Assembly (NCBI RefSeq): GCF_003315135.1
Contig: NZ_QNRK01000016.1
Location: 62,001-126,000, forward strand
DNA: 64,000 nt
Reading direction: 5' to 3'
Source of the DNA: Roseiarcus fermentans
GTDB lineage: Bacteria > Pseudomonadota > Alphaproteobacteria > Rhizobiales > Beijerinckiaceae
Shown here one piece after another: positions 1-64,000 of the stretch (its first letter is position 1; each line of letters opens with the position of its first letter). The notes beneath the pieces are model-generated. The model worked only from the letters and a program-made list of their open reading frames with translations, did no database searches and was not told where the DNA came from. A program made the position numbers and the translations under genes.

Positions 1-2
1 AC

Positions 3-965
3 GCCGGTTTCTTCCTCGGCGGCCGCATCAAGCTCGACGTCGCGCGCGCGCGGCAGGTGGTCAAGGACAAGGTGGCCGATCCGCTGAACCTGTCTGTCGA
101 GGCCGCGGCGGTCGCCATGATCGACGTCTGGACGGAAAATATGGTGCAGGCGATCGCCGACATCACGGTCAATCAGGGCATCGATCCGAAGGCTGCGAGC
201 ATTGTCGGCGGGGGCGGCGCCGCCGGCCTCAATGCGGTGGCGATCGCCACCCGCATGGGCTGCCCGACGCTGATCGTGCCGGAGGTCGGCGCCGGACTGT
301 CGGCGGCGGGCGCGGTCATTTCGGATGTCGGGCGCAGCTTCCGGCGCCTGTTCGTCACCAATACCCGCGCGTTCGACAGGTCCGGGGTTGCGGCGAAACT
401 CGTCGATTTGCGCAGAGAGGCTGACCGGTTCGCGGAAGCCGCCGGCGCGGATGCTTCCCAGAGCCGGATCGATTTTTTCGTCGAGGCCCGCTACGCGCAT
501 CAGGTCTGGGAGATCGACGTCGCAATCGAACCGGAAGCGTTGTCCGGGGCGGACGCGTCAGAAAATCTGCGCCAGGCCTTCCACCGCGAGCACGAGCGCA
601 TCTTCGCCTTCCACGATCCCGCCTCGATGGTCGAGGCCATCGCCTGGCGCGCCCAGGTCAGCTGCGGCGTCGCCAAGACCGCCAAACTGCGGCTCGCCGA
701 AACCGACGACGCCGACGCCGCGTCGACGAAACGCCAGGTCTATTTTGCCTCGACGGGTTGGTCGGACGTACCCATTCACGGGTTTTCGGCCCTGCCGATC
801 GGCAAGGCGTTGCGCGGTCCGGCCATCGTCGAATCCCAATTCACGTCGATCGTGATCAATCCGGGCGCCGCCTTTTCTCGCAGCGCGGAAGGCAACCTCG
901 TCGTCACGCCGCGCGTCGAGGGAACCAAAGAGACCCAATCCGTTGGAGGATCGTACAATGTCTGA
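3..965 (+). CDS. hyuA: Hydantoinase/oxoprolinase subunit A, C-terminal part (5' end outside window)
   Basis: The frame is open from base 3 and runs off the left edge, so about 320 C-terminal residues are visible of a protein normally near 680-700. They carry the glycine-rich GGGGAAGLNA stretch (about residue 68 of the visible part) typical of the hydantoinase A/oxoprolinase family. Members open a cyclic amide with ATP (N-methylhydantoin, 5-oxoproline) or, in the acetone/acetophenone carboxylase branch, carboxylate a ketone; this fragment cannot decide between them. Its end overlaps the hyuB start by 8 bases, so the subunits are translationally coupled. The GTG at 57 is internal and should not be taken as the start. 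Confidence 0.85.
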   Translation, partial: AGFFLGGRIKLDVARARQVVKDKVADPLNLSVEAAAVAMIDVWTENMVQAIADITVNQGIDPKAASIVGGGGAAGLNAVAIATRMGCPTLIVPEVGAGLSAAGAVISDVGRSFRRLFVTNTRAFDRSGVAAKLVDLRREADRFAEAAGADASQSRIDFFVEARYAHQVWEIDVAIEPEALSGADASENLRQAFHREHERIFAFHDPASMVEAIAWRAQVSCGVAKTAKLRLAETDDADAASTKRQVYFASTGWSDVPIHGFSALPIGKALRGPAIVESQFTSIVINPGAAFSRSAEGNLVVTPRVEGTKETQSVGGSYNV

Positions 966-2724
966 ACCGACGCTCAACGGCGCAGAGATGGCGATCCTCA
1001 TCAATCGGTTCGAGGGGATTGCGCGCAAGATGACCAACACCCTCTACCGCACCGGCCGGTCGGGCGTTCTCAACCGCGCCCGCGATTTTTCGTGCTGTAT
1101 CGTCACCGCCGGCTGCGAACTGCTGGCCACGGCCGATAGCCTTCCGATCCATGTTCTCGTCGGCCCCGACATGATGGCGCGCACGATGATGGACTTTCAT
1201 CCCGTCCTGAAGCGCGGCGACGCCTTCCTGCACAATTCGCCCTACCACGGCAGCTCTCATGCCGCCGATCACGTCATCCTCATCCCCGTCGTCGATGACC
1301 TCGGCGTGCATCGGTATACCGTGTTGACCAAAGCGCACCAGGCGGACTGCGGCAACGCCATGCCGACCACCTATATGGGCAGCGCGCGCGACGTATACGC
1401 CGAGGGCGCGCTGATCTTTCCAGCCGTCAGAGTGCAAGAGAATTACGCTACCAATCAGGATATTGTGCGCATGTGCGAGATGCGCATTCGTGTGCCGGAG
1501 CAATGGAAAGGCGACTTTCTGGCCATGATCGGCTCGGCCCGCATCGGCGAGCGTGAAGTGCTGAGCCTGGGAGCGGAAATCGGCTGGGACCGGCTGGAGG
1601 CGTTCTGCGGCCAATGGTTCGACTACAGCGAGAAACGGATGGCCGCGCGCCTGGCCATGGTCCCCGGCGGCACGGCCTCCGCGTCGAGCACACATGATCC
1701 GATCCCGGGAACGCCGCCGGAGGGCGTGCCTGTCGTTGCGACGGTCACGGCGCGGCCGCGCGAAGGACGCATCGAGATCGATCTTCGTGACAACATCGAC
1801 GCCTTGCCTTGTGGCCTGAACCTCAGCGAAGCCTGCACCCGCTCGGCGGCTCTGATCGCCGTCTTCAACGGCATCGGCGGCGATATTCCCCGCAACGCCG
1901 GCAGTTTTCGCCGCGTCGATATCCTGCTGCGGGAAGGGGCGATCGCCGGAATTCCGCGTCATCCCACCAGCTGCTCGGTCTCGACCACGAACGTGGCGGA
2001 CCGTCTTACCCACGCCGTGGCGGTGAGCCTGGCCCAATTGGGCGACGGGTTTGGAACCGCCGAATTCGGCGCGTTCCTGCCCCCGTCCTCGGCGGTCGTG
2101 TCGGGAGTGGACCCCCGCACCCTGCAGCCATTCGTCAACCAGATCTTCCTCGGCTGCACGACCGGCGGCGCGACGCCGCTGGAGGATTGCTGGTTGACCT
2201 ATTTGCATGTCGGCAACGGCGGGATGTGCTTCATCGACAGCATCGAGCTGGACGAACTGTACCAGCCGATCATCGTTCGCGACCGGCGCATCATCCGCGA
2301 CACGGAGGGCGCGGGCTGGCACATCGGCGCGCCGAGCCTGAGAGTCGAGTTCGGCCCGCTGGAGGGAGAGATCGAGGTCTCCTATGTCAGCGACGGCCAC
2401 ATCAATCCGCCCCACGGCGTTCGCGGCGGGGGCGACGGCGGCGGATCGGACCAGTTCCGTCGACGCCCGGATGAAACCCTGGAACGTCTCGAGGCGGCCA
2501 CGACTGTCCGTCTGGCCAGTGGCGAGACGATCGTATCGATCTGCTGCGGCGGCGGCGGCTACGGCGCCCCCGACACCCGCGATCCGGCGCGGGTCAGCCA
2601 GGACGTCATGGACGGCTGGGTCTCGCGGCGGCGCGCATTGGACGTCTATCGTGTGGCCTTGACGGAAGCCGGAAGCGTCGATGTCGAAGCCACTGCGCAA
2701 CTTCGTCTCGCGGCGGCTTCGTGA
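958..2724 (+). CDS. hyuB: Hydantoinase/oxoprolinase subunit B
   Basis: 588 residues, the usual length for HyuB-type subunits that pair with HyuA in ATP-dependent ring-opening or carboxylation. The motif HNSPYHGSSHAADH (residues 92-105) matches the family NDPY-x-GG-TH-xx-D region, and a C-terminal glycine-rich GGGGDGGGS stretch follows. ATG at 958 is chosen over an upstream in-frame ATG at 943 because GGAGGA (945-950) lies just before it and it overlaps the hyuA stop. The downstream operon (racemase-fold protein, aminotransferase, semialdehyde-type dehydrogenase) suggests a nitrogen-containing substrate. The exact substrate is not readable from sequence. Confidence 0.88.
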   Translation: MSEPTLNGAEMAILINRFEGIARKMTNTLYRTGRSGVLNRARDFSCCIVTAGCELLATADSLPIHVLVGPDMMARTMMDFHPVLKRGDAFLHNSPYHGSSHAADHVILIPVVDDLGVHRYTVLTKAHQADCGNAMPTTYMGSARDVYAEGALIFPAVRVQENYATNQDIVRMCEMRIRVPEQWKGDFLAMIGSARIGEREVLSLGAEIGWDRLEAFCGQWFDYSEKRMAARLAMVPGGTASASSTHDPIPGTPPEGVPVVATVTARPREGRIEIDLRDNIDALPCGLNLSEACTRSAALIAVFNGIGGDIPRNAGSFRRVDILLREGAIAGIPRHPTSCSVSTTNVADRLTHAVAVSLAQLGDGFGTAEFGAFLPPSSAVVSGVDPRTLQPFVNQIFLGCTTGGATPLEDCWLTYLHVGNGGMCFIDSIELDELYQPIIVRDRRIIRDTEGAGWHIGAPSLRVEFGPLEGEIEVSYVSDGHINPPHGVRGGGDGGGSDQFRRRPDETLERLEAATTVRLASGETIVSICCGGGGYGAPDTRDPARVSQDVMDGWVSRRRALDVYRVALTEAGSVDVEATAQLRLAAAS

Positions 2725-2777
2725 ATTGTCGAGCGCCGGCATGGTCATTTCGACACGATGCCGGTGAGGAGAAGAGA

Positions 2778-3512
2778 ATGGATTCGAACACCCGGCCAAA
2801 GAAAAGCCTGCCGTTGGTTCGCATCGACTTTCAGTCCATGCACGACAAGGTTTACGAACAGATCACCAAGGTGTTGATGCGTGGGGGGTTCGAGCCCGGG
2901 CAGAAGGTGAGCTCGCGCAAGCTCGCCGCCGCGCTCGGCACCAGCGATATGCCGGTGCGCGCCGCGCTCGGCCGTCTGCTGGCTGAAGGCGGCCTGGTGC
3001 AAAACCCCAACGGCACGTTCTCGGTGCCGCTGATCAGCAAGCGCAAATTCCGGGAAGTCATGGAACTGCGCGCGCTGCTGGAAGGGAGAGCCACGGCCGA
3101 AGCGTGCGGGCGCATCGACGAGCCTGGCTTCGGCGAGTTGCGCGAATGCGCCGCGGGTCTCCGCTCGGCGATCGAAAGGAATGACATCCATGAGTATCTC
3201 GACTTCAATCAACGTCTGAAGTTCACAATCTATCGCTATAGCCCATCGCGGACGTTGTTGACGCACATCGAACTGCTTTGGCTGCAGTCGGGTCCTTTCC
3301 TCCGTCATCTGAACACTGATCTGAATCAGATGACAAAAGCCAACTTCCACGACGAGGCGATCGCCGCGCTGGAGAGGAATGAGTCTGCCGAGGCGGCTGC
3401 GGCGATATCGCGCGACATCCTGGCCGGCATGGCCTTCCTCCTCGAGCGCGCCGAGTTTGCAGGCGACGAGCCTCAGACAGGAGACGATGCGGCCGCGGGT
3501 GACGAGCCATGA
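2778..3512 (+). CDS. GntR family regulator, FCD subfamily
   Basis: 244 residues. An N-terminal winged helix-turn-helix (about residues 20-75, with PGQKVSSRKLAAALG and the recognition segment MPVRAALGRL) is followed by an all-helical FCD-type ligand domain (about 90-220). Regulators of this group usually repress the operon they sit in and release DNA when a pathway acid binds. ATG 2778 is preceded by a purine-rich GGTGAGGAGAAGAGA. It lies inside the operon, 53 bases after hyuB, and its stop overlaps the next start (ATGA at 3509). No operator is visible within the window because the operon promoter lies to the left. Confidence 0.87.
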   Translation: MDSNTRPKKSLPLVRIDFQSMHDKVYEQITKVLMRGGFEPGQKVSSRKLAAALGTSDMPVRAALGRLLAEGGLVQNPNGTFSVPLISKRKFREVMELRALLEGRATAEACGRIDEPGFGELRECAAGLRSAIERNDIHEYLDFNQRLKFTIYRYSPSRTLLTHIELLWLQSGPFLRHLNTDLNQMTKANFHDEAIAALERNESAEAAAAISRDILAGMAFLLERAEFAGDEPQTGDDAAAGDEP

Positions 3513-4444
3513 ACAGCCGCCGGGGACTCGTCGCAGTCATCGGCTGCGGATTGATCGGCGAAAGCTGGGCGGGGCTGATGACCGCCTACGGTCATGACGT
3601 CCTGGCCTGGGATCCCTCGCACAAGGCGCTTGACGGCTTTGTGAAGCGCGTCGGCGCGGCGCGCGCGCAAGCGCGCGAGGCGCAGCCTGGTCTGGAAGCC
3701 GGCGAGGGCGCGGTAGAGGTCGTCGCCGACGTCGCGGATGCGGTTCGCCACGCCGATTGGGTCCAGGAGAATGCGCCGGAATCGGCGCCCCTGAAGATGG
3801 AGCTCTACGACCGCATCGAAGCGGCGACGGCGGCGACGACTGTGATCGCCAGCAGCACATCCTCGCTGACATGGTCGGAGCTGTCGCCAAACCTGCGTCA
3901 CAAGAACCGCTTCATCACGGCGCATCCCTTCAATCCGCCGCATCTCATGCCGCTGGTCGAGATCTATGCGCACACGCCCGAGATGGGAGCGGAGGCTGCG
4001 CGTTTCTACCAGGCGCTGGGCCGCGAAACCGTGCTGCTGACGCGCGACGCCGCCGGCCACATCGCCAACCGTCTGGCGTCGGCGTTGTGGCGCGAGGCGG
4101 TCAACATCGTCGCCGAGGGCATCGCCGACGTGGCGTCGGTCGATGCTGCGCTGGTGCACGGCCCGGGCCTGCGCTGGTCGGTGCTGGGCGCGCATATGGC
4201 CTACCATCTGGGCGGCGGAGCCGGCGGCATCGAGCATTATCTGCGCCATCTCGGTCCCAGCCAGGAGCGCCGCTGGGCGACACTCGGCAATCCGCGGCTC
4301 ACGCCCGAGGTCTGCGCCCGCCTCGTCGAGGGCGTTCGGGCGGAAGCGAAGGGTCGTTCGATACGGGAATTGGAAGCGCAGCGCGACGCGGCGCTGATCC
4401 GAGTCCTTGCGGCCAGACGCGGAGGCGAGGATGCGGCAGGCTGA
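3509..4444 (+). CDS. 3-hydroxyacyl-CoA dehydrogenase family oxidoreductase
   Basis: 311 residues with an N-terminal Rossmann fold (GCGLIG at 12-17), the ASSTSSL segment (114-120), the catalytic-loop HPFNPP (139-144) and GHIANRL (183-189). These mark the 3-hydroxyacyl-CoA/L-carnitine dehydrogenase/lambda-crystallin family, NAD-dependent oxidation of a 3-hydroxy acid or its CoA ester in the cytoplasm. The length fits the short single-substrate forms rather than multifunctional FadB. It overlaps both neighbours by 4-14 bases, showing it is part of the same transcript. Substrate unknown; a carnitine-like or 3-hydroxybutyrate-like compound is possible. Confidence 0.85.
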   Translation: MNSRRGLVAVIGCGLIGESWAGLMTAYGHDVLAWDPSHKALDGFVKRVGAARAQAREAQPGLEAGEGAVEVVADVADAVRHADWVQENAPESAPLKMELYDRIEAATAATTVIASSTSSLTWSELSPNLRHKNRFITAHPFNPPHLMPLVEIYAHTPEMGAEAARFYQALGRETVLLTRDAAGHIANRLASALWREAVNIVAEGIADVASVDAALVHGPGLRWSVLGAHMAYHLGGGAGGIEHYLRHLGPSQERRWATLGNPRLTPEVCARLVEGVRAEAKGRSIRELEAQRDAALIRVLAARRGGEDAAG

Positions 4445-5174
4445 GCCGCAGGCCCGCATCGCCCTGATCCATGCGCTGGAGGAGTCCGTCGCGCCGGCGC
4501 GCGCCGCTTTCGCGACCGCCTGGCCGGAGGCGTACTGCTTCGACTTGCTCGACACCTCGCTCGCAGTCGACCGCGCCGAACGCGGCCTGCTGGATCAGGC
4601 GATGATCGAGCGCTTCCGCACGCTCGCCGACTACGCCATGGCGAGCGAAGGTCACGGCGGCAGGACGTCCGGCATTCTTTTCACCTGTTCGGCGTTTGGT
4701 CCGGCCATCGACGCGGTGAAGGCCGCGACCGACGTCCCGGTGCTGCGACCCAATGAATCGGCCTTCGAACAAGCCCTGGAGGCGGGCTCGCGTCTCGGCC
4801 TCATCGTCTCCTTCGGCCCTTCGCTCGAGTCGCTCGAGGACGAACTCGGCGCCATGGCGGCGGAACGGGGCCAGACCCTGACGGTCCGCTCGTTGCTGGT
4901 CGATGGCGCGCTCGCGGCGCTCAAGCAGGGCGATGGCGCGACGCACGATCGCCTCGTCGCCGCCGCCGCGCGCAAGCTCGCCGATGTCGATGCGATCATT
5001 CTCGGGCAGTTTTCCCTCGCCCGGGCGCGGGGAGAGATCGAGCGCCATGCAGGGCCGCCGATCGTGACCACACCGCAGAGCGCCGCCGAGGCGATGCGGC
5101 GAAAAATCATGGCGCGGGCAAGCCCATCCGGTGCGATCGGCGCCCGTGCGCTTTCACAGGATTCCCTTCGATGA
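4431..5174 (+). CDS. Asp/Glu/hydantoin racemase superfamily protein lacking the second cysteine
   Basis: 247 residues with the two-lobed Asp/Glu racemase-like arrangement. The first catalytic-type cysteine is present in LFTCSAFGP (Cys86), but the equivalent position in the second lobe reads IILGQFSLA (about 190-197), with no cysteine. Two-base racemases need both, so this protein is more likely an isomerase, decarboxylase or lyase of the superfamily, or uses one base only. ATG 4431 overlaps the previous stop by 14 bases and the stop overlaps the aminotransferase start (ATGA at 5171). Placement beside hydantoinase genes makes a hydantoin-racemase ancestry attractive, but the missing residue argues against plain racemase activity. 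Confidence 0.7.
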   Translation: MRQAEPQARIALIHALEESVAPARAAFATAWPEAYCFDLLDTSLAVDRAERGLLDQAMIERFRTLADYAMASEGHGGRTSGILFTCSAFGPAIDAVKAATDVPVLRPNESAFEQALEAGSRLGLIVSFGPSLESLEDELGAMAAERGQTLTVRSLLVDGALAALKQGDGATHDRLVAAAARKLADVDAIILGQFSLARARGEIERHAGPPIVTTPQSAAEAMRRKIMARASPSGAIGARALSQDSLR

Positions 5175-6589
5175 CCGTTTCCGTATCTCCATCCGCCAAC
5201 TTCTCGCTCGAGGAGCTGGACAAGCTCAGCCTGTTCCATCCCGTCACCTCGATCGCAGACGTCCAGAAGAACGGACCTCTCATCTACGCAAAGGCGGGCG
5301 GCGTGCGCATGCGTGACCATCACGGTCGCGACCTCATCGATCTCGGCGCCGGCCTCTGGTGTGTCAACGTCGGCTACGGCCGCCCCGAGATCGCCGACGC
5401 CGCCGCGGCCGCGATGCGCAACCTCAGCTACTACCACACCTTCGGCGGCGCCTCGAACGAAGCGACCATCTGTCTCGCCGACCGCATTTTGTCGCTGCTG
5501 CGCGAGCGGGCGGGCGCCGGCCATCTGGCCCGCGTCTTCTTCGGCTCGTCGGGCTCCGACGCCAACGACAGCGCCTACAAGCTGATTCGCTACTATAACA
5601 ATTTGCTCGGGCGGCCGCAGAAGAAGAAGGTCATCTCGCGTCTCGGCGGCTATCACGGCGTGACTTACGCCAGCGGCAGCCTGACCGGCATTTCCGCCTA
5701 TCACACCGCGTTCGACATGCCGATCGAGGGCGTCTTGCACACGGCGTGTCCGCACTACTATCGCTTTGGCGAGGACGGCGAGAGCGAGGCGGCGTTCTCC
5801 GACCGCATCGTCGCCGACCTCGCAGCCATGATCGAGCGCGAGGGGCCCGAGACGATCGCCGCATTCATCGCAGAGCCGGTGATGGGAACCGGCGGCGTGC
5901 TCCTGCCGCCGGCCGACTACTTCGCCAAGGTGCAGGCGCTGCTCGACAAGCACGACATTCTGTTGATCGCCGACGAGGTGATCACGGGCTTCGGCCGCAC
6001 GGGGCAGTGGTTCGGATCCGGCGCCTACGGGCTGAAGCCCGACATCATCACCATGGCGAAGGGCATCACCAGCGCCTATTTCCCGGTCTCCGCAACCGCG
6101 GTGTCGCAGCGCGTCTGGCGTGTCCTGGAAGAGGCCTCGCCGCGCATGGGCGCGGTCATGCACGGTTTCACCTATTCCGGCCATCCGGTCGGAAGCGCCG
6201 TCGCAATGGCCAATCTCGACATTGTCGAACGGGACGATCTGGTCGCCAAGACGGCTGAGAACGGACCTTACATGCTGCGGCAGTTGCAGGCGCGTCTGGC
6301 CGAAAATCCCTATATCGGCGACGTTCGCGGCGTTGGCCTGATGATCGGCGTCGAGTTCGTCGCCGACCGAGGTTCGCGGCGCGCGTTTTCCGCCGGCCTC
6401 GGTCCGCATCGTCTGGTCGCCAGGCATGCGCTGGAGCGCGGCGTGCTGACGCGCGCGCTTCCCTTCATCGACGTCAATTCGTTTTCGCCGCCGCTGTCGA
6501 TCACCCGGGCGGAAATCGACGAGGGCGTCGATCGCTACGTGACCGCCCTCGCCGACGCGATGCCCGCGCTGCACACCCTCGCGTCCTAG
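5171..6589 (+). CDS. Class III pyridoxal-phosphate aminotransferase
   Basis: 472 residues, full length for omega-amino-acid:pyruvate type aminotransferases. The PLP-anchoring segment ADEVITGFGRTG (268-279) and the Schiff-base lysine in TMAKGIT (Lys297) are intact, and the phosphate-binding GSSGSDAND (125-133) is present. It would move an amino group from a terminal amine or beta/gamma-amino acid to pyruvate or a 2-oxo acid, producing a semialdehyde. The next gene is an aldehyde dehydrogenase 16 bases away, the classic pairing for oxidising that semialdehyde. Substrate could be beta-alanine, GABA, taurine or a related amine. Confidence 0.9.
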   Translation: MTVSVSPSANFSLEELDKLSLFHPVTSIADVQKNGPLIYAKAGGVRMRDHHGRDLIDLGAGLWCVNVGYGRPEIADAAAAAMRNLSYYHTFGGASNEATICLADRILSLLRERAGAGHLARVFFGSSGSDANDSAYKLIRYYNNLLGRPQKKKVISRLGGYHGVTYASGSLTGISAYHTAFDMPIEGVLHTACPHYYRFGEDGESEAAFSDRIVADLAAMIEREGPETIAAFIAEPVMGTGGVLLPPADYFAKVQALLDKHDILLIADEVITGFGRTGQWFGSGAYGLKPDIITMAKGITSAYFPVSATAVSQRVWRVLEEASPRMGAVMHGFTYSGHPVGSAVAMANLDIVERDDLVAKTAENGPYMLRQLQARLAENPYIGDVRGVGLMIGVEFVADRGSRRAFSAGLGPHRLVARHALERGVLTRALPFIDVNSFSPPLSITRAEIDEGVDRYVTALADAMPALHTLAS

Positions 6590-6605
6590 AATTCGGAGAC
6601 GGATC

Positions 6606-8039
6606 ATGCTGAACCGCAACTGGATCGCTGGAGAATGGTCGCAAGGCGGCGGCGCCAGCGTGAACCTCAATCCGAGCGACACGCGTGATGTCGTCGGTGA
6701 ATATGCATCGGCGAATAAGGAGGACGTCGAGCGCGCCGTTGAAGCCGCAGCCGCGGCGTTTCCGGCCTGGTCGCGCGCTTCGCCGGAATTCCGCTCCGAT
6801 ATTCTCGACCGCGTCGGCGCGGAGATTCTCGCTCGCCAGGATGAGCTTGGCCGCATCCTGTCGCGCGAAGAGGGCAAGACGCTGCCTGAAGGCGTCGGCG
6901 AAGTGATCCGAGCCGGCCGCATCTTCAAGTATTTCGCCGGCGAGGCGCTTCGCATGAACGGCGAGCGTCTCGACTCGGTGCGTGCCGGAATCGAGGTCGA
7001 AATCCTGCGCGAGGCCGAAGGCGTTGTCGGCGTCATCACGCCCTGGAACTTTCCCATCGCCATTCCCGCCTGGAAGATCGCCCCGGCGCTGGCCTTCGGC
7101 AACACCGTCGTGTTCAAACCGGCGGACCTCGTGCCCGGCAGCGCCTGGCTGCTGACCGACATCCTTGTCCGCGCCGGCGTTCCGGCCGGCGTGTTCAATC
7201 TCGTCATGGGGAAGGGGTCGGTCGTCGGCGCCGCCATCGTCGATTCGCGCCGCGTCAAGGCGGTGAGCTTCACCGGATCGGTCGCGACGGGTCGGCGCAT
7301 CGGCGTCGCGTGCATGGAGCGCGGAAAGAAGGTCCAACTCGAACTCGGAGGCAAAAATCCGCTCATCATCGCCGCCGACGCCGATCTGGAAGTCGCTGTC
7401 AACGTGGCCGTCAACGGTTCGTTCTTCTCGACCGGACAGCGCTGCACCGCATCGAGCCGCCTGATCGTCGAGGATGCGATCCACGACCGCTTCGTCACGC
7501 GAATGGTCGAGGTCATGGCCAACTTGAAGGTCGGCGACGCCCTGAAGTCCGATACCGATATCGGGCCCGTGGCGAGCGAGGCGCAGCTGCGCCAGGACCT
7601 CGACTATATCGACATCGGAAAAAGGGAAGGCGCGAGGCTCGTGGCCGGCGGCGAGACCGTGAAACGCGACACCAGCGGCTACTTTCTGTCGCCCGCGCTC
7701 TTCGTGGACAGCGCCAACGCCATGCGCATCAACCGCGAGGAAATCTTCGGCCCCGTGGCGTCGGTCATCCGCGTGCGCGACTATGAAGAGGCCGCGGCGG
7801 TCGCCAACGACACCGAGTTCGGCCTGGCGTCCGGCATCTGCACCACTTCGCTGAAGACCGCCTCCGACTTCAAGCGCCGATCGCAGGCCGGGATGGTGAT
7901 GGTCAACGTGCCGACCGCCGGCGTCGACTACCACGTCCCGTTCGGCGGCCGGAAAGGCTCGTCGTATGGGCCGCGCGAGCAAGGCAGCCACGCGCGCGAA
8001 TTCTACACCGCGTTGAAGACCGTCTACACGCGCCCTTGA
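6606..8039 (+). CDS. NAD(P)-dependent aldehyde dehydrogenase (semialdehyde type)
   Basis: 477 residues with all catalytic features: TPWNFP (145-150), FTGSVATGR (222-230), general base Glu246 in LELGG and nucleophile Cys280 in STGQRCTASS. The GQRCTASSR context resembles 2-oxoglutarate-semialdehyde and related dehydrogenases more than betaine or acetaldehyde enzymes. Start ATG 6606 follows GGAGACGGATC. Located between an aminotransferase and an SDR in one operon, it most likely oxidises the semialdehyde released by the aminotransferase. Confidence 0.9.
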   Translation: MLNRNWIAGEWSQGGGASVNLNPSDTRDVVGEYASANKEDVERAVEAAAAAFPAWSRASPEFRSDILDRVGAEILARQDELGRILSREEGKTLPEGVGEVIRAGRIFKYFAGEALRMNGERLDSVRAGIEVEILREAEGVVGVITPWNFPIAIPAWKIAPALAFGNTVVFKPADLVPGSAWLLTDILVRAGVPAGVFNLVMGKGSVVGAAIVDSRRVKAVSFTGSVATGRRIGVACMERGKKVQLELGGKNPLIIAADADLEVAVNVAVNGSFFSTGQRCTASSRLIVEDAIHDRFVTRMVEVMANLKVGDALKSDTDIGPVASEAQLRQDLDYIDIGKREGARLVAGGETVKRDTSGYFLSPALFVDSANAMRINREEIFGPVASVIRVRDYEEAAAVANDTEFGLASGICTTSLKTASDFKRRSQAGMVMVNVPTAGVDYHVPFGGRKGSSYGPREQGSHAREFYTALKTVYTRP

Positions 8040-8058
8040 CGGGTGGGGAGCTGGAACC

Positions 8059-8820
8059 ATGAAAAAGCAACTCGAAGGCAAGGTTGCGATTGTCACGGGC
8101 GGGTCGCAGGGAATCGGCGAAGCGATCGCCAAGGGCTACGCCCGCGAAGGCGCCAGGGTCGCGATCCTCAACCGCAGCGCCGAAAAGGCGAAACGCGTGG
8201 TGGACGAGATCGTTCAGGATGGCGGCGAAGCGATCGCGGTCGCTTGCGACATTGGCAGCGTCGCGCAGATCGACCGCGCGGTCGCCGAAACGCGTAGCCG
8301 TCTCGGCGACATCGACATCCTGGTGAACAATGCCGGTTCCTATCTGATGACGCCCCTGGGAGAGACCGAGGAACGTACGGTCGAGCAGATGCTCGACGTC
8401 AACATAAAGGGCGTGTTTTTTCTGTGCCAGGCCGTGCTGCCGGATTTTCTCCGCGCCGGCGAAGGCGTCATCATCAACATCGGCTCGATCTTCGGCAATA
8501 CGGGCTTTCCCGGCTCGGCGATCTATTGTGCGACCAAGGGGGCTGTCTCGCTGCTCACCAAGACCTTGGCGCTCGAACTGCGCGACCGCAACATCCGCGT
8601 CAACAGCATCGCGCCGGGCTGGTTCGAAACACCCCTGAACGAGGAATACCGCGCGACCAACGAGGAGTTCATGCGTCGCGCCGACGAGCGCTTTGGCGGA
8701 AAGGGCGCCTGGATGCGGCCCGACGAGATCACGGGAACGGCCGTCTTCCTGGCCTCGCCCGGCGCCAGATCGATCATGGGGACCACCGTGTTCGTCGATC
8801 GCGGCTGGTCCGCCTACTGA
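8059..8820 (+). CDS. Short-chain dehydrogenase/reductase
   Basis: 253 residues, classical SDR: cofactor-binding TGGSQGIG (13-20), NNAG (90-93), catalytic Ser143, Tyr156 and Lys160 (YCATK). Oxidises or reduces a hydroxy/keto group with NAD(P). It is the last gene of the left operon, 19 bases behind the aldehyde dehydrogenase, preceded by GGGTGGGGAG. The C-terminal ASPGARSIMGTTVFVDRG is normal for the family. Substrate not predictable. Confidence 0.88.
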   Translation: MKKQLEGKVAIVTGGSQGIGEAIAKGYAREGARVAILNRSAEKAKRVVDEIVQDGGEAIAVACDIGSVAQIDRAVAETRSRLGDIDILVNNAGSYLMTPLGETEERTVEQMLDVNIKGVFFLCQAVLPDFLRAGEGVIINIGSIFGNTGFPGSAIYCATKGAVSLLTKTLALELRDRNIRVNSIAPGWFETPLNEEYRATNEEFMRRADERFGGKGAWMRPDEITGTAVFLASPGARSIMGTTVFVDRGWSAY

Positions 8821-9434
8821 AGCGCTCGTGGCGATGTCGCTTTCGCCGAACGCGAGCGTCAGGCCGGTCATCGGAACGATGGTCGCCAGGACGAACGTCC
8901 CGGCCGGGCGCCGCACCGATCCCGGGACCGAATCCGGCATGGACGAGCCTGGGGCATAGCCGGCGCGAAGGCCGGCGCGACAGGACGCTCGTGCGATGAG
9001 ATCGGCCGCACGCCGATGAACACGGTGCAGCGACCGTGACGGGTCCGCCGTTTGCACGGCGATCGGGGAGAGACCGCCAGGCCCGGAAAGAGCCCATTTC
9101 AACGGCGGCTTGGTCTGCGCGCCTCGCCGTCACGCCTTCGCTGTTCGCGAAGACCATGGCGATCCGCGCTCCCGGAGGAGCGAGCGATACGCGAGCGGGA
9201 TCGATGGCGCGAATTTATCATCTTTGCCCGTTCAGACCGGTTGGCTAATCGACTCAACAGGAAGTCCTTGCTCAGGCAACCGAATCTCGGCCGCCTGGCG
9301 TCGGGGAGCGGCCTGTCGCCGGGAGGAGAGCATGAGCGCCTTGGGGTCGATGCGGCAGAGCCGCGAACGTCTGTCGCGAGCCGCAGACGGAGCGCCGCCC
9401 GTCCTCGTGACCAAGCGCGGACCGGAGTTCGATC
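8821..9434. other. Gene-poor stretch between the hyu operon and the hydroxylase
   Basis: 614 bases with no convincing long gene. It contains one GCCGGC-GCGAAG-GCCGGC stem-loop near 8959 without a T-run, and near its right end a strong Shine-Dalgarno followed by a 37-codon frame (9332-9445, listed separately). No convincing sigma-70 promoter pair was found. Confidence 0.5.
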
Positions 9435-9445
9435 ATGACCGCTGA
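9332..9445 (+). CDS. Possible 37-codon leader or small protein overlapping the hydroxylase start
   Basis: An ATG at 9332 stands one base behind GGGAGGAGAG, the best ribosome-binding site in this neighbourhood, and opens a 37-codon frame ending at 9445, 11 bases inside the hydroxylase gene in another frame. The predicted peptide (MSALGSMRQSRERLSR...) is basic and has no recognisable domain. It could be a translational-coupling leader for the hydroxylase or chance. No homologue is known to me. Confidence 0.25.
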   Translation: MSALGSMRQSRERLSRAADGAPPVLVTKRGPEFDHDR

Positions 9446-11105
9446 GCAGGTCGACGTTCTGATCTGCGGCGCGGGTCCGGTGGGCCTCGCCGCCGCCATC
9501 GAGCTCGGGCGTCGCGGCATACGCTGCCTTGTCGTCGAACGCCACGAGCGTGTCGGCCGTTCGCCGCGGGCGAAGACCACCAACGTCCGGACGCGGGAGC
9601 ATCTCAGGCGCTGGGGGATCGCCGACGCGCTGCGCGCCGCCTCGACAATGGCGCCGGACTATCCGTCGGACATCGTCTTCGCGACCCGCATGAACGGTCC
9701 GCTTCTGGCGCGATTCGAAAACGCGCTCGACTGCAATCCCGCCCCGAACAATCTCTATTCGGAAGCGGCGCAATGGGTCCCGCAATACGTGCTCGAGGAG
9801 GTGCTGCGTCGGCACGCGGTTTCGCTGCCGGGCGTGACGATCGCCTTCAATACCGAGCTCGTCGGGATCTCCGAGCGGGATCATAGCGTCGTCGCCGAAG
9901 TCAGAGACAATTCGAGCGATCTCGCGCGAAGAATCGAGAGCGCATACCTGATCGGCGCCGACGGCGCCCGGAGCGCCGTTCGCGAAGCGATCGGCGCGAC
10001 GATGGTCGGCGAAGGCGCGTTCTCGAGAAACTTCAACGTGATCTTCCGCTCCCCGGATCTGGCCAAGCGCCACGCCCACGGGCCGGCGATCATGTATTGG
10101 ATGGTCAACGAAGATGTCCCCGCGATCCTCGGGCCAATGGACGCGACGGGGCTCTGGAGCTTTGGAGTGACCAAGCTCCGTGACGATGTCGATCCGGCGA
10201 CCGTCGACCCGGTCGATCTGATCCGCCGCGGGACGGGGCTCGCCGATCTCGAAGTCGAGGTTGTCGCGACGGACCCGTGGGTCGCGCATCGCCTCGTGGC
10301 CGATCGATACGGGTCGCGCCGGATCTACCTCGCCGGGGACGCCTGCCACTTGCATCCGCCGTTTGGCGGATTCGGCATGAACATGGGCGTCGGGGATGCG
10401 GTCGATCTCGGTTGGAAGATCGCAGCGACGCTCTCCGGATGGGGCGGCCCCAATCTGCTGTCGAGCTACGAGGCCGAGCGCCGGCCCATCCACCAGCGCA
10501 CGATCGCCGAGGCGGTGATCAACTACAGCGCGGTCGGCAACCAACTCGTCCGGCCGGGTCTCGAAGACCCCGGGCTCGTTGGAGAGGCGACGCGCCGCGA
10601 GGTCGGCGACTTGATCGAGGCGACCAAGATCCGTGAGTTCAAGACGCTCGGAGTCGTCCTCGGCGCACGTTACGCGGCCTCGCCCGTCATCGTGCCGGAC
10701 GGAAGCGAGCCCCCGACGGACCATTTCATGCTCTATACGCCGTCGGCCCATCCCGGATGCCTCGCGCCGCACCTTTGGTTGCGCGACGGCTCATCGCTCT
10801 ACGATCATTTCGGACCGGACTTTACCCTTCTCGTCACCGCGGGCGATGCGCGGGATGGACAGGCTCTCGCTGTGGCGGCGAGCGCGCTCGGCGTTCCGAT
10901 CCGGATCGTGGCGCCTTCGGACTCGCGGCTCGAGGACCGGTATCAGGCGCGGTTCGCGCTGATCCGTCCCGATCAGCATGTCGCCTGGCGCGGAGCGGCG
11001 ATTCCCGAGCGCCCCGACGAACTGCTCGCGCGCGTAACGGGGAACTTTGCTGGACCGGTCGAGGCCGCGATCCGCATCCGAGAGCGTGCGGGGGCGGCGG
11101 CATGA
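9435..11105 (+). CDS. FAD-dependent aromatic hydroxylase (PheA/TfdB/MhpA type)
   Basis: 556 residues of the class A flavoprotein monooxygenase fold: dinucleotide-binding GAGPVG (12-17) and the FAD/ribityl motif AGDACHLHPPFGGFGMN near residue 300, plus a C-terminal thioredoxin-like segment. Such enzymes use NAD(P)H and O2 to hydroxylate phenols or phenylpropionate-like acids. The stop overlaps the downstream MFS transporter start (ATGA at 11102), a strong hint that the importer carries the substrate. GGAG lies about 8 bases before ATG 9435. Exact aromatic substrate unknown. Confidence 0.88.
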   Translation: MTAEQVDVLICGAGPVGLAAAIELGRRGIRCLVVERHERVGRSPRAKTTNVRTREHLRRWGIADALRAASTMAPDYPSDIVFATRMNGPLLARFENALDCNPAPNNLYSEAAQWVPQYVLEEVLRRHAVSLPGVTIAFNTELVGISERDHSVVAEVRDNSSDLARRIESAYLIGADGARSAVREAIGATMVGEGAFSRNFNVIFRSPDLAKRHAHGPAIMYWMVNEDVPAILGPMDATGLWSFGVTKLRDDVDPATVDPVDLIRRGTGLADLEVEVVATDPWVAHRLVADRYGSRRIYLAGDACHLHPPFGGFGMNMGVGDAVDLGWKIAATLSGWGGPNLLSSYEAERRPIHQRTIAEAVINYSAVGNQLVRPGLEDPGLVGEATRREVGDLIEATKIREFKTLGVVLGARYAASPVIVPDGSEPPTDHFMLYTPSAHPGCLAPHLWLRDGSSLYDHFGPDFTLLVTAGDARDGQALAVAASALGVPIRIVAPSDSRLEDRYQARFALIRPDQHVAWRGAAIPERPDELLARVTGNFAGPVEAAIRIRERAGAAA

Positions 11106-12475
11106 CGGTCTCACCCGCCAAAACGATAAACATCAGTCGGGCGATCGACGAAGGCGGTTTCGGAGTCTTTCAGCTCAGAGCGATCGCGCTGTGCGCCCTG
11201 GTCGGTCTTTTCGACGGGATCGATTCCCAGTCGATCGCAATTGCGGCGCCGATCATCGCGCGCGGTTTGAATCTGTCGCGCGGGTCGCTCGGTCCGGTTT
11301 TTTCGGCCTCGCTGCTTGGAGCGATGCTCGGGGCGCTGACCTTCGGGCCGCTCGGCGACCGATTTGGCCGCAAGCGAATGCTGATCGTCGCCACCGCGCT
11401 GTTCAGCCTGTTCACGCTCGCGACCGCCTATGCCGACTCCTACACGGGTCTGATCGCCATTCGCTTCCTCGCAGGGATCGGGCTCGGCGGCGCGACGCCA
11501 TGCTTCATCTCGCTCGCCACGGAATATGCGCCCAGACGTCGGCGCGCCACGGTCGCAAGCCTGATCTGGGCGGCCTTTCCTCTGGGCGGGATGCTCGGCG
11601 GCTTCGTCAATGCGGTCGTCATCGCTTCGCTCGGATGGCGCGCCATGTTCGTGATCGGCGGCGTCTTGCCGTTGCTGGTCGCGGCGGCCTTGCTCCTGTG
11701 GTTGCCGGAGTCGGCGCGTTTCCTGCTCGCGACGGGTCGCGACACGGCCGAACTGCGCCGCATCGTGGCGAGACTTGTTCCCGCCGCGCCTCCTGGCGCG
11801 CGCATCGTGGCGGACGAGCTGCACGTGCGCGGCGTCTCGGTCGCGCGTCTGTTTGCCGAAGGGCGCGGCGCCGCGACGGCGCTCATGTGGATCTGCTTCT
11901 TTACCGCCTTCGCTGTGCTCGCCATCGTCGTCGTCTGGACGCCCCTGCTCCTGAACGAGTCCGGACTCGGCTCGTCGCAAGCCGCGCTCGTCCTCGGGTT
12001 CCACGGATTCGGCGCTCTCCTCGGGGTTGCGAGCGCGGGGCGTTTGATGGAGCGTTTCGGCTTCACGAATGTCCTTGGGCCGGCCTTCGTTCTCGGGGCT
12101 TTGGCGACGGGAACGCTCGGCTTCGCGGCGGGATCGATCTTTTTCGTCTCCGTTGCGGCGATTTTCGTCGGCGTGTTTGTCGGCGTCGCAGCCTCCGGCT
12201 CGATCGCGCTGGCGGCGGTCGCCTATCCGACGGCGATGCGTTCGTCGGGGGTGGGATGGGCGATGGGCGCCGGCCGTCTGGGACAGGTCGCAGCGCCGCT
12301 GCTGGCGTCCTTGCTGGTCGGACTCGCTTGGCGGGGCTCGGAGATATTCCTGGCGTTCGGCGTCTTTCCCCTGGTCGGAGCGCTCGCTGTCGTCGCAATG
12401 GGCTGGGGCAAGGAGGGGGCGAACGAGCCCATGCGCCGCTCCGCGTCCGCATACGGCGTCGACACCGAAGCGTGA
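11102..12475 (+). CDS. MFS transporter, aromatic acid:H+ symporter (AAHS) type
   Basis: 457 residues with about twelve hydrophobic helices. The N-terminal DGIDSQSIAIAAP and the loop 2-3 motif GPLGDRFGRKR fit the AAHS family, in which an Asp in helix 1 (DGID) is important for uptake of aromatic acids. It starts inside the stop of the hydroxylase gene and is followed after 110 bases by the AceE-like gene. Inner-membrane importer of the substrate handled by this cluster is the most likely role. Confidence 0.85.
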   Translation: MTVSPAKTINISRAIDEGGFGVFQLRAIALCALVGLFDGIDSQSIAIAAPIIARGLNLSRGSLGPVFSASLLGAMLGALTFGPLGDRFGRKRMLIVATALFSLFTLATAYADSYTGLIAIRFLAGIGLGGATPCFISLATEYAPRRRRATVASLIWAAFPLGGMLGGFVNAVVIASLGWRAMFVIGGVLPLLVAAALLLWLPESARFLLATGRDTAELRRIVARLVPAAPPGARIVADELHVRGVSVARLFAEGRGAATALMWICFFTAFAVLAIVVVWTPLLLNESGLGSSQAALVLGFHGFGALLGVASAGRLMERFGFTNVLGPAFVLGALATGTLGFAAGSIFFVSVAAIFVGVFVGVAASGSIALAAVAYPTAMRSSGVGWAMGAGRLGQVAAPLLASLLVGLAWRGSEIFLAFGVFPLVGALAVVAMGWGKEGANEPMRRSASAYGVDTEA

Positions 12476-12585
12476 CGCGGATGTCGCCGTCCTCGTCGGG
12501 CGCCCGCGGCGGCTAGACTTTCGGTCGGCGAGGCCGTCTCGCCCTTCACCGGCTCGGGCGCGAAGCAAGCGCAAGGAACTGTCTC

Positions 12586-15270
12586 ATGCTCATGAAACTG
12601 GCGCGTCCGGAGCCTGCGGACCCTTTGGATGCAGATCCGGACGAGACGGCCGAATGGCTCGACGCGTTCGAGTCGGTTGTTCGGGCGTCGGGGGCTCGAC
12701 GCGCGGAATGGCTCCTCTCCGCGCTGGACCGAAAGGCGAGGGACCTCGGCGTCGTCGCCGAAACGCCCCCCTTCTCGCTTTATCGAAACTCGATTCCGCT
12801 CGAGAGCCAACCGCCGTTTCCCGGCGACCTCGCGATGGAGGAGCGCATCACAGCGATCATCCGCTGGAACGCGCTGGCCATGGTCGCGCGCGCCAACAGG
12901 GCCTACGGCGAACTCGGCGGCCACATCGCGAGCTATGCGTCGGCGGCGGAGATCTTCGAGACCGGCTTCAATCATTTCTTTCGCGCCGACACGGGTCGGG
13001 GCGACGGCGATCTCGTGTTCTTCCAGCCTCATTCCGCGCCGGGAGTCTATGCGCGCGCTTTCCTCGAAGGGCGGCTCTCCGAGGATCAACTCAACCGCTA
13101 CCGACAGGAGATCGGCGCTCCCGGCTTGAGCTCCTATCCGCATCCCTGGCTGATGCCGGATTTCTGGCAGACTCCGACCGGCTCCATGGGCATCGGACCG
13201 ATCACGGCCGTCTATCAAGCCAGGTTCATGCGTTATCTTCAGCATCGCGGGCTCGCGGACACGCGGGGGCGCCGCGTCTGGGGCGTCTTCGGCGATGGCG
13301 AGATGGATGAACCGGAATCGATCGCCGGCCTGTCGCTGGCCGCGCGCGAGCGCCTGGACAATCTGACCTTCGTCATCAACTGCAACCTTCAACGCCTCGA
13401 CGGGCCGGTGCGCGGCAACGGTCAGATCGTTCGCGAGCTCGAGAGCCTGTTCCGGGGCGCCGGCTGGAACGTCATCAAGGTGCTCTGGGGTTCGGAATGG
13501 GACGTGCTGTTCGCACGCGATACCCAGCATGCGCTGCTGCGCCGCTTCGCAGCCACTGTCGACGGCAAATATCAGACGCTCGGCGCCAAGGACGGCGGCT
13601 ACAACCTCACCCATTTCTTCGAAGAGGACCCGGAAGTGCGGGCGCTGGTCGCCCACATGTCGGATCGCGAAATCGACGGGTTGAAGCGAGGCGGGCACGA
13701 CTTCCGAAAGCTTTACGCCGCGTTCGAGGCCGCCTGCGCGACGCCGAGCCGGCCGACCGTCATCCTCGCCAAGACGAAGAAGGGTTATGGCATGGGCGGC
13801 GCCGGCGAATCGCGCATGACCGCGCACCAGGCCAAGAAACTCGACGTCGATGCGTTGCTCGCCTTCCGGAACCACTTCGCCCTTCCGCTGAGCGACGATC
13901 AGGTGGCCAATCTCAGCTTTTGCAAGCCTGCTCACGACAGCGCCGAGCTCCGCTATCTTCACGCGCGGCGCGCGGCGCTCGGCGGGTATCTTCCGAAACG
14001 CCGGCGCAGCGCCCCGCCGACGCCCGTTCCGTCGCTGCGCAGTTATGCAGAGTTCGCGCTCGCAGCGAACGGCAAGGACATGTCGACGACCGTGGCCGCG
14101 GTCCGGATCATGAGCAATCTCGTCAAAGACGAGACCCTCGGCCCGCGGATCGTTCCGATCGTCGCCGATGAAGCGCGCACGTTCGGAATGGCGAACCTCT
14201 TTCGCCAGTTGGGGATCTATTCGCCCGTTGGACAGCTCTATGAACCCGAGGACGCGGGCTCGATGCTGTTTTATCGCGAGGCGCAGGACGGCCAGCTTCT
14301 GGAGGAAGGCATTACCGAAGCGGGAGCGATCTCGTCCTGGGTTTCGGCGGCGACGTCCTACAGCGTGCACGCATTCGCGACGCTGCCCTTCTATATCTAT
14401 TATTCCATGTTCGGCTTCCAGCGGGTCGGCGACTTGATCTGGGCGGCGGCGGACCAGCGGGCGCGTGGCTTCCTGATTGGCGCGACGGCTGGCCGCACGA
14501 CCCTGGGCGGCGAGGGGTTGCAGCATCAGGACGGCTCGAGCCACGTGATCGCCGCGGCCATTCCCAATTGTCGCGCCTACGATCCCGCTTTCGCCTACGA
14601 GTTGGCCGTCATCCTCGATCATGGCGCGCGCGCGATCATGGAGCAGGGGCGCGACCAGTTCTACTACGTCACCGTCATGAACGAAGTTTACGCCCAGCCG
14701 TCGATGCCGCAAGGCGTGGAGGGGGACATCATCAAGGGCCTCTACCGTTTCGGGGCTCGCCAGCCCGCCAACGCGCCGGGCCTGGTGCGCCTGATTGGCT
14801 CCGGCGCCATCCTGCCGCAGGCGATCTCGGCGGCGGAGCTGCTCGAAACCGAATGGGGCGTGGCCTCGGAAGTTTGGAGCGCCACCAGTTTTCCGGAGCT
14901 CGCGCGCGACGCGCGCGAGGTCGAACGGCGCAATCGTCTGCATCCGCTCGCGTCGCCGGAAACGAGTCACGTGGCGAGATGCCTGGCCGGGCGGGCGCCC
15001 GTCGTCGCTGCGACCGACTACGTCCGAGCCTTGCCTCAGATGGTCGCCTCGTATCTGGAGGCCCCCTTCACGGCGCTCGGCGCCGACGGTTTCGGCCGCA
15101 GCGCGACGCGGGCGGACTTGCGCGACTTCTTCGAGGTCGACCGGCGGCATATCGCGGTGGCCGCGCTCGCCGCGCTCGCGAATGAGGGCCGGATCGCGCG
15201 CGAGACAGTGGCGGACGCCATTGGCCGCTACGGCCTCGAGGTTGACGCGGACGCGCCCTGGTCCCGCTGA
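12586..15270 (+). CDS. aceE: Homodimeric pyruvate dehydrogenase E1-like 2-oxo acid dehydrogenase
   Basis: 894 residues, full length for AceE-type E1. The thiamine-diphosphate motif GDGEMDEPES...NCNLQRLDGP is intact, as are SSYPHPWLMPDFWQ, DEARTFGM and the inner-loop histidine in GYGMGGAGESRMTAHQ. The segment FQPHSAPGVYARAF keeps the active-site His but reads PHSAPG where E. coli has GHISPG, as I recall for paralogues such as MdeB in catabolic clusters. E1 decarboxylates a 2-oxo acid and passes the acyl group to a lipoyl E2. No E2 or E3 gene is near, so it must borrow them or differ. AAGGA precedes the start; a second in-frame ATG at 12592 is equally possible. Confidence 0.85.
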   Translation: MLMKLARPEPADPLDADPDETAEWLDAFESVVRASGARRAEWLLSALDRKARDLGVVAETPPFSLYRNSIPLESQPPFPGDLAMEERITAIIRWNALAMVARANRAYGELGGHIASYASAAEIFETGFNHFFRADTGRGDGDLVFFQPHSAPGVYARAFLEGRLSEDQLNRYRQEIGAPGLSSYPHPWLMPDFWQTPTGSMGIGPITAVYQARFMRYLQHRGLADTRGRRVWGVFGDGEMDEPESIAGLSLAARERLDNLTFVINCNLQRLDGPVRGNGQIVRELESLFRGAGWNVIKVLWGSEWDVLFARDTQHALLRRFAATVDGKYQTLGAKDGGYNLTHFFEEDPEVRALVAHMSDREIDGLKRGGHDFRKLYAAFEAACATPSRPTVILAKTKKGYGMGGAGESRMTAHQAKKLDVDALLAFRNHFALPLSDDQVANLSFCKPAHDSAELRYLHARRAALGGYLPKRRRSAPPTPVPSLRSYAEFALAANGKDMSTTVAAVRIMSNLVKDETLGPRIVPIVADEARTFGMANLFRQLGIYSPVGQLYEPEDAGSMLFYREAQDGQLLEEGITEAGAISSWVSAATSYSVHAFATLPFYIYYSMFGFQRVGDLIWAAADQRARGFLIGATAGRTTLGGEGLQHQDGSSHVIAAAIPNCRAYDPAFAYELAVILDHGARAIMEQGRDQFYYVTVMNEVYAQPSMPQGVEGDIIKGLYRFGARQPANAPGLVRLIGSGAILPQAISAAELLETEWGVASEVWSATSFPELARDAREVERRNRLHPLASPETSHVARCLAGRAPVVAATDYVRALPQMVASYLEAPFTALGADGFGRSATRADLRDFFEVDRRHIAVAALAALANEGRIARETVADAIGRYGLEVDADAPWSR

Positions 15271-15483
15271 CGCCTGGCGCTTCCGGAGCCCAGGCTCTGG
15301 ACATTCGTCCCGCGATACCGCCGGCGGCGCCGGGCTGCTCGTCGTGGCGTCCGCCGGCGCGCCCTGTCCGCGAGAGGCTTCGTCAGCGGCCGCGCCACCG
15401 CCGCAGGACTCGAGATGGGGAACCTGTTCCGGCATCGCCGTGGGCGCCGCGCCGAACGGCGGCGCTTGCCATCACGACCCGCG

Positions 15484-15516
15484 GATCGTACATTGCACGT
15501 GAAAGTGTATACGATC
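15484..15516. promoter_or_regulatory. Inverted repeat, probable GntR (FCD) operator
   Basis: GATCGTA (15484-15490) and TACGATC (15510-15516) form perfect 7-base arms 19 bases apart. The right arm contains GTGTATACGAT, close to the TGTATAC-centred sites bound by many FCD-type GntR proteins. It lies 16 bases before the GntR gene at 15533, so autoregulation is likely. Confidence 0.5.
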
Positions 15517-15532
15517 GGACCGCAGGCGATGG

Positions 15533-16339
15533 ATGGATTCGAAATATCCGACTCAGGCTGAGGCCGCCTATCAGGCGCTCAAGCACGATATTCTCGAATG
15601 TCGGCTCGCGCCTGCCGCGAAGCTGAAAATCAGCGAGATTTGTGAGACCTACGGAGTGGCTCTCGGCGCGGCCCGGGAAGCGCTGTCGCGCCTGACCGCC
15701 GACGGGATGACGCGGCTCGAGCCGCTCAAGGGTTTCAGCGTCGCGCCGGTCTCCTGGGAGGAATTCGAGCAACTGATGGAGGCCCGCGCGGAGATCGAGG
15801 TCTCCTGCTTCCGCAAATCGATTCGAGAAGGCGACGTCGAATGGGAAACGCGGCTCGCCGGCGCGACGCATCGACTGGCGCGCGCTCAGGGCGCGGGGCG
15901 CGGGCGGGATCCGAATGGGCCCGATCAGGCGTGGCTCGCCGCGCACGCCGAATTCCACAGGGCGCTCGTCGCCGCGTGCCCGAACCAATGCCTGCTCGAC
16001 CTGCGCGAGACGCTCTACGCACGCAGTGAGCGCTATCGGCACTGGGCGTTGTCCCTCAGCGCGAGGCTGGGCGAGCGCGACGGAAACAAAGAACACGGGC
16101 GCCTGGCGGCGCTTGCGCAAGCGCGAGACGTCGAGGCGGCCTGCTCCGCGATGTACGAGCATTTCATGCGGACCGCGCGCGACTTGCTCGACGCCGTTCG
16201 CGGCGCCGGCAAGCCGGTTCCGGATTGGCGTCCGTGGGCCGGCGCACGCGGCGACGAGTCGGCCAATGGGGCCGCTTCCGGCGACCGCGCTCCGAAGAAA
16301 GCCTCGAAAGCCCGGCCGGCCCGGCTCGCCGCGCGCTAA
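15533..16339 (+). CDS. GntR family regulator, FCD subfamily
   Basis: 268 residues. The N-terminal winged helix-turn-helix (about 8-72: AYQALKHDILECRL, LGAAREALSRLTADG) precedes a helical FCD ligand domain (about 80-220), followed by a basic, low-complexity tail (KKASKARPARLAAR). The regulator probably controls the surrounding hydroxylase/AceE/dioxygenase genes. A dyad with GTATAC directly upstream is a candidate binding site. It stands alone, 262 bases after the AceE-like gene and converging with the VOC gene. Confidence 0.85.
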   Translation: MDSKYPTQAEAAYQALKHDILECRLAPAAKLKISEICETYGVALGAAREALSRLTADGMTRLEPLKGFSVAPVSWEEFEQLMEARAEIEVSCFRKSIREGDVEWETRLAGATHRLARAQGAGRGRDPNGPDQAWLAAHAEFHRALVAACPNQCLLDLRETLYARSERYRHWALSLSARLGERDGNKEHGRLAALAQARDVEAACSAMYEHFMRTARDLLDAVRGAGKPVPDWRPWAGARGDESANGAASGDRAPKKASKARPARLAAR

Positions 16340-16392
16340 CTGGCCTGAGGGGGGTGGCGGATCAGCGCCAGGACGACGGCGGCGCTTGCGGC

Positions 16393-17004
16393 TCAGGCCG
16401 CCTTGCCGAAGCGCCCATCATACGGGTCGTCCGGCGGATAGGCGCCGGCGTAGGCGCGGCGCTCCACGTCCTTGGGATCGACCCCACTGCGCCGGGCCTC
16501 CAGCATCTTGCGGGGACTGCAGGGGACGCCGATCGGATTTCGGGCGAAATCGGGCGAAGTGCGCATGAATTCCGTCGAAGCCGCCCAGTCGCCAAAATTG
16601 TCGACCTGGAGTTCGACGGAATTGCCGTCGGGATCGACGTAGTAGAATGACGTCGTCAGGCCGTGGTCGACGGCGAAGTGCGGCTTGTTCCCCTGCCGGT
16701 CGAGACGCTCCCAAGTCAGCAAGAGATCATCCAGGTCCGGATACTCGAACGCCACGTGATGCATTCCGGTGTGGATGCGGAAGTCCGGGTCGTCGACGAT
16801 GTCGGGCGTGGCGAGGAAGGCGATGCGGTGGTTGGCCGCGTCGTTCGTGAGCCAGGCGCCGCCCTCGAACTGGAAGTTCGGCGTCGCGCCGATCAGATTT
16901 CCGTACCACGCGATCATCTCGCTCAGCCGGCTGGTCTTGAGGTTGACGTGGTGGAGGACAGGGGCCTTCACCTCGTCGGTCGGCTGCAGATTCTCGGCGC
17001 TCAT
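16393..17004 (-). CDS. VOC-family (extradiol-dioxygenase-like) protein
   Basis: 203 residues. Two beta-alpha-beta-beta-beta modules carry candidate metal ligands His in HHVNLKTS, His in GMHHVAFEY and Glu in NSVELQVDNFGDW. This is the single-domain-pair arrangement of biphenyl-2,3-diol/catechol 2,3-dioxygenases, which open aromatic rings with Fe(II) and O2, though other VOC chemistries are possible. The start at 17004 is preceded by GAGGAGGAAATGCA on the minus strand. It is divergent from the NTF2-like and FAA hydrolase genes, and a FAA hydrolase is the normal next step after ring opening. Confidence 0.8.
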   Translation of the reverse strand: MSAENLQPTDEVKAPVLHHVNLKTSRLSEMIAWYGNLIGATPNFQFEGGAWLTNDAANHRIAFLATPDIVDDPDFRIHTGMHHVAFEYPDLDDLLLTWERLDRQGNKPHFAVDHGLTTSFYYVDPDGNSVELQVDNFGDWAASTEFMRTSPDFARNPIGVPCSPRKMLEARRSGVDPKDVERRAYAGAYPPDDPYDGRFGKAA

Positions 17005-17079
17005 TGCATTTCCTCCTCTGGGTTCGCCTTGGACATTCGGCCGCGCCGCCCCGCGAGGCGGCTGTTCATCCCTCGTCGC

Positions 17080-17108
17080 CACTATGAGACAATAATGTAT
17101 TATGTCAA
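17080..17108 (-). promoter_or_regulatory. Sigma-70-like promoter for the VOC gene
   Basis: Read on the minus strand, a perfect TTGACA (17108-17103) is followed after 17 bases by ATAGTG (17085-17080), a weak -10. It lies 76 bases upstream of the VOC start and overlaps the left palindrome of the twin operator. Confidence 0.4.
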
Positions 17109-17123
17109 CGATAAAATATTATC
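17092..17123. promoter_or_regulatory. Twin AT-rich palindromes in the divergent VOC/NTF2 control region
   Basis: ATAATGTATTAT (17092-17103; arms ATAAT/ATTAT) and GATAAAATATTATC (17110-17123; arms GATAA/TTATC) stand about 19 bases centre to centre, close to two helical turns. They cover the -35 region of the minus promoter. This is the form of a MarR- or GntR-type operator pair controlling both directions; the protein is unknown. Confidence 0.5.
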
Positions 17124-17182
17124 CCTTGACGAATACACGCGGATCGGAGAAGCTCCGTCCGCCACCAAGGGAGGACGCCCCC

Positions 17183-17590
17183 ATGAACGCCGCGCTATCG
17201 GATCCCCTCGCCCGCAAGGGGGCCCTGACGTCGCTGGAGGAGGTCGAGAGGCGGCGCTGCAAGGCGCTGATGGACGGCGACGTCGAAGCGCTGGGAAGCC
17301 TGTTGTCCGACGACCTCGTCCACATCCATCTCACCGGCAAGATCGACGACAAGGCCGGGTATCTGAGCGGCTTCAAAAGCAAATTCATTTTCAAGGACGT
17401 CGAGCGCGGGCCCCTCGACATTCGCGTCTGGGACGAGTGCGCGGTCATGATCGGGCGCCTGACGCAAACCATCGTTGTCAGGGAGACCGGCGAAAGGCAC
17501 GACATCCGCGCCGTGACGAGCCAGACCTGGCGCCGCGTCGAAGGCCGATGGTTGCAGACGACCTGCCACAACGCCCCTGTCTCGGATTGA
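17183..17590 (+). CDS. NTF2/SnoaL-like small protein
   Basis: 135 residues with the cone-shaped NTF2-like signature: an N-terminal helix (LTSLEEVERRRCKALMDGD), LGSLLSDDLVHIHLTGKID and a C-terminal sheet ending TSQTWRRVEGRWLQTTCHN. Members in catabolic clusters act as dehydratases, isomerases or dioxygenase partners, or are of unknown function. GGGAGGA precedes ATG 17183. The FAA hydrolase follows after 17 bases, so they are co-transcribed. Confidence 0.78.
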   Translation: MNAALSDPLARKGALTSLEEVERRRCKALMDGDVEALGSLLSDDLVHIHLTGKIDDKAGYLSGFKSKFIFKDVERGPLDIRVWDECAVMIGRLTQTIVVRETGERHDIRAVTSQTWRRVEGRWLQTTCHNAPVSD

Positions 17591-17607
17591 GCCGCACGGA
17601 GGAAACG

Positions 17608-18474
17608 ATGCCGATCGCACGATTTTCCGCGGGCGGGCCGCCGCGGCTCGGAAAGGTCTTTGAAGATTTCCTGATTGATCTCACGGTCGCTGCGCCCGCG
17701 GCGCCGAGCGACCTCGTCGCGTTCCTTCGGATGGGCGAAGAGGCGCTGGCGGAGTTCCGCCGGGTCGGCGGCGACTCCCCCGGCCGCCACGCGCTCGCTG
17801 ACGTTCAGCTTCACGCGCCGTCGCCCAACCCGGAGAAGTATCTGGCGATCGGGATGAACTATGCGGATCACAGCGCGGAGGCGAAGGCGCTCGGGGTCGA
17901 CGTGCCGCAGTGGCAGACCTGGTTCAACAAGCAGGTTTCCTGCATCCACGGGCCGTTCGACGACGTGATCTCGCCGAGAGTCTCGGAAAAAATGGACTAC
18001 GAAGGCGAACTCGCGGTGGTGATCGGTAAAGCCTGCCGGTACGCGAGCCCCGAACAGGCGCCCGCCTTCGTCGGCGGCTACATGATCGCCAACGACGTCT
18101 CCGCGCGCGACTGGCAGGCGCGGACCGGAACGGTGACGCTCGGCAAGTCCTTCGACACGCACGGACCGACAGGCCCGTGGCTGACCTTGCCGGAAGAAAT
18201 CGGAGATCCCCACAGGTTGGAGATCCGCACGTTTGTGAATGGCGAAGTACGGCAGCACGCCAGCACGGCCGACCTGATCCACTCGATCTGGGACCAGATC
18301 TCGTATCTGTCCCAGGTGATGACGCTGAAGCCCGGCGATATTCTCGCGACCGGAACTCCGGCGGGAGTCGGCGTCGCCCGCAAGCCGCCCGTCTTCCTTC
18401 GCCCCGGCGACGTCGTGCGCGTCGAAATTTCCGGGCTCGGGCGCATAGAGAACCGTGTGATCGCGGAAGCGTGA
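17608..18474 (+). CDS. Fumarylacetoacetate hydrolase family protein
   Basis: 288 residues with the FAH C-terminal domain: NYADHSAEA, the metal-binding EKMDYEGELAVVIGK, NDVSARDWQ, GKSFDTHGPTGPW and LATGTPAGVG. Members cleave acylpyruvates or hydrate/decarboxylate 2-hydroxymuconate-type products of aromatic ring cleavage. Together with the divergent dioxygenase it supports an aromatic degradation route ending in pyruvate or another 2-oxo acid, which could feed the AceE-like E1. GGAGGAAACG precedes ATG 17608. Confidence 0.88.
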   Translation: MPIARFSAGGPPRLGKVFEDFLIDLTVAAPAAPSDLVAFLRMGEEALAEFRRVGGDSPGRHALADVQLHAPSPNPEKYLAIGMNYADHSAEAKALGVDVPQWQTWFNKQVSCIHGPFDDVISPRVSEKMDYEGELAVVIGKACRYASPEQAPAFVGGYMIANDVSARDWQARTGTVTLGKSFDTHGPTGPWLTLPEEIGDPHRLEIRTFVNGEVRQHASTADLIHSIWDQISYLSQVMTLKPGDILATGTPAGVGVARKPPVFLRPGDVVRVEISGLGRIENRVIAEA

Positions 18475-18612
18475 GCGCGGCCCGGCGCAGGATCGGCGCC
18501 AAGGCGTGCGCGCGCGAACGACGCCCTCGTCGTCGACGCTGTGTCTCGATCGCCGTCCCGTGAGCGGCGTGCGGGCGACCCGCCCGGCGCGCGCCCCCCG
18601 GGGCAGGCGGGG

Positions 18613-19851
18613 ATGACGCGCGCGCGCCTCGACGGCTCGCCGGCCGGAGCGGGCGGCGCGATGGGCGTATTGGCCGGCGCAGTCTTCGCGGGGGCGGTCT
18701 CGTTGCGTTGCCTCGACGCGCTGCTGCCGGACGTCTCGGCCGCCTACGGGAGCAGCGTCGGCGGCGCGGGGGCGGTCGTGACCGCATACGCGCTCAGCTA
18801 CAGCGGCCTGCAGCTCGCCTACGGTCCCCTGGGCGATCGCGTCGGCCCCTTCAAAGTCGTCGCCTGGGCGACGATCCTCTCTTGCGCCGCCGCATTCGCT
18901 TGCGCGTTCGCCCCGACCCTGAATTGGCTGATCGGCCTGCGCTTTCTCTCCGGCGCCGCGGCCGCGGCGATCGGACCCACGGCGCTCGCCTGGGTCAGCT
19001 ACGCGACGCGCGACGATCGACGCTCCGTCGTGGTCGCCAACATGACGGCGGCCTCGATCACCGGGGCCACCGGCGGTCAAATCGGCGGCGGCGCGCTCGG
19101 AGCGCTGTTTGGCTGGCGGTCCGTTTTCGTGTCGCTGGCCCTGCTGTTCGCGATCTCCGCGATCGTCCTGGCGATCATCGGTCGGCGCAGGCCGGATCTG
19201 CAGTCGCTCGGGCGCCGGCGCGACGACCGGAGCGGCGAGCCGTCCCAATCGTCGCTGGCGTCGCTCATGCGCCGGCCCGCCGTGCAGCGCGTCGTCGCCG
19301 CCACCGCCGCCGAAGGGTTCGCAATGTTCTTGAGCTTCCCCTATCTGGCGGCCCTCCTTCACGAGCGAACGCCCTCGAATGGAGCGGTCAAGCTGCTGGT
19401 CGCCGTCTTCGGAGCAGGCGGGATCGTCTTCGTGCTCCTGGCGCGCCGGATCGTGTCGGCGCTGAGCGAGCGGCGGCGGTCGCTGATCGGCGGCTGCCTG
19501 GCGGGGGCGGGGTTCCTTGCGTTCGCCGCCTTGCCGTCGCCCGCGGCGGCGGCCGCGGCGCTGCTGGCCCTGGGCTTCGGCTTCTTCATGCTGCACAACG
19601 TCTTGCAGGTGCGGGCGACGAACATGGCTCCCGCGGCGCGCGGCGCGGCGCTGTCGCTGTTCGCCGCGAGCTTCTTCCTGTCGCAGGCGCTCGGCTCCTG
19701 GCTTGGCGGGTGGACGTTCGATCACGTCGGGCCTTCGGCGTCGCTGGTGTTTTCCGGCCTGGCGCTGCCGGTCGTCGGCTGGGCGATCGCCCGGTTCTCG
19801 AGCGGTCCGGACCGCCTGGCGGAGCTCGCCGATAGGCCGGCGTCGGGCTGA
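18613..19851 (+). CDS. MFS transporter
   Basis: 412 residues, about twelve hydrophobic helices, with the loop motif GPLGDRVGPFK between helices 2 and 3 and GATGGQIGGGALG in helix 5. The drug/metabolite-type organisation gives no substrate. ATG 18613 follows AGGCGGGG; an upstream in-frame GTG (18541) would only add a disordered Pro/Arg-rich tail. It lies 138 bases behind the FAA hydrolase on the same strand and converges with the IorB-like gene. May export intermediates or import a second substrate. Confidence 0.8.
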   Translation: MTRARLDGSPAGAGGAMGVLAGAVFAGAVSLRCLDALLPDVSAAYGSSVGGAGAVVTAYALSYSGLQLAYGPLGDRVGPFKVVAWATILSCAAAFACAFAPTLNWLIGLRFLSGAAAAAIGPTALAWVSYATRDDRRSVVVANMTAASITGATGGQIGGGALGALFGWRSVFVSLALLFAISAIVLAIIGRRRPDLQSLGRRRDDRSGEPSQSSLASLMRRPAVQRVVAATAAEGFAMFLSFPYLAALLHERTPSNGAVKLLVAVFGAGGIVFVLLARRIVSALSERRRSLIGGCLAGAGFLAFAALPSPAAAAAALLALGFGFFMLHNVLQVRATNMAPAARGAALSLFAASFFLSQALGSWLGGWTFDHVGPSASLVFSGLALPVVGWAIARFSSGPDRLAELADRPASG

Positions 19852-19918
19852 CGCCTTTCGATTTCGACGCGCGAACCGAAGCGCTTTCGTCCCCCGACCC
19901 GGGCGCGGGCCCGCACGC

Positions 19919-22120
19919 CTATCCCAGCGCCCGTTTCACCCGGTCCGGAGTCATGGGGATGTGCCGCAAGCGCTTGCCTGTGAGCTGCGCGACGGCGTTG
20001 GCGATGGCCGGCGCCACCGCCGGAACGCCCGCCTCGCCAACGCCCGACGGCGGGTTGTCGGTGGACAGGACCTCGACATCCATCAGCGGCATGTCGGACA
20101 TCCGCAGCACGTGATAGCCGTCGAAATTGGTCGCCTGCATGACGCCGTTCCGGATCGCCAGTTGCTCGGTGAGCGCGGCGCCGAGGCCGAACGTCATACC
20201 GCCCGTCACTTGCGCGACGATGTTCTTGGGTTGGACCGCGAGCCCGGCGTCGATCGCGCACCACAGGCGATGGACGGTGATCTTTCCGCTGACCGCGTCG
20301 ACCGAAACCTGCGCGACGACGGCGGTGTGGCTCTCCAGATCGTCCGAATAAGCGATGCCGACGCCGAGATCGCCGTCGCGCGCCGAGGCGAACCGAGACA
20401 TCTCGGCCACCCGCCGCAAGACGTTCGCGGCGCGGGGCGCATGGCCGAGCATCGAGAGCCGATACTGCAGCGGGTCCATCCTCTTGAACGCCGCGACTTC
20501 GTCGATCATCGTTTCGATCGCGAATTTGGTATAGCCCGCGGCGACGCCGCGCCATGAGCCGACGTCCACGCCCCGAGCCGATCGCACCCATTCCACCCGG
20601 TGGTGGCTGGGCGGCCCGTAGATCACTTCGCCGTGGCCGCCGGTGACGATGTCGGCCTTGACCTGGTTCCAGACCTCCGGCGGCAGGGTTCGCGCGAGGT
20701 AGGATTCGTTGACGATGCGGTGCCGCCACGCGACGATGTTCCTCTCGCCATCCAGCCCGACTTCGACTCGTTGCGCCGTCAATGGCCGCGGTTTGCTGTT
20801 GCGGAAATCGTCCTCGCGGCTCCAGATCGTCTTCACCGGCCTGCCCGGCGCGTTGAGCGCCAGCATGAGGGCGACGACCATATCGTCGCCGTCGCCCTTC
20901 CGGCCGAACGCTCCGCCCAGCAGCTGGGGATGAATGCGAACCTTGTCGGGGCTCGTCTTGCCGACGGCCGCGCAGATGAACTTCATGGTCGTCGGCGACT
21001 GGCTCCCCGACCACACGTCGATTTCGCCGTTGTCGACGCGCACCGTGACGTTCAACGGCTCCATGCAGGCATGGGCCACGTGATCGGACAGATACTCCCC
21101 GGCGAGGATCCATCTGGCGGTCTTGATCTGAGCGTCGGCGTCGCCGGTCCTGATCATGTCGACGCCGGCGCGACTCCCGTCCGCGGCGATCCGGCGATAA
21201 TCCTGCAACACCTGACTGTCGTCGTAGGCGCGCGCGGGCGCCGAGTTCGACCATGTCACGCCGAGCAGGCTCCTGGCCTGCACGGCGGCTTCGAAGGAGT
21301 CGGCGATGACGCCGACGCCGGAAGGCAGGTTCACGATCTTGACGACTCCGCTTACGGCCTTCGCCGCCGCGTCGTCGATCTGCTCGGCGCGCTCGTACTG
21401 AACGTCGGGAAAGAGGACCGCGGCGTAGAGCATCCCCGGCGCCTGCACGTCGATGCCGTACCGCGCCGATCCGTCGACCTTCCCTGGAACGTCGACCCGT
21501 CCGACGTCCGTTCCGATCAGGCGGAACTGAGATCGCGGCTTCAGATCGGCTTCGCCGACTTCCGGAAGCGGGTCGGGAACGCGCGCCACCCTCGCGATGT
21601 CTCCGTAACTCAGTTTGCGTCCGGACTTGGCGTGGACGACGGTTCCGGGACTCGTCGTCAGCTCCTCGACCGGCGCCTTCCAGATTTCGGCCGCGTTCGC
21701 GAGGAGCACTTTCCGAGCCTGGGCGCCGACAAGCCGCAGCTTGTCGTAATAGCCCGTGACCGAGAAGCTTCCGCCGGTCGACAGCGTGTCGACTCCGAAC
21801 AGTTTCTTGAACGTCGGGTGGCCGAAGGTCCGCTCGTCCTGCGGCGGATCCGAGACGCGGACCCTGTTCCAGTCGGCGTCGAGCTCCTCGGCCAGGATCA
21901 GCGGCAATGCGGTGCTGACCCCCTGACCCATTTCGACCATCGGCCCGACGATCGTGACTTCGCCGTTATCTTCGATCGTGACCCAGGCGTTCGGTTTGAA
22001 CGAGGTCTCCGGGGAACTGCGCCCTGGCGACGAGCCGAAGGCGACCGCGACGCTGAATGCGCCGGCGGAGGCGAGAAACGACCGCCGCGAGAGGGCGAAG
22101 GCGCTGGCGCTGTGCGACAT
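19919..22120 (-). CDS. Molybdopterin-binding oxidoreductase large subunit (IorB type), Tat-exported
   Basis: 733 residues, the length of isoquinoline 1-oxidoreductase/aldehyde oxidoreductase beta subunits. A twin-arginine signal SRRSFLASAG (11-20) opens the protein, so it works in the periplasm. VEMGQGVSTALPL near residue 62 and the C-terminal GVGEAGVPAVAP, whose Glu is the catalytic base, mark the xanthine oxidase family. It hydroxylates N-heterocycles or oxidises aldehydes using water. The partner 2Fe-2S subunit lies 15 bases upstream and lacks its own signal, so it would be carried along folded. No cytochrome c gene is adjacent, so the electron acceptor is unclear. Confidence 0.88.
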   Translation of the reverse strand: MSHSASAFALSRRSFLASAGAFSVAVAFGSSPGRSSPETSFKPNAWVTIEDNGEVTIVGPMVEMGQGVSTALPLILAEELDADWNRVRVSDPPQDERTFGHPTFKKLFGVDTLSTGGSFSVTGYYDKLRLVGAQARKVLLANAAEIWKAPVEELTTSPGTVVHAKSGRKLSYGDIARVARVPDPLPEVGEADLKPRSQFRLIGTDVGRVDVPGKVDGSARYGIDVQAPGMLYAAVLFPDVQYERAEQIDDAAAKAVSGVVKIVNLPSGVGVIADSFEAAVQARSLLGVTWSNSAPARAYDDSQVLQDYRRIAADGSRAGVDMIRTGDADAQIKTARWILAGEYLSDHVAHACMEPLNVTVRVDNGEIDVWSGSQSPTTMKFICAAVGKTSPDKVRIHPQLLGGAFGRKGDGDDMVVALMLALNAPGRPVKTIWSREDDFRNSKPRPLTAQRVEVGLDGERNIVAWRHRIVNESYLARTLPPEVWNQVKADIVTGGHGEVIYGPPSHHRVEWVRSARGVDVGSWRGVAAGYTKFAIETMIDEVAAFKRMDPLQYRLSMLGHAPRAANVLRRVAEMSRFASARDGDLGVGIAYSDDLESHTAVVAQVSVDAVSGKITVHRLWCAIDAGLAVQPKNIVAQVTGGMTFGLGAALTEQLAIRNGVMQATNFDGYHVLRMSDMPLMDVEVLSTDNPPSGVGEAGVPAVAPAIANAVAQLTGKRLRHIPMTPDRVKRALG

Positions 22121-22135
22121 GGTTGCTCGCTCCCG

Positions 22136-22585
22136 TCAGGCGACGCTTTGGATGGCGGCGATGATGTGCGGATAGGTTCCGCAGCGGCAGAGATTGCCGT
22201 CCATGTGCCGCACGATGTCCTGGCGCGAGGGTTTGGGATTGTTCGCCAGCAATTCCGCGGCTTGCATGATCTGACCGGACTGGCAGTAGCCGCACTGCGG
22301 AACCTGCATGGCGACCCAGGCCCTTTGCAGCGGGTGATCGGAGTCGGGCGACAGGCCCTCGATCGTGGTGACTCTCTTGCCCGCGGCCTGCGAGATGTCG
22401 ACCTGGCAGGATCGCGCCGCCTTTCCATCGATATGAACGGTGCAGGCGCCGCAGAGCCCGGCGCCGCAGCCGAACTTGGTTCCGGTGAGCTTGAGATGGT
22501 CTCGTATGACCCACAGCAGTCGGGGCTCTCCGGTGACGTCCACGCTCACAGGTTTCCCGTTGACGATGAAGGCCACCTGCGTCAT
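22136..22585 (-). CDS. 2Fe-2S subunit of IorAB-type molybdenum hydroxylase
   Basis: 149 residues with the plant-type ferredoxin cluster Cys40, 45, 48, 60 (CGAGLCGAC) and the helical-domain cluster Cys98, 101, 133, 135 (CGYC, CRC). It relays electrons from the molybdenum centre of the large subunit. First gene of a two-gene operon, with GGGGAGGTTCGGTCG before ATG 22585. A divergent LysR gene lies across a 281-base gap holding a T-N11-A box. Confidence 0.92.
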   Translation of the reverse strand: MTQVAFIVNGKPVSVDVTGEPRLLWVIRDHLKLTGTKFGCGAGLCGACTVHIDGKAARSCQVDISQAAGKRVTTIEGLSPDSDHPLQRAWVAMQVPQCGYCQSGQIMQAAELLANNPKPSRQDIVRHMDGNLCRCGTYPHIIAAIQSVA

Positions 22586-22706
22586 CGACCGAACCTCCCC
22601 TGGATTGTCCTTGGCGCAAGGGGCCAGGACGTGTACCGCCTCTTACTGCTGATGCGCGTCCATTCGATCAGTGATCGCCGCTCTATTCTTCCGGGCGGCG
22701 TTCGAC

Positions 22707-22734
22707 TTGACAGTGAAGCGGGCGCCTATACGTA
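22707..22734 (+). promoter_or_regulatory. Possible sigma-70 promoter for the lysR gene
   Basis: TTGACA (22707-22712) and TACGTA (22729-22734) are 16 bases apart. The -35 is perfect but the -10 is weak. It lies about 130 bases before the TTG start and upstream of the LysR box. Confidence 0.28.
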
Positions 22735-22801
22735 AATCGGCAGAAGCGCAGCGACGATAGGCTGGCCGGCGGGCATTGTCGCGAGCCCAAAAAATTCGTA
22801 T

Positions 22802-22820
22802 CGATATCATGCCGGTATCG
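22802..22820. promoter_or_regulatory. LysR-type binding box (T-N11-A)
   Basis: CGAT (22802-22805), eleven bases, ATCG (22817-22820): a perfect 4-base dyad in the T-N11-A form recognised by LysR proteins. It sits 46 bases before the lysR start, in the region divergent to the IorAB-type operon, as expected for autoregulation and divergent activation. Confidence 0.6.
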
Positions 22821-22866
22821 CTCGTCCGGCCAATCACGCAAACCGTTATAAATCCGGAGGAAATCC

Positions 22867-23895
22867 TTGAAGCTCAGCCATCTGAGGGACGTCCTGGCGG
22901 TGGCCGAATTCGGAGGCTTGCGAGCGGCCGGACGCCATCTCAAAATTCCGCAGCCGGTTATCACCCGCAGCATTCGCGAGATCGAGCACGAGCTCGGCGC
23001 AACCTTGTTCGAACGCCACGCCCGGGGGACGCGCCTGACGGACATCGGACGGGTCTTTCTGCATCGCGCGACGATTGTCGATTCGGAGCTGCGGCGGGCG
23101 CGCGATGAGGTGGATCAGCTCAAGGGCGGCGGAAAAGGGCAAGTCTCCGTGGTGCTCTCGGCCGCTTCGATTATGGCCATCTTCCCGACTGTGTTGTCGA
23201 AGTTCCGCGACCGTTATCCCGATGCGCTGCTGAAGGTCGCCGAGGGGCTGTTCCAGGCGGTCGAAAACGAGATCCTCGATGGAAGCGTCGACCTCTACGT
23301 CGGCCCGTTCAACCGATCGAATTTCTTCCATCAGCTCGCCGTCGAGCAGATCTTCAATCACCGGCGGGTGGTCGCGGCGCGAAAGGGACATCCGTTGTCG
23401 CAGGCGACATCGATCGCGGATCTTGCCCAGGCGCGCTGGATTCGGCCTGCGCTGTCGATCCGGAACAGCGAAGCGGACTTCGAATTCGTCCTTCGCGACA
23501 TGGGGATCGCGGATCCGAAGATCGTGATGCACACGCGTTCGACGTTGGCGACCTTGGTCGCGATCATGGAATCGGATCTCCTGACCGTTCTCCCGCAGCA
23601 ATGGCTCGAGTTTGGCGTGACCGCCAATTGCATCACCGCCCTCGGCGCCATCGAACCCATGGCCGCGGCCCCGGTTTGCATCGTCCGCAGAAGGGATCTG
23701 CCGTCGACTCCAATGGCCGAATATCTGGCCGACCTCATGCGCAGGGCTGGCGAGCGTTACGGACGCGACGGCATGGCCGCTTCCCGGAGCAAACCCGACA
23801 CGAAGAGCGAGCCTGAGGTCCATAAGAATAGCCCGGCTGGCCAGACGGGGCGGCGAGGAAAGGGAGCAGACGACCACGCCAAGGCGCAAGGATGA
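22867..23895 (+). CDS. LysR family transcriptional regulator
   Basis: 342 residues. The N-terminal winged helix-turn-helix (1-60: LSHLRDVLAVAEFGGLRAAGRHLKI, with QPVITRSIREIEHELGATLFER) is followed by a periplasmic-binding-like effector domain (about 90-295). The start is TTG at 22867, set by CCGGAGGAAATC just before it; no ATG fits. A charged, low-complexity tail of about 40 residues (SKPDTKSEPEVHKN...) is longer than usual. Divergent to the IorAB-type operon, which it most likely activates. Confidence 0.9.
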   Translation: MKLSHLRDVLAVAEFGGLRAAGRHLKIPQPVITRSIREIEHELGATLFERHARGTRLTDIGRVFLHRATIVDSELRRARDEVDQLKGGGKGQVSVVLSAASIMAIFPTVLSKFRDRYPDALLKVAEGLFQAVENEILDGSVDLYVGPFNRSNFFHQLAVEQIFNHRRVVAARKGHPLSQATSIADLAQARWIRPALSIRNSEADFEFVLRDMGIADPKIVMHTRSTLATLVAIMESDLLTVLPQQWLEFGVTANCITALGAIEPMAAAPVCIVRRRDLPSTPMAEYLADLMRRAGERYGRDGMAASRSKPDTKSEPEVHKNSPAGQTGRRGKGADDHAKAQG

Positions 23896-24225
23896 CCGAG
23901 CGGCGCCTGGACGCTACCGGGTAACGCCGAACCGTCTCGACTGCAGCCGAGAGATCGAAATCGGGGCGGGCGATCCGCGCCTGCCGACATCCGCCTTCGC
24001 CTCGGCGGGGCCGAGGCCGCGTCCCGCTCCCGGATGGGAGGAGCGCCGGACCGACGGCGCCAAGGCTCGGCGGCGCGCAGATCGGTCGACCGGACCGCTC
24101 GCCTCGCCCCGCCGGGCGAGCGCCGCACGCGCGACTGGTCCGCCGTCGTCAACGCGCCTTGGATTCCCGAAGGCGCGCTGGTCAGGCGCCGCCTCATCGC
24201 GAGGCTCCTCGCGATCGTCGCGTCG
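23896..24225. other. Convergent intergenic stretch, nothing recognised
   Basis: 330 bases between the ends of the lysR and aldehyde dehydrogenase genes. GC-rich, no start with a ribosome-binding site, no T-run terminator and no repeat that I can see. Confidence 0.5.
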
Positions 24226-25683
24226 TCATCCGTATTGGCCGTTCCGGAGCCGAAGCCGGATATGCTTGGACTCCCGAAACGCCATCAGGCCCTCGACGCC
24301 GAGTTCGCGTCCCAGCCCGGAAAGCTTCCAGCCTCCGAACGGCGCCTGGAGTTCGCTGGTGTCGTTGACGTTGACGCCGACCGCCCCGCTCTCGACTTTC
24401 TCGGCAAAGGCCCAGGCGCGTTCGAGATCGCGCCCATAGACATAGGATGCGAGCCCGTAGGGCAGGGCGTTGGCGAGCGCCAACCCCTCGGCGTCGTCCC
24501 GGAATCGGCGCACGCCGACGAGCGGTCCGTAGCTCTCCTCGGTCATGACCAGCGCCGAGTCGTCGGGACCGTCGACAATGGTCGGATTGAAGAAGCAGCC
24601 GCGATCGTACTCGGCGCCTTTCGGGGACGACCCGCCGACGATCAGCCTCCCCCCATGCGCGAGCGCGTCCTCGATGTGGCGGCGGGTGCGGGAGCGGACG
24701 CCCTCGTTCAGCACGGGTCCATAGAGGACGCCGGGTTCGACGCCATGGCCGAGCTTCATCCGGCCCGTCTCCACCGCCAGCGCTTCAAGGAAAGCGTCGT
24801 GGACGCGATCCGCGACCAGAATGCGATTCACGGCGATACAGATCTGGCCCATGTTCGAGAAGGAGCGGCGCGCCGCCGCCGCGGCGGCCTCCGCGACATC
24901 CGCGTCCTCGAGCACGACAAACGGGCACTGGCCGCCGAGCTCGAGCGACACGCGCTTGAGCGTCGCGGCGGCGGCGCGCATGATCGACTGGCCCGCGGCG
25001 GTCGAAGCGGTCGCCGTCACCAGGCGAACGTCCGGGTGGGACGCCAGCGCTGCGCCCGCCTCGGCGCCCGAGCCGGGCAGATCGTTCAGGACCCCTGCCG
25101 GCAGGCCCGCCTCGGCGAGACATTGCACGACAAGCGCGATGGCGAGCGGCGTCTCCGGCGGTGGTTTTACGACCATCGTGCAGCCGGCCGCGAGCGCCGG
25201 GCCGATTTTCCAGGCGTAGATGTCGACGGGATAGTTCCAGGGCGTGATCGCGCCGACCACGCCGACGGGCGCGCTGACGACGAGGCTGCGGGCGTCGGAG
25301 CGGGCCGACGCCCGGATCGAACCCCCGATGCGCCGCCCCTCTTCCGCATAATAGCGGATGACCTCGACGCCGAAGCGGATCTCTTTCACCGCGTCCGGAA
25401 TCGGCTTGCCCTGCTCTCGCGTGAGCAGATCGGCCATCGAGTCCAGCCGTTCCACGATGAGATCGGCCGCGCGGCGCAGGATTCGAGCGCGTTCGTCGGG
25501 GTGGGTCGCCGCCCAGCCCGGGAGCGCTCGCTTCGCCTCGGCGACCGCGTCGGCGATGTCGTCAGCGTCGGCGATGGCGGTCGATCCGACCGGGTCGCCG
25601 GTCGCCGGATCAGAAATCAGCGCGCGACGGCCCTGACGCGCCGGGCGCCACCGCCCGCCGATGAAGAGTTCGCGATCACGCAT
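24226..25683 (-). CDS. Aldehyde dehydrogenase with altered cofactor loop
   Basis: 485 residues, succinate-semialdehyde dehydrogenase-like. TPWNYP (148-153), general base Glu248 (LELGGQ) and nucleophile Cys282 (NMGQICIAVNR) are intact. The usual FTGS-x-x-x-G nucleotide loop reads VTATASTAAGQ (222-232), so the Phe and the Gly are lost, which may change NAD/NADP binding. It is the last gene of a ten-gene minus-strand operon, 11 bases behind the SIS gene. It could oxidise a sugar- or base-derived aldehyde from nucleoside breakdown. Confidence 0.87.
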   Translation of the reverse strand: MRDRELFIGGRWRPARQGRRALISDPATGDPVGSTAIADADDIADAVAEAKRALPGWAATHPDERARILRRAADLIVERLDSMADLLTREQGKPIPDAVKEIRFGVEVIRYYAEEGRRIGGSIRASARSDARSLVVSAPVGVVGAITPWNYPVDIYAWKIGPALAAGCTMVVKPPPETPLAIALVVQCLAEAGLPAGVLNDLPGSGAEAGAALASHPDVRLVTATASTAAGQSIMRAAAATLKRVSLELGGQCPFVVLEDADVAEAAAAAARRSFSNMGQICIAVNRILVADRVHDAFLEALAVETGRMKLGHGVEPGVLYGPVLNEGVRSRTRRHIEDALAHGGRLIVGGSSPKGAEYDRGCFFNPTIVDGPDDSALVMTEESYGPLVGVRRFRDDAEGLALANALPYGLASYVYGRDLERAWAFAEKVESGAVGVNVNDTSELQAPFGGWKLSGLGRELGVEGLMAFRESKHIRLRLRNGQYG

Positions 25684-25694
25684 GATTTATGTCC

Positions 25695-26462
25695 TCACCG
25701 CGCCCGCAGCCGGCGCCACAATTCATCGTAGTTGCGGTCGTTCGCGACATTGGCGGCTTCCTTGCCCGCCGTGTTCGGATTGACCATGACGAACGGCGTC
25801 ACGCCGCGCTGCACCAGCTTCTCCGCGGTCGCCGACACGATCGCATGGGCGATGGCGATCGTGAGACTGGTGGAATTGGCGCCGACCGGCGCGTCGAGCC
25901 CGTCGATGCGGATCGAAGCGTCCGCCAGACTCGCGTGGGTGTCGATCACGACGTCGGCGACCTCGTAGAGCTTCCGCCCGGACGAATGGCGCGAGGGGCT
26001 GGCGGAGGAATGCTGCACCGAGGTCACCGCGACGACCTTCATGCCCAGCTCTTTCGCGGTCAGCGCGATATCGAGGATCACCGCGTTCACGCCCGAATGC
26101 GAAAACAGGATCATCGTGTCCTCGGGGTCGATCTGATGCGATTTCAGGATCGCCTTGCCGTAGCCCTCGACGGCGTGGATGAACCGGTATTGCCGAGCCC
26201 CCATGTCCCCCCAGACGCGGTGAAACGAAATCATCGTGCTTTCGACGATCGGTCGGAAACCGACGATCGTTCCGGTGCGCGGGAACATTTCGAGGGCCGG
26301 CAGCGAACCGTGGCCGGTGCCGAAACTGAAGGCGAGCTTGCCGGCGGCGATCGAATCGGCGCAGGCCGAAGCCGCGCGGTCGATCGCCTCGCCCTCGGAG
26401 GCGCGCACGGCTTCGAGCCTTTCGATCAGGCCGGTGAAATAGCGGTCGGCGATGGCGGTCAT
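25695..26462 (-). CDS. SIS-domain sugar-phosphate isomerase-like protein
   Basis: 255 residues with one SIS domain: FSFGTGHGSLPALEMFPR (about 45-62), ILFSHSGVNAVILDIA (about 118-133) and a C-terminal NPNTAGKEAAN. It resembles the UPF0309 group, which binds phosphosugars. ATG 26462 is chosen because it begins the conserved fold; upstream codons of the same frame lie in the nucleoside phosphorylase gap. In this operon it could isomerise a sugar phosphate released from a nucleoside. No enzyme activity is established for close relatives as far as I know. Confidence 0.78.
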   Translation of the reverse strand: MTAIADRYFTGLIERLEAVRASEGEAIDRAASACADSIAAGKLAFSFGTGHGSLPALEMFPRTGTIVGFRPIVESTMISFHRVWGDMGARQYRFIHAVEGYGKAILKSHQIDPEDTMILFSHSGVNAVILDIALTAKELGMKVVAVTSVQHSSASPSRHSSGRKLYEVADVVIDTHASLADASIRIDGLDAPVGANSTSLTIAIAHAIVSATAEKLVQRGVTPFVMVNPNTAGKEAANVANDRNYDELWRRLRAR

Positions 26463-26508
26463 GGGAAGGCAAACTCCGTCAGGAAACGGGGATGGAAACA
26501 AGCCGGCC

Positions 26509-27246
26509 TCAGCCGGCGGCGAGCGCATCGAGCGCGATCTCGAACATGTCGGCCTCGCGAGCGGCGAGCGCGTCCGCGTCGAGCTTGGCCTGGGACAGAC
26601 CATCGACGGTTCCGAGGCAGAGGCTTGCGACGCGAGCCCCGAGAACGCGCCCGGCCGTCAGCAGCGTCGCCGTCTCCATGTCGGTCGCGATGAGGCCGAG
26701 GCGGCGAACCTCCTCGCGCACCTTGTCGATCACGACGGCCTCGCCCGCGCTGAGGGCGAAGGATTCGGTGTAGAATCCATCATAGGTGCCAAACAGGCCC
26801 GCCCGCCATGGCAGCGCCCGCTTCACCAGCGCCGCGCGCAGGGCCGCGCCGAGATCGAAATCCGCGACGGCCGGATAGCCGGCGGGGGCATAGGTGCGCG
26901 ACGTCCCGTCATGCGCGAGCGCGCCGTCGGCCAGCAGCATGTCGCCGAGCCCGGCCGGCGGCATCGCCATCGCCGTTCCGACGCGGATGAAACGGCGGAC
27001 GCCGAGGTCGAACAACTCATGCAGGACGATCGCCGCGATCGGGCCGCCCATGCCGAAGGCGGTGGCGGTGACCCTCATCCCGCCCCTCAACCCCGTCACG
27101 GTGCGCAAGCCGCGGTTCTCGGCGAGGATACGGGGTTCCTTCAGGTGCGCGGCGATCCGATCGATGCGGGCGCGGTCTCCGGTCAGGAGCGCGGACTCGC
27201 CGACGTCCTCCTTGGCGCAGCCGATGTACCAGGCGGTTTCCGTCAT
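26509..27246 (-). CDS. Nucleoside phosphorylase (uridine/purine nucleoside phosphorylase family)
   Basis: 245 residues of the NP-I fold: FGMGGPIAAIVLHEL (about 64-78), the phosphate-contacting RVGTAM (87-92) and the nucleoside-binding ATDMETATLL (about 188-197). It splits a nucleoside with phosphate into base and (deoxy)ribose 1-phosphate in the cytoplasm. It begins 3 bases after the PfkB kinase gene. The substrate sits with the BMP/NupOPQ-type transporter of the same operon. Confidence 0.87.
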   Translation of the reverse strand: MTETAWYIGCAKEDVGESALLTGDRARIDRIAAHLKEPRILAENRGLRTVTGLRGGMRVTATAFGMGGPIAAIVLHELFDLGVRRFIRVGTAMAMPPAGLGDMLLADGALAHDGTSRTYAPAGYPAVADFDLGAALRAALVKRALPWRAGLFGTYDGFYTESFALSAGEAVVIDKVREEVRRLGLIATDMETATLLTAGRVLGARVASLCLGTVDGLSQAKLDADALAAREADMFEIALDALAAG

Positions 27247-27249
27247 GGA

Positions 27250-28107
27250 TCAGGTCCCTTGAACTTTCTGAGCGCGGCCCTCGAGCAGCGCCCGGGCGGC
27301 GCGCGCCCCGGCCTCGACCGCGCGCTCGACGTCGCCGCCGCTCCAGGCGGCCAGAAATGCGCCGAGAAACGTATCCCCGGCGCCGGTCGTGTCCTCGGCC
27401 TCGACAGGCCGGACGGGCACGAGGCGCGCCGCCCCCTCGCGCAGGATCGCGACGCCCTCGCCGCCGCGCGTCTCGATCCGCAAGGGCGCCGAGTCGCGCG
27501 CGCCGGCGCGCGCAAACGCCTCGCGCACGAAGTCGGCCTCGCCGCGGCTCGACACCACGATATCCGCGCGCGTCGCGAGCGCGGCGGCGAGGTCCGGCGG
27601 AACGGCGCGCGGGTCGGCCTTGACCGCCCAGGTCAGGATCGCATGCGATCCCGTCAGCGCCAGCGCTTCCCGCGTCGCCTGCTCGGGCCCCACCGTGACG
27701 CAGACGAAGTCCGCCGCCGCGACCAGCGCGCGCTGAGCCGCATCGAGACCGATCGGCTCGGCGAGGCTTGGATGATAGAGGCAGCAGCAGCCGCCGTCCG
27801 GTTGATAGGCGAGGACGCAGACGGGCGTGCGGCCGGACCGGATTCCGACGCCGTCCGTCCGCAGGCCCAGCGCCGCCAGCGCGGCGCGGTAGCTTTCGCC
27901 GTCCGCGTCGTCGCCGACCCAGGTGATCGGCGCGGCGCCGCGCGCGCCCGCCGCCGCCATGGCCGCGGCCACGTAAGCGGGCGAGCCGCCGAGACGTGGA
28001 AAATCGCCGGCGCGCGACAGGATCGTCGCCGTGCGGTCGGCCTCGGGGGCGCGGTCCAGCCGCAGCGCGTAGTCGAGGCTCGCGTATCCTGTGATCGCGA
28101 CGTTCAC
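27250..28107 (-). CDS. PfkB-family carbohydrate/nucleoside kinase
   Basis: 285 residues. An N-terminal GGSPAYVAAAMAAAG sugar-binding segment and the C-terminal anion-hole/catalytic-Asp motif EDTTGAGDTFLGAFLA identify the ribokinase/PfkB family. It would phosphorylate a pentose, a nucleoside or, as PsuK does, pseudouridine. The start is GTG 28107, overlapping the upstream stop as GTGA; no better ATG exists. It lies between the cysteine hydrolase and the nucleoside phosphorylase. Confidence 0.85.
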   Translation of the reverse strand: MNVAITGYASLDYALRLDRAPEADRTATILSRAGDFPRLGGSPAYVAAAMAAAGARGAAPITWVGDDADGESYRAALAALGLRTDGVGIRSGRTPVCVLAYQPDGGCCCLYHPSLAEPIGLDAAQRALVAAADFVCVTVGPEQATREALALTGSHAILTWAVKADPRAVPPDLAAALATRADIVVSSRGEADFVREAFARAGARDSAPLRIETRGGEGVAILREGAARLVPVRPVEAEDTTGAGDTFLGAFLAAWSGGDVERAVEAGARAARALLEGRAQKVQGT

Positions 28108-28670
28108 GTCAGCATCTCCAGCGCGCGTTCGATCGGCACGACTCGCCCGATGTAGCGGTCGATGTCCTCGAGCGAGGCTGCGGCGAGATGCGGGCGGTTC
28201 GAGTTGGTGGCCTCGCGCGGCACCACCACGTCGAAGCCGTTGGCGAAAGCGTCCTGCGCCGTCGCGCGGATGCAAACGTTTGTTTTCACGCCGGCGACGA
28301 TCACGCGCTCGATCGCCTGCTCATGCAAGAAAAGCGCGAGATCGGTGGCGAAGAAGGCGCTGAAGCGCCGTTTGCGGCAGATGATCTCTACCTCGCCCCT
28401 CGGCTCGAACCCGGCGAAGAAATCCGCGTCCCGGTCGCCGATGACATGGTGCCGGGGCAGCTTCCGCCACTCGTAGTCGTCGAACCCCGGGTAATGCTGC
28501 TCGACGGCATGGACGACGATGCGCCCCGCCGCGCGCGCCTTGGCCAGCAGCGCCCGGAGCGGCCCGAGCGTCTCGGCGGCGGCCGGATAGAAATTCGGCA
28601 TGCCCTCCAGAAAGAAGGAGTTGGTCACGTCGACGAGAACGAGCGCGGTTGCAGGTTCGGACCCGGTCAT
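28104..28670 (-). CDS. Isochorismatase-family cysteine hydrolase
   Basis: 188 residues with the complete catalytic triad: Asp14 (LVDVTNSF), Lys100 (CRKRRFSAF) and Cys133 (GVKTNVCIRAT, including the cis-peptide Val-Lys). The family hydrolyses amides or carbamoyl groups (nicotinamide, N-carbamoyl compounds, ureidoacrylate). In a nucleoside operon, deamidation of a released base or a ring-opening product is plausible. Start and stop overlap both neighbours by 4 bases. Confidence 0.85.
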   Translation of the reverse strand: MTGSEPATALVLVDVTNSFFLEGMPNFYPAAAETLGPLRALLAKARAAGRIVVHAVEQHYPGFDDYEWRKLPRHHVIGDRDADFFAGFEPRGEVEIICRKRRFSAFFATDLALFLHEQAIERVIVAGVKTNVCIRATAQDAFANGFDVVVPREATNSNRPHLAAASLEDIDRYIGRVVPIERALEMLT

Positions 28671-29569
28671 CCCATCCTTCCCGAGCGTTCGGCGCGGCGG
28701 TCGGCGAGGCCGAGACCGGTCAGCACCGCAATGACGATGGCGTAGGGCAGCGCCTGCAGGAGCTCGGCGGGAATCCAATGACCCTGCAGCCGGATCTGGG
28801 CCGCGTCGAACCCGCCGAACAGCAGGGCGCCGAGCGCCGTGCGCCAGGGCGAGGATCGCCCGAAATAGAACGCGGCCAGGGCGATGAAGCCCCGCCCGCC
28901 GGAAATGCCCTCGTTGAAGAGCCCCACCACGCCGATGGAGAGATGCGCCCCCGCGAGCCCGGCGAGCGCGCCGGCGAAGACCGTGGAGGCGTCGCGAATC
29001 GTGAGCGGCGCAAGGCCGACCGCCCGCACCGTCGCTTCCGCCGCGCCGGTCGCCCTCAGGCGCAGGCCCCAGCGGGTGCGCCGGAGCGCGAAGGCCGTCG
29101 CGGGGACGAGCGCCCAGGCGAGCCACGTCAGCGCGTCCTGCCCCGAGACGATCGCGCCGAGAACGGGCGCCGCGTGGAGGGCGGGAATGTCGATCGGCGG
29201 CAGCATCGCGACGCCGGCCGGATTGTAGGTGCCCGACACGCCGTAAACGCTTTTCAGGAAGAACCGCACCAGGCCCGCCGTCGCCACGCTGAAGCCCAGT
29301 CCGACGATGATCTCGTTCGCCGAGAGCCGCGTAATGACGAGCGACATGAGGAGGCCGAGAACGGCGCCGGTCACGAGCGCCGCCAGGATGGCGAGTCCTG
29401 CGCTGCCCGTCTGCGCTGAAACCATCACCGCGATCAGCGCGCCGCCGAGCATCATCGACTCGAGGCCGATGTTGACGATCCCGCCGATCCTGTTGACGAG
29501 GCCGCCGATCGCGGCGAGCAGGATCGGCGTCGTCATGACGATCGCGGCGTGGAGGAACGCGTCGATCAT
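28667..29569 (-). CDS. ABC transporter permease (NupQ/YufQ type)
   Basis: 300 residues, about eight to nine hydrophobic helices, with GGLVNRIGGIVNIGLESMM near the N terminus, typical of the second permease of BMP-dependent nucleoside importers. It pairs with the longer permease encoded immediately upstream (ATGA overlap at 29566-29569). The C-terminal RRAERSGRMG is cytoplasmic. Confidence 0.87.
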   Translation of the reverse strand: MIDAFLHAAIVMTTPILLAAIGGLVNRIGGIVNIGLESMMLGGALIAVMVSAQTGSAGLAILAALVTGAVLGLLMSLVITRLSANEIIVGLGFSVATAGLVRFFLKSVYGVSGTYNPAGVAMLPPIDIPALHAAPVLGAIVSGQDALTWLAWALVPATAFALRRTRWGLRLRATGAAEATVRAVGLAPLTIRDASTVFAGALAGLAGAHLSIGVVGLFNEGISGGRGFIALAAFYFGRSSPWRTALGALLFGGFDAAQIRLQGHWIPAELLQALPYAIVIAVLTGLGLADRRAERSGRMG

Positions 29570-30597
29570 CCCGCCCTCCGCCACAGCCGTCCGAGCTTGG
29601 CGGTCGCGAAGACCATCACGGCGCCTTGCAAAATCTGGACAATTTCGATCGGCACGTTGCTGAACAGCTGGATGCTGGCGCCCGCCGACGAGAGCGCGCC
29701 GAACAGGATCGACGCGACGATCACGCCGAGCGCCGAATTGCGCGCCAGAAGCGCGATCGCGATCCCGGTGAACCCGTAGCCCGGCGAGAAGCCGCCGACG
29801 AAACGGTGCACGAGGCCGAGCGCATGAATGGCGCCGGCGAGCCCCCCGACCGCGCCCGAGACGACCATCGTCGCGACCAGGACCCGCTCTGGTTCGATCC
29901 CCACCGCCCGTGCGAAGCGCGGGTTGGTTCCGACCAGCCGTGACCGGAAGCCGCCGACGGTGAACCGGCCCCATACGCCATAGGCGATCACCAGGGCGAG
30001 GCTGATCGCGAATCCGAGATGCAGCGTGGTCGGCGGGAGAAGGCGCGGCAGGGTCGCGTTCAGCGCGATCGCGGGGGTGGCCGAATTGGCGGAGCCGCGC
30101 GCCAGCAAGGGTCCATTGACCAGCCAGCTCGTGATCCCGACCGCGATGAAATTGAGCATCAGCGTCGTCACCACCTCGTCCACCCCGAGCCGGGCGCGCA
30201 GGAGGCCGGGTCCGAGGAGCCACAGACCGCCGATCAGCGCCGCCGCGCCGAGGCCCGCGCCGAGGACCAGCGCCGAAGGCCAGGACGGCGCCGAAAAGCC
30301 GATCACGGCCGCCGTGAGGCCGCCGAGGTAAAAGCATCCCTCCGCCCCGACATTGAAGACGCCGGATCGGAAGGCGATCGCCGCCGCCAGCCCGGTCAGC
30401 AACAGGGGCGTGGACGCCGTGAGCGTGGCCGCGATCCGTCGCTCGCCGCCAAATCCTTCCTCGATCATCAGGCGATAGACGCTCAGCGGCTCGAAGCCGG
30501 CGGCGAAAAGAACGACGGCGCCGATCGCGAGGGCGAACACGAACGGCGCCGCCGCACCGAGCCCGTCGGCGACGCGGGGACGAAGCGCGCGCATCAT
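29566..30597 (-). CDS. ABC transporter permease (NupP/YufP type)
   Basis: 343 residues with about eight to nine hydrophobic helices and the family segment FRSGVFNVGAEGCFYLGG. It is the first permease of a nucleoside-type ABC importer. ATG 30597 is chosen because it overlaps the ATPase stop (ATGA); an adjacent ATG at 30594 is nearly equivalent. Confidence 0.87.
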   Translation of the reverse strand: MMRALRPRVADGLGAAAPFVFALAIGAVVLFAAGFEPLSVYRLMIEEGFGGERRIAATLTASTPLLLTGLAAAIAFRSGVFNVGAEGCFYLGGLTAAVIGFSAPSWPSALVLGAGLGAAALIGGLWLLGPGLLRARLGVDEVVTTLMLNFIAVGITSWLVNGPLLARGSANSATPAIALNATLPRLLPPTTLHLGFAISLALVIAYGVWGRFTVGGFRSRLVGTNPRFARAVGIEPERVLVATMVVSGAVGGLAGAIHALGLVHRFVGGFSPGYGFTGIAIALLARNSALGVIVASILFGALSSAGASIQLFSNVPIEIVQILQGAVMVFATAKLGRLWRRAG

Positions 30598-32132
30598 GCC
30601 GCGGCTCTTCGTCCGAGCATCAGACGCCCGACGGTCTCTACCCCAGCCTCGGAGCGGCTCAATTCGCCCGAGATCCGTCCGTTGAACAGGCACAGGATCC
30701 GGTCGGACAGCGCGAGCAGCTCATCGAGCGATTCCGAGACCAGAAGCACGGCGCCGCCGCGGTCGCGGAAATCTGCGATCAGGTTGTGAATGAAGGCCGT
30801 CCCGGCGATGTCGACGCCGCGCGTCGGCTGGGAGACGACGAGCAGCCTGGGCGCGCGGGACAGTTCGCGGGCGATCGCCAGCCGCTGCTGGTTGCCCCCC
30901 GACAGGCTGCTCGCCGGATCGTCGACCGAGCCGTAGCGCACCGAGAGCCCCGCCAGACCCCGCGCGGCCGCGGCGCGGATGTTGGCGGGGCGAAGAAAAC
31001 CAAGGCGCGAGAAGGCAGTGTCGCGCTCGCGTCCGGCGATGAAGTTGTCGGCGAGAGACGCCGTGAGGCAGAGGCCCTCGTGCGCGCGGTCGGCGCTGAC
31101 ATAGCCGACGCCGGCGGCGCGGAAGCGGGCTGTCGAAGCCCCCGCGAGGTCCTCGCCGCCGAGGCGGATCGAGCCTGCGGCCGGCGCCAGAATCCCGGCC
31201 GCGCAGGCGACGAGCTCGTCCTGCCCGTTGCCGCCGACCGCCGCCACGCCGACGATCTCGCCGGCGCGAATGTCGAGGTCGACCGGCCCGAGGCGCTCGA
31301 AGCCCAGTGGGTCTCGCGCCGCCAGGGCGCGCGCGGAAAACAGCGGCGTCCCGCTCGGCCGCTCACGCGATTCGATCAACAGCGCCGGGGCGTGGTCGCC
31401 GACCATGGCGCGCGCGAGCGCGTCGACGTTGGTGTCGGAGGCGGTGGTGCGCGCGACGACCCGGCCGGCGCGCATGACGGTGATGGCGTCCGAGCACTTC
31501 ATCACTTCGTCGAGCTTGTGGCTGATGAACAGAATGGTTCGCCCCTCGTCCCTCAGCTTGCCCATGAGCTTCAGCAGCTCGACGATCTGGGCGGGCGCGA
31601 GCACCGCGGTCGGCTCGTCGAGGATCAGCACGTCGGCGCCGCGATAGAGCAGGCGGAGAATCTCGAGGATCTGGCGCACGTGGATCGGGGCGTCCGCCGC
31701 CTTCAGGCGCCAATCGATCGCGGCGCCGGCGAGCGCGGCGAGATTGCCCGCCTCCTCTTCCGCCTTTCGCCAGTCGATCAGGCCCGCCGCGCCCACCGGC
31801 TCGCGCGCGAGGATCAGGTTTTCGAGCAGGCTCAGAGGCGGCGCCAGCATGAATTCCTGATGGACCATGCCGACGCCCCGCGCGAAGGCGTCGGCCGGGC
31901 CGCTGAGGCGCACCGGCTCGTCGTTGAGCACGACCGTCCCCGCGTCGGGAAAATCGACGCCCTGCAGGATGCGCATGAGCGTCGACTTGCCGGCGCCGTT
32001 GCCGCCGACGATGGAATGGATCGTGCCGGGCGCGACCGAGAGATCGATCGCGTCGTTGGCGACCAGCGCGCCGTAGCGGCGCGTGAGCGCGCGCGCGCCG
32101 ATACGAACCGCGACGGCGGGAGCCGGGGTCAC
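30594..32132 (-). CDS. ABC transporter ATP-binding protein, tandem (NupO/YufO type)
   Basis: 512 residues, two ABC domains. The first has a good Walker A (GGNGAGKST, about 43-51) and Walker B (LILDEPTAVL), but its signature region reads APIHVRQILEI instead of a LSVGE/LSGG-like form. The second has a complete SSLSGGNQQRLAIARE signature, while its Walker A is eroded to GGNGQDEL. This leaves one complete composite ATP site, as often found in sugar/nucleoside importers. Start GTG 32132, with a poor ribosome-binding site 22 bases after the BMP gene. Confidence 0.87.
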   Translation of the reverse strand: MTPAPAVAVRIGARALTRRYGALVANDAIDLSVAPGTIHSIVGGNGAGKSTLMRILQGVDFPDAGTVVLNDEPVRLSGPADAFARGVGMVHQEFMLAPPLSLLENLILAREPVGAAGLIDWRKAEEEAGNLAALAGAAIDWRLKAADAPIHVRQILEILRLLYRGADVLILDEPTAVLAPAQIVELLKLMGKLRDEGRTILFISHKLDEVMKCSDAITVMRAGRVVARTTASDTNVDALARAMVGDHAPALLIESRERPSGTPLFSARALAARDPLGFERLGPVDLDIRAGEIVGVAAVGGNGQDELVACAAGILAPAAGSIRLGGEDLAGASTARFRAAGVGYVSADRAHEGLCLTASLADNFIAGRERDTAFSRLGFLRPANIRAAAARGLAGLSVRYGSVDDPASSLSGGNQQRLAIARELSRAPRLLVVSQPTRGVDIAGTAFIHNLIADFRDRGGAVLLVSESLDELLALSDRILCLFNGRISGELSRSEAGVETVGRLMLGRRAAA

Positions 32133-32154
32133 GGGAGAACGCGTCCGTCTCGCG

Positions 32155-33186
32155 TCACTTGAAGAAGGGCGGGTAGCCCTGATCCACGGCGTTCCAGACC
32201 TTGATCTCGCCCGACAGGATCTTCGTCTTGAGGTCGTCGACCTTGGCGAGGGTCGCGGCCGGAATCTTGTCCTTGGTATGCGACATCGGGGACAGGCCGA
32301 CGCCGTTCTGCGCGAGGCCGAGCGTCACCGTCTTGCCGCCGGGGAAGGCGTGGCCGGCGTAGTCCTTCATCACCGTCTCGACCGCGACGTCGGTGCGCTT
32401 GATCATGCTCGTGAGCACCGCGCCGGGCGCGACGCCGTCCTGATCGGTATCGACGCCGATGGCGAACTTGCCGGCGTCCTTCGCCGCCTGAATGACGCCG
32501 AGGCCCGTGCCGCCCGCGACCTGGTAGACCACGTTGGCGCCGCCGTCGAACATCGCCTTGGCCATCTGCAGGCCCAGGGCCGGATCGCCGAAATTGTTCG
32601 AATAGGCGACCTTCACCTCGACATTCGGATCGACGGCGCGCGCCCCCTCGATGTAGCCGACGATGAACTTGTCGATGCCGACGGATTTCGTGCCGCCGAT
32701 GACGCCGATCACCGGTTTGCCGCTCATGCCCTTGATCGAGGCGTCCTTGGCGACGAGGGTGGCGAGGGCGCCGGCGAGATAGGAGCCCTCCTGTTCCTGG
32801 AACAGGATCGAGGCGACGTTCGCGCCCGGCTTCACCTGGTTGAGGATCACGTAATCGGTATCGGGATAATCCTTCGCGACGGCGGCCAGCGGGTCGCCAT
32901 GCGAATATTCGAGATCGACCACGAGACCGAAGCCGGCGTCGGAAGCGCGCCTCAGGATGTCGGCGGCCTGCGCGACGACATCCTTCGATTCGACGGCCTT
33001 GCCCTCGAGCTTGTCCTGGGCGAGCGCCTTCTTGAAACCCGAATAGGCGAGGTCATTGTAGGATTGATCGCCGAGGCCGCCCTGGGCGATGATCAGGGCG
33101 ACCGGCTTTTCAGCGGCCCCGGCCGGGAGGATTGCGAGGCCCAATGCGAGGGCCGAGAGAGCGCTGATCATTCGAATTCGAAGCAT
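32155..33186 (-). CDS. BMP-family substrate-binding protein of a nucleoside ABC importer
   Basis: 343 residues. An N-terminal signal peptide (MLRIRMISALSALALGLAIL, cleavage near AGA-AE at about 24-25) has no lipobox cysteine, so a soluble periplasmic protein is expected. GGLGDQSYNDLAYSGFKKA, NQVKPGANVASILFQEQEGS and GGTKSVGIDKF match the BMP/PnrA family, which bind purine or pyrimidine nucleosides. AAAGGAGACAGGCC precedes the start. It feeds the permeases downstream. Its first 77 bases overlap the end of the gntR gene. Confidence 0.9.
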   Translation of the reverse strand: MLRIRMISALSALALGLAILPAGAAEKPVALIIAQGGLGDQSYNDLAYSGFKKALAQDKLEGKAVESKDVVAQAADILRRASDAGFGLVVDLEYSHGDPLAAVAKDYPDTDYVILNQVKPGANVASILFQEQEGSYLAGALATLVAKDASIKGMSGKPVIGVIGGTKSVGIDKFIVGYIEGARAVDPNVEVKVAYSNNFGDPALGLQMAKAMFDGGANVVYQVAGGTGLGVIQAAKDAGKFAIGVDTDQDGVAPGAVLTSMIKRTDVAVETVMKDYAGHAFPGGKTVTLGLAQNGVGLSPMSHTKDKIPAATLAKVDDLKTKILSGEIKVWNAVDQGYPPFFK

Positions 33187-33970
33187 GGCCTGTCTCCTTT
33201 GGCTGGGTAAGACGCGCGTCCGCCGCGACGCTGCGCCGGATTTCGGTTTCGTAGGCGTAGCTGCGTGCGTCGTAGACCGTGTCGTCCACGTCGATCAGCG
33301 AGCCGTCGGCGGCGTAGGTCTCGCGCCGGACGGTGACGACGACTCGGTCGCGGTCGAGCTCGAGCAGGCGCGCCTCCTTCAACGTGGCGCGACGCGCCTG
33401 CATGGTCTCGACCCCGCGATCCATCACGAGCCCCGCCTCGCGGAACAGGCGATAGAGCGAGAAGCGCGGGTCGGCGGCGATCGCCTTCGTCAGGCCGATC
33501 CGCTCGACGAGCGAAGCCTCCAGCACCGAATGATGAATCGCCGTCGGCGCTCCGTCGACGAGGCGTAGCCGGTCGAGCCCGATCAGCGCTGCGCCCGGAC
33601 GGTAGGGGAAGCAGGCATCGGAAGCCTCGAGAGGGCCGAAGCGGAGCAGGCGATGGGAAGCCGAGCGACCCTGCGCCGCTATCGCCTCGGTGAAGCTCGC
33701 GAGATAGGTCGGCGCGCGCTTGAGCCGCGGCGGCGCGACGAACGTGCCGAGCCCCTGGCGGCGGGTGAACAGGCCCTCGTCCACCAAGATCTCGATGGCG
33801 CGCGTCACCGTGAAGCGGCTCACTCCGAACTGTCGGGCGAGCTGCGGTTCGCTGTCGATCCGCGCGCCCGGCTTCCGCCCCGCCGCGTCCGCCCGCAGCC
33901 AGTCGACGAGCTGGAGGTAGAGCGGGCGCCCGGAAGGCGCGGCGGGGTCGATTCTGACGGCGTCCGCCAT
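33110..33970 (-). CDS. GntR family regulator, HutC/UTRA subfamily
   Basis: 286 residues. A winged helix-turn-helix (about 15-80: PLYLQLVDWLRADAAG, EPQLARQFGVSRFTVTRAIE) precedes a UTRA effector domain (about 95-245). ATG 33970 is directly followed upstream by a 9-base inverted repeat. About 38 residues after the normal UTRA end (from SVAADARL) run in a different frame over the start of the BMP gene, suggesting an extended C terminus after stop-codon loss. It probably represses the ten-gene operon and responds to a nucleoside or sugar phosphate. Confidence 0.86.
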   Translation of the reverse strand: MADAVRIDPAAPSGRPLYLQLVDWLRADAAGRKPGARIDSEPQLARQFGVSRFTVTRAIEILVDEGLFTRRQGLGTFVAPPRLKRAPTYLASFTEAIAAQGRSASHRLLRFGPLEASDACFPYRPGAALIGLDRLRLVDGAPTAIHHSVLEASLVERIGLTKAIAADPRFSLYRLFREAGLVMDRGVETMQARRATLKEARLLELDRDRVVVTVRRETYAADGSLIDVDDTVYDARSYAYETEIRRSVAADARLTQPKETGHASNSNDQRSLGPRIGPRNPPGRGR

Positions 33971-33973
33971 GTG

Positions 33974-33999
33974 TGTCCAGTCATGCGGTTGACTGGACA
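33974..33999. promoter_or_regulatory. Operator dyad upstream of the nucleoside operon regulator
   Basis: TGTCCAGTC (33974-33982) and GACTGGACA (33991-33999) are perfect 9-base arms with 8 bases between. Each arm lies in a 12-mer near TTGTCCAGTCAA, itself close to the TTGTCTAGACAA form bound by HutC-type GntR proteins. It stands 3 bases before the regulator's start, so autorepression of the whole operon is likely. Confidence 0.6.
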
Positions 34000-34345
34000 A
34001 GTATGGCGCGGGCCCGGCGGCGGCGCAAGTCCGTATGTTGTGCGCGAGGCGCCTGCGACGCGGGCGCCTGTTCAAAAAGACCCGCTGGCGCCCGCCTCGG
34101 AATCCCGGGACCTCGGGTCCCGCATTCTTGCAGAGATCATCGCCGCCGGCTCAGCATAGCGGCGCCGCGCCCGGCGCTCAGTCCCGGGTGCTGGAGGCTA
34201 TTGAAGCCGATTGGAAGACCCGGCCGCGACGGCGTTTTCCCGCCGGTTCGGGCGCGACAACCAAGAGGGCGAGTGACCGCGTAACGGGCCTCGTCGCAAG
34301 GGCAAAGACGATCAGCTTGCGGCGTTTGTCAAACGATTCGACATC
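34000..34345. other. Intergenic stretch between the gntR operator and tRNA-Leu
   Basis: About 345 GC-rich bases without a supportable gene. The small palindrome CGTTTG-T-CAAACG (about 34322-34334) lies just downstream of the tRNA in the minus direction, without a T-run; nothing else was recognised. Confidence 0.45.
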
Positions 34346-34432
34346 GTGGTGCGGACGGCGGGGATCGAACCCGCACGGCTTTTGGCCGAGGGATTTTAAG
34401 TCCCTTGCGTCTACCGGTTTCGCCACGTCCGC
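34346..34432 (-). tRNA. tRNA-Leu (anticodon UAA)
   Basis: Read on the minus strand, the acceptor stem GCGGACG/CGTCCGC, anticodon stem AGGGA/TCCCT with loop CTTAAAA (anticodon TAA), long variable arm CGGCCAAAAGCCG and T-stem GCGGG/CCCGC with TTCGATC all fit a class II leucine tRNA. CCA is encoded. It reads UUA codons, rare in this GC-rich genome. Confidence 0.97.
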
Positions 34433-34455
34433 ATGCGCAGCGATCCATGTCACAG

Positions 34456-34485
34456 CCGCCGCCCCGACGCAAAGCCGGGCGGCGG
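34456..34485 (-). terminator. GC stem-loop after gpt
   Basis: CCGCCGCCC (34456-34464) and GGGCGGCGG (34477-34485) pair perfectly across a 12-base loop, between the gpt stop and the tRNA. No T-run follows on the minus strand, so it is a pausing or RNA-end structure rather than a proven intrinsic terminator. Confidence 0.3.
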
Positions 34486-34494
34486 GACGGCGCC

Positions 34495-34992
34495 TTACGC
34501 CCCGTCCTTGGCGATCGGCGGCTGGAAGGCGAGGCCCATGTCCCAAGGGAAATAGATCCAGGTGTCCTGTGACACTTCGGTGATGAAGGTGTCGACCAGC
34601 GGTCGCCCGAGCGGCTTGGCGTACACCGTGGCGAAATGCGCCTTCGGCAGCATCTCGCGCACGATTCTGGCGGTCGCGCCGGTGTCGACGAGGTCGTCGA
34701 CGATCAGGATCCTGGCGCCCGAATCGAGCTTGGCCACCTCGGGCGCGATCGCCTTGAGGATCTTCAGGCCGCCCTGGGTCTTGTAGTCGTGGTAGGAGGC
34801 GATGCTGACCGTCTCGATCACCCGCACGTCGAGCTCGCGCGCCACGATCGCCGCCGGCACCAGGCCTCCCCTGGTGATCGCCACCAGCGCGTCGAACGGA
34901 CCGGACGAGGCCAGCCGCCAGGCGAGCGCGCGCGCGTCGCGGTGGAACTGGTCCCACGAGACCGGAAAAGCCTTGTCGCGGGGGGAGGACAT
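34495..34992 (-). CDS. gpt: Xanthine-guanine phosphoribosyltransferase
   Basis: 165 residues, the length of Gpt. The PRPP-binding loop [13 protein letters not shown] (95-107) and the C-terminal [15 protein letters not shown] are characteristic. It salvages xanthine and guanine to XMP and GMP with PRPP. Minus strand, upstream of the tRNA-Leu gene. It has a functional tie to the nucleoside operon (base salvage), but is separated by the tRNA and a dyad, so it is likely its own unit. Confidence 0.92.
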
Positions 34993-35093
34993 GGGACGCG
35001 GCTCCTTGGCTCGAAACGGGGCCCCTCATAGCAAGCGGGCGGCGCCGGCGCGAGACGGGGGCGCGGCCGTCAACAGCTTTCGGCGAAGGTCAT

Positions 35094-35155
35094 CACCACC
35101 AAGGACACCAAGAAACACCAAGGCTCTCTTCGTGTTTCTTCGTGTCTTTGTGGTG
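35094..35155. repeat. Long imperfect inverted repeat (CACCA..AAGACAC type)
   Basis: The left arm 35094-35122 (CACCACCAAGGACACC...) and right arm 35128-35155 (...TTCGTGTCTTTGTGGTG) pair over about 28 bases with a few mismatches and a 5-base loop. It lies between the MoCF-domain gene and gpt. This looks like a dispersed intergenic palindromic element; a degenerate half copy is near 39010. Confidence 0.7.
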
Positions 35156-35162
35156 AAACCCC

Positions 35163-35915
35163 TCACAGCGGCTTGCCGTCGCCGCGGATCGCCTCGAGCA
35201 TCGCCTCGACCGCCGCCTTCGCCGCCTTCACCGCCGCCGCGTCCTTGCCGCGCACCACGATCTGGTTCATGAACCGCCCGTCCTTGAACGAGGGATAGGA
35301 GCCGATCGACACGGCCGGGTTGGCCTCGGCGATGCGGCCGAGCGCGTCGCCGTAGAGCCCCTCGGGCGCCGCGCCGGCCTCGATCGGCTCGACCTGCATG
35401 ATCGCGCCGGTGCGCATCTCCCGCGCCGCCCCGTCCAGCATCGCCTGCATCACCGACGGCACGCCGGCGAGCACGAACACGTTGCCGATCCGGAACCCGG
35501 GCGCCCGCGAGATCGGGTTGTCGACCAGCGCCGACCCTTCCGGCATCCGCGCCATGCGCCGGCGCGCCGGCGTCAGGTCGGCCTCCGCGTAGCGCTCGAG
35601 CATGATGGCGAGGGCGCGCGGGTCCTCGATCACCGGCACGCCGAAGGCGCGGCCGACCGCGTCGGCGGTGATGTCGTCGTGGGTCGGGCCGATGCCGCCG
35701 GTGGTGACGACGTAATCGTAGCGGGCGCGCAGCGCGTTCAGCGCGGCCACGATCTCCTCCTCGACGTCGGGCACCACCCGCGCCTCCTTGAGGTCGACGC
35801 CGATCTTGCCGAGATATTCGGCAATGTAGCCGATGTTCCTGTCTTTGGTCCGGCCGGACAGGATCTCATCGCCGATCACCAGGACGGCGGCGGTCACGGT
35901 CGTGGGTGCGGACAT
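35163..35915 (-). CDS. MoCF-domain protein (CinA N-terminal/competence-damage type)
   Basis: 250 residues: a molybdopterin-binding fold with [31 protein letters not shown] and [10 protein letters not shown], as in the N-terminal half of CinA or stand-alone relatives with pyrophosphatase activity. The nicotinamide-deamidase half of full CinA is absent. The start at 35915 is preceded by AGGAGAAGGAAAG. Divergent to map. Exact substrate unknown (ADP-ribose or an NMN-related nucleotide are family precedents). Confidence 0.85.
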
Positions 35916-36048
35916 GTCTTTCCTTCTCCTGGGCCCGGCGGCGCCGTCCCGGACTTTCCCGGCGGGAAAGCGCCTCTTCCGACTTGTCTGAAGCGCCCGG
36001 GAAAGCATATTTGTAGCGGCGGACGGGACAAGCGGCAAAGGAACTCTG

Positions 36049-36882
36049 GTGACGACTTCCACGATTTTTGTTCCGGCGGCGGAGAAGCCCGCCCGGCGCA
36101 GCGGACAAATCCGCATCCATGGACCCGAGGACTTCGAGGGCATGCGCAAGGCGGGCCGGCTCACCGCCGAGGCGCTCGACCTGATCGGTCCGCTGGTCAA
36201 GCCCGGCGTCACCACCAACGCCCTCGACACATTCGTGTTCGAATTCGCCCGCGACCACGGCGCCTATCCGGCCCCGCTCAACTACCGCGGCTACCGCAAG
36301 TCGATCTGCACCTCGATCAATCACGTCGTCTGTCACGGCCAGCCCGACGACAAGCCGCTGCGCGACGGCGACATCCTGAACATCGACGTCACCTTCATCG
36401 TCGACGGCTGGCACGGCGACGCGAGCCGCATGTTCGCCGCCGGCGAACCGCCGCGGCGGGCGCAGCGCCTGCTGGACGTCACTTACGAGGCGCTGATGCG
36501 CGGCGTCGCCGCCGTCAAGCCCGGCGCGACCACCGGCGACATCGGCCACGCCATCCAGGTTTACGCCGAGAGCGAGCGCTGTTCGGTGGTGCGCGACTTC
36601 TGCGGCCACGGCCTCGGGCGCCTGTTCCACGACGAGCCGAACATCCTGCACGTCGGCCGCAAGGGGGAAGGCGCGCCGCTGAAGCCCGGCATGTTCTTCA
36701 CCGTCGAGCCGATGATCAACCTCGGCGGCTACGGGGTGAAGATCCTGTCGGACGGCTGGACGGCGGTGACGCGCGACCGCTCGCTGTCGGCGCAATACGA
36801 GCACACCATCGGCGTGACCGAGACCGGCTGCGAGATCTTCACGCTGTCGCCGACCGGCGCCGACCGCGCGCCGCTCGGATGA
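36049..36882 (+). CDS. map: Methionine aminopeptidase, type I
   Basis: 277 residues with every metal ligand in place: Asp113, Asp124, His187, Glu220, Glu251, plus His96 in VCHG, each 16 residues beyond the E. coli numbering. It removes the initiator methionine from new proteins. Start GTG 36049, with AAAGGAACT before it; the extra N-terminal residues ([14 protein letters not shown]) are a normal alphaproteobacterial extension. The stop overlaps radC (ATGA at 36879). Confidence 0.95.
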
Positions 36883-37715
36883 GCCGCGCCGCCGGCGGCG
36901 GACGCGCCGCCGGGCGCGATCCCGGGCGTCGCGGGGGTCGCCGCGGCCAGCTCGCCGAGGGGAGCGGCGCGGCGCCGGCGCTGTCGCCGGACGGCGGGCC
37001 CGGTCCGGCGGGGGAGGCCGTCGACGCCGCGAAGCCGCATTTTCACGGGCATCGCGCGCGTCTCAGGTCGCGGCTGCTCGAAGCGGGCGCGGCGGCGCTC
37101 GCCGATTACGAGCTCGTCGAACTCATCCTCTTCAACGCCATTCCGCAGAAGGACGTGAAGCCGCTGGCGAAGGCGCTCGTCGACCGGTTCGGCTCGTTCG
37201 CCGAGACGATCGCGGCGGCCCCGGAGCGTCTCGCCGAGGTCAGGGCCGAGGATCTCCGCGTCTCCGAACGCGCGGTCGCCGAGTTCAAGATTGTCGAGGC
37301 CGCCGCGCAGCGCTTCGCCCGGGGGGTCGCGCGGAAGCGGCTGGCGATGGGCTCCTGGAGCGAGGTGCTCGACTATTGCCGGACGTCGATGGGCTTCGAG
37401 ACCCGCGAGATCTTTCGCATATTGTTTCTCGACAAGAAGAACGGCCTGATCGCCGACGAGGTCCAGGGTTCGGGCACGGTCGACCACACGCCGGTCTATC
37501 CGCGCGAGGTGATCCGTCGCGCCCTCGAACTGTCGGCGACCGCGATCGTGCTCGTCCACAATCATCCGTCCGGCGACCCGACGCCCTCGTCGCAGGACGT
37601 GAAGATGACGCTCGACATCATGGCGATCGCAAAGCCCCTCGGCCTCACCGTGCACGACCACATCATCGTCGGCCGCGACGGCCATGCCTCGCTCAAGGGC
37701 CTGCGACTGATCTAG
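36879..37715 (+). CDS. radC: RadC-family JAMM/MPN protein
   Basis: 278 residues. A Pro/Gly/Arg-rich N terminus (1-50), then a helix-hairpin-helix-like region ([20 protein letters not shown]) and the C-terminal MPN domain with the metal motif [14 protein letters not shown]. Despite the name, a direct DNA-repair role is doubtful for this family. ATG overlaps the map stop; map-radC is the common alphaproteobacterial pair. Confidence 0.92.
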
Positions 37716-37737
37716 GCGGATGTCGCCGAAAGCGGCA

Positions 37738-37757
37738 GGGGCGGCGTCTCGCCGCCC
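37738..37757. repeat. Small palindromic repeat, copy 1
   Basis: GGGGCGGCG-TCT-CGCCGCCC, 22 bases after the radC stop. The same stem and loop recur at 53117-53137. The stem is nearly perfect, so it could act as a 3'-end structure for radC transcripts. Confidence 0.6.
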
Positions 37758-37837
37758 GCGGCGCGTGGCCAGCGGCCGCGTCGACAGCGACGCCGCGACA
37801 GCCGCCCGCCCCGGCAGCCCGATCGGGATCGGCGGCG

Positions 37838-38755
37838 CTAACCGGCCGCGAACGCCCGCAGCGCGAAGGCGCTCGCCATCATGCCGAGCACGTACAGCGG
37901 CACGCCGAACCCGCTGTACCAGAGCGCCCGCTCGACCGGCGCGCGCAGGAACCGGCGCATCATGGCGAGCTGCGCGATCAACAGGAGCGCGACGACCCCG
38001 GCGCCGACGAAGCGCCCCCAGCCGAGGAGCAACGCGATCACGACGATCTGCGGCGCCGCCATGAAGGCGGAGGCGACCCACGCCGCGCGATCCGCGCCGA
38101 GCTGCACCGGCAGCGACAAAATCCCCATTTCCCGGTCGCCCCGGATGGCCTTGAAGTCGTTCAGGGTCATGATGCCGTGCGCGCCGGCGCCGTAGAGGAT
38201 GGCGATCGCCAGAACCGGCAGCGGCGGCAGGGCGCCGCCCAGCATCGCCGCTGCGCCGGTGATCCAGGCCAGGCTCTCGTAGGAAAAACCGCAAGCCGCA
38301 TTGCCCCACCAGCCGTTCTGCTTCAGCCGCAGCGGCGGGGCGCTGTAGATCCACGCCAGCAGGAGGCCGAGGACGGCGGCGATCAGCACCCAGGTCCCCA
38401 GCGTCGCGGCGACCAGCGTGGACAGGACCGTCCAGACGCAGGCGATGTAGAAGCCCCACCGGCCCGGGATGCGTCCCGAGGGGATCGGCCGCTGCGGCTC
38501 GTTGATCGCATCGACGTCGCGGTCGTACCAGTCGTTGATCGCCTGGCTGGTGGCGACCACCAGCGGCCCGGCCAGAACGACGCCGACGATCGCGGTGTAG
38601 GCGTTGGGGAGCACCGGGACGCCCGACGAAACCACCCCGCAGGCGAACGCCCACATCGGCGGAAACCATGTCACCGGCTTCAGGAGCTCGAGCACGGCCG
38701 ACGGGGCCGGATAGGCCGCGTGAGGCGCGAGGGGGGTGTTCGACCGTGTGCTCAA
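37838..38755 (-). CDS. bchG: Bacteriochlorophyll synthase (esterifying prenyltransferase)
   Basis: 305 residues, about eight to nine hydrophobic helices of the UbiA family. The prenyl-diphosphate site NDWYDRDVDAINEPQRPIP (74-92) and the second Asp motif NDFKAIRGDREMGI (about 198-211) are the ChlG/BchG signatures. It attaches the geranylgeranyl or phytyl tail to bacteriochlorophyllide in the inner membrane. No other photosynthesis gene is in the window. A PpsR/CrtJ-type site lies 70 bases upstream. It converges with radC. Confidence 0.88.
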   Translation of the reverse strand: MSTRSNTPLAPHAAYPAPSAVLELLKPVTWFPPMWAFACGVVSSGVPVLPNAYTAIVGVVLAGPLVVATSQAINDWYDRDVDAINEPQRPIPSGRIPGRWGFYIACVWTVLSTLVAATLGTWVLIAAVLGLLLAWIYSAPPLRLKQNGWWGNAACGFSYESLAWITGAAAMLGGALPPLPVLAIAILYGAGAHGIMTLNDFKAIRGDREMGILSLPVQLGADRAAWVASAFMAAPQIVVIALLLGWGRFVGAGVVALLLIAQLAMMRRFLRAPVERALWYSGFGVPLYVLGMMASAFALRAFAAG

Positions 38756-38824
38756 GCCACCATCCCCGGCGCCGCGGCGCCGTCAAGGTCCATCGCGCCG
38801 ACTTTCAGCGCTTGCGAGCGGCTA

Positions 38825-38842
38825 TGTCAATGACGCTTGACA
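38825..38842. promoter_or_regulatory. PpsR/CrtJ-type site upstream of bchG
   Basis: TGTCAATGACGCTTGACA is TGT-N12-ACA with extended arms TGTCA/TGACA, the form recognised by the photosynthesis repressor PpsR/CrtJ. On the minus strand its left arm contains TTGACA, so it would cover the -35 of bchG. A weak -10 (TGAAAG) lies 17 bases further. Confidence 0.6.
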
Positions 38843-39009
38843 CCGGCCATGCCGCCGGGACCGCGACTCGCTGACGCGGCTCTGGTCGGGACGCCGGCGC
38901 CCGACTCTGGCCCTCGCGCGAAAAGGCGGCCGCCTCGATCGTCGGCGGTCCGAGGGCGAGTCCAGCCTGGAATGCCCGGCCCCCGGTCCGCAAGCGAATG
39001 AAGCAGATG

Positions 39010-39045
39010 TTTTCTCCTTGCGTCTTTGTGTCAGACGGTGAAGGA
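39010..39045 (+). repeat. Degenerate half copy of the 35094-35155 element
   Basis: TTTCTCCTTGCGTCTTTGTG followed by GGTGAAGG resembles the right arm of the 35.1-kb element (TTTCTTCGTGTCTTTGTGGTGAA) with a short insertion. The matching left arm is absent. Confidence 0.4.
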
Positions 39046-39080
39046 ATGGCGGCGCGCGCCGATGCGGGCAAGGCAGGGCC

Positions 39081-40028
39081 ATGAGCGATTTCGACAGGAA
39101 GGGCAGCGAAACCGCCCGCGCGGCCTGGCTCTACTATCAGGAAGACCGGACGCAGGGCGAGATCGCGCAGGAACTGCGGGTGAGCCGCAGCACGGTGACG
39201 CGCCTCCTCCAGCGCGCCAAGGCCGAGGGGCTCGTCCGGATCTCGCTGAACGTGACCGCGGGAACCTTCGAGGCGGAGCGGGCGCTCGAGCGCGCCTGGG
39301 GGCTCGAGCGGGCGCGCATCGTTCCCGACGCCGCCGACGAGGCGACGCAACAGCGCTGGCTCGGCCACGCCGCGGCGGAGTTGCTGGTCCAGATGGTCGG
39401 CGACGACGCGATCGTCGCGGTCGCGGGCGGGGCGACGCTGCTCGCCATGGCCGATGCTCTGGTCGGCCAGCATCCGCTCGCTGGCGCGCAGGTCGTGGCC
39501 ATGACCGGCGGCCTGTACAACGCCACGCCGGGCGCGGACGCCAACGACGTGACGAGACGGCTCGGCCAATGCTTCGCCGCCCCCGCGCGGCCGCTGCTCG
39601 CGCCCGTGTCCGTGCGGGACGAGGCGACGGCGCTCGGCCTCGCCAACGATCCGGGCGTCCGCTCCGCCCTCGACCTGGCGCGGAAAGCCTCGCTCGCCGT
39701 CTACGGCTTCGGCGCCGCGCCCGGCGACAGCACGCTGTTCAGGCTCGGCCACATCACGCCCGACCAGCAGGCCTTCTTGCGCGCGCGCGGCGCGGTCGGC
39801 GACATCGCCTGCCGCTGGATCGACCGCGACGGCCAGCCGGTCGCGCCGCCGCCCTCGATCCACCCGATCGGCCTGTCGCTCGACGAGCTCAAGGGGATTC
39901 CGCAGCGCCTCGCGGTGGGGGGAGGCGCCCTCGAGCAGGAGGTCATCCACGCCGGCGTCCGCGGCGGCTTCGTCACCACGCTGGTCACCGACGAGCGCAA
40001 CGCCGGCGCTCTGCTCGCGAAACGGTGA
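39081..40028 (+). CDS. SorC/DeoR-type sugar-binding transcriptional regulator
   Basis: 315 residues: an N-terminal helix-turn-helix (about 10-60: LYYQEDRTQGEIAQELRVSRSTVTRLLQRA) and a SorC sugar-phosphate-binding domain (about 65-310) with VAGGATLLAMADAL and VGDIACRWIDRDG. These regulators sense phosphorylated sugars. It is an orphan here, with no adjacent transporter or kinase. The closest candidate targets in the window are the nucleoside operon genes, which is speculation. Confidence 0.87.
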   Translation: MSDFDRKGSETARAAWLYYQEDRTQGEIAQELRVSRSTVTRLLQRAKAEGLVRISLNVTAGTFEAERALERAWGLERARIVPDAADEATQQRWLGHAAAELLVQMVGDDAIVAVAGGATLLAMADALVGQHPLAGAQVVAMTGGLYNATPGADANDVTRRLGQCFAAPARPLLAPVSVRDEATALGLANDPGVRSALDLARKASLAVYGFGAAPGDSTLFRLGHITPDQQAFLRARGAVGDIACRWIDRDGQPVAPPPSIHPIGLSLDELKGIPQRLAVGGGALEQEVIHAGVRGGFVTTLVTDERNAGALLAKR

Positions 40029-40050
40029 CGGCGGCCGGCCGCGAGCCTCC

Positions 40051-40275
40051 TCAGAGGTCCCGCCCGCCGCGCAGGCCGAGGACCTTGACGGCGTGCATGC
40101 CCGCTTCGCTCTGGAGCCAGGCGCTGGCGTCGCCCTGATTGGCGAAAGAGCGCTGGGCGATGCGCGGCGAGAGCTTTCCGCGAACGGGAACGACGACGCG
40201 CCAGTCTCCTCGATGAAGTTCGGCAACGTAGGCCGAGGGGCGCAGGTCCGTCTGGTTGGTGGCAAAGTTGCTCAA
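40051..40275 (-). CDS. Small conserved-looking protein, unknown function
   Basis: 74 residues from a TTG start at 40275 with GGGAG six bases upstream on the minus strand. The sequence (RPSAYVAELHRGDWRVVVP, VRGKLSPRIAQRSFANQGDA, SAWLQSEAGMHAVKVLGLRG) looks like a compact alpha/beta domain with normal composition, not random antisense. The stop is 23 bases from the SorC-type gene end (convergent). I do not recognise a family. Confidence 0.6.
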   Translation of the reverse strand: MSNFATNQTDLRPSAYVAELHRGDWRVVVPVRGKLSPRIAQRSFANQGDASAWLQSEAGMHAVKVLGLRGGRDL

Positions 40276-40626
40276 GGCGCGCTCCCGGGGAGGGGTTTGC
40301 TGCGGATGACGTTGCGTCAACTGAAAAGGATCGAAGGCAAACGTGTAGAAAGCGTTGACGCATCGGAAGCGACCGGGGCGGATCTCCGGGCGCCGGCGCT
40401 TTTTTTTCCGCGCTCGGCGAGCGCGGCGCGGGACCGGCGGTCGCGTCTGCAAAGACGCCCAACCATCCGCCCCGGTTCCATCGCAAGCCGCGCAATCCTC
40501 GGCGCCCGCGGTCGTCCGATTCTGATGGCCCGATGCGCCGCCCGCGTGTTGACCGCGCGGGCGGTTTGGCTAGCATCGCGCGCCTGGAGCGGGGCGCGGG
40601 CCTTCGCGTCTTGTCCGGCGGGGACG
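40276..40626. other. Divergent control region small protein/adenylate cyclase
   Basis: 351 bases without a supportable gene. It contains a perfect 9-base inverted repeat (40313-40321, 40354-40362), described separately, and a T-run (TTTTTTTT near 40400). No clear promoter pair. Confidence 0.45.
40313..40362. promoter_or_regulatory. Widely spaced 9-base inverted repeat
   Basis: TGCGTCAAC (40313-40321) and GTTGACGCA (40354-40362) are exact reverse complements with centres 41 bases apart, about four helical turns. Each contains TTGACG. The arrangement suits two regulator half sites or dimers on one DNA face. Confidence 0.4.
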
Positions 40627-42867
40627 ATGGCGTCTGTTGGCGCGTTGCGCAGGCTGAGGAAATGGCGCTCCTACGTCCTGGTGGTCGTCGGCGCCTATGC
40701 GTTCACGCTGCTCATCGGCGCGCTGGCCGCGCCGTTGCGCGGCAGCCTCGAGAACATCGTGTTCGACCAGTACCAGCGCTGGAAGCCGAGGCCGTCCGAT
40801 CTCGACGAGCCTGTCCGCATCGTCGACATCGACGACGAGTCGATCCACCTGATCGGCCGCTGGCCCTGGTCGAGGCGCAAGATGGCGGACCTGGTCGAGG
40901 CGCTCGTCAAGGCCAATGTCGCCGGGATCGGGTTCGACTTCGTGTTTTCCGAGCCGGACGAGACCGGCGGCGACGCCGCGGCCTGCGCGGCCGGCGGCCG
41001 CGGCCCCGACCAGGCGTCGCGTTGCGCCGAGGGCGTGAGCGGCGACACGGCGCTCGCTCACGCGGTCCAGGGCCGTCCGGTGGCGCTCGGCGTCTATCTG
41101 ACGGCGACGCACGACGGCGCGCAGGCGAGCCTCACGAGCAAGGCCGGGTTCTCCTACGTCGGCGACCCGCCGGCCGATTTCGTCTACACTTTCAAAGGCG
41201 TGCTGCCGCCGATCGGCGCCCTGCGCGACGCCGCCGCCGGCCTCGGCTTCCTCAACTGGCTTCCCGACAACGACCGCGTGGTGCGGCGCGTGCCGCTTCT
41301 GCTCAACGTCAACGGCCAGCTTCAGCCGAGCCTCGCGCTGGAGACGCTGCGGGTCGCCCAGGGGGCGTCCGGCTACGTGGTCAAGTCGACCACCGCCGCC
41401 GGAAGCACGGCGGGAAAAAGCGAAGTCATCGATTCGATCAAGGACGGCGACGTCGTCGTGCCCGTGCAGGCGGACGGCCTGTTGCGCGTGTGGTTCGCGA
41501 AGTCCGACCCGCGGCGCGTCGTCCCCGCGTGGAAGGCGCTGCAGCCCGACGCCGATCTCTCCGACCTCTCCGGCAAGCTCGTGCTGATCGGCGCGAGCGC
41601 CTCGCTCCTGTCCGACATCGTCGCCACGCCGCTCGATCCGTCGACGCCGGGCGTCGAGGCCCACGCCAATCTGATCGGGCAGATGCTCGCCGGCGCGACG
41701 CTCGAGCGGCCCGACTGGGCCCCGGGCGCGGAGATCTGGGCGGGCGCGGCGCTGTCGCTGCTGCTCGCCGTCCTTCTGCCGTTGTTCCCGATCTACGCCA
41801 CCGCCGTCATGCTCGTCGTCGCGGCCGGTGGCTTCGCCGTCCTCAGCTGGACCGCCTTCGCCCACCAAGGCGTGCTGATCGATCCGGTGACGCCGGGCGT
41901 CACCGCGGGCTTCGTGTTCCTGGCCGGCGTCGGCCAGCTCTACGGGCAGAAGCGCCAGCAGGTGAGCGAGATCCGTTCAGCGTTCGGCCGCTACGTGTCG
42001 CCCGCGGTGGTGGCGCGGCTCGCAGAACACCCGGAGCAGCTCAAGCTCGGCGGCGAGAAGCGCGACCTGACCGTGATGTTCTGCGACATCCGCTCGTTCA
42101 CCACGCTGTCGGAAGGGTTCACGGCGGTCGAGCTGTCGACGTTCCTCAACGAATATCTGTCGCCGATGACCGACATCATCCTCGGCGAGGAAGGCACGGT
42201 CGACAAATACATGGGCGACGCGATCATGGCGTTCTGGAACGCGCCGCTCGACGACGCCGCGCACGGGATTCACGGCGTCCGCGCGGCGCTGAGGATGCGC
42301 GAGACGCTGGCGGAGCTCAATCGCGACTGGCGGGAGAGCGCGGCCAAGGCCGATCGCCCGTTCAAGCCGGTGAAGTTTGGCATCGGCCTCAACACCGGCG
42401 AATGCAGCGTCGGCAACATGGGCTCGCTGCAACGCTTCGACTATTCCGCGCTCGGCGACGAAGTGAACATCGCCTCCCGGCTCGAGGGCTCGTCCAAGCA
42501 GTTCGGCGTCGACATCGTCGCGAGCGCCGCCACGCGCGACGAGGCGGCGGAGTTCGCCTGGCTCGAGATCGATCGGGTCAAGCTCAAGAACAAGACCCGC
42601 GCGGTGGCGCTGTTCGCGCTGGCCGGCGGCCCGGCCTATGCCGAGAGCGACGACTTCCGCCGCCTCGCGGCGTTGCACGAGGACATGCTGGCGGCCTACC
42701 GGGCGCGGAAATTCGCTGCTGCGCAGACGCTCGCGCAGGAGGCCGCGCCGCTCGCGCCGGCGGAGGTCGCCGGACTGTACGGATATTGCCTCCGGCGATT
42801 CGCGGCGCTCGACGCGCAGGCGCTTCCGGAAAGCTGGGCGCCGATGATCGCGCTGGACGAGAAATAG
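40627..42867 (+). CDS. CHASE2-domain class III adenylate cyclase
   Basis: 746 residues. An N-terminal membrane helix (about 17-40), a periplasmic CHASE2 sensor (about 45-340), three membrane helices (about 355-430) and a class III cyclase domain (about 470-650). Metal-binding Asp residues lie in MFCDIRSFTTLSE (about 482) and YMGDAIMAF (about 530), the purine-specifying Lys in VDKYMGD, and NIASRLEG follows FDYSALGDE. It makes cAMP in response to an unknown periplasmic signal. ATG 40627 is chosen as the start of the first membrane segment, behind GGCGGGGAC. Confidence 0.9.
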   Translation: MASVGALRRLRKWRSYVLVVVGAYAFTLLIGALAAPLRGSLENIVFDQYQRWKPRPSDLDEPVRIVDIDDESIHLIGRWPWSRRKMADLVEALVKANVAGIGFDFVFSEPDETGGDAAACAAGGRGPDQASRCAEGVSGDTALAHAVQGRPVALGVYLTATHDGAQASLTSKAGFSYVGDPPADFVYTFKGVLPPIGALRDAAAGLGFLNWLPDNDRVVRRVPLLLNVNGQLQPSLALETLRVAQGASGYVVKSTTAAGSTAGKSEVIDSIKDGDVVVPVQADGLLRVWFAKSDPRRVVPAWKALQPDADLSDLSGKLVLIGASASLLSDIVATPLDPSTPGVEAHANLIGQMLAGATLERPDWAPGAEIWAGAALSLLLAVLLPLFPIYATAVMLVVAAGGFAVLSWTAFAHQGVLIDPVTPGVTAGFVFLAGVGQLYGQKRQQVSEIRSAFGRYVSPAVVARLAEHPEQLKLGGEKRDLTVMFCDIRSFTTLSEGFTAVELSTFLNEYLSPMTDIILGEEGTVDKYMGDAIMAFWNAPLDDAAHGIHGVRAALRMRETLAELNRDWRESAAKADRPFKPVKFGIGLNTGECSVGNMGSLQRFDYSALGDEVNIASRLEGSSKQFGVDIVASAATRDEAAEFAWLEIDRVKLKNKTRAVALFALAGGPAYAESDDFRRLAALHEDMLAAYRARKFAAAQTLAQEAAPLAPAEVAGLYGYCLRRFAALDAQALPESWAPMIALDEK

Positions 42868-43122
42868 CCGGTCTGCAGGCGCGGCCGCTGGCCGGACGCC
42901 GCGCTCGAACTCAGAAAAGGCGGCGCAGGCCGACGCCGCCGTGCGCCGTCGTCCCGATCCGGCCGCCGACCGTGGCGATCGTGAAGGCGTCGACCGCCAT
43001 GCGCGCCGAACCGGCGGCCGGCGCGGGCGCGTCCCCTGCGAGCGGTCGACGGCTTGCTCGCGGACCCGACGAAACCGTTCGCTCCGCAACCGGGTGACGG
43101 CCTTGCGGCAATGTCAATCCCG

Positions 43123-43737
43123 TCAATCCCGCGCGCGCGAGGCGGCGAGATCCTCCGGCGTATCGACGTCGAAGGCGGCGTCGGCGCCGACGGTCTCGAT
43201 CTCCGTCACGCGGCCGGGAGCAAGACCCGCGAGCAGGCGGCGCGCGCCTTCGTCGCCCTCGAGCCGCATCGCTTGGGCGAACAGCGTCCGGGCGAGCAGA
43301 ACCGGATTGCCGCGCCGGCCCGCGACCACGGGCGCGACCGCCGCCGCGCCGGCCGCGGCGTTGAACGCTCCGATCAGCCGGTCGAGCAACGCCGCCCCGA
43401 CATTCGGCATGTCGCCGAGGAGGACGAGCGCGCCGTCGGCGTCGGGCGGCAGCGCGCGCAGGCCCGCGCCCAGCGAGGAGGCGACGCCGGCGGCGAAGTC
43501 CGGATTGAAGGCGACGGCGACGGGCAGCCCCAGGAGCGCCGCCTCGACCGCTTCGCGCGCATGGCCGACGACCACGACCACCGGCCGGGCGCGCGAGGCA
43601 AGCGCCGCCTCGACCACGCGCCGCACGATCGCCCTGCCGCCGAGCTCGGCCACGAGCTTGGTCGCCTCGGCGCCGCCCGCGGCGCGGTAGCGCGAGGAAC
43701 GGCCCGCGGCCAGGACGACGGCCCCGACGTTACTCAT
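43123..43737 (-). CDS. mocA: Molybdenum cofactor cytidylyltransferase-like protein
   Basis: 204 residues of the MobA/MocA nucleotidyltransferase fold: VVLAAGRSSRYR (about 7-18), LVLLGDMPNV (about 104-113) and GRRGNPVLL. MocA adds CMP to the molybdenum cofactor for xanthine-oxidase-family enzymes, while MobA adds GMP. The surrounding XdhC genes favour CMP. The last gene of a four-gene operon; it overlaps the MoeA-like gene by 8 bases. Confidence 0.86.
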   Translation of the reverse strand: MSNVGAVVLAAGRSSRYRAAGGAEATKLVAELGGRAIVRRVVEAALASRARPVVVVVGHAREAVEAALLGLPVAVAFNPDFAAGVASSLGAGLRALPPDADGALVLLGDMPNVGAALLDRLIGAFNAAAGAAAVAPVVAGRRGNPVLLARTLFAQAMRLEGDEGARRLLAGLAPGRVTEIETVGADAAFDVDTPEDLAASRARD

Positions 43738-44734
43738 GAGGCTCGCGCGGCTGCGGCCGCGAGGCGATCTCCATCAGGAGGCCGCCGACCCCCATGGCGC
43801 GGATGTCGGCGTCGGCCACCGGCACCCCGGCGAGGATCCGTTGCAGCACCCAGTCGAAGCCGTTCTCCTTGGGCGAGCGCGCGCAGCCGGGCGCGCCAAT
43901 GATCGGCTTGCCGCCGCGCGCGGCGAGCAGGAGCAGGTTGCCCGGGTCGACCGGCATCCCGAACCGCTCGATCCGCCCGCCGAACGCCTCGATCGCCGCC
44001 GGGATCACGTCGCGCCGGTCGGTGATGGCGGAGGCGCCGAACACGACGAGCGCGTCCGCCTGCGGCTCGACGCGGCCAAGCGCCTCGAGCAGGGCGGCGG
44101 CGTCGTGCCGGCAGGCGACGTGGTCGGTCACGCGCGCGCCGGTCGGCGCGAGACGCGCCTTCAGCGCTCGCAGCGTCTTGTCGACGACGCTGTCCTTGAG
44201 GCCGGGCAGCAGGGTCGAGACGACCGCGACCCGCAACGGCCGGAACGGCGCGACGGAAACCGCCGGCGCCGGCCCGAGCGCGTCGAGCGCGCGTTCGAGC
44301 ATCGCCGCGGGCGCCGAGAACGGGATGATCTTGACGGTCGCGACCATGTCGCCGTCTTCGACCGGACGGTGCGCCGGCAGGGTGGCGACGGTGATCGCCT
44401 CGTCGATCGCGTTGACCCGGTCGATCGCGGCGCGGTCGAACAGCGCGAGGCCGGCGGCCTCGGCGAACAGATTGACCCGGCCGGTGAACGGCGCCGCCGA
44501 GCGCGTGTGGGCCCCCGCGAGGCGGCTCGCGAGCCGCGCCGCGGCGTCGTTCTCGCCAACGTCGCCGTCCTCAAGGCGGGCCGCCATCACGCTCGCGACG
44601 CCGGCCTCGGCGAGCCGCCGGCGGCGATCGGGCGTGACGACGTCGCCCTTCTTCAGCGTCAGGCCGTCGATCCGGACCGAATGCGCCAGAATTGCGCCGT
44701 CTGCCTCGTGAATGGGCACGGAGCCGAATTTCAC
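43730..44734 (-). CDS. MoeA/MoaB-like molybdopterin-binding protein
   Basis: 334 residues. An N-terminal MoeA-like region (VPIHEADGAILAHSVRI, LKKGDVVT) is followed by a MoCF-type domain (VVSTLLPGLKDSVVDKTLRALKARL, LVVFGASAITDRRDVIPAAIE) and GMPVDPGNLLLLA. Such proteins occur next to, or fused with, MocA in molybdenum-hydroxylase clusters and are thought to handle the cofactor before insertion. ATGA overlap with xdhC upstream. Confidence 0.83.
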   Translation of the reverse strand: MKFGSVPIHEADGAILAHSVRIDGLTLKKGDVVTPDRRRRLAEAGVASVMAARLEDGDVGENDAAARLASRLAGAHTRSAAPFTGRVNLFAEAAGLALFDRAAIDRVNAIDEAITVATLPAHRPVEDGDMVATVKIIPFSAPAAMLERALDALGPAPAVSVAPFRPLRVAVVSTLLPGLKDSVVDKTLRALKARLAPTGARVTDHVACRHDAAALLEALGRVEPQADALVVFGASAITDRRDVIPAAIEAFGGRIERFGMPVDPGNLLLLAARGGKPIIGAPGCARSPKENGFDWVLQRILAGVPVADADIRAMGVGGLLMEIASRPQPREPHE

Positions 44735-45435
44735 GGCGCCCGTCCCTCCGTGCGCAGCGGCTTCCGGCGCAGCGAGGCGACCACCTCGCCGATGATCGAC
44801 ACCGCGATCTCGGCCGGGCTCACGGCGCCGATGTCGAGGCCGATCGGCGCGTGGATGCGCGCCAGCGCCTCATCGTCGAAGCCCAGCGCCCGCATGCGCT
44901 CGATCCGCTTGGCGTGCGTCTTCTTCGATCCGAGCGCGCCGATGTAGAAGCAGTCGGCCCGAAGCGCGAGGACGAGCGCGGGATCGTCGATCTTGGGATC
45001 GTGGGTGAGCAGACAGATGGCGGTGTAGCGATCGGGCGGCGCGGTCGCCAGCGCCTCGTCCGGCCATTCCGCGACCACGGGCGTGTCGGGAAAGCGCTCG
45101 GGCGTGGCGAAGGCGGTGCGCGGATCGATGACGGTCGGGTCGAGACCGGCGATGCGGGCCATCGGCGCGAGCGCCTGGGAGATATGGACCGCGCCGATCA
45201 GCACGAGCCGCGGCGGCGGCGCCTGGACGGTGAGAAAATATTCGACGCCGTCGAGGGCGAGCGCGCCGCTCTTGCCCATGCGCAACGCCTGGTCGAGGCG
45301 CTCGCCGAGCGGGTCGGCGGCGAAGCCGGACGCCTCGACGAACCGCTGACTGCCGTCGTCGAAGCGCGTCACCATCACGCCCGCCCGGCGCTCGCGCCGC
45401 GCCGCGTTCATCGCCTTCAGGACATCGAGCCGCAT
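44731..45435 (-). CDS. XdhC Rossmann-domain maturation protein
   Basis: 234 residues equal to the C-terminal XdhC/CoxI half: LVLIGAVHISQALAPMA (nucleotide-binding), DPRTAFATPERFP, LLTHDPKIDDPAL and YIGALGSKKTHAKR. XdhC proteins bind the molybdenum cofactor, help sulfurate it and insert it into xanthine-oxidase-family enzymes. The start overlaps the stop of the small XdhC N-terminal gene (TGATG at 45433-45437), so the protein is split into two co-translated parts here. Confidence 0.87.
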   Translation of the reverse strand: MRLDVLKAMNAARRERRAGVMVTRFDDGSQRFVEASGFAADPLGERLDQALRMGKSGALALDGVEYFLTVQAPPPRLVLIGAVHISQALAPMARIAGLDPTVIDPRTAFATPERFPDTPVVAEWPDEALATAPPDRYTAICLLTHDPKIDDPALVLALRADCFYIGALGSKKTHAKRIERMRALGFDDEALARIHAPIGLDIGAVSPAEIAVSIIGEVVASLRRKPLRTEGRAP

Positions 45436-45758
45436 CAGTCGAGCCTCTCGACGTAAACCCGGATGCGGCCGCCGCACGACAGGCCGACGCGCCAGGCGGT
45501 CTCGTCAGCGACGCCGAACTCCAGCATGCGCGGCGCGCCGGTGGCGATCACCTCGCCCGCCTCCTCGACCACCGCGCCCTCGACGCAGCCGCCGCTGACC
45601 GAGCCGAGGAAATCGCCGTCGGCGTCGATGACGAGATGCGACCCGACCGGCCGCGGCGCCGAGCCCCAGGTCTCCACCACCGTCGCCACCGCCACCCCCC
45701 GTCCCGCCTCGCGCCAGGCTTCCGCCGCCGCCAGTACGTCGTCCTCGCGTGAGATCAT
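45435..45758 (-). CDS. XdhC/CoxI N-terminal domain protein
   Basis: 107 residues covering only the XdhC_CoxI domain: GRGVAVATVVETWGSAPRPVG, SVSGGCVEGAVVEEA and the cysteine-containing GLSCGGRIRVYVE. ATG 45758 is chosen behind GGGGAGGAACGCACGG; the long upstream frame is not supported. First gene of the maturation operon xdhC-N, xdhC-C, moeA-like, mocA. It likely serves both the IorAB-type and Cox-type enzymes of this window. Confidence 0.86.
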   Translation of the reverse strand: MISREDDVLAAAEAWREAGRGVAVATVVETWGSAPRPVGSHLVIDADGDFLGSVSGGCVEGAVVEEAGEVIATGAPRMLEFGVADETAWRVGLSCGGRIRVYVERLD

Positions 45759-46231
45759 GCCGTGCGTTCCTCCCCGTCGTTGGGTCGGCAGGATGGCCCC
45801 GGTGCGGCCGGCCTGCAAGCCCACGTTCTCAGGCGAAGCGGTCGCCCGGCCCGGGAGGGGACGCGGATCCCGTTCCGACGTCCGTTCTGGCGGACACGCC
45901 TGCCGTCCGCAACCCGGTCCGGAACGCGCACACTCCGCCCAATGCGGGTATTCCGACCTGGGAACTCCGACGGCCGGTCTCGACGTAGAGTTTCCCTTGC
46001 AGAAAGCGACTGCGAACGGCGCGAGCGGTAGGCTATCCGGACGTTCCCAGATCGCATGCAACGTTTTCGCCAGGAATTAACAATATCCGCGGCTCGGTCA
46101 CGCTGCGCGAACCGCCGCAATCCGAAGTTTCGGCGTCATTCATTCGTAAGGTGACCCGAGCGGCGCAAGCCCGACTTTTCGCCACTCTGGGCCGAACGCA
46201 TCGCCGACATCGGACTACGAGAGCAACCACT
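45759..46231. other. Intergenic boundary between maturation operon and low-GC patch
   Basis: 473 bases without a supportable gene. The base composition changes visibly from about 46070 rightwards (AT-richer). No integrase, tRNA or direct repeat marks the edge. No convincing promoter was found for the xdhC operon. Confidence 0.45.
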
Positions 46232-47218
46232 TCATTGACTCCAAAGCCCACAGGCCGCCGATTGCTTCTCAACGTAAACTGGTCCAGTTCGCAGAATGCC
46301 TTGACAGTAGTAGGTATAGTGCATCTGACCGATCAAATCTTTGTGCGATTCTTCCCACATTCCTTTGCTCGGGTCGCCTGAGCCAGGAAGTAGATCTATA
46401 CGCGCATTTGGATTGCCGCCTAACGTCGACACAATCAATTTAGCACATTCATCCGATTCATTGTGGCCTCCGGGTAGTTCGCCGCTGTTCGAGGTCCAAG
46501 GCGTCTCCGAGCTCCATCTCTCGACGCCGTGAGATGGCGCGCGACACGACGCGTAGCAGGCATTGTCATAAGGAACGCCTACATCGATGCCGACGCGAAC
46601 ACCCCTCTTCTTCAAAAGATTCAAAGCAAGCGCGATTGGTATCAGATCATTGTTGCCGCCAGCAGGCGTGCCGCTGTGAACAAGCCCAATTACGTTTCCA
46701 GATTCGTTGAATACCGGACCGCCACTGTAGCCGTTCCGAAGAAAACCGTCGGCCTTATAGAGCCCGTCCGGCGTAGAAACATTGTTGATGTTAATTTGTG
46801 CCGGAGTGAGGCCGTCCTGGCCTGGGAAGCCGATCACCAGCGCCCGGTCCAGCGGATGAACGTCTGCCGTTGTCATGGTCACCGCATAACGACACGATGC
46901 CGATTGCGGGAGTTGCCACGCCGCGACGTCCGATGCTTCATCTATTTCGCGTGACTGAAGCGGAAAACGCGTTCCTTGCCTCTGACCGATTACTGCCCAT
47001 AGGGTTTGCCCGGCAGCAGGTTTGATATGAGCGGCCGTGACGATATAGCCGTCGTGAGAGACGATAAAACCTGTTCCGCTATCGATAAATTGCCCGGCCG
47101 AGTCGGTGACTTCAAGATATACAGTTCCATGAGTGTTGTTCGCGAGAATGTCGCTTGCGGTTGCAGCGAGACCTGGACACGCGAGCATGCTCAGTAAGGT
47201 AGCAAGAAAGCTCCTCAA
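46232..47218 (-). CDS. Exported trypsin-like serine protease
   Basis: 328 residues. An N-terminal signal peptide (FLATLLSMLACPGLAA, cleavage near 19-20), then a chymotrypsin-fold domain with His64 (TAAHI), Asp97 (EASDVAAW) and Ser165 (NGYSGGPVF), all three catalytic residues. The remaining 120 residues hold several cysteines and no known domain. Start TTG 47218, fixed by AGGAGG seven bases upstream on the minus strand. Eleven bases after the Cys-peptidase gene, so co-transcribed with it. Lower GC than its surroundings. Substrate unknown. Confidence 0.82.
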   Translation of the reverse strand: MRSFLATLLSMLACPGLAATASDILANNTHGTVYLEVTDSAGQFIDSGTGFIVSHDGYIVTAAHIKPAAGQTLWAVIGQRQGTRFPLQSREIDEASDVAAWQLPQSASCRYAVTMTTADVHPLDRALVIGFPGQDGLTPAQININNVSTPDGLYKADGFLRNGYSGGPVFNESGNVIGLVHSGTPAGGNNDLIPIALALNLLKKRGVRVGIDVGVPYDNACYASCRAPSHGVERWSSETPWTSNSGELPGGHNESDECAKLIVSTLGGNPNARIDLLPGSGDPSKGMWEESHKDLIGQMHYTYYCQGILRTGPVYVEKQSAACGLWSQ

Positions 47219-47229
47219 GCGGAGACCTC

Positions 47230-47994
47230 CTATACGATCGAAAAGTAGCCGTTAAGCTTATAGATGCAAGCAACGTATTCCCCGCCTACATGGCGGTGGA
47301 CATCAAACGGCGTTGTCAGGAATTGCCGCTCAGAAATGATGCTGGAATGCCCATCTGCCGACTGGTTTCCTCCAATGACTCGGATTGTGTTTGCGCCTGT
47401 CGTTTCTTCGAAAAAAGCGACGTGTCCGATACCGAGACTCTTGCCGGATTGCTTATCATAGCAGGTGAACACGACCAGGTCCCCCTGTTTAGGAGTGTCA
47501 ACGCGTGGAAGGATCCCCGAATTAGCGAAGGATTGGGAGGCTGCGCTGTTGGTGCCCTTCTTATTGTTGCGCTCGATGCACCAGTTCACAAAGGCAGCGC
47601 ACCAATCTACCATATCGTTATTCACGCGAAGGCTGGTAGCGGAGAAAAATTCCTTGACGAGCGGGTTCCACGCTTGCGGGGCCGGCCATTGTGAGATGGC
47701 GTCTGGATCGCTTTTGGCAAAGCGCGTGATGAAGCTCTTGGCGACATCAAATGCCGTGGGCCCCTTGGGGGTCGCATTGATGATGGCTGCGGCCTTGGAA
47801 CGCTGGGCTTCGGTAGGAGGGCTGTAGCCAAACAGCTCTTCGTTATCAATCGAGTCAATGGGCGGAAACGCGAGCTGCTGAAAGGGAGTGTCTTGGCCGA
47901 CGATGGGATCGGTCTCGTCGGCATGTGCGACGAGCGACCGCAGAACAAAAGGGGCGGCCAGCATGGAAAAATTGATAATACGGCGCGAGATCAT
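47230..47994 (-). CDS. Exported TIGR02594/CHAP-like cysteine peptidase
   Basis: 254 residues. The N-terminal segment (MISRRIINFSMLAAPFVLRS) is a signal peptide, possibly of Tat type (SRR). The C-terminal half has the papain-like triad Cys132 (VDWCAAFVNW), His191 (GIGHVAFF) and Asn210 (IGGNQS), the TIGR02594 arrangement related to CHAP and NlpC/P60 murein peptidases. GGGAGG precedes ATG 47994. The neighbouring gene encodes a lysozyme/SLT-like protein, supporting a cell-wall role. Confidence 0.8.
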   Translation of the reverse strand: MISRRIINFSMLAAPFVLRSLVAHADETDPIVGQDTPFQQLAFPPIDSIDNEELFGYSPPTEAQRSKAAAIINATPKGPTAFDVAKSFITRFAKSDPDAISQWPAPQAWNPLVKEFFSATSLRVNNDMVDWCAAFVNWCIERNNKKGTNSAASQSFANSGILPRVDTPKQGDLVVFTCYDKQSGKSLGIGHVAFFEETTGANTIRVIGGNQSADGHSSIISERQFLTTPFDVHRHVGGEYVACIYKLNGYFSIV

Positions 47995-48118
47995 GTCCTA
48001 ACCTCCCAATTATGTCTACGTCACTAGTCATGGTATCGCAAACGCGGCGGTGCCTGAAGGCTTAGAGAAGGCAGGTACCTGAAAGAGAAAGTGGTTCAAG
48101 CCAATAATCTTAAATTCC

Positions 48119-48994
48119 TTATAGCGCCGAGCAGATGCTGGGGTTCTTCTCAACGTAGGCTTGCACCTGGCGCAACATAAGATCACAATTAGGATGCAAC
48201 TCTACTTGATGATGGATGATCGGTCCGAACTCTCCATTCTCTTTTGTTGGGCCCGCGTGTGTACGAAGAACGACCACCCCGAATTCGATCGCGAAAGCTG
48301 GGCAACTCTTTGTCAGCTTTTGCCAGTCCAATCCCGGCGGCTGCCCGACCGGATTGCTGTCTGCGTCTGGACAATGGGGATTCTGGCTTTTCCGAACTCG
48401 GCAAACGATTCCCTTGAATTCGTCACGCAAGCAACCGCTCTTGTCAGTGGTGTAACGAGCAAATAACATCCCAAGCGATGGACTGTATTTTTGCGCGCCG
48501 TAGGAGGTTTGGAAGAGACCGGCCTCGGCGCTATTGCCGTCGTTGAAACAGGCGCTGACGTCGCGCCCTTCGCAATATTCACCCGAACTCTCCCGCATGC
48601 CGAGCCCGACCAGAAGCGTATACGCATGGCGAAGCGTATCCACGCCGGCCACGTCGTTGCGCATTCCAGCGGCCTCGAAATCCTGCTGGTAGACGACCAA
48701 GCCGTCCCCGTCGCCCTGCGCGGCGCCGGCCGCACTTGAAGCAACTTGCACATCCGCACGTTCAGGATGGCATACAGCGCGTGCGAAGATCTGGGCGACA
48801 CCGGGAATGTAGCCGGCCGGCGGTTTTCCTCGTCCCTTCCAACTGTAGGCCGCACATTCGGACTTCGACGCGATATCGCGGATATTTGCGAGGCCGCCTA
48901 GAGCCGCTCGCTGCGCGGCCTCCTGCGCGAAGGAGCCGGCCGCCAGCACCATCCAAAGCAACGCCGAAATGATGGAAAGCCTAATTTTACGCAT
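48119..48994 (-). CDS. Exported lysozyme/SLT-like protein, weakly recognised
   Basis: 291 residues. A clear signal peptide (IRLSIISALLWMVLAAGSFA, cleavage near AQ-EA) precedes a domain with MRESSGEYC (Glu135 as possible catalytic acid) and AEAGLFQTSYGA (157-168), the E...GLFQ pattern of transglycosylase/lysozyme folds. Many cysteines fit an exported, disulfide-bonded protein. ATG 48994 is preferred to the adjacent GTG 48997. It lies 124 bases upstream of the Cys-peptidase gene and may head the same transcript. Assignment rests on the motif alone. Confidence 0.65.
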   Translation of the reverse strand: MRKIRLSIISALLWMVLAAGSFAQEAAQRAALGGLANIRDIASKSECAAYSWKGRGKPPAGYIPGVAQIFARAVCHPERADVQVASSAAGAAQGDGDGLVVYQQDFEAAGMRNDVAGVDTLRHAYTLLVGLGMRESSGEYCEGRDVSACFNDGNSAEAGLFQTSYGAQKYSPSLGMLFARYTTDKSGCLRDEFKGIVCRVRKSQNPHCPDADSNPVGQPPGLDWQKLTKSCPAFAIEFGVVVLRTHAGPTKENGEFGPIIHHQVELHPNCDLMLRQVQAYVEKNPSICSAL

Positions 48995-49006
48995 CACAGA
49001 TCACTT

Positions 49007-49018
49007 CTGATATATCAG
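49007..49018. promoter_or_regulatory. Palindrome upstream of the SLT-like gene
   Basis: CTGATATATCAG is a perfect 12-base palindrome 12 bases before the ATG at 48994. It could be an operator, or supply a TATATC-like -10; no -35 is obvious. Confidence 0.35.
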
Positions 49019-49526
49019 CGGTATTTAATAACGGATGGATCGCCTAGTCAACATTCATTTCATCACGTCTGGGCAGCAGACGACCGCGTGTTTCGTGAAG
49101 TTTGTTGTAGGCGTATTGTCGCTTGTGCAACTCCAGGTTCAAGTTCACTGCCTGATCACATTCGCCCAGGGTCGGAGCGGCGTGATCACGAGGACCCTCC
49201 AGAACGGCAAATAATGGCACCCTGCTGACGTACTTGAGCGATCGGGACCGGGAGCAAAAGACCCCATTTGTCGCGTTCGCCAAGCCACCGGCCTACGCCC
49301 GCTATGTGCGCAGTCCAGCCGTAGCCGACTCGGCGGCCGAAAGCGCACACTTGGCGCAATGCTGCCTTGTGATTCACGCCCGGTTCGGCGCGGAAACTGA
49401 GAATCCGGGGCAAAGAAGACCCGAAGGCGTCTTCGGCGAGCGTGCGACTCCCTGGCCCGGGTTATCGCTTCTCGGCCGCCCTGCGGAGGGCGCCGCGGCC
49501 GCGCGAACAGGGGAACGAACAACGTG

Positions 49527-49555
49527 TTGCGAAAAACGGAAATATAGACTATAGT
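49527..49555 (+). promoter_or_regulatory. Sigma-70-like promoter reading into gene-free DNA
   Basis: TTGCGA (49527-49532), 17 bases, TATAGT (49550-49555). Transcription would start near 49562 and run into about 475 bases with no plus-strand gene, towards the coxE 3' end. A small RNA or antisense transcript is possible. Confidence 0.4.
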
Positions 49556-49668
49556 ATTTCGATTGGGCGAGATCGTTGCGCGCGGTCGCGCTCCGCTGTT
49601 TGAACCGTCGAGAGCGACGCGCTCGGTTTCCGGCTCTGGCCCGAGCGGAGCCAAACGCGGCGATTCGC

Positions 49669-49905
49669 GTGGAAATTCCGTCGCAAACGGCTGAAAGCGC
49701 TGAAAACAGGCCAAACCGTTCGGCCGCCGAGCGAAAGGCGGCGCGGGCTGACGGCGGATGCGGCGCCCAGATCGCCCGGCTCGACGGGTGGAACCGAAGC
49801 TGACGCCTGCGGGAGAAGAGGAATCCGCCCGGAAATTCCGCGGCATGCCATTGAAAACCTTGAAAACGCGCCCGGCTGTCGGGCGCCCCGAGAGAGAAGC
49901 CGGCG
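49669..49905 (-). repeat. Two degenerate copies of an intergenic repeat, about 163 bases apart
   Basis: On the plus strand, GGAAATTCCG followed by TGAAAGCGCTGAAAACAGG (copy 1, from about 49672) and GGAAATTCCG followed by TTGAAAACCTTGAAAACGC (copy 2, from about 49833) share order and spacing, then GGCCGCCGAGCGAAAG against GGGCGCCCCGAGAGAGAAG. Similar over roughly 70 bases. Confidence 0.55.
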
Positions 49906-50037
49906 ACAAGAGGGCGTCCGACGGCGGCGGCGCGAGTTTCGGACAGGTTTGGGCGCCCAAGTCCCTGAAAGGATGGCGCGCGCGCCAGGACTGCACGCCG
50001 CCCCGGAGACCGGCGTTCGGATCGCTTGCTCCTGCGC

Positions 50038-51258
50038 TCACGCCGACGCGTCCAGCCACGCCTGCGGGGCCTTGCCCGCTTCCCGACCGCCCGCGAGGGT
50101 CACGCACAGGTCGGCCATGCTGGCGAGATTGTGGATCGGGCGGAAGGCGTCGACATGCGGCAGGATCGCCCGCACCCCTTGCGCGCGCGCCGAGAATCCG
50201 TCGAACCGCAGCAGCGGGTTGACCCAGATGACGCGGCGGCTCGACCTCTTGAGCCGCTCGACCGCGCGGCCGAGCTCGCCGACCCCCTCGCGCTCGAGAC
50301 CGTCGGTGAACAGAATCACGATCGCGCCCTGCCCCAGCACCCGCCGCGCCCAGTCGCGGTTGAAGCGTGTGAGGGCGTCGCCGATGCGGGTTCCGCCCGA
50401 CCAGTCGAGCGCCAGCTTCGAGCACTGGGCGAGCGCCGCGTCGGGGTCGCGGGCGCGCATCGCCCGGGTGACGTTGGTCAGCCGCGTTCCGAACAGAAAG
50501 GTCGAAACCCGCCGCGTCTCGCCCAGCGCGTGGAGAAAGTGAAGGAACAGCCGGGTGTATTCGCTCATCGAGCCGGATATGTCGCACAGCGCCACCACCG
50601 GCGGGGCGCGCTCGAGCGGCGCCCGGAAGGCGAGGGCGATCGGGCCGCCCGGCTGCAGCGACCGCCGGAAGCTGCGGCGCGGGTCGATCCGGGCGCGGCC
50701 CGCGCTCGGCGCCAGACGCCTCAGGCGGCGGCGGTCGTCCGGCATGACCATCGCCCGGATCAGCTTGCGCGCCGCCTCGATCTCCGCCGCCGTCATCTGA
50801 GCGAAGTCCTTGGCGCGCAAGATCTCCTGGTCGGACACGGTGAAGCGGGCGTCGAGGTCGATCGACGGGGCGGGCTTCTCCTCGACCGGCTTCGACTTGA
50901 ACAGCGCGTCGGCGACCCGCGTCGCGCCGGCTTCGGCGGACCTGGGCTTGCGCTCGCCCGGCGCCTGCGGCGACATCATCGCGATCAGCTTTTCCAGCAG
51001 GCCCCTGCGCCGCCAAAAGATCTCGAACGCCTGATCGAACAGCAGGCTGTGCTCGTGCTTCTTGACGAACACCGCATGCAGCGTGGTGTAGAAATCGCGC
51101 CGGTCGCCGAAGCCCGCGGCCTCGACCGCGGCGAGGGCGTCGAGCACCGCGCCGGGCCCGAGCGGCACGCCCGCCTCGCGCAGGGCGCGGGCGAAATGCA
51201 CGATGTTTTGCGCCAGCGCGCCGCCGCCGGTGGGCGCTGGGGTGGAAAGGTCGGTCAT
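50038..51258 (-). CDS. coxE: CoxE-type VWA-domain protein
   Basis: 406 residues. The N-terminal half holds LVHFARALREAGV-type sequence (NIVHFARALREAGVPLGPG); the C-terminal half is a von Willebrand A domain with the metal-ion site CDISGSMSEY (about residue 222) and FTDGLER. CoxE acts with the AAA ATPase CoxD on maturation of the molybdenum-copper or molybdenum site in Cox enzymes. ATG 51258 is chosen, with GGGGG upstream. It is separated from coxD by a 110-base gap holding a palindromic repeat. Confidence 0.88.
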   Translation of the reverse strand: MTDLSTPAPTGGGALAQNIVHFARALREAGVPLGPGAVLDALAAVEAAGFGDRRDFYTTLHAVFVKKHEHSLLFDQAFEIFWRRRGLLEKLIAMMSPQAPGERKPRSAEAGATRVADALFKSKPVEEKPAPSIDLDARFTVSDQEILRAKDFAQMTAAEIEAARKLIRAMVMPDDRRRLRRLAPSAGRARIDPRRSFRRSLQPGGPIALAFRAPLERAPPVVALCDISGSMSEYTRLFLHFLHALGETRRVSTFLFGTRLTNVTRAMRARDPDAALAQCSKLALDWSGGTRIGDALTRFNRDWARRVLGQGAIVILFTDGLEREGVGELGRAVERLKRSSRRVIWVNPLLRFDGFSARAQGVRAILPHVDAFRPIHNLASMADLCVTLAGGREAGKAPQAWLDASA

Positions 51259-51274
51259 GACGTGGCGCAACCCC

Positions 51275-51360
51275 CGTCATTGCGAGCGAAGCGAAGCAAC
51301 CCATACACAGTGGGCGAAGGTTGCATGGATGGCTTCGTCGCTGCGCTCCTCGCCATGACG
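51275..51360. repeat. Palindromic intergenic repeat between coxD and coxE
   Basis: CGTCATTGCGAGCGAAGC (from 51275) and GCTGCGCTCCTCGCCATGACG-like right end (to 51360) form long imperfect inverted arms with GGATGGCTTCGTCG inside. This is a familiar type of dispersed proteobacterial palindromic element. It may fold in the mRNA and separate coxD and coxE expression. Confidence 0.8.
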
Positions 51361-51367
51361 GCCATGG

Positions 51368-52321
51368 CTACAGCGAGCTCCCCAGCTCCGCCCGGCGGAT
51401 CTCCGCCCGGGTCTCGTCGATCAGGGTCTGCGCCGTCGCCCCCTCGATCTTGGCGATGTCGTCCTGGTACTTCAGCAGCACGCCGAGCGTGTCCGACACC
51501 TGCGTCGGGTCGAGCGCGAAGGCGTCGAGCTCGGTCAGCGCCGAGGCCCAGTCGAGCGTCTCGGCGACGCCGGGCGACTTGAACAGGTCGAGCTTGCGCA
51601 GCCGCTGGACGAAGGCGACCAGTTCCCGGGTGAGCCCTTCGGGGGCGTGCGGCGCCTTGGCGCGCACGATCGCCATCTCGCGCGCCGCGTCCGGGTACCC
51701 GACCCAGTGATAGAGGCAGCGCCGCTTGAGCGCGTCGTGGATTTCGCGCGTGCGATTGGAGGTGATGACCACGATCGGCGTCTCCGGCGCCTTGATCACG
51801 CCGAGCTCGGGGATCGTCACCTGGAAGTCGGACAGGACTTCGAGCAGGAACGCCTCGAACGCCTCGTCGGCGCGGTCGATCTCGTCGATCAGCAGCACCG
51901 GAGCGCCGGCGACGTTGGGCTCCATCGCCTGCAGCAGCGGCCGCTTGATGAGATAGCGCTCCGAGAACACGTCGTGCTCGATCCGCTCCTTGTCGTGCTC
52001 GCCGGCGGCCTCGCTGAGCCGGATCGCCATCATCTGCGCGGTATAGTTCCATTCGTAGACCGCGGTCGCGACGTCCAGGCCCTCGTAGCATTGCAGGCGG
52101 ATCAGCCGGCGGCCGAGGGTCGAAGCGAGGACCTTGGCGATCTCGGTCTTGCCGACGCCGGCCTCGCCCTCGAGGAACAGCGGCCGCCCGAGCCTGAGCG
52201 CGAGGAACAGGACCGTCGCCAGCGACCGGTCGGCGACGTAGTGCGCGGCGCGCAGCAACGCCTGCGTCTCGTCGATGGAGGTCGGCAGGCGCAGCGGTTC
52301 GTTCGACAAGGAAGCCTCCAT
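51368..52321 (-). CDS. coxD: CoxD-type MoxR AAA+ ATPase
   Basis: 317 residues, MoxR class. Walker A EGEAGVGKTE (51-60), Walker B VLLIDEIDRAD (about 142-152) and sensor 1 VVITSNRTREIHDAL. It works as a chaperone with the VWA protein CoxE to build the active site of Cox-type enzymes. The ATG at 52321 has little ribosome-binding site. An alternative TTG at 52309 sits behind GGAGG and would remove four residues. Confidence 0.9.
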   Translation of the reverse strand: MEASLSNEPLRLPTSIDETQALLRAAHYVADRSLATVLFLALRLGRPLFLEGEAGVGKTEIAKVLASTLGRRLIRLQCYEGLDVATAVYEWNYTAQMMAIRLSEAAGEHDKERIEHDVFSERYLIKRPLLQAMEPNVAGAPVLLIDEIDRADEAFEAFLLEVLSDFQVTIPELGVIKAPETPIVVITSNRTREIHDALKRRCLYHWVGYPDAAREMAIVRAKAPHAPEGLTRELVAFVQRLRKLDLFKSPGVAETLDWASALTELDAFALDPTQVSDTLGVLLKYQDDIAKIEGATAQTLIDETRAEIRRAELGSSL

Positions 52322-52367
52322 CAGAATGCGTCGCCGCGCCGTCGCGCGCGGGCGGGGTCGGCGCCGC

Positions 52368-53024
52368 TCATCGCCAGACTTTCCACCACGGCCGGTGCGG
52401 GGCGGCGACCGCGAGCGACGAGAACGAGAAGCCGGCGCACGGCGTGTCGAGCAGGGTTTCGCCGGTATCGGGCCGCTGGCCCGTCAGCCGTTCGAAGATC
52501 CTGAACACGTATTCCTCTCCGACCTGGTCTTCACTCATGGCCTCGCCGGCAAAGTCGGGCAGCCGGTAGACGCGCCGTCCCTCGCCGTCGAGCGTCGATC
52601 TGGCGAGCAACTCCCGTTCCTCGGGCAGCGGGGCGCCGAAATCCTCGAATGTCCCGTCGTCGGCCGAGCCGGCCTTGCGGCGCAGCGCGACGCCGTCCCG
52701 CAACACGGCGAAGCCCCACAGGTTGACGACGCTGTGGAGAGTCGCCGCGGCGATCTCGCCGCCCGGGAAGCGGCGGGCAAGCGCCTGCACGAACGGCGCC
52801 GCCCCCGGCTTGAAGACCTCGCCGCAAAGCCCCCGGGCCGAGATCATCAGGCACTCGCCGGCGCCGCCGATCCAGACCTCGCCCGTCTTCGGCCAGATCG
52901 CCGCTTCGAACGGGCGTTCCCCGAGCGGCGTCAGATCCGAAAATCCGAGGCTGCCCAGGAGAGCTTGCGCGTCGGCGCCAACATGCGCCGGGCGGATGAG
53001 AACCGTGTCCGTCTTCCAGCCCAT
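52368..53024 (-). CDS. Unknown protein in the cox operon
   Basis: 218 residues, not recognised. Composition and reading are normal (MGWKTDTVLIRPA, LGFSDLTPLGERPFEAAIWP, FPGGEIAAATLHSVVNLWGF, EEYVFRIFERLTG). There is no signal peptide, no membrane helix and no metal motif. The opening MGWKTDTVLIR is reminiscent of a family of unknown function (DUF6928) in actinobacteria, which I cannot confirm. ATG 53024 follows GAGGCGGCGCC. It lies between coxM and coxD, 46 bases from coxD, so it is likely co-expressed with the cox genes. Confidence 0.75.
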   Translation of the reverse strand: MGWKTDTVLIRPAHVGADAQALLGSLGFSDLTPLGERPFEAAIWPKTGEVWIGGAGECLMISARGLCGEVFKPGAAPFVQALARRFPGGEIAAATLHSVVNLWGFAVLRDGVALRRKAGSADDGTFEDFGAPLPEERELLARSTLDGEGRRVYRLPDFAGEAMSEDQVGEEYVFRIFERLTGQRPDTGETLLDTPCAGFSFSSLAVAAPHRPWWKVWR

Positions 53025-53116
53025 CGGCGCCGCCTCATCGCCCAGACCCTCGCCCGAGCCGATGTACCGGCCTCGCGGCCCGATGTCCAAAGCCGCGACG
53101 ACGCCGTGAGTGGGGA

Positions 53117-53137
53117 GGGGCGGCGTCTCGCCGCCCC
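53117..53137. repeat. Small palindromic repeat, copy 2
   Basis: GGGGCGGCG (53117-53125), loop TCT, CGCCGCCCC (53129-53137): a perfect 9-base stem 8 bases after the coxM stop. Same stem and loop as 37738-37757. It could reduce read-through or protect the upstream coxGSLM message. Confidence 0.65.
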
Positions 53138-53144
53138 GGGCGGC

Positions 53145-53939
53145 TCAGCCGGCCGCCGCCACCGCCCGCTTCGCCAGCACGCCGATCAGATGGGCGCGGT
53201 AGTCGGCGTCGGCGTGGAGGTCCGAGTTGAGCCCGTCGGCCGGAACGGACAGCCCGTCGAGGGCGGACGGCGAAAAATTCGCGCTCAGCGCCGTCTCGAA
53301 CGAGTCGACCCGGAACACGCCGCTCTCGCCCGAGCCCGTGACCGCGACGCGCACGCCGTCCGCGGTCTTGGCGACGAACACGCCGACGAGGGCGTAGCGC
53401 GAGGCGGGGCTGGGGAATTTGACGTAGGCCGCCTTCTGCGGAATGGGGAAGCTCACCTTGGTGATCAGTTCGCCCGGCTCCAGCGCCGTCTCGAACAGAC
53501 CGGTAAAATAGTCCTCGGCGGCGATCCGGCGCCGGTCGGTGACGATCGTCGCCCCGAGCGCGAGCGCGGCGCCGGGATAGTCGGCGGCGGGGTCGTTGTT
53601 GGCGAGCGAGCCGCCGAGGGTGCCGCGATTGCGGACCTGCGGATCGCCGATGCCGCCGGCGAGCGCCGCCAGCGCCGGGATCGCGCCCGCGACGACCGGA
53701 CTCTGGGCGACGTCGATGTGCCGGGTCATGGCGCCGATCACGACGGCGTCGCCGTCGCGGGCAATCCCGGACAGCTCCGGCACGCCGCTGAGCTCGACGA
53801 GCGCGGAGGGCGAGGCCAGGCGCTGCTTCATCGTCGGCAGCAGGGTCTGGCCGCCGGCGAGCGGCTTGGCGTCGGCGTTCTCGAGGTCGGCGAGCGCGCC
53901 GGCGAGCGTTGTCGGCCGATGATATTCAAAAGCGTACAT
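53145..53939 (-). CDS. coxM: FAD-binding medium subunit of Cox-type hydroxylase
   Basis: 264 residues with the two FAD motifs PLAGGQTLLPTMK (26-38) and RNRGTLGGSLANNDP (about 104-118). It passes electrons from the iron-sulfur subunit to the membrane chain through FAD. Position after coxL (order S-L-M) is that of form II systems. The C terminus is the usual four-stranded CO_deh_flav_C domain (YALVGVFVAKTADGVRVAVTG). Confidence 0.9.
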   Translation of the reverse strand: MYAFEYHRPTTLAGALADLENADAKPLAGGQTLLPTMKQRLASPSALVELSGVPELSGIARDGDAVVIGAMTRHIDVAQSPVVAGAIPALAALAGGIGDPQVRNRGTLGGSLANNDPAADYPGAALALGATIVTDRRRIAAEDYFTGLFETALEPGELITKVSFPIPQKAAYVKFPSPASRYALVGVFVAKTADGVRVAVTGSGESGVFRVDSFETALSANFSPSALDGLSVPADGLNSDLHADADYRAHLIGVLAKRAVAAAG

Positions 53940-53994
53940 GGGGACGTCTCCGAATGGGTTGGGGGAGGCGGCCTCGGGCCGCCTCCGGCTCGAT

Positions 53995-56361
<2,367 letters not shown>

Positions 56362-56402
56362 GGTGTCTGTCTCCCTGAAACGTGTCGATTGAAGGCTGTT
56401 GG

Positions 56403-56878
<476 letters not shown>

Positions 56879-56897
<19 letters not shown>

Positions 56898-57562
56898 TCC
56901 CAAATCCTCCTGAACCATGATTTTTTCTTGGGTGACGAAACGGACGCGGCCGGGGCGGCGGCCGCCGGGAGCGAACCGGCCGCCTCAGCGGGCGGCGCCC
57001 CGACCGGGGCTCGCCCCGGATCGAGCGGCGCGGCCGCATGCGGCTCGGCGGCGGAGAAATGGTGGGTGACGTGCGCCTCGGCGTGGGCCGGATGCGCCTG
57101 CGCCGCCTCGAGCGAGGCGACCCGGGTGGCGGCCTCGGCGAACCCGGCGAAGAACTTGTCGGCCATGCCCTTGGCGACGCCGTCGATCAGGCGCGAGCCG
57201 AGCTGGGCGATCTTGCCTCCGACGTGGGCCTCGACGTCGTAGCTGAGCAGGGTTCCGCCCTCGACGTCGGCGAGCGAAACCTTGGCCCCGCCCTTGGCGA
57301 AGCCGGCGATGCCGCCTTCTCCTTCGCCGGCGATGGTGTAGCCGACGTCGGGAACGATGTCGGAAAACGCCACCTTGCCTTTGAAAGTCGCAGAAACCGG
57401 GCCGATCTTGACCTTGGCGACCGCCGCGTAGCCGTCACCGACCCGTTCGAGCGACTGGCAGCCGGGAATGCACGCCTTCAACACGTCCGGGTCGTTGAGC
57501 AGCGCCCAGACCGTCGGCCGCGGAGCCGGAAGAGTCGCCTCCCCGGTCATCGTCATCGCCAT
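56879..57562 (-). CDS. coxG: CoxG-type SRPBCC protein with C-terminal membrane anchor
   Basis: 227 residues. An SRPBCC domain (about 1-150: [30 protein letters not shown]) is followed by an Ala/Pro/His-rich linker (about 155-208) and a final amphipathic, aromatic helix [16 protein letters not shown]. CoxG proteins anchor the Cox enzyme to the membrane and are reported to handle quinone. First gene of the cox operon, with GGAGGAGACGGTTC before ATG 57562. Its anchor codons contain the coxS ribosome-binding site. Confidence 0.9.
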
Positions 57563-57675
57563 GAACCGTCTCCTCCCGGCGCGGACAAGCGCCCATGCGC
57601 CGCCGCGTTTCCTCGAGGCGCCTTCGTCGACGGCGCTTTATCATCGCGTCGTCGCGGCGAACCGCCCGGAACGCG

Positions 57676-57704
57676 TGTATAGGTTTGATTTCGTACTCTG
57701 TCGT
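57676..57704 (-). promoter_or_regulatory. Possible sigma-70 promoter of the cox operon
   Basis: On the minus strand ACGACA (57704-57699), 17 bases, TATACA (57681-57676), 114 bases upstream of coxG. The -10 is good and the -35 is partial. Confidence 0.35.
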
Positions 57705-57969
57705 CGGCGCCAAAGTCCATATCCTTCGATCGGCGCCGTTATTCTTTGTCGAATATATCGAGGCGGGCGCGGGCGGCGCCGATCGACTGGATATATACAC
57801 GCAAACATGTCGCGCCGGCGGCCGGGGCGGCGGGTCGGGCGGACCGGCCGCGCCCGTTTGACTCCGCCGCGCGCCGCGCGCCGCTTGAACCCCGGAATGC
57901 GACGCGTTAAGCGCTAGGGAGGCGGCTCGATCATGACGACAGGATGACAGGACGGCCGGACTTCGGAGA

Positions 57970-57985
57970 TGGCACGGTTCCTGCG
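57970..57985 (+). promoter_or_regulatory. Sigma-54 (RpoN) promoter of the liv operon
   Basis: TGGCACGGTTCCTGCG matches the consensus TGGCACG-N4-TTGC at all but one of the conserved bases, with GG (-24) and GC (-12) in correct spacing. The start of transcription would be near 57996, 26 bases before the livH ATG, leaving room for AAGGGGACGG. Confidence 0.65.
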
Positions 57986-58021
57986 AGAGCGCCGGGGGAA
58001 AACGAAGGGGACGGTTGGCGT

Positions 58022-58954
58022 ATGGATAACTTCCTCCAGCAGCTCATCAACGGGCTGACGCTCGGATCGATCTACGGACTCATCGCCATCGGCTACACGA
58101 TGGTTTACGGCATCATCGGCATGGTGAATTTCGCCCACGGCGACCTGTTCATGCTGTCGGCCTTCATCGCCCTGATCCTCTTCATGATCCTCACCCAGAT
58201 TCTTCATCTGGGCTCGCTTCCGATCGCCTTCTTCGTCGTGCTGGTGGGGGCGATGGCGCTGACGGGACTGTGGAACTGGACGATCGAGCGGCTGGCGTAC
58301 CGGCCGCTGAGAGGGTCCTTCCGCCTCGCGCCGCTGATCTCGGCGATCGGCATGTCGATCTTTTTGTCGAATTTCGTTCAGGTGGTGCAGGGGCCACGCA
58401 ACAAGCCGGCGCCGCAATTGCCCAACCACGTCTTCAACCTCACCGACGGACTGGGCGGCGCCAAGGGCGCCTATTCGGTGACGCTGTCGGTTCGCCAGAT
58501 CCTGATCATGGTCGTGACCACGGTCCTCCTCGCCGCCTTCTGGTATCTCGTCCAGCATACCTCGCTCGGACGCGCCCAGCGCGCCTGCGAGCAGGACCGC
58601 AAGATGGCGGCGCTGCTCGGAATCGACGTCGACGCCACGATCTCGATCACCTTCATCATCGGCGCGGCGCTGGCGGCGGTCGCGGGCGTGATGTTCGTCA
58701 TGTACTACGGGGTGGTCAATTTCGCCGACGGGTTCGTCCCCGGCGTCAAGGCGTTCACCGCCGCGGTGCTCGGCGGCATCGGGTCGCTTCCCGGCGCCGT
58801 GCTCGGCGGCCTGCTGATCGGCCTGATCGAGGTGTTCTGGTCGTCCTACTTCACCACCGACTACAAGGATGTGGCGGCGTTCATGATTCTCGCCATCACG
58901 TTGATCTTCATGCCCTCCGGCATCCTCGGGCGGCCCGAAGTGGAGAAGGTCTGA
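58022..58954 (+). CDS. livH: Branched-chain-amino-acid-type ABC permease LivH
   Basis: 310 residues, about eight hydrophobic helices, with GLTLGSIYGLIAIGYTMVYG and the EAA-like QDRKMAALLGIDVD loop. Inner-membrane half of a HAAT-family importer (branched-chain amino acids, amides, urea or related). ATG 58022 is chosen: the longer frame from 57944 would run through the sigma-54 promoter. First gene of a five-gene overlap operon. Confidence 0.9.
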   Translation: MDNFLQQLINGLTLGSIYGLIAIGYTMVYGIIGMVNFAHGDLFMLSAFIALILFMILTQILHLGSLPIAFFVVLVGAMALTGLWNWTIERLAYRPLRGSFRLAPLISAIGMSIFLSNFVQVVQGPRNKPAPQLPNHVFNLTDGLGGAKGAYSVTLSVRQILIMVVTTVLLAAFWYLVQHTSLGRAQRACEQDRKMAALLGIDVDATISITFIIGAALAAVAGVMFVMYYGVVNFADGFVPGVKAFTAAVLGGIGSLPGAVLGGLLIGLIEVFWSSYFTTDYKDVAAFMILAITLIFMPSGILGRPEVEKV

Positions 58955-58956
58955 CC

Positions 58957-60411
58957 ATGACCGCCGCGCCGCAATCCAAGCCGCTCGCGGATCCGGACGC
59001 AAAAGCCGCGCCCTCGATCGTTCCCGCGCTGCGCAACGCTTTCGCCGCCGCGCTGGTCGCTTTCGGGCTCTGCTTCCCGATCATCAGCTACCACGCCGAA
59101 TCCAACATCAACAACGAACTGGTGCTGGTCAGCCGGTGGCCGCTGTCGCTCGGCATCGCTGCGGTGGTCTTCCTGTTCTTCTTTTTCCGCCAGGTGTCGC
59201 CGCCGGACTGGCGCGTCTGGTTCGACCGGGTCGGCGCGGTGGCGGCCGGCGGCATGGGCGGCGCGCTCGCCGAATCGGCCGCCGAAGGGGAGGGGACCGC
59301 CGCGCCGTCGAAGGCCCGGACGCGGTTCTCCGAGTGGTTCGGGCCGTTCGCGCTCGGCGTCGTGATCCTGTTCCCGCTGATCATGCTCGGGCTGCTCGGG
59401 CCGAACGGCTCGCTGAAATGGATCAACAACTACGGCATCCAGATCATGATCTACGTCATGCTGGGTTGGGGGCTGAACATCGTGGTCGGCCTCGCCGGGC
59501 TGCTCGACCTCGGCTACGTCGCCTTCTACGCGGTCGGCGCCTATTCCTACGCCCTGCTCTCGACCACCCTCGGGCTGTCGTTCTGGATCTGCCTGCCGCT
59601 CGCCGGCATCCTGGCGGCGATGTGGGGCGTCATCCTCGGCTTCCCCGTCCTGCGCCTGCGCGGCGACTATCTCGCGATCGTCACGCTCGCCTTCGGCGAG
59701 ATCATCCGCCTCGTGCTGATCAACTGGGTCGACTTCACCAACGGCTACGCCGGCATCTCCGGCATCCCGCACGTCACCTTCTTCGGCATTCCGTTCAACG
59801 ACGAAGACAACGGTTTCTCGGCGATCTTCCATCTGCCCTTTTCGCCGATCTACCGCACCATCTTCCTGTTCTATCTCATTCTGGCGCTCGCGCTGCTGAC
59901 CAACTTCATCACGCTGCGGCTGCGCCGGCTGCCGATCGGCCGCGCCTGGGAGGCCTTGCGCGAGGACGAGATCGCCTGCCGCTCGCTCGGCATCAACACC
60001 ACCAACACCAAGCTCACCGCCTTCGCGCTGGGCGCCATGTTCGGCGGCTTCGCCGGTTCGTTCTTCGCGGTGCGCCAGGGCTTCGTCAGCCCGGAGAGCT
60101 TCACCTTCATGGAATCGGCGACCATCCTCGCCATCGTCGTGCTCGGCGGCATGGGCTCGCAGCTCGGCGTCGCGATCGCCGCCGCGGTAATGATCGGCGC
60201 GCCCGAGCTGATGCGCGAGCTCGACTGGATGAAGAAGATTTTCGGCGAGGACTTCGACCCGACGCAGTACCGCATGCTGCTGTTCGGGGCGGCCATGGTG
60301 GTGATGATGATCTGGAAGCCGCGCGGTCTCGTGTCGACCCGCTCCCCCTCGATATTCCTGAAGGAACGCAAGGCCGTGTCCGGCGATCTGGTCAAGGAAG
60401 GGCACGGCTGA
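58957..60411 (+). CDS. livM: Branched-chain-amino-acid-type ABC permease LivM
   Basis: 484 residues. A long N-terminal extension with two extra helices (about 28-85) and an Ala/Glu-rich loop precedes the LivM core (GLNIVVGLAGLLDLGYVAFYAVGAY, RGDYLAIVTLAFGEI, REDEIACRSLGINT). Longer than E. coli LivM, as in many rhizobial homologues. Two bases after livH; the stop overlaps livG (TGATG). Confidence 0.9.
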   Translation: MTAAPQSKPLADPDAKAAPSIVPALRNAFAAALVAFGLCFPIISYHAESNINNELVLVSRWPLSLGIAAVVFLFFFFRQVSPPDWRVWFDRVGAVAAGGMGGALAESAAEGEGTAAPSKARTRFSEWFGPFALGVVILFPLIMLGLLGPNGSLKWINNYGIQIMIYVMLGWGLNIVVGLAGLLDLGYVAFYAVGAYSYALLSTTLGLSFWICLPLAGILAAMWGVILGFPVLRLRGDYLAIVTLAFGEIIRLVLINWVDFTNGYAGISGIPHVTFFGIPFNDEDNGFSAIFHLPFSPIYRTIFLFYLILALALLTNFITLRLRRLPIGRAWEALREDEIACRSLGINTTNTKLTAFALGAMFGGFAGSFFAVRQGFVSPESFTFMESATILAIVVLGGMGSQLGVAIAAAVMIGAPELMRELDWMKKIFGEDFDPTQYRMLLFGAAMVVMMIWKPRGLVSTRSPSIFLKERKAVSGDLVKEGHG

Positions 60412-61318
60412 TGAACTGGCTCACGAGCCCGCTCCTGACCGTCGAGAACCTCACCATGCGGTTCGGCGGCCTCATCGCGGTCAACGCCTTCTCGTTCACT
60501 GTCGGACGCGGCGACATCACCGCGCTGATCGGACCGAACGGCGCCGGCAAGACGACCGTGTTCAACTGCGTCACCGGCTTCTACAAGCCGACCGAGGGCC
60601 GGCTCGCGCTCGCGCGGGACGGCGTCGTCACCCGCGAGGCGATCGAAGCCGCCACCCACGCCAGCGGGCGCCACGCGGCGACCGCGACCGGCGAACTGTT
60701 CCTGCTCGAGCGCATGCCGGATTTCGAGATCTCGCGAAAGGCCCGCGTCGCGCGCACGTTCCAGAACATTCGTCTGTTTCAGGGCATGACGGTGCTGGAG
60801 AATCTTCTGGTCGCGCACCACAACCCGCTGATGAAGGCGAGCGGCATGACCGTGCTCGGCCTGATCGGCGCGCCGAGCTACCGCCGGCGCGAGGCGGAGG
60901 TGGTCGAGCACGCGAAATACTGGCTCGACAAGATCGGCCTGATCGACCGGGCCGACGATCCGGCCGGCGAGCTCCCCTACGGCGCGCAGCGCAGGCTCGA
61001 GATCGCCCGCGCCATGTGCACCGATCCAGTGCTGCTGTGCCTCGACGAGCCGGCGGCCGGCCTCAACCCGCGCGAATCGGCGGACCTGAGCGCGCTGCTG
61101 CGCTCGATCCGCGCCGATCACAAGACCTCGGTGCTGCTGATCGAACACGACATGTCGGTCGTGATGCAGATTTCGGATCATGTCGTCGTGCTCGACTACG
61201 GGGTCAAGATCGCCGACGGCACCCCCGCCGAGGTGCGCGCCGACCCCAAGGTGATCGCCGCCTATCTCGGCGTCGCCGACGAGGAAGAGCTGGAAACGAT
61301 CGAGAAGGAGCTCGAGCA

Positions 61319-61322
<4 letters not shown>
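60411..61322 (+). CDS. livG: ABC transporter ATP-binding protein LivG
   Basis: 303 residues against about 255 usual. Walker A GPNGAGKTT (about 43-51), Q-loop ARTFQNIRLF, signature LPYGAQRRLEI and Walker B LLCLDEPAAGLN are present. The extra length is an insertion of about 45 residues between Walker A and the Q-loop (ALARDGVVTREAIEAATHAS and following). It overlaps livM and livF. Confidence 0.9.
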
Positions 61323-62058
<736 letters not shown>

Positions 62059-62059
<1 letters not shown>

Positions 62060-62415
62060 TGGCCGGCATCCTCTATTCCGACACGCCCTGGGGCCTCGTC
62101 ACCTTCGTGCTCCTGACGCTCGTTCTCGGCGGCGCGGGCGCGTGGGCGTCGGGCCGTGCGCTGGCGCAGACCTGGCGGCCGGTGGCGATGATCCTGCTCT
62201 ACATGCTGTTCCTGACCGCCGGCGTGCGCTTCCTGCATTACGCTTTATACGGGGAGCCGCTTCTGTCGGCGCAATTTTTCCTCGTCGCCTACGTCTGGAA
62301 CACGCTCGTCGCCGGCTTCGGCTATCGCGCCATGCGGGCGCAGCAGATGGCGACCCAGTATTCGTGGGCCTACGAGCGCGTCGGCCTGAGCTGGCGGGCC
62401 AGGAGCGGGGCATGA
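62059..62415 (+). CDS. Small membrane protein, DUF6867-like, in the liv operon
   Basis: 118 residues with three predicted membrane helices (about 12-32, 40-58, 70-88) and a conserved tail MATQYSWAYERVGLSW. ATG overlaps the livF stop (TGATG at 62057-62061). To my knowledge this family (DUF6867) is found beside liv genes of rhizobial relatives. An accessory transporter subunit is plausible; the function is unknown. Confidence 0.8.
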
Positions 62416-62459
62416 GCTTCGATTCGCCCGTCCGCGCATTGCGGTTTTTTCAGGTGACT

Positions 62460-62541
62460 CTTTCTCGGAAACGAGAAAGGATCGGCGCCCAAGGCGGATC
62501 GACATCCGCCCGGGGCGGCTTTGGGAGGGCCTGGCGCCCCG
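62460..62541 (+). promoter_or_regulatory. Three consecutive stem-loops between the transporter genes and livJ
   Basis: CTTTCTCG-GAAA-CGAGAAAG (62460-62479, GNRA tetraloop), GGCGGAT-CGAC-ATCCGCC (62493-62510) and CGGGGCG (62511-62517) with CGCCCCG (62535-62541). None is followed by a T-run. They look like RNA-stabilising or processing structures ahead of the binding-protein gene. Confidence 0.6.
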
Positions 62542-62562
62542 AACTCACGGGAGTATCTTCAC

Positions 62563-63678
62563 ATGCATAAGTACTGGCTGTCGGGCGTGGCGCTCGTTGC
62601 CGCCCTGGCGTTTTCCGGCGCCGCCAGCGCGGACATCAAGATCGGCGTCGCGGGGCCGATCACGGGTCCCAATGCGGCGTTCGGAGCGCAGTTGGTCAAC
62701 GGCACGCAGCAGGCCGTCGACGACATCAACAAGGCTGGCGGCATTCTCGGCCAGAAGCTCGTGCTCGAGCAGGGCGACGACGTCAGCGACCCGAAACAGG
62801 GCGTTTCGGTCGCCAATAAATTCGTCGGCGACGGCGTCAAATTCGTCATCGGCCACTTCAACTCGGGCGTGACCATCCCGGCCTCCGACGTCTATTCGGA
62901 GAACGACATTCTGTTCGTCACCCCCTCGGCGACCAATCCGAAGCTGACCGACCGCAAGCTGTGGGACGCGTTCCGCACCTGCGGCCGCGACGACCAGCAG
63001 GGCCTCGTCTGGGCCGAACTCGCCCGCGACAAGCTCAAGGGCAAGAAGATCGCGATCATTCACGACAAGACCACCTACGGCAAGGGCCTCGCCGACGCCG
63101 CGCGCGACAACATGCACAAGTTCGGCGTCAACGAGGTGCTGTACGAAGGCGTGAACACGGGTGAGAAGGACTATTCCGCGATCGTCTCCAAGATCAAGGA
63201 ATCGGGCGCCGATTACATCATGTGGGGCGGCCTGCACACCGAGGGCGGCCTGATCCTGCGCCAGATGCGCGATCAGGGCATGAAGACGGTCATGATCTCC
63301 GGCGACGGCATCACCGACAACGAGTTCGCCCAGATCGGCGGCCCGGGCGTCGAGGGCACGCTGATGACCTTCGGCCCGGATCCGCGCAACAACCCGAACG
63401 CGAAGGACGTGGTCGCCGAGTTCAAGGGCAAGAACTTCGACCCCGAGGCCTATACGCTCTACTCCTACGCCGGCCTGCAGATCATCAAGCAGGCGGCCGA
63501 GAAGGCCAAGTCGGTCGACCCGAAGAAGGTCGCGGAAGTCATGCATTCGGGCATGCCGTTCCACACCGTCATCGGCGACATCGCCTACGACGCCAAGGGC
63601 GACCGCAAGTCCGTCGACTTCGTCTGGTACGTCTGGAAGAAGATGCCCGACGGCAAGATCAGCTACGAGCAGCTGTGA
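62563..63678 (+). CDS. livJ: Periplasmic branched-chain-amino-acid-type binding protein
   Basis: 371 residues. Signal peptide MHKYWLSGVALVAALAFSGA, cleavage near ASA-DI. The type I binding fold of the LivJ family has KIGVAGPITGPNAAFG, TYGKGLADAARDNM and YSYAGLQIIKQAAEKA. It delivers solute to LivHMGF. ATG 62563 follows GGGAG. A good intrinsic terminator lies 105 bases after its stop. Confidence 0.93.
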   Translation: MHKYWLSGVALVAALAFSGAASADIKIGVAGPITGPNAAFGAQLVNGTQQAVDDINKAGGILGQKLVLEQGDDVSDPKQGVSVANKFVGDGVKFVIGHFNSGVTIPASDVYSENDILFVTPSATNPKLTDRKLWDAFRTCGRDDQQGLVWAELARDKLKGKKIAIIHDKTTYGKGLADAARDNMHKFGVNEVLYEGVNTGEKDYSAIVSKIKESGADYIMWGGLHTEGGLILRQMRDQGMKTVMISGDGITDNEFAQIGGPGVEGTLMTFGPDPRNNPNAKDVVAEFKGKNFDPEAYTLYSYAGLQIIKQAAEKAKSVDPKKVAEVMHSGMPFHTVIGDIAYDAKGDRKSVDFVWYVWKKMPDGKISYEQL

Positions 63679-64000
63679 GCAACGACTGAAATCCGGGGCC
63701 CGGCGGAGCGCATGCGCCTCCGCCGGGTCGTCCCGGGCGGGAAGACGAGGGGGCGCGCGAACGCGCTCGCAGGACTGACGATCCGCCGGCGACGGCGGGC
63801 TTTTTTGATGGTAAGCCCGCCGGAGATCTCGCCGCCTTGCCTGGCGTGGCGGCTCCGGCCAGCCGCAGGCTTCCTGTTGACTCTATTTGCAGCCGTCGCA
63901 GTTCCGGCCGTTAAGTGTGGCATTTCCCGATGTTTACGTCGCCTTATGCAGGCGGAGCCGCACCCTCAGAGTGGTGACCTCCTGTCTTATCCCGAATTCG
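63679..64000. other. Right-edge intergenic stretch
   Basis: 322 bases, no gene seen apart from the livJ terminator. The last 120 bases become AT-richer and contain TTGACT near 63878, without a matching -10. A promoter for a gene beyond the window is possible. Confidence 0.45.
63783..63806 (+). terminator. Intrinsic terminator of livJ
   Basis: CCGCCG-GCGA-CGGCGG (63783-63798) is followed by GC and TTTTTT (63801-63806), a classic GC stem plus T-run. An alternative longer hairpin GGCGGGCTT/AAGCCCGCC (63794-63821) overlaps it. Confidence 0.8.

What the first reader, a model, noticed from the sequence alone, without database searches (positions are those of the whole stretch)
46232..48994. Lower-GC patch encoding three exported hydrolase-like proteins
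The sequence shows three consecutive minus-strand genes with signal peptides: a lysozyme/SLT-like protein (Glu135, GLFQ), a C-H-N cysteine peptidase (Cys132/His191/Asn210) and a trypsin-fold protease with complete triad (His64/Asp97/Ser165). Base composition is visibly AT-richer than the flanks, and the long antisense open frames seen over other genes here are mostly missing. Murein hydrolase, murein peptidase and protease in one transcript is a combination I do not know as a named system. It could serve predation, competition, envelope remodelling or processing of a partner. Function is inference; the folds are established families.
Basis: partly seen in the sequence, partly recalled or inferred. 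Interest (0 to 1): 0.72.

Follow-up and report, generated by a model that had tools for sequence, protein, structure and literature searches.

The report
Protease-paired wall-cutting enzyme cassette
A piece of foreign DNA in this bacterium carries three apparently exported enzymes, two that should cut the bacterial cell wall and one that cuts proteins; the protein-cutter and one wall-cutter form a gene pair that recurs on plasmids and may work as a protease-controlled cell-lysis switch.

Summary
The three genes are real and lie in a low-GC insertion of about 4.25 kb (45778-50027) between coxE and xdhC/coxI. Seven relatives have those two genes next to each other or within 1.1 kb, without the cassette.

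The unit that recurs is not the trio but P2-P1: a CHAP peptidase with a twin-arginine-type signal and a ~100-residue N-terminal region, 11 bp from a trypsin-like protease. This CHAP family touches a trypsin-like or, in one lineage, caspase-like protease gene in 7 of 12 lineages (8 with a motif-only case), against at most 2 of 43 CHAP-only control loci. Protease kind changes; the pairing stays.

P3 belongs to an unnamed lysozyme-like family (no Pfam or NCBIfam match; PHROG 33367, function unknown), common in viral contigs and often fused to amidases, CHAP or wall-binding domains. Its model (pLDDT 90) resembles lysozymes, with best Z only 6.

Best reading: a protease-gated periplasmic lysis module, a cell-wall counterpart of published protease-activated pro-nuclease immune pairs. 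Pairing and domain identity rest on sequence; export is read by eye; activation and a role in defence are inferred. The full trio was seen only here.

The parts
45778..50027 (.). Insertion of about 4.25 kb between coxE and xdhC/coxI; the corresponding gap in relative G780 is about 51 bp
   Evidence: blastn against relatives' coxE-xdhC junctions: homology with G780 stops at 50028 and resumes at 45777; 7 of 7 fetched relatives with both genes on the stretch lack P1-P3 there
46232..47218 (-). P1: trypsin-like serine protease (TTG start, signal peptide by eye), triad H64/D97/S165, unassigned C-terminal region of about 125 aa
   Evidence: Pfam Trypsin_2 1.8e-17; best NCBIfam model MarP family 2.6e-12, below its cutoff; residues; 61% identical partner gene in the M. 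oryzae plasmid
47230..47994 (-). P2: CHAP cysteine peptidase with twin-arginine-type signal (M-I-S-R-R), N-terminal region of about 100 aa, C132/H191/N210
   Evidence: Pfam CHAP 2.4e-10; TIGR02594 63.8 bits, just below cutoff 70.55; R4 R5 C132 H191 N210 invariant in an alignment of 7 full-length members
48119..48997 (-). P3: single-domain member of an unnamed lysozyme-like family (signal peptide by eye; E136, GLFQ 160-163)
   Evidence: PHROG 33367 1.1e-44, no Pfam/NCBIfam match; AlphaFold model pLDDT 90.4; VIA-align list; E136 in 79 of 80 and E158/Q163 in 80 of 80 aligned sequences
49942..50003 (.). Dispersed repeat of this genome at the coxE side of the insertion
   Evidence: 14 further partial copies at 80-93% identity elsewhere in the genome

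Best explanation
A horizontally acquired, exported lytic cassette. Its core is a two-gene unit: a Tat-type exported CHAP murein peptidase kept inactive or restrained by its N-terminal region (inferred), and a Sec-type exported trypsin-like protease that processes and activates it when triggered (inferred). P3, an exported lysozyme-like glycosidase, would cut the glycan strands while the CHAP enzyme cuts peptide bonds, so that together they dismantle the cell's own wall from the periplasm. The most likely use is triggered self-lysis, as in abortive infection or plasmid/community defence (inferred). Shown by sequence: the genes, their catalytic residues, domain identities of P1 and P2, the insertion, and the recurrent CHAP-protease pairing with exchange of protease type. 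Read by eye: the export signals. Not shown: enzymatic activity, activation, trigger, biological role.
For: (1) Recurrent pairing. Full-length relatives of P2 lie 0-22 bp from, or overlap by 4-8 bp, a protease gene: M. oryzae plasmid (Trypsin_2 3.4e-18), R. leguminosarum OyaliB p2 (Trypsin_2 2.9e-5, below Pfam's cutoff, annotated trypsin-like), G030 (1.5e-7), G292 (Trypsin 2.2e-12, upstream), A. argentinense p5 (8.3e-17, upstream), and a Rhizobium lineage with caspase C14 (2.0-2.8e-6 in four plasmids). P. marcusii has trypsin motifs only, no Pfam match. With the window that is 7 of 12 lineages (6 above Pfam's cutoffs; 8 with the motif case) against at most 2 of 43 CHAP-only controls; Fisher 1.2e-4 for 7/12 against 2/43. 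(2) A twin-arginine signal in 11 of 12 lineages of the full-length family; of 44 CHAP-only rows 8 have an RR in the first 45 residues and none looks like a signal by eye. (3) A lysozyme-type partner recurs: G030 has a lysozyme-like gene (weak Pfam matches, 0.007 and 0.036) plus a second trypsin in the same gene run; S. terangae has a P3 relative beside GH25 and caspase-GH25, with a caspase-EAD1 gene nearby; G040 has trypsin + GH24-CHAP-CHAP + TIR + nSTAND1. (4) CHAP and P3 are fused in viral proteins. (5) Precedents: protease-activated pro-nucleases with trypsin or caspase partners (PMC12799240, abstract and passages); MarP, P1's best NCBIfam model, cleaves the NlpC/P60 hydrolase RipA (PMC12067865, passages).
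Against: No intact protease partner was found in 4 of 12 lineages (S. meliloti/medicae, P. aeruginosa plasmids, G749, the CB3060 group). No structure shows the P2 N-terminal region blocking the active site (single-sequence model pLDDT 34.6, useless). The review on RipA says the zymogen model and MarP's part in it are debated. No sensor gene was recognised in the insertion. PADLOC has no match for P2 or P3. The trio was seen once only. Lineage grouping is mine; the control neighbour rule differs from that for the cases, and most control flanks are 1.5 kb. The P3 fold match is weak by score: best Z 6.0; Foldseek shows no E below 0.001, its top rows are unrelated folds, and 6 of its 46 rows are lysozyme-like.
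Confidence: 0.4

Rival explanations
1. Secreted antagonism or predation cocktail: the three enzymes leave the cell and lyse neighbouring bacteria or digest prey walls, the protease clearing envelope proteins.
For: Wall glycosidase, wall peptidase and protease is a sensible lytic mix. Bdellovibrio uses a prey-wall lysozyme and a prey-lytic protease (PMC12546842, passages). P3 relatives occur in phages of Bdellovibrio.
Against: Only inner-membrane-type export signals were seen (by eye); the insertion holds no other recognisable gene, so no dedicated secretion or immunity gene. The tight CHAP-protease spacing with exchange of protease type fits specific processing better than a mixture.
Confidence: 0.25
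2. Protease as brake: P1 degrades misfolded or excess P2 (DegP/HtrA-like quality control) and the pair serves regulated wall remodelling of the host.
For: P1's best solved relatives by sequence are HhoA/HTRA1/Deg proteases; a wall peptidase needs control.
Against: Patchy distribution (P2: 1 of 11 genomes of the genus, the own one; P3: 4 of 397 of the order including the own genome), low GC and plasmid carriage of relatives are unlike a housekeeping role; caspase and trypsin partners are unlikely interchangeable quality-control factors.
Confidence: 0.15
3. Passive cargo: phage- and plasmid-derived lytic genes carried without a joint function, the adjacency being chance or recent.
For: P3 is a phage-type domain; the trio was found only here; the insertion has dispersed repeats on its coxE side; 4 of 12 P2-family lineages lack an intact protease partner (and the neighbour calls).
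Against: The pair is kept among P2 relatives with 25-59% identity to P2, in several genera and with tight or overlapping spacing; all three ORFs and named catalytic residues are intact, and P2 and P1 have good ribosome-binding sites.
Confidence: 0.15

Closest known systems
Nuclease-protease pairs of Hachiman/AVAST/Lamassu/DRT and Canu (Tuck et al., Science 2025, PMC12799240; abstract and passages seen)
   Same: A hydrolase gene next to a protease that can be trypsin-like or caspase-like, with the protease kind exchanged between loci; the authors suggest other proteolytically activated enzyme classes may exist
   Different: Here the hydrolase is a peptidoglycan peptidase, not an MBL nuclease; both partners look exported; no STAND, helicase or reverse-transcriptase core is fused to the protease; no activation or defence test exists
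System 3 (NucA endonuclease + trypsin, EAD1) of Kaur et al., eLife 2020, PMC7159879 (section 32 and passages read)
   Same: Mostly alphaproteobacterial; trypsin-like peptidases; EAD1-linked lysozyme-like and papain-like peptidoglycan peptidase effectors are mentioned
   Different: No NucA gene in the insertion; no EAD1 match in P1-P3; the window proteins look exported. An EAD1-caspase gene does lie near the S. terangae P3 relative
MarP-RipA of mycobacteria (PMC12067865, passages seen)
   Same: Periplasmic protease MarP (its family model is P1's best NCBIfam match) cleaving an NlpC/P60-type wall peptidase that has an inhibitory region
   Different: P1 is far below the MarP cutoff (46.5 vs 250 bits); P2 is CHAP-type; the passages seen describe no adjacent mobile gene pair and call the activation model debated
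TIGR02594 / CHAP family endolysins and effectors
   Same: P2's CHAP core
   Different: P2 falls just below the TIGR02594 cutoff and adds a twin-arginine-type signal and an N-terminal region of about 100 aa that the CHAP-only rows do not match
PHROG 33367 (unknown function) and the relatives in Bdellovibrio phages phi1422, phi1402, MAC3UK
   Same: P3 residues 32-291 match the PHROG profile (1.1e-44); phage proteins 28-32% identical over 87-89% of P3
   Different: P3 is a single-domain cellular form with a signal peptide by eye, grouping with L015-L019, L012 and S. terangae; many viral forms carry extra wall domains

Membership tests
Lysozyme superfamily (P3) | Lysozyme-like fold | tested here: inconclusive
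   Good model (pLDDT 90.4). All 50 VIA-align rows shown (85 chains had Z of 2 or more) read by title as lysozyme-superfamily entries, but best Z is 6.0; Foldseek gives no E below 0.001 and 6 lysozyme-like rows among 46
Lysozyme superfamily (P3) | Catalytic-type Glu followed by Ser after a helix, then a G-L-[FM]-Q-like motif | tested here: met
   E136-S137 at the end of helix 119-137 and GLFQ 160-163; E136 in 79 of 80, Q163 in 80 of 80. That this is the catalytic Glu is recalled from GH23, not shown
A Pfam or NCBIfam lysozyme/SLT family (P3) | Match above curated cutoff | tested here: not met
   No family listed at E up to 1 in either library
CHAP peptidases (P2) | Pfam CHAP above cutoff and Cys/His/Asn residues | tested here: met
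   41.2 vs 26 bits; C132, H191, N210 invariant in 7 aligned members
TIGR02594 (P2) | NCBIfam cutoff | tested here: not met
   63.8 vs 70.55 bits
Trypsin-like proteases (P1) | Pfam Trypsin_2 above cutoff and complete triad | tested here: met
   64.9 vs 27.6 bits; H64/D97/S165
MarP family (P1) | NCBIfam NF033740 cutoff | tested here: not met
   46.5 vs 250 bits
Protease-gated nuclease immune pairs (Hachiman/AVAST/Canu type) | Adjacent trypsin- or caspase-like protease | tested here: met
   Window P1, and 7 of 12 lineages of the P2 family with both protease kinds
Protease-gated nuclease immune pairs (Hachiman/AVAST/Canu type) | Partner is an MBL-type nuclease | tested here: not met
   Partner is a CHAP peptidase
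Protease-gated nuclease immune pairs (Hachiman/AVAST/Canu type) | Proteolytic activation of the partner | not testable with these tools
   Needs biochemistry; single-sequence model of P2 unusable
Kaur et al. System 3 | NucA endonuclease in the operon | tested here: not met
   Only three recognisable genes in the insertion, none matching a nuclease in Pfam
Phage lysis cassette or prophage | Neighbouring phage genes or holin | tested here: not met
   Neighbours are coxD, coxE and xdhC genes; no other frame in the insertion looks like a gene by eye; one short frame with a hydrophobic stretch (49035-49214, 59 aa) is on the other strand
Toxin-immunity pair | Adjacent immunity gene | tested here: inconclusive
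   No candidate recognised by eye among ATG/GTG frames of 35 aa or more in the insertion; small or unrecognised immunity proteins are not excluded

The most novel reading that the evidence does not exclude
Bacteria carry a mobile, periplasmic, cell-wall counterpart of protease-gated nuclease immunity: exported pro-CHAP murein peptidases activated by an exchangeable exported trypsin or caspase, sometimes joined by a lysozyme-type enzyme (P3, GH25 or GH24-like), which lyses the infected or invaded cell from its own periplasm.
Probability: 0.33. Interest if true: 0.85.

Novelty: new variant of a known kind. Interest (0 to 1): 0.62.

Why it matters
If true, protease-gated killing in bacteria is not limited to nucleases and pores: the same trypsin/caspase exchange would drive a wall-lysis effector in the periplasm, a compartment where few defence effectors are known (recalled). 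It would give immediate tests (does P1 cleave P2?) and candidate lytic enzymes. Separately, P3 exposes a widespread phage-type wall-hydrolase domain for which the Pfam and NCBIfam copies at hand have no model.

Tried and rejected
Trio as a conserved operon: rejected. P3 was with P2-P1 only here. For 7 close P3 relatives (L012, L015-L019, L050) no CHAP or protease partner was recognised by eye in the ORFs printed within 3.5 kb (printed as first 110 residues, no family scan). phmmer with P1 and P2 found no match in P3-bearing loci other than the own genome's.

P3 as a Pfam SLT/lysozyme member: rejected. P3 profile against PDB sequences: no match up to E = 1. BFVD: no match below E 0.001.

P2 profile against PDB sequences: only weak RNA-binding-protein matches (best 0.0098), taken as chance. 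P2 structure from its single sequence: pLDDT 34.6, not used.

P1 in the order: 15 of 397 genomes at E 1e-10 (own included), but in the other genomes the matches stop by residue 211, so they are other trypsins. In that search and in plasmids the C-terminal region of P1 was matched only in M. oryzae; it has no assigned fold.

P2 in the order: 31 of 397 genomes at 1e-8, of which only own, G030 and G292 proved full-length among the loci returned; in the class 9 of 385 at 1e-10, only own and G749 full-length.

Viral scan with P3 alone found no relative; the alignment scan found 157, of which the best 80 were kept. Rfam: nothing at gathering threshold in 45000-50200. Promoter scan: 5 found against 1.5 expected, not used as evidence. 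No repeat pair that marks the insertion ends was recognised.

Control details: up to two ORFs on either side and either strand, 132 ORFs of 43 CHAP-only loci; L222 (same gene as L217) was dropped before the count. Pfam: Trypsin_2 in 2 and peptidase C1 in 3 ORFs; only 25 of 72 families were shown, so a single caspase match could be hidden. I did not find out which locus holds the second trypsin; the other is the G040 locus, itself a trypsin-CHAP system. S. meliloti M162 and Rhizobium CC1099 CHAP-only genes lie beside C1 peptidases; not counted as pairs. P. aeruginosa NZ_CP115217 was not opened; NXC24 was opened but its downstream gene was not analysed.

Literature: six searches bore on the combination; by titles and abstract starts none listed this system. 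Most subscription papers are not held.
Full report
What is there. All three begin with export-type signals by eye; no signal-peptide program was at hand. P2's is twin-arginine type (M-I-S-R-R). P2 and P1 are 11 bp apart, P3 and P2 124 bp. Cassette GC is 0.553 and the lowest-GC windows of that length in the 64 kb overlap it; GC3 is 0.55-0.64 against 0.90-0.96 in the six flanking genes tested.

Acquisition. The cassette sits between coxE (VWA_CoxE, 4.1e-67) and xdhC/coxI (XdhC_CoxI, 2.8e-27). Of 12 relatives with a coxE match I fetched 8. In all 7 whose stretch holds both genes, coxE and xdhC lie together (about 50-240 bp between matches in five, 0.9-1.1 kb in two) and tblastn finds none of P1-P3; the eighth stretch showed no xdhC. 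Against G780, homology stops at 50028 and resumes at 45777, with about 51 bp between in G780. P2 was found in 1 of 11 genomes of the genus, the own one. The order is Hyphomicrobiales by inference: the contig of 'same order' genome G261 has the length of a named Hyphomicrobiales record that holds the same gene.

P3. No Pfam or NCBIfam family but PHROG 33367, function unknown, 1.1e-44. It occurs in 4 of 397 genomes of the order (own included), 1 of 385 of the class (own), 40 loci over many phyla, 157 viral stretches of which 80 were kept, and in Bdellovibrio phages, in two of which it ends the rightward gene run that holds the tail genes (in MAC3UK followed by one 90-bp frame). Of 64 of the 79 non-redundant relatives scanned, Pfam finds PG_binding_1 in 45, Amidase_3 in 21, PG_binding_3 in 18, CHAP in 7, Amidase_2 in 4, SH3_3 in 4, M23 in 2, M15_4 in 1. 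One cellular protein fuses a possible CHAP/NlpC-like region (my reading only) to P3. The model (80 sequences, pLDDT 90.4, pTM 0.88) gives no Foldseek match below E 0.001; the top rows there are unrelated folds and 6 of 46 are lysozyme-like. Yet all 50 VIA-align rows shown read as lysozyme-superfamily entries, best Z 6.0, rmsd 3.1 over 111 residues. The score alone is weak; the uniform list, the fusions and the conserved E136/GLFQ region (E136 79, Q163 80 of 80) together make a wall glycosidase the best reading. One relative has Gln at 136. In a quick tree the window protein falls in a group of eight cellular forms (support 0.996).

P2 and P1, the recurring unit. Against plasmids, P1 has one match, 61% over its full length, in a Methylobacterium oryzae plasmid, directly after a P2 relative of 59%. 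Full-length relatives of P2 were then collected by similarity to P2 and its relatives, not by neighbours. They make 20 rows (two are the same gene) and, by my grouping, 12 lineages. With an adjacent protease: window, M. oryzae, R. leguminosarum OyaliB (below Pfam's cutoff but annotated trypsin-like), G030, G292 and A. argentinense (protease upstream in these two), and a Rhizobium lineage with a caspase. P. marcusii has trypsin-like motifs only. Without one: S. meliloti/medicae, where an NB-ARC/TPR regulator precedes; the P. aeruginosa plasmids, which also lack the twin-arginine signal; the CB3060 group, where no trypsin remnant was found in two stretches; and G749, whose convergent neighbour is a tricorn-type peptidase. 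In 43 CHAP-only loci, 2 of 132 neighbouring ORFs match Trypsin_2 and 3 match peptidase C1. Fisher test for 7/12 against 2/43: 1.2e-4, with the caveats under Tried and rejected.

Wider pattern. G030 carries, in one same-strand run, a lysozyme-like protein (Pesticin 0.007, Phage_lysozyme 0.036, both below cutoff), a trypsin, two other genes, then CHAP and a second trypsin. S. terangae carries a P3 relative beside GH25 (3.3e-30) and caspase-GH25 (3.2e-13, 5.2e-33), with a caspase-EAD1 gene nearby. G040 carries TPR-S-trypsin, GH24-LysM-CHAP, TIR, nSTAND1-WD40 and an alpha/beta hydrolase in one run, parts like those of the conflict systems of Kaur et al. (section 32 and passages). So wall hydrolases and trypsin/caspase proteases meet repeatedly, at times in immune-like settings.

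Mechanism. The closest tested precedents are pro-nucleases activated by a partner trypsin or caspase (PMC12799240, abstract and passages), whose authors suggest other proteolytically activated enzyme classes, and MarP cleaving the NlpC/P60 hydrolase RipA (PMC12067865, passages, which also say the model is debated). MarP is P1's best NCBIfam model, though far below cutoff. I therefore favour a protease-gated periplasmic lysis module, with P3 adding glycan cleavage. Activation, trigger and role are inferred. Secreted antagonism, quality control and passive cargo remain open.

Verdict.

Noticed in passing
L252 (G040) 1-9528: Immune-like gene run: nSTAND1-WD40, TIR, GH24-LysM-CHAP-LysM-CHAP, TPR-S-trypsin and alpha/beta hydrolase; a phage-lysozyme/CHAP protein as apparent effector.
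   Followed up: partly
L234 (G030) 3204-8715: One same-strand run with two trypsins, a weakly lysozyme-like protein, a collagen-like Gly-rich protein and a Tat-type CHAP.
   Followed up: partly
L007 4950-11183: S. terangae plasmid: GH25, caspase-GH25 fusion, P3 relative, a transposase-like frame (by eye), and caspase-EAD1 on the other strand.
   Followed up: partly
L014/L051 P3 relative: P3 relative with Gln at the putative catalytic Glu, possibly a non-enzymatic or altered member.
   Followed up: no
L188, L192: S. meliloti/medicae plasmids: the P2-family gene follows, by 19 bp, an NB-ARC/TPR-type regulator (with a cyclase part) instead of a protease.
   Followed up: no
L245, L246: CHAP-only genes followed by C1 papain-type peptidases; in L245 the next gene is annotated as caspase, though its partial stretch gave no C14 match in Pfam.
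   Followed up: partly
window 49526-50003: Several short dispersed repeats of this genome beside coxE; one (49942-50003) has 14 further partial copies elsewhere.
   Followed up: no
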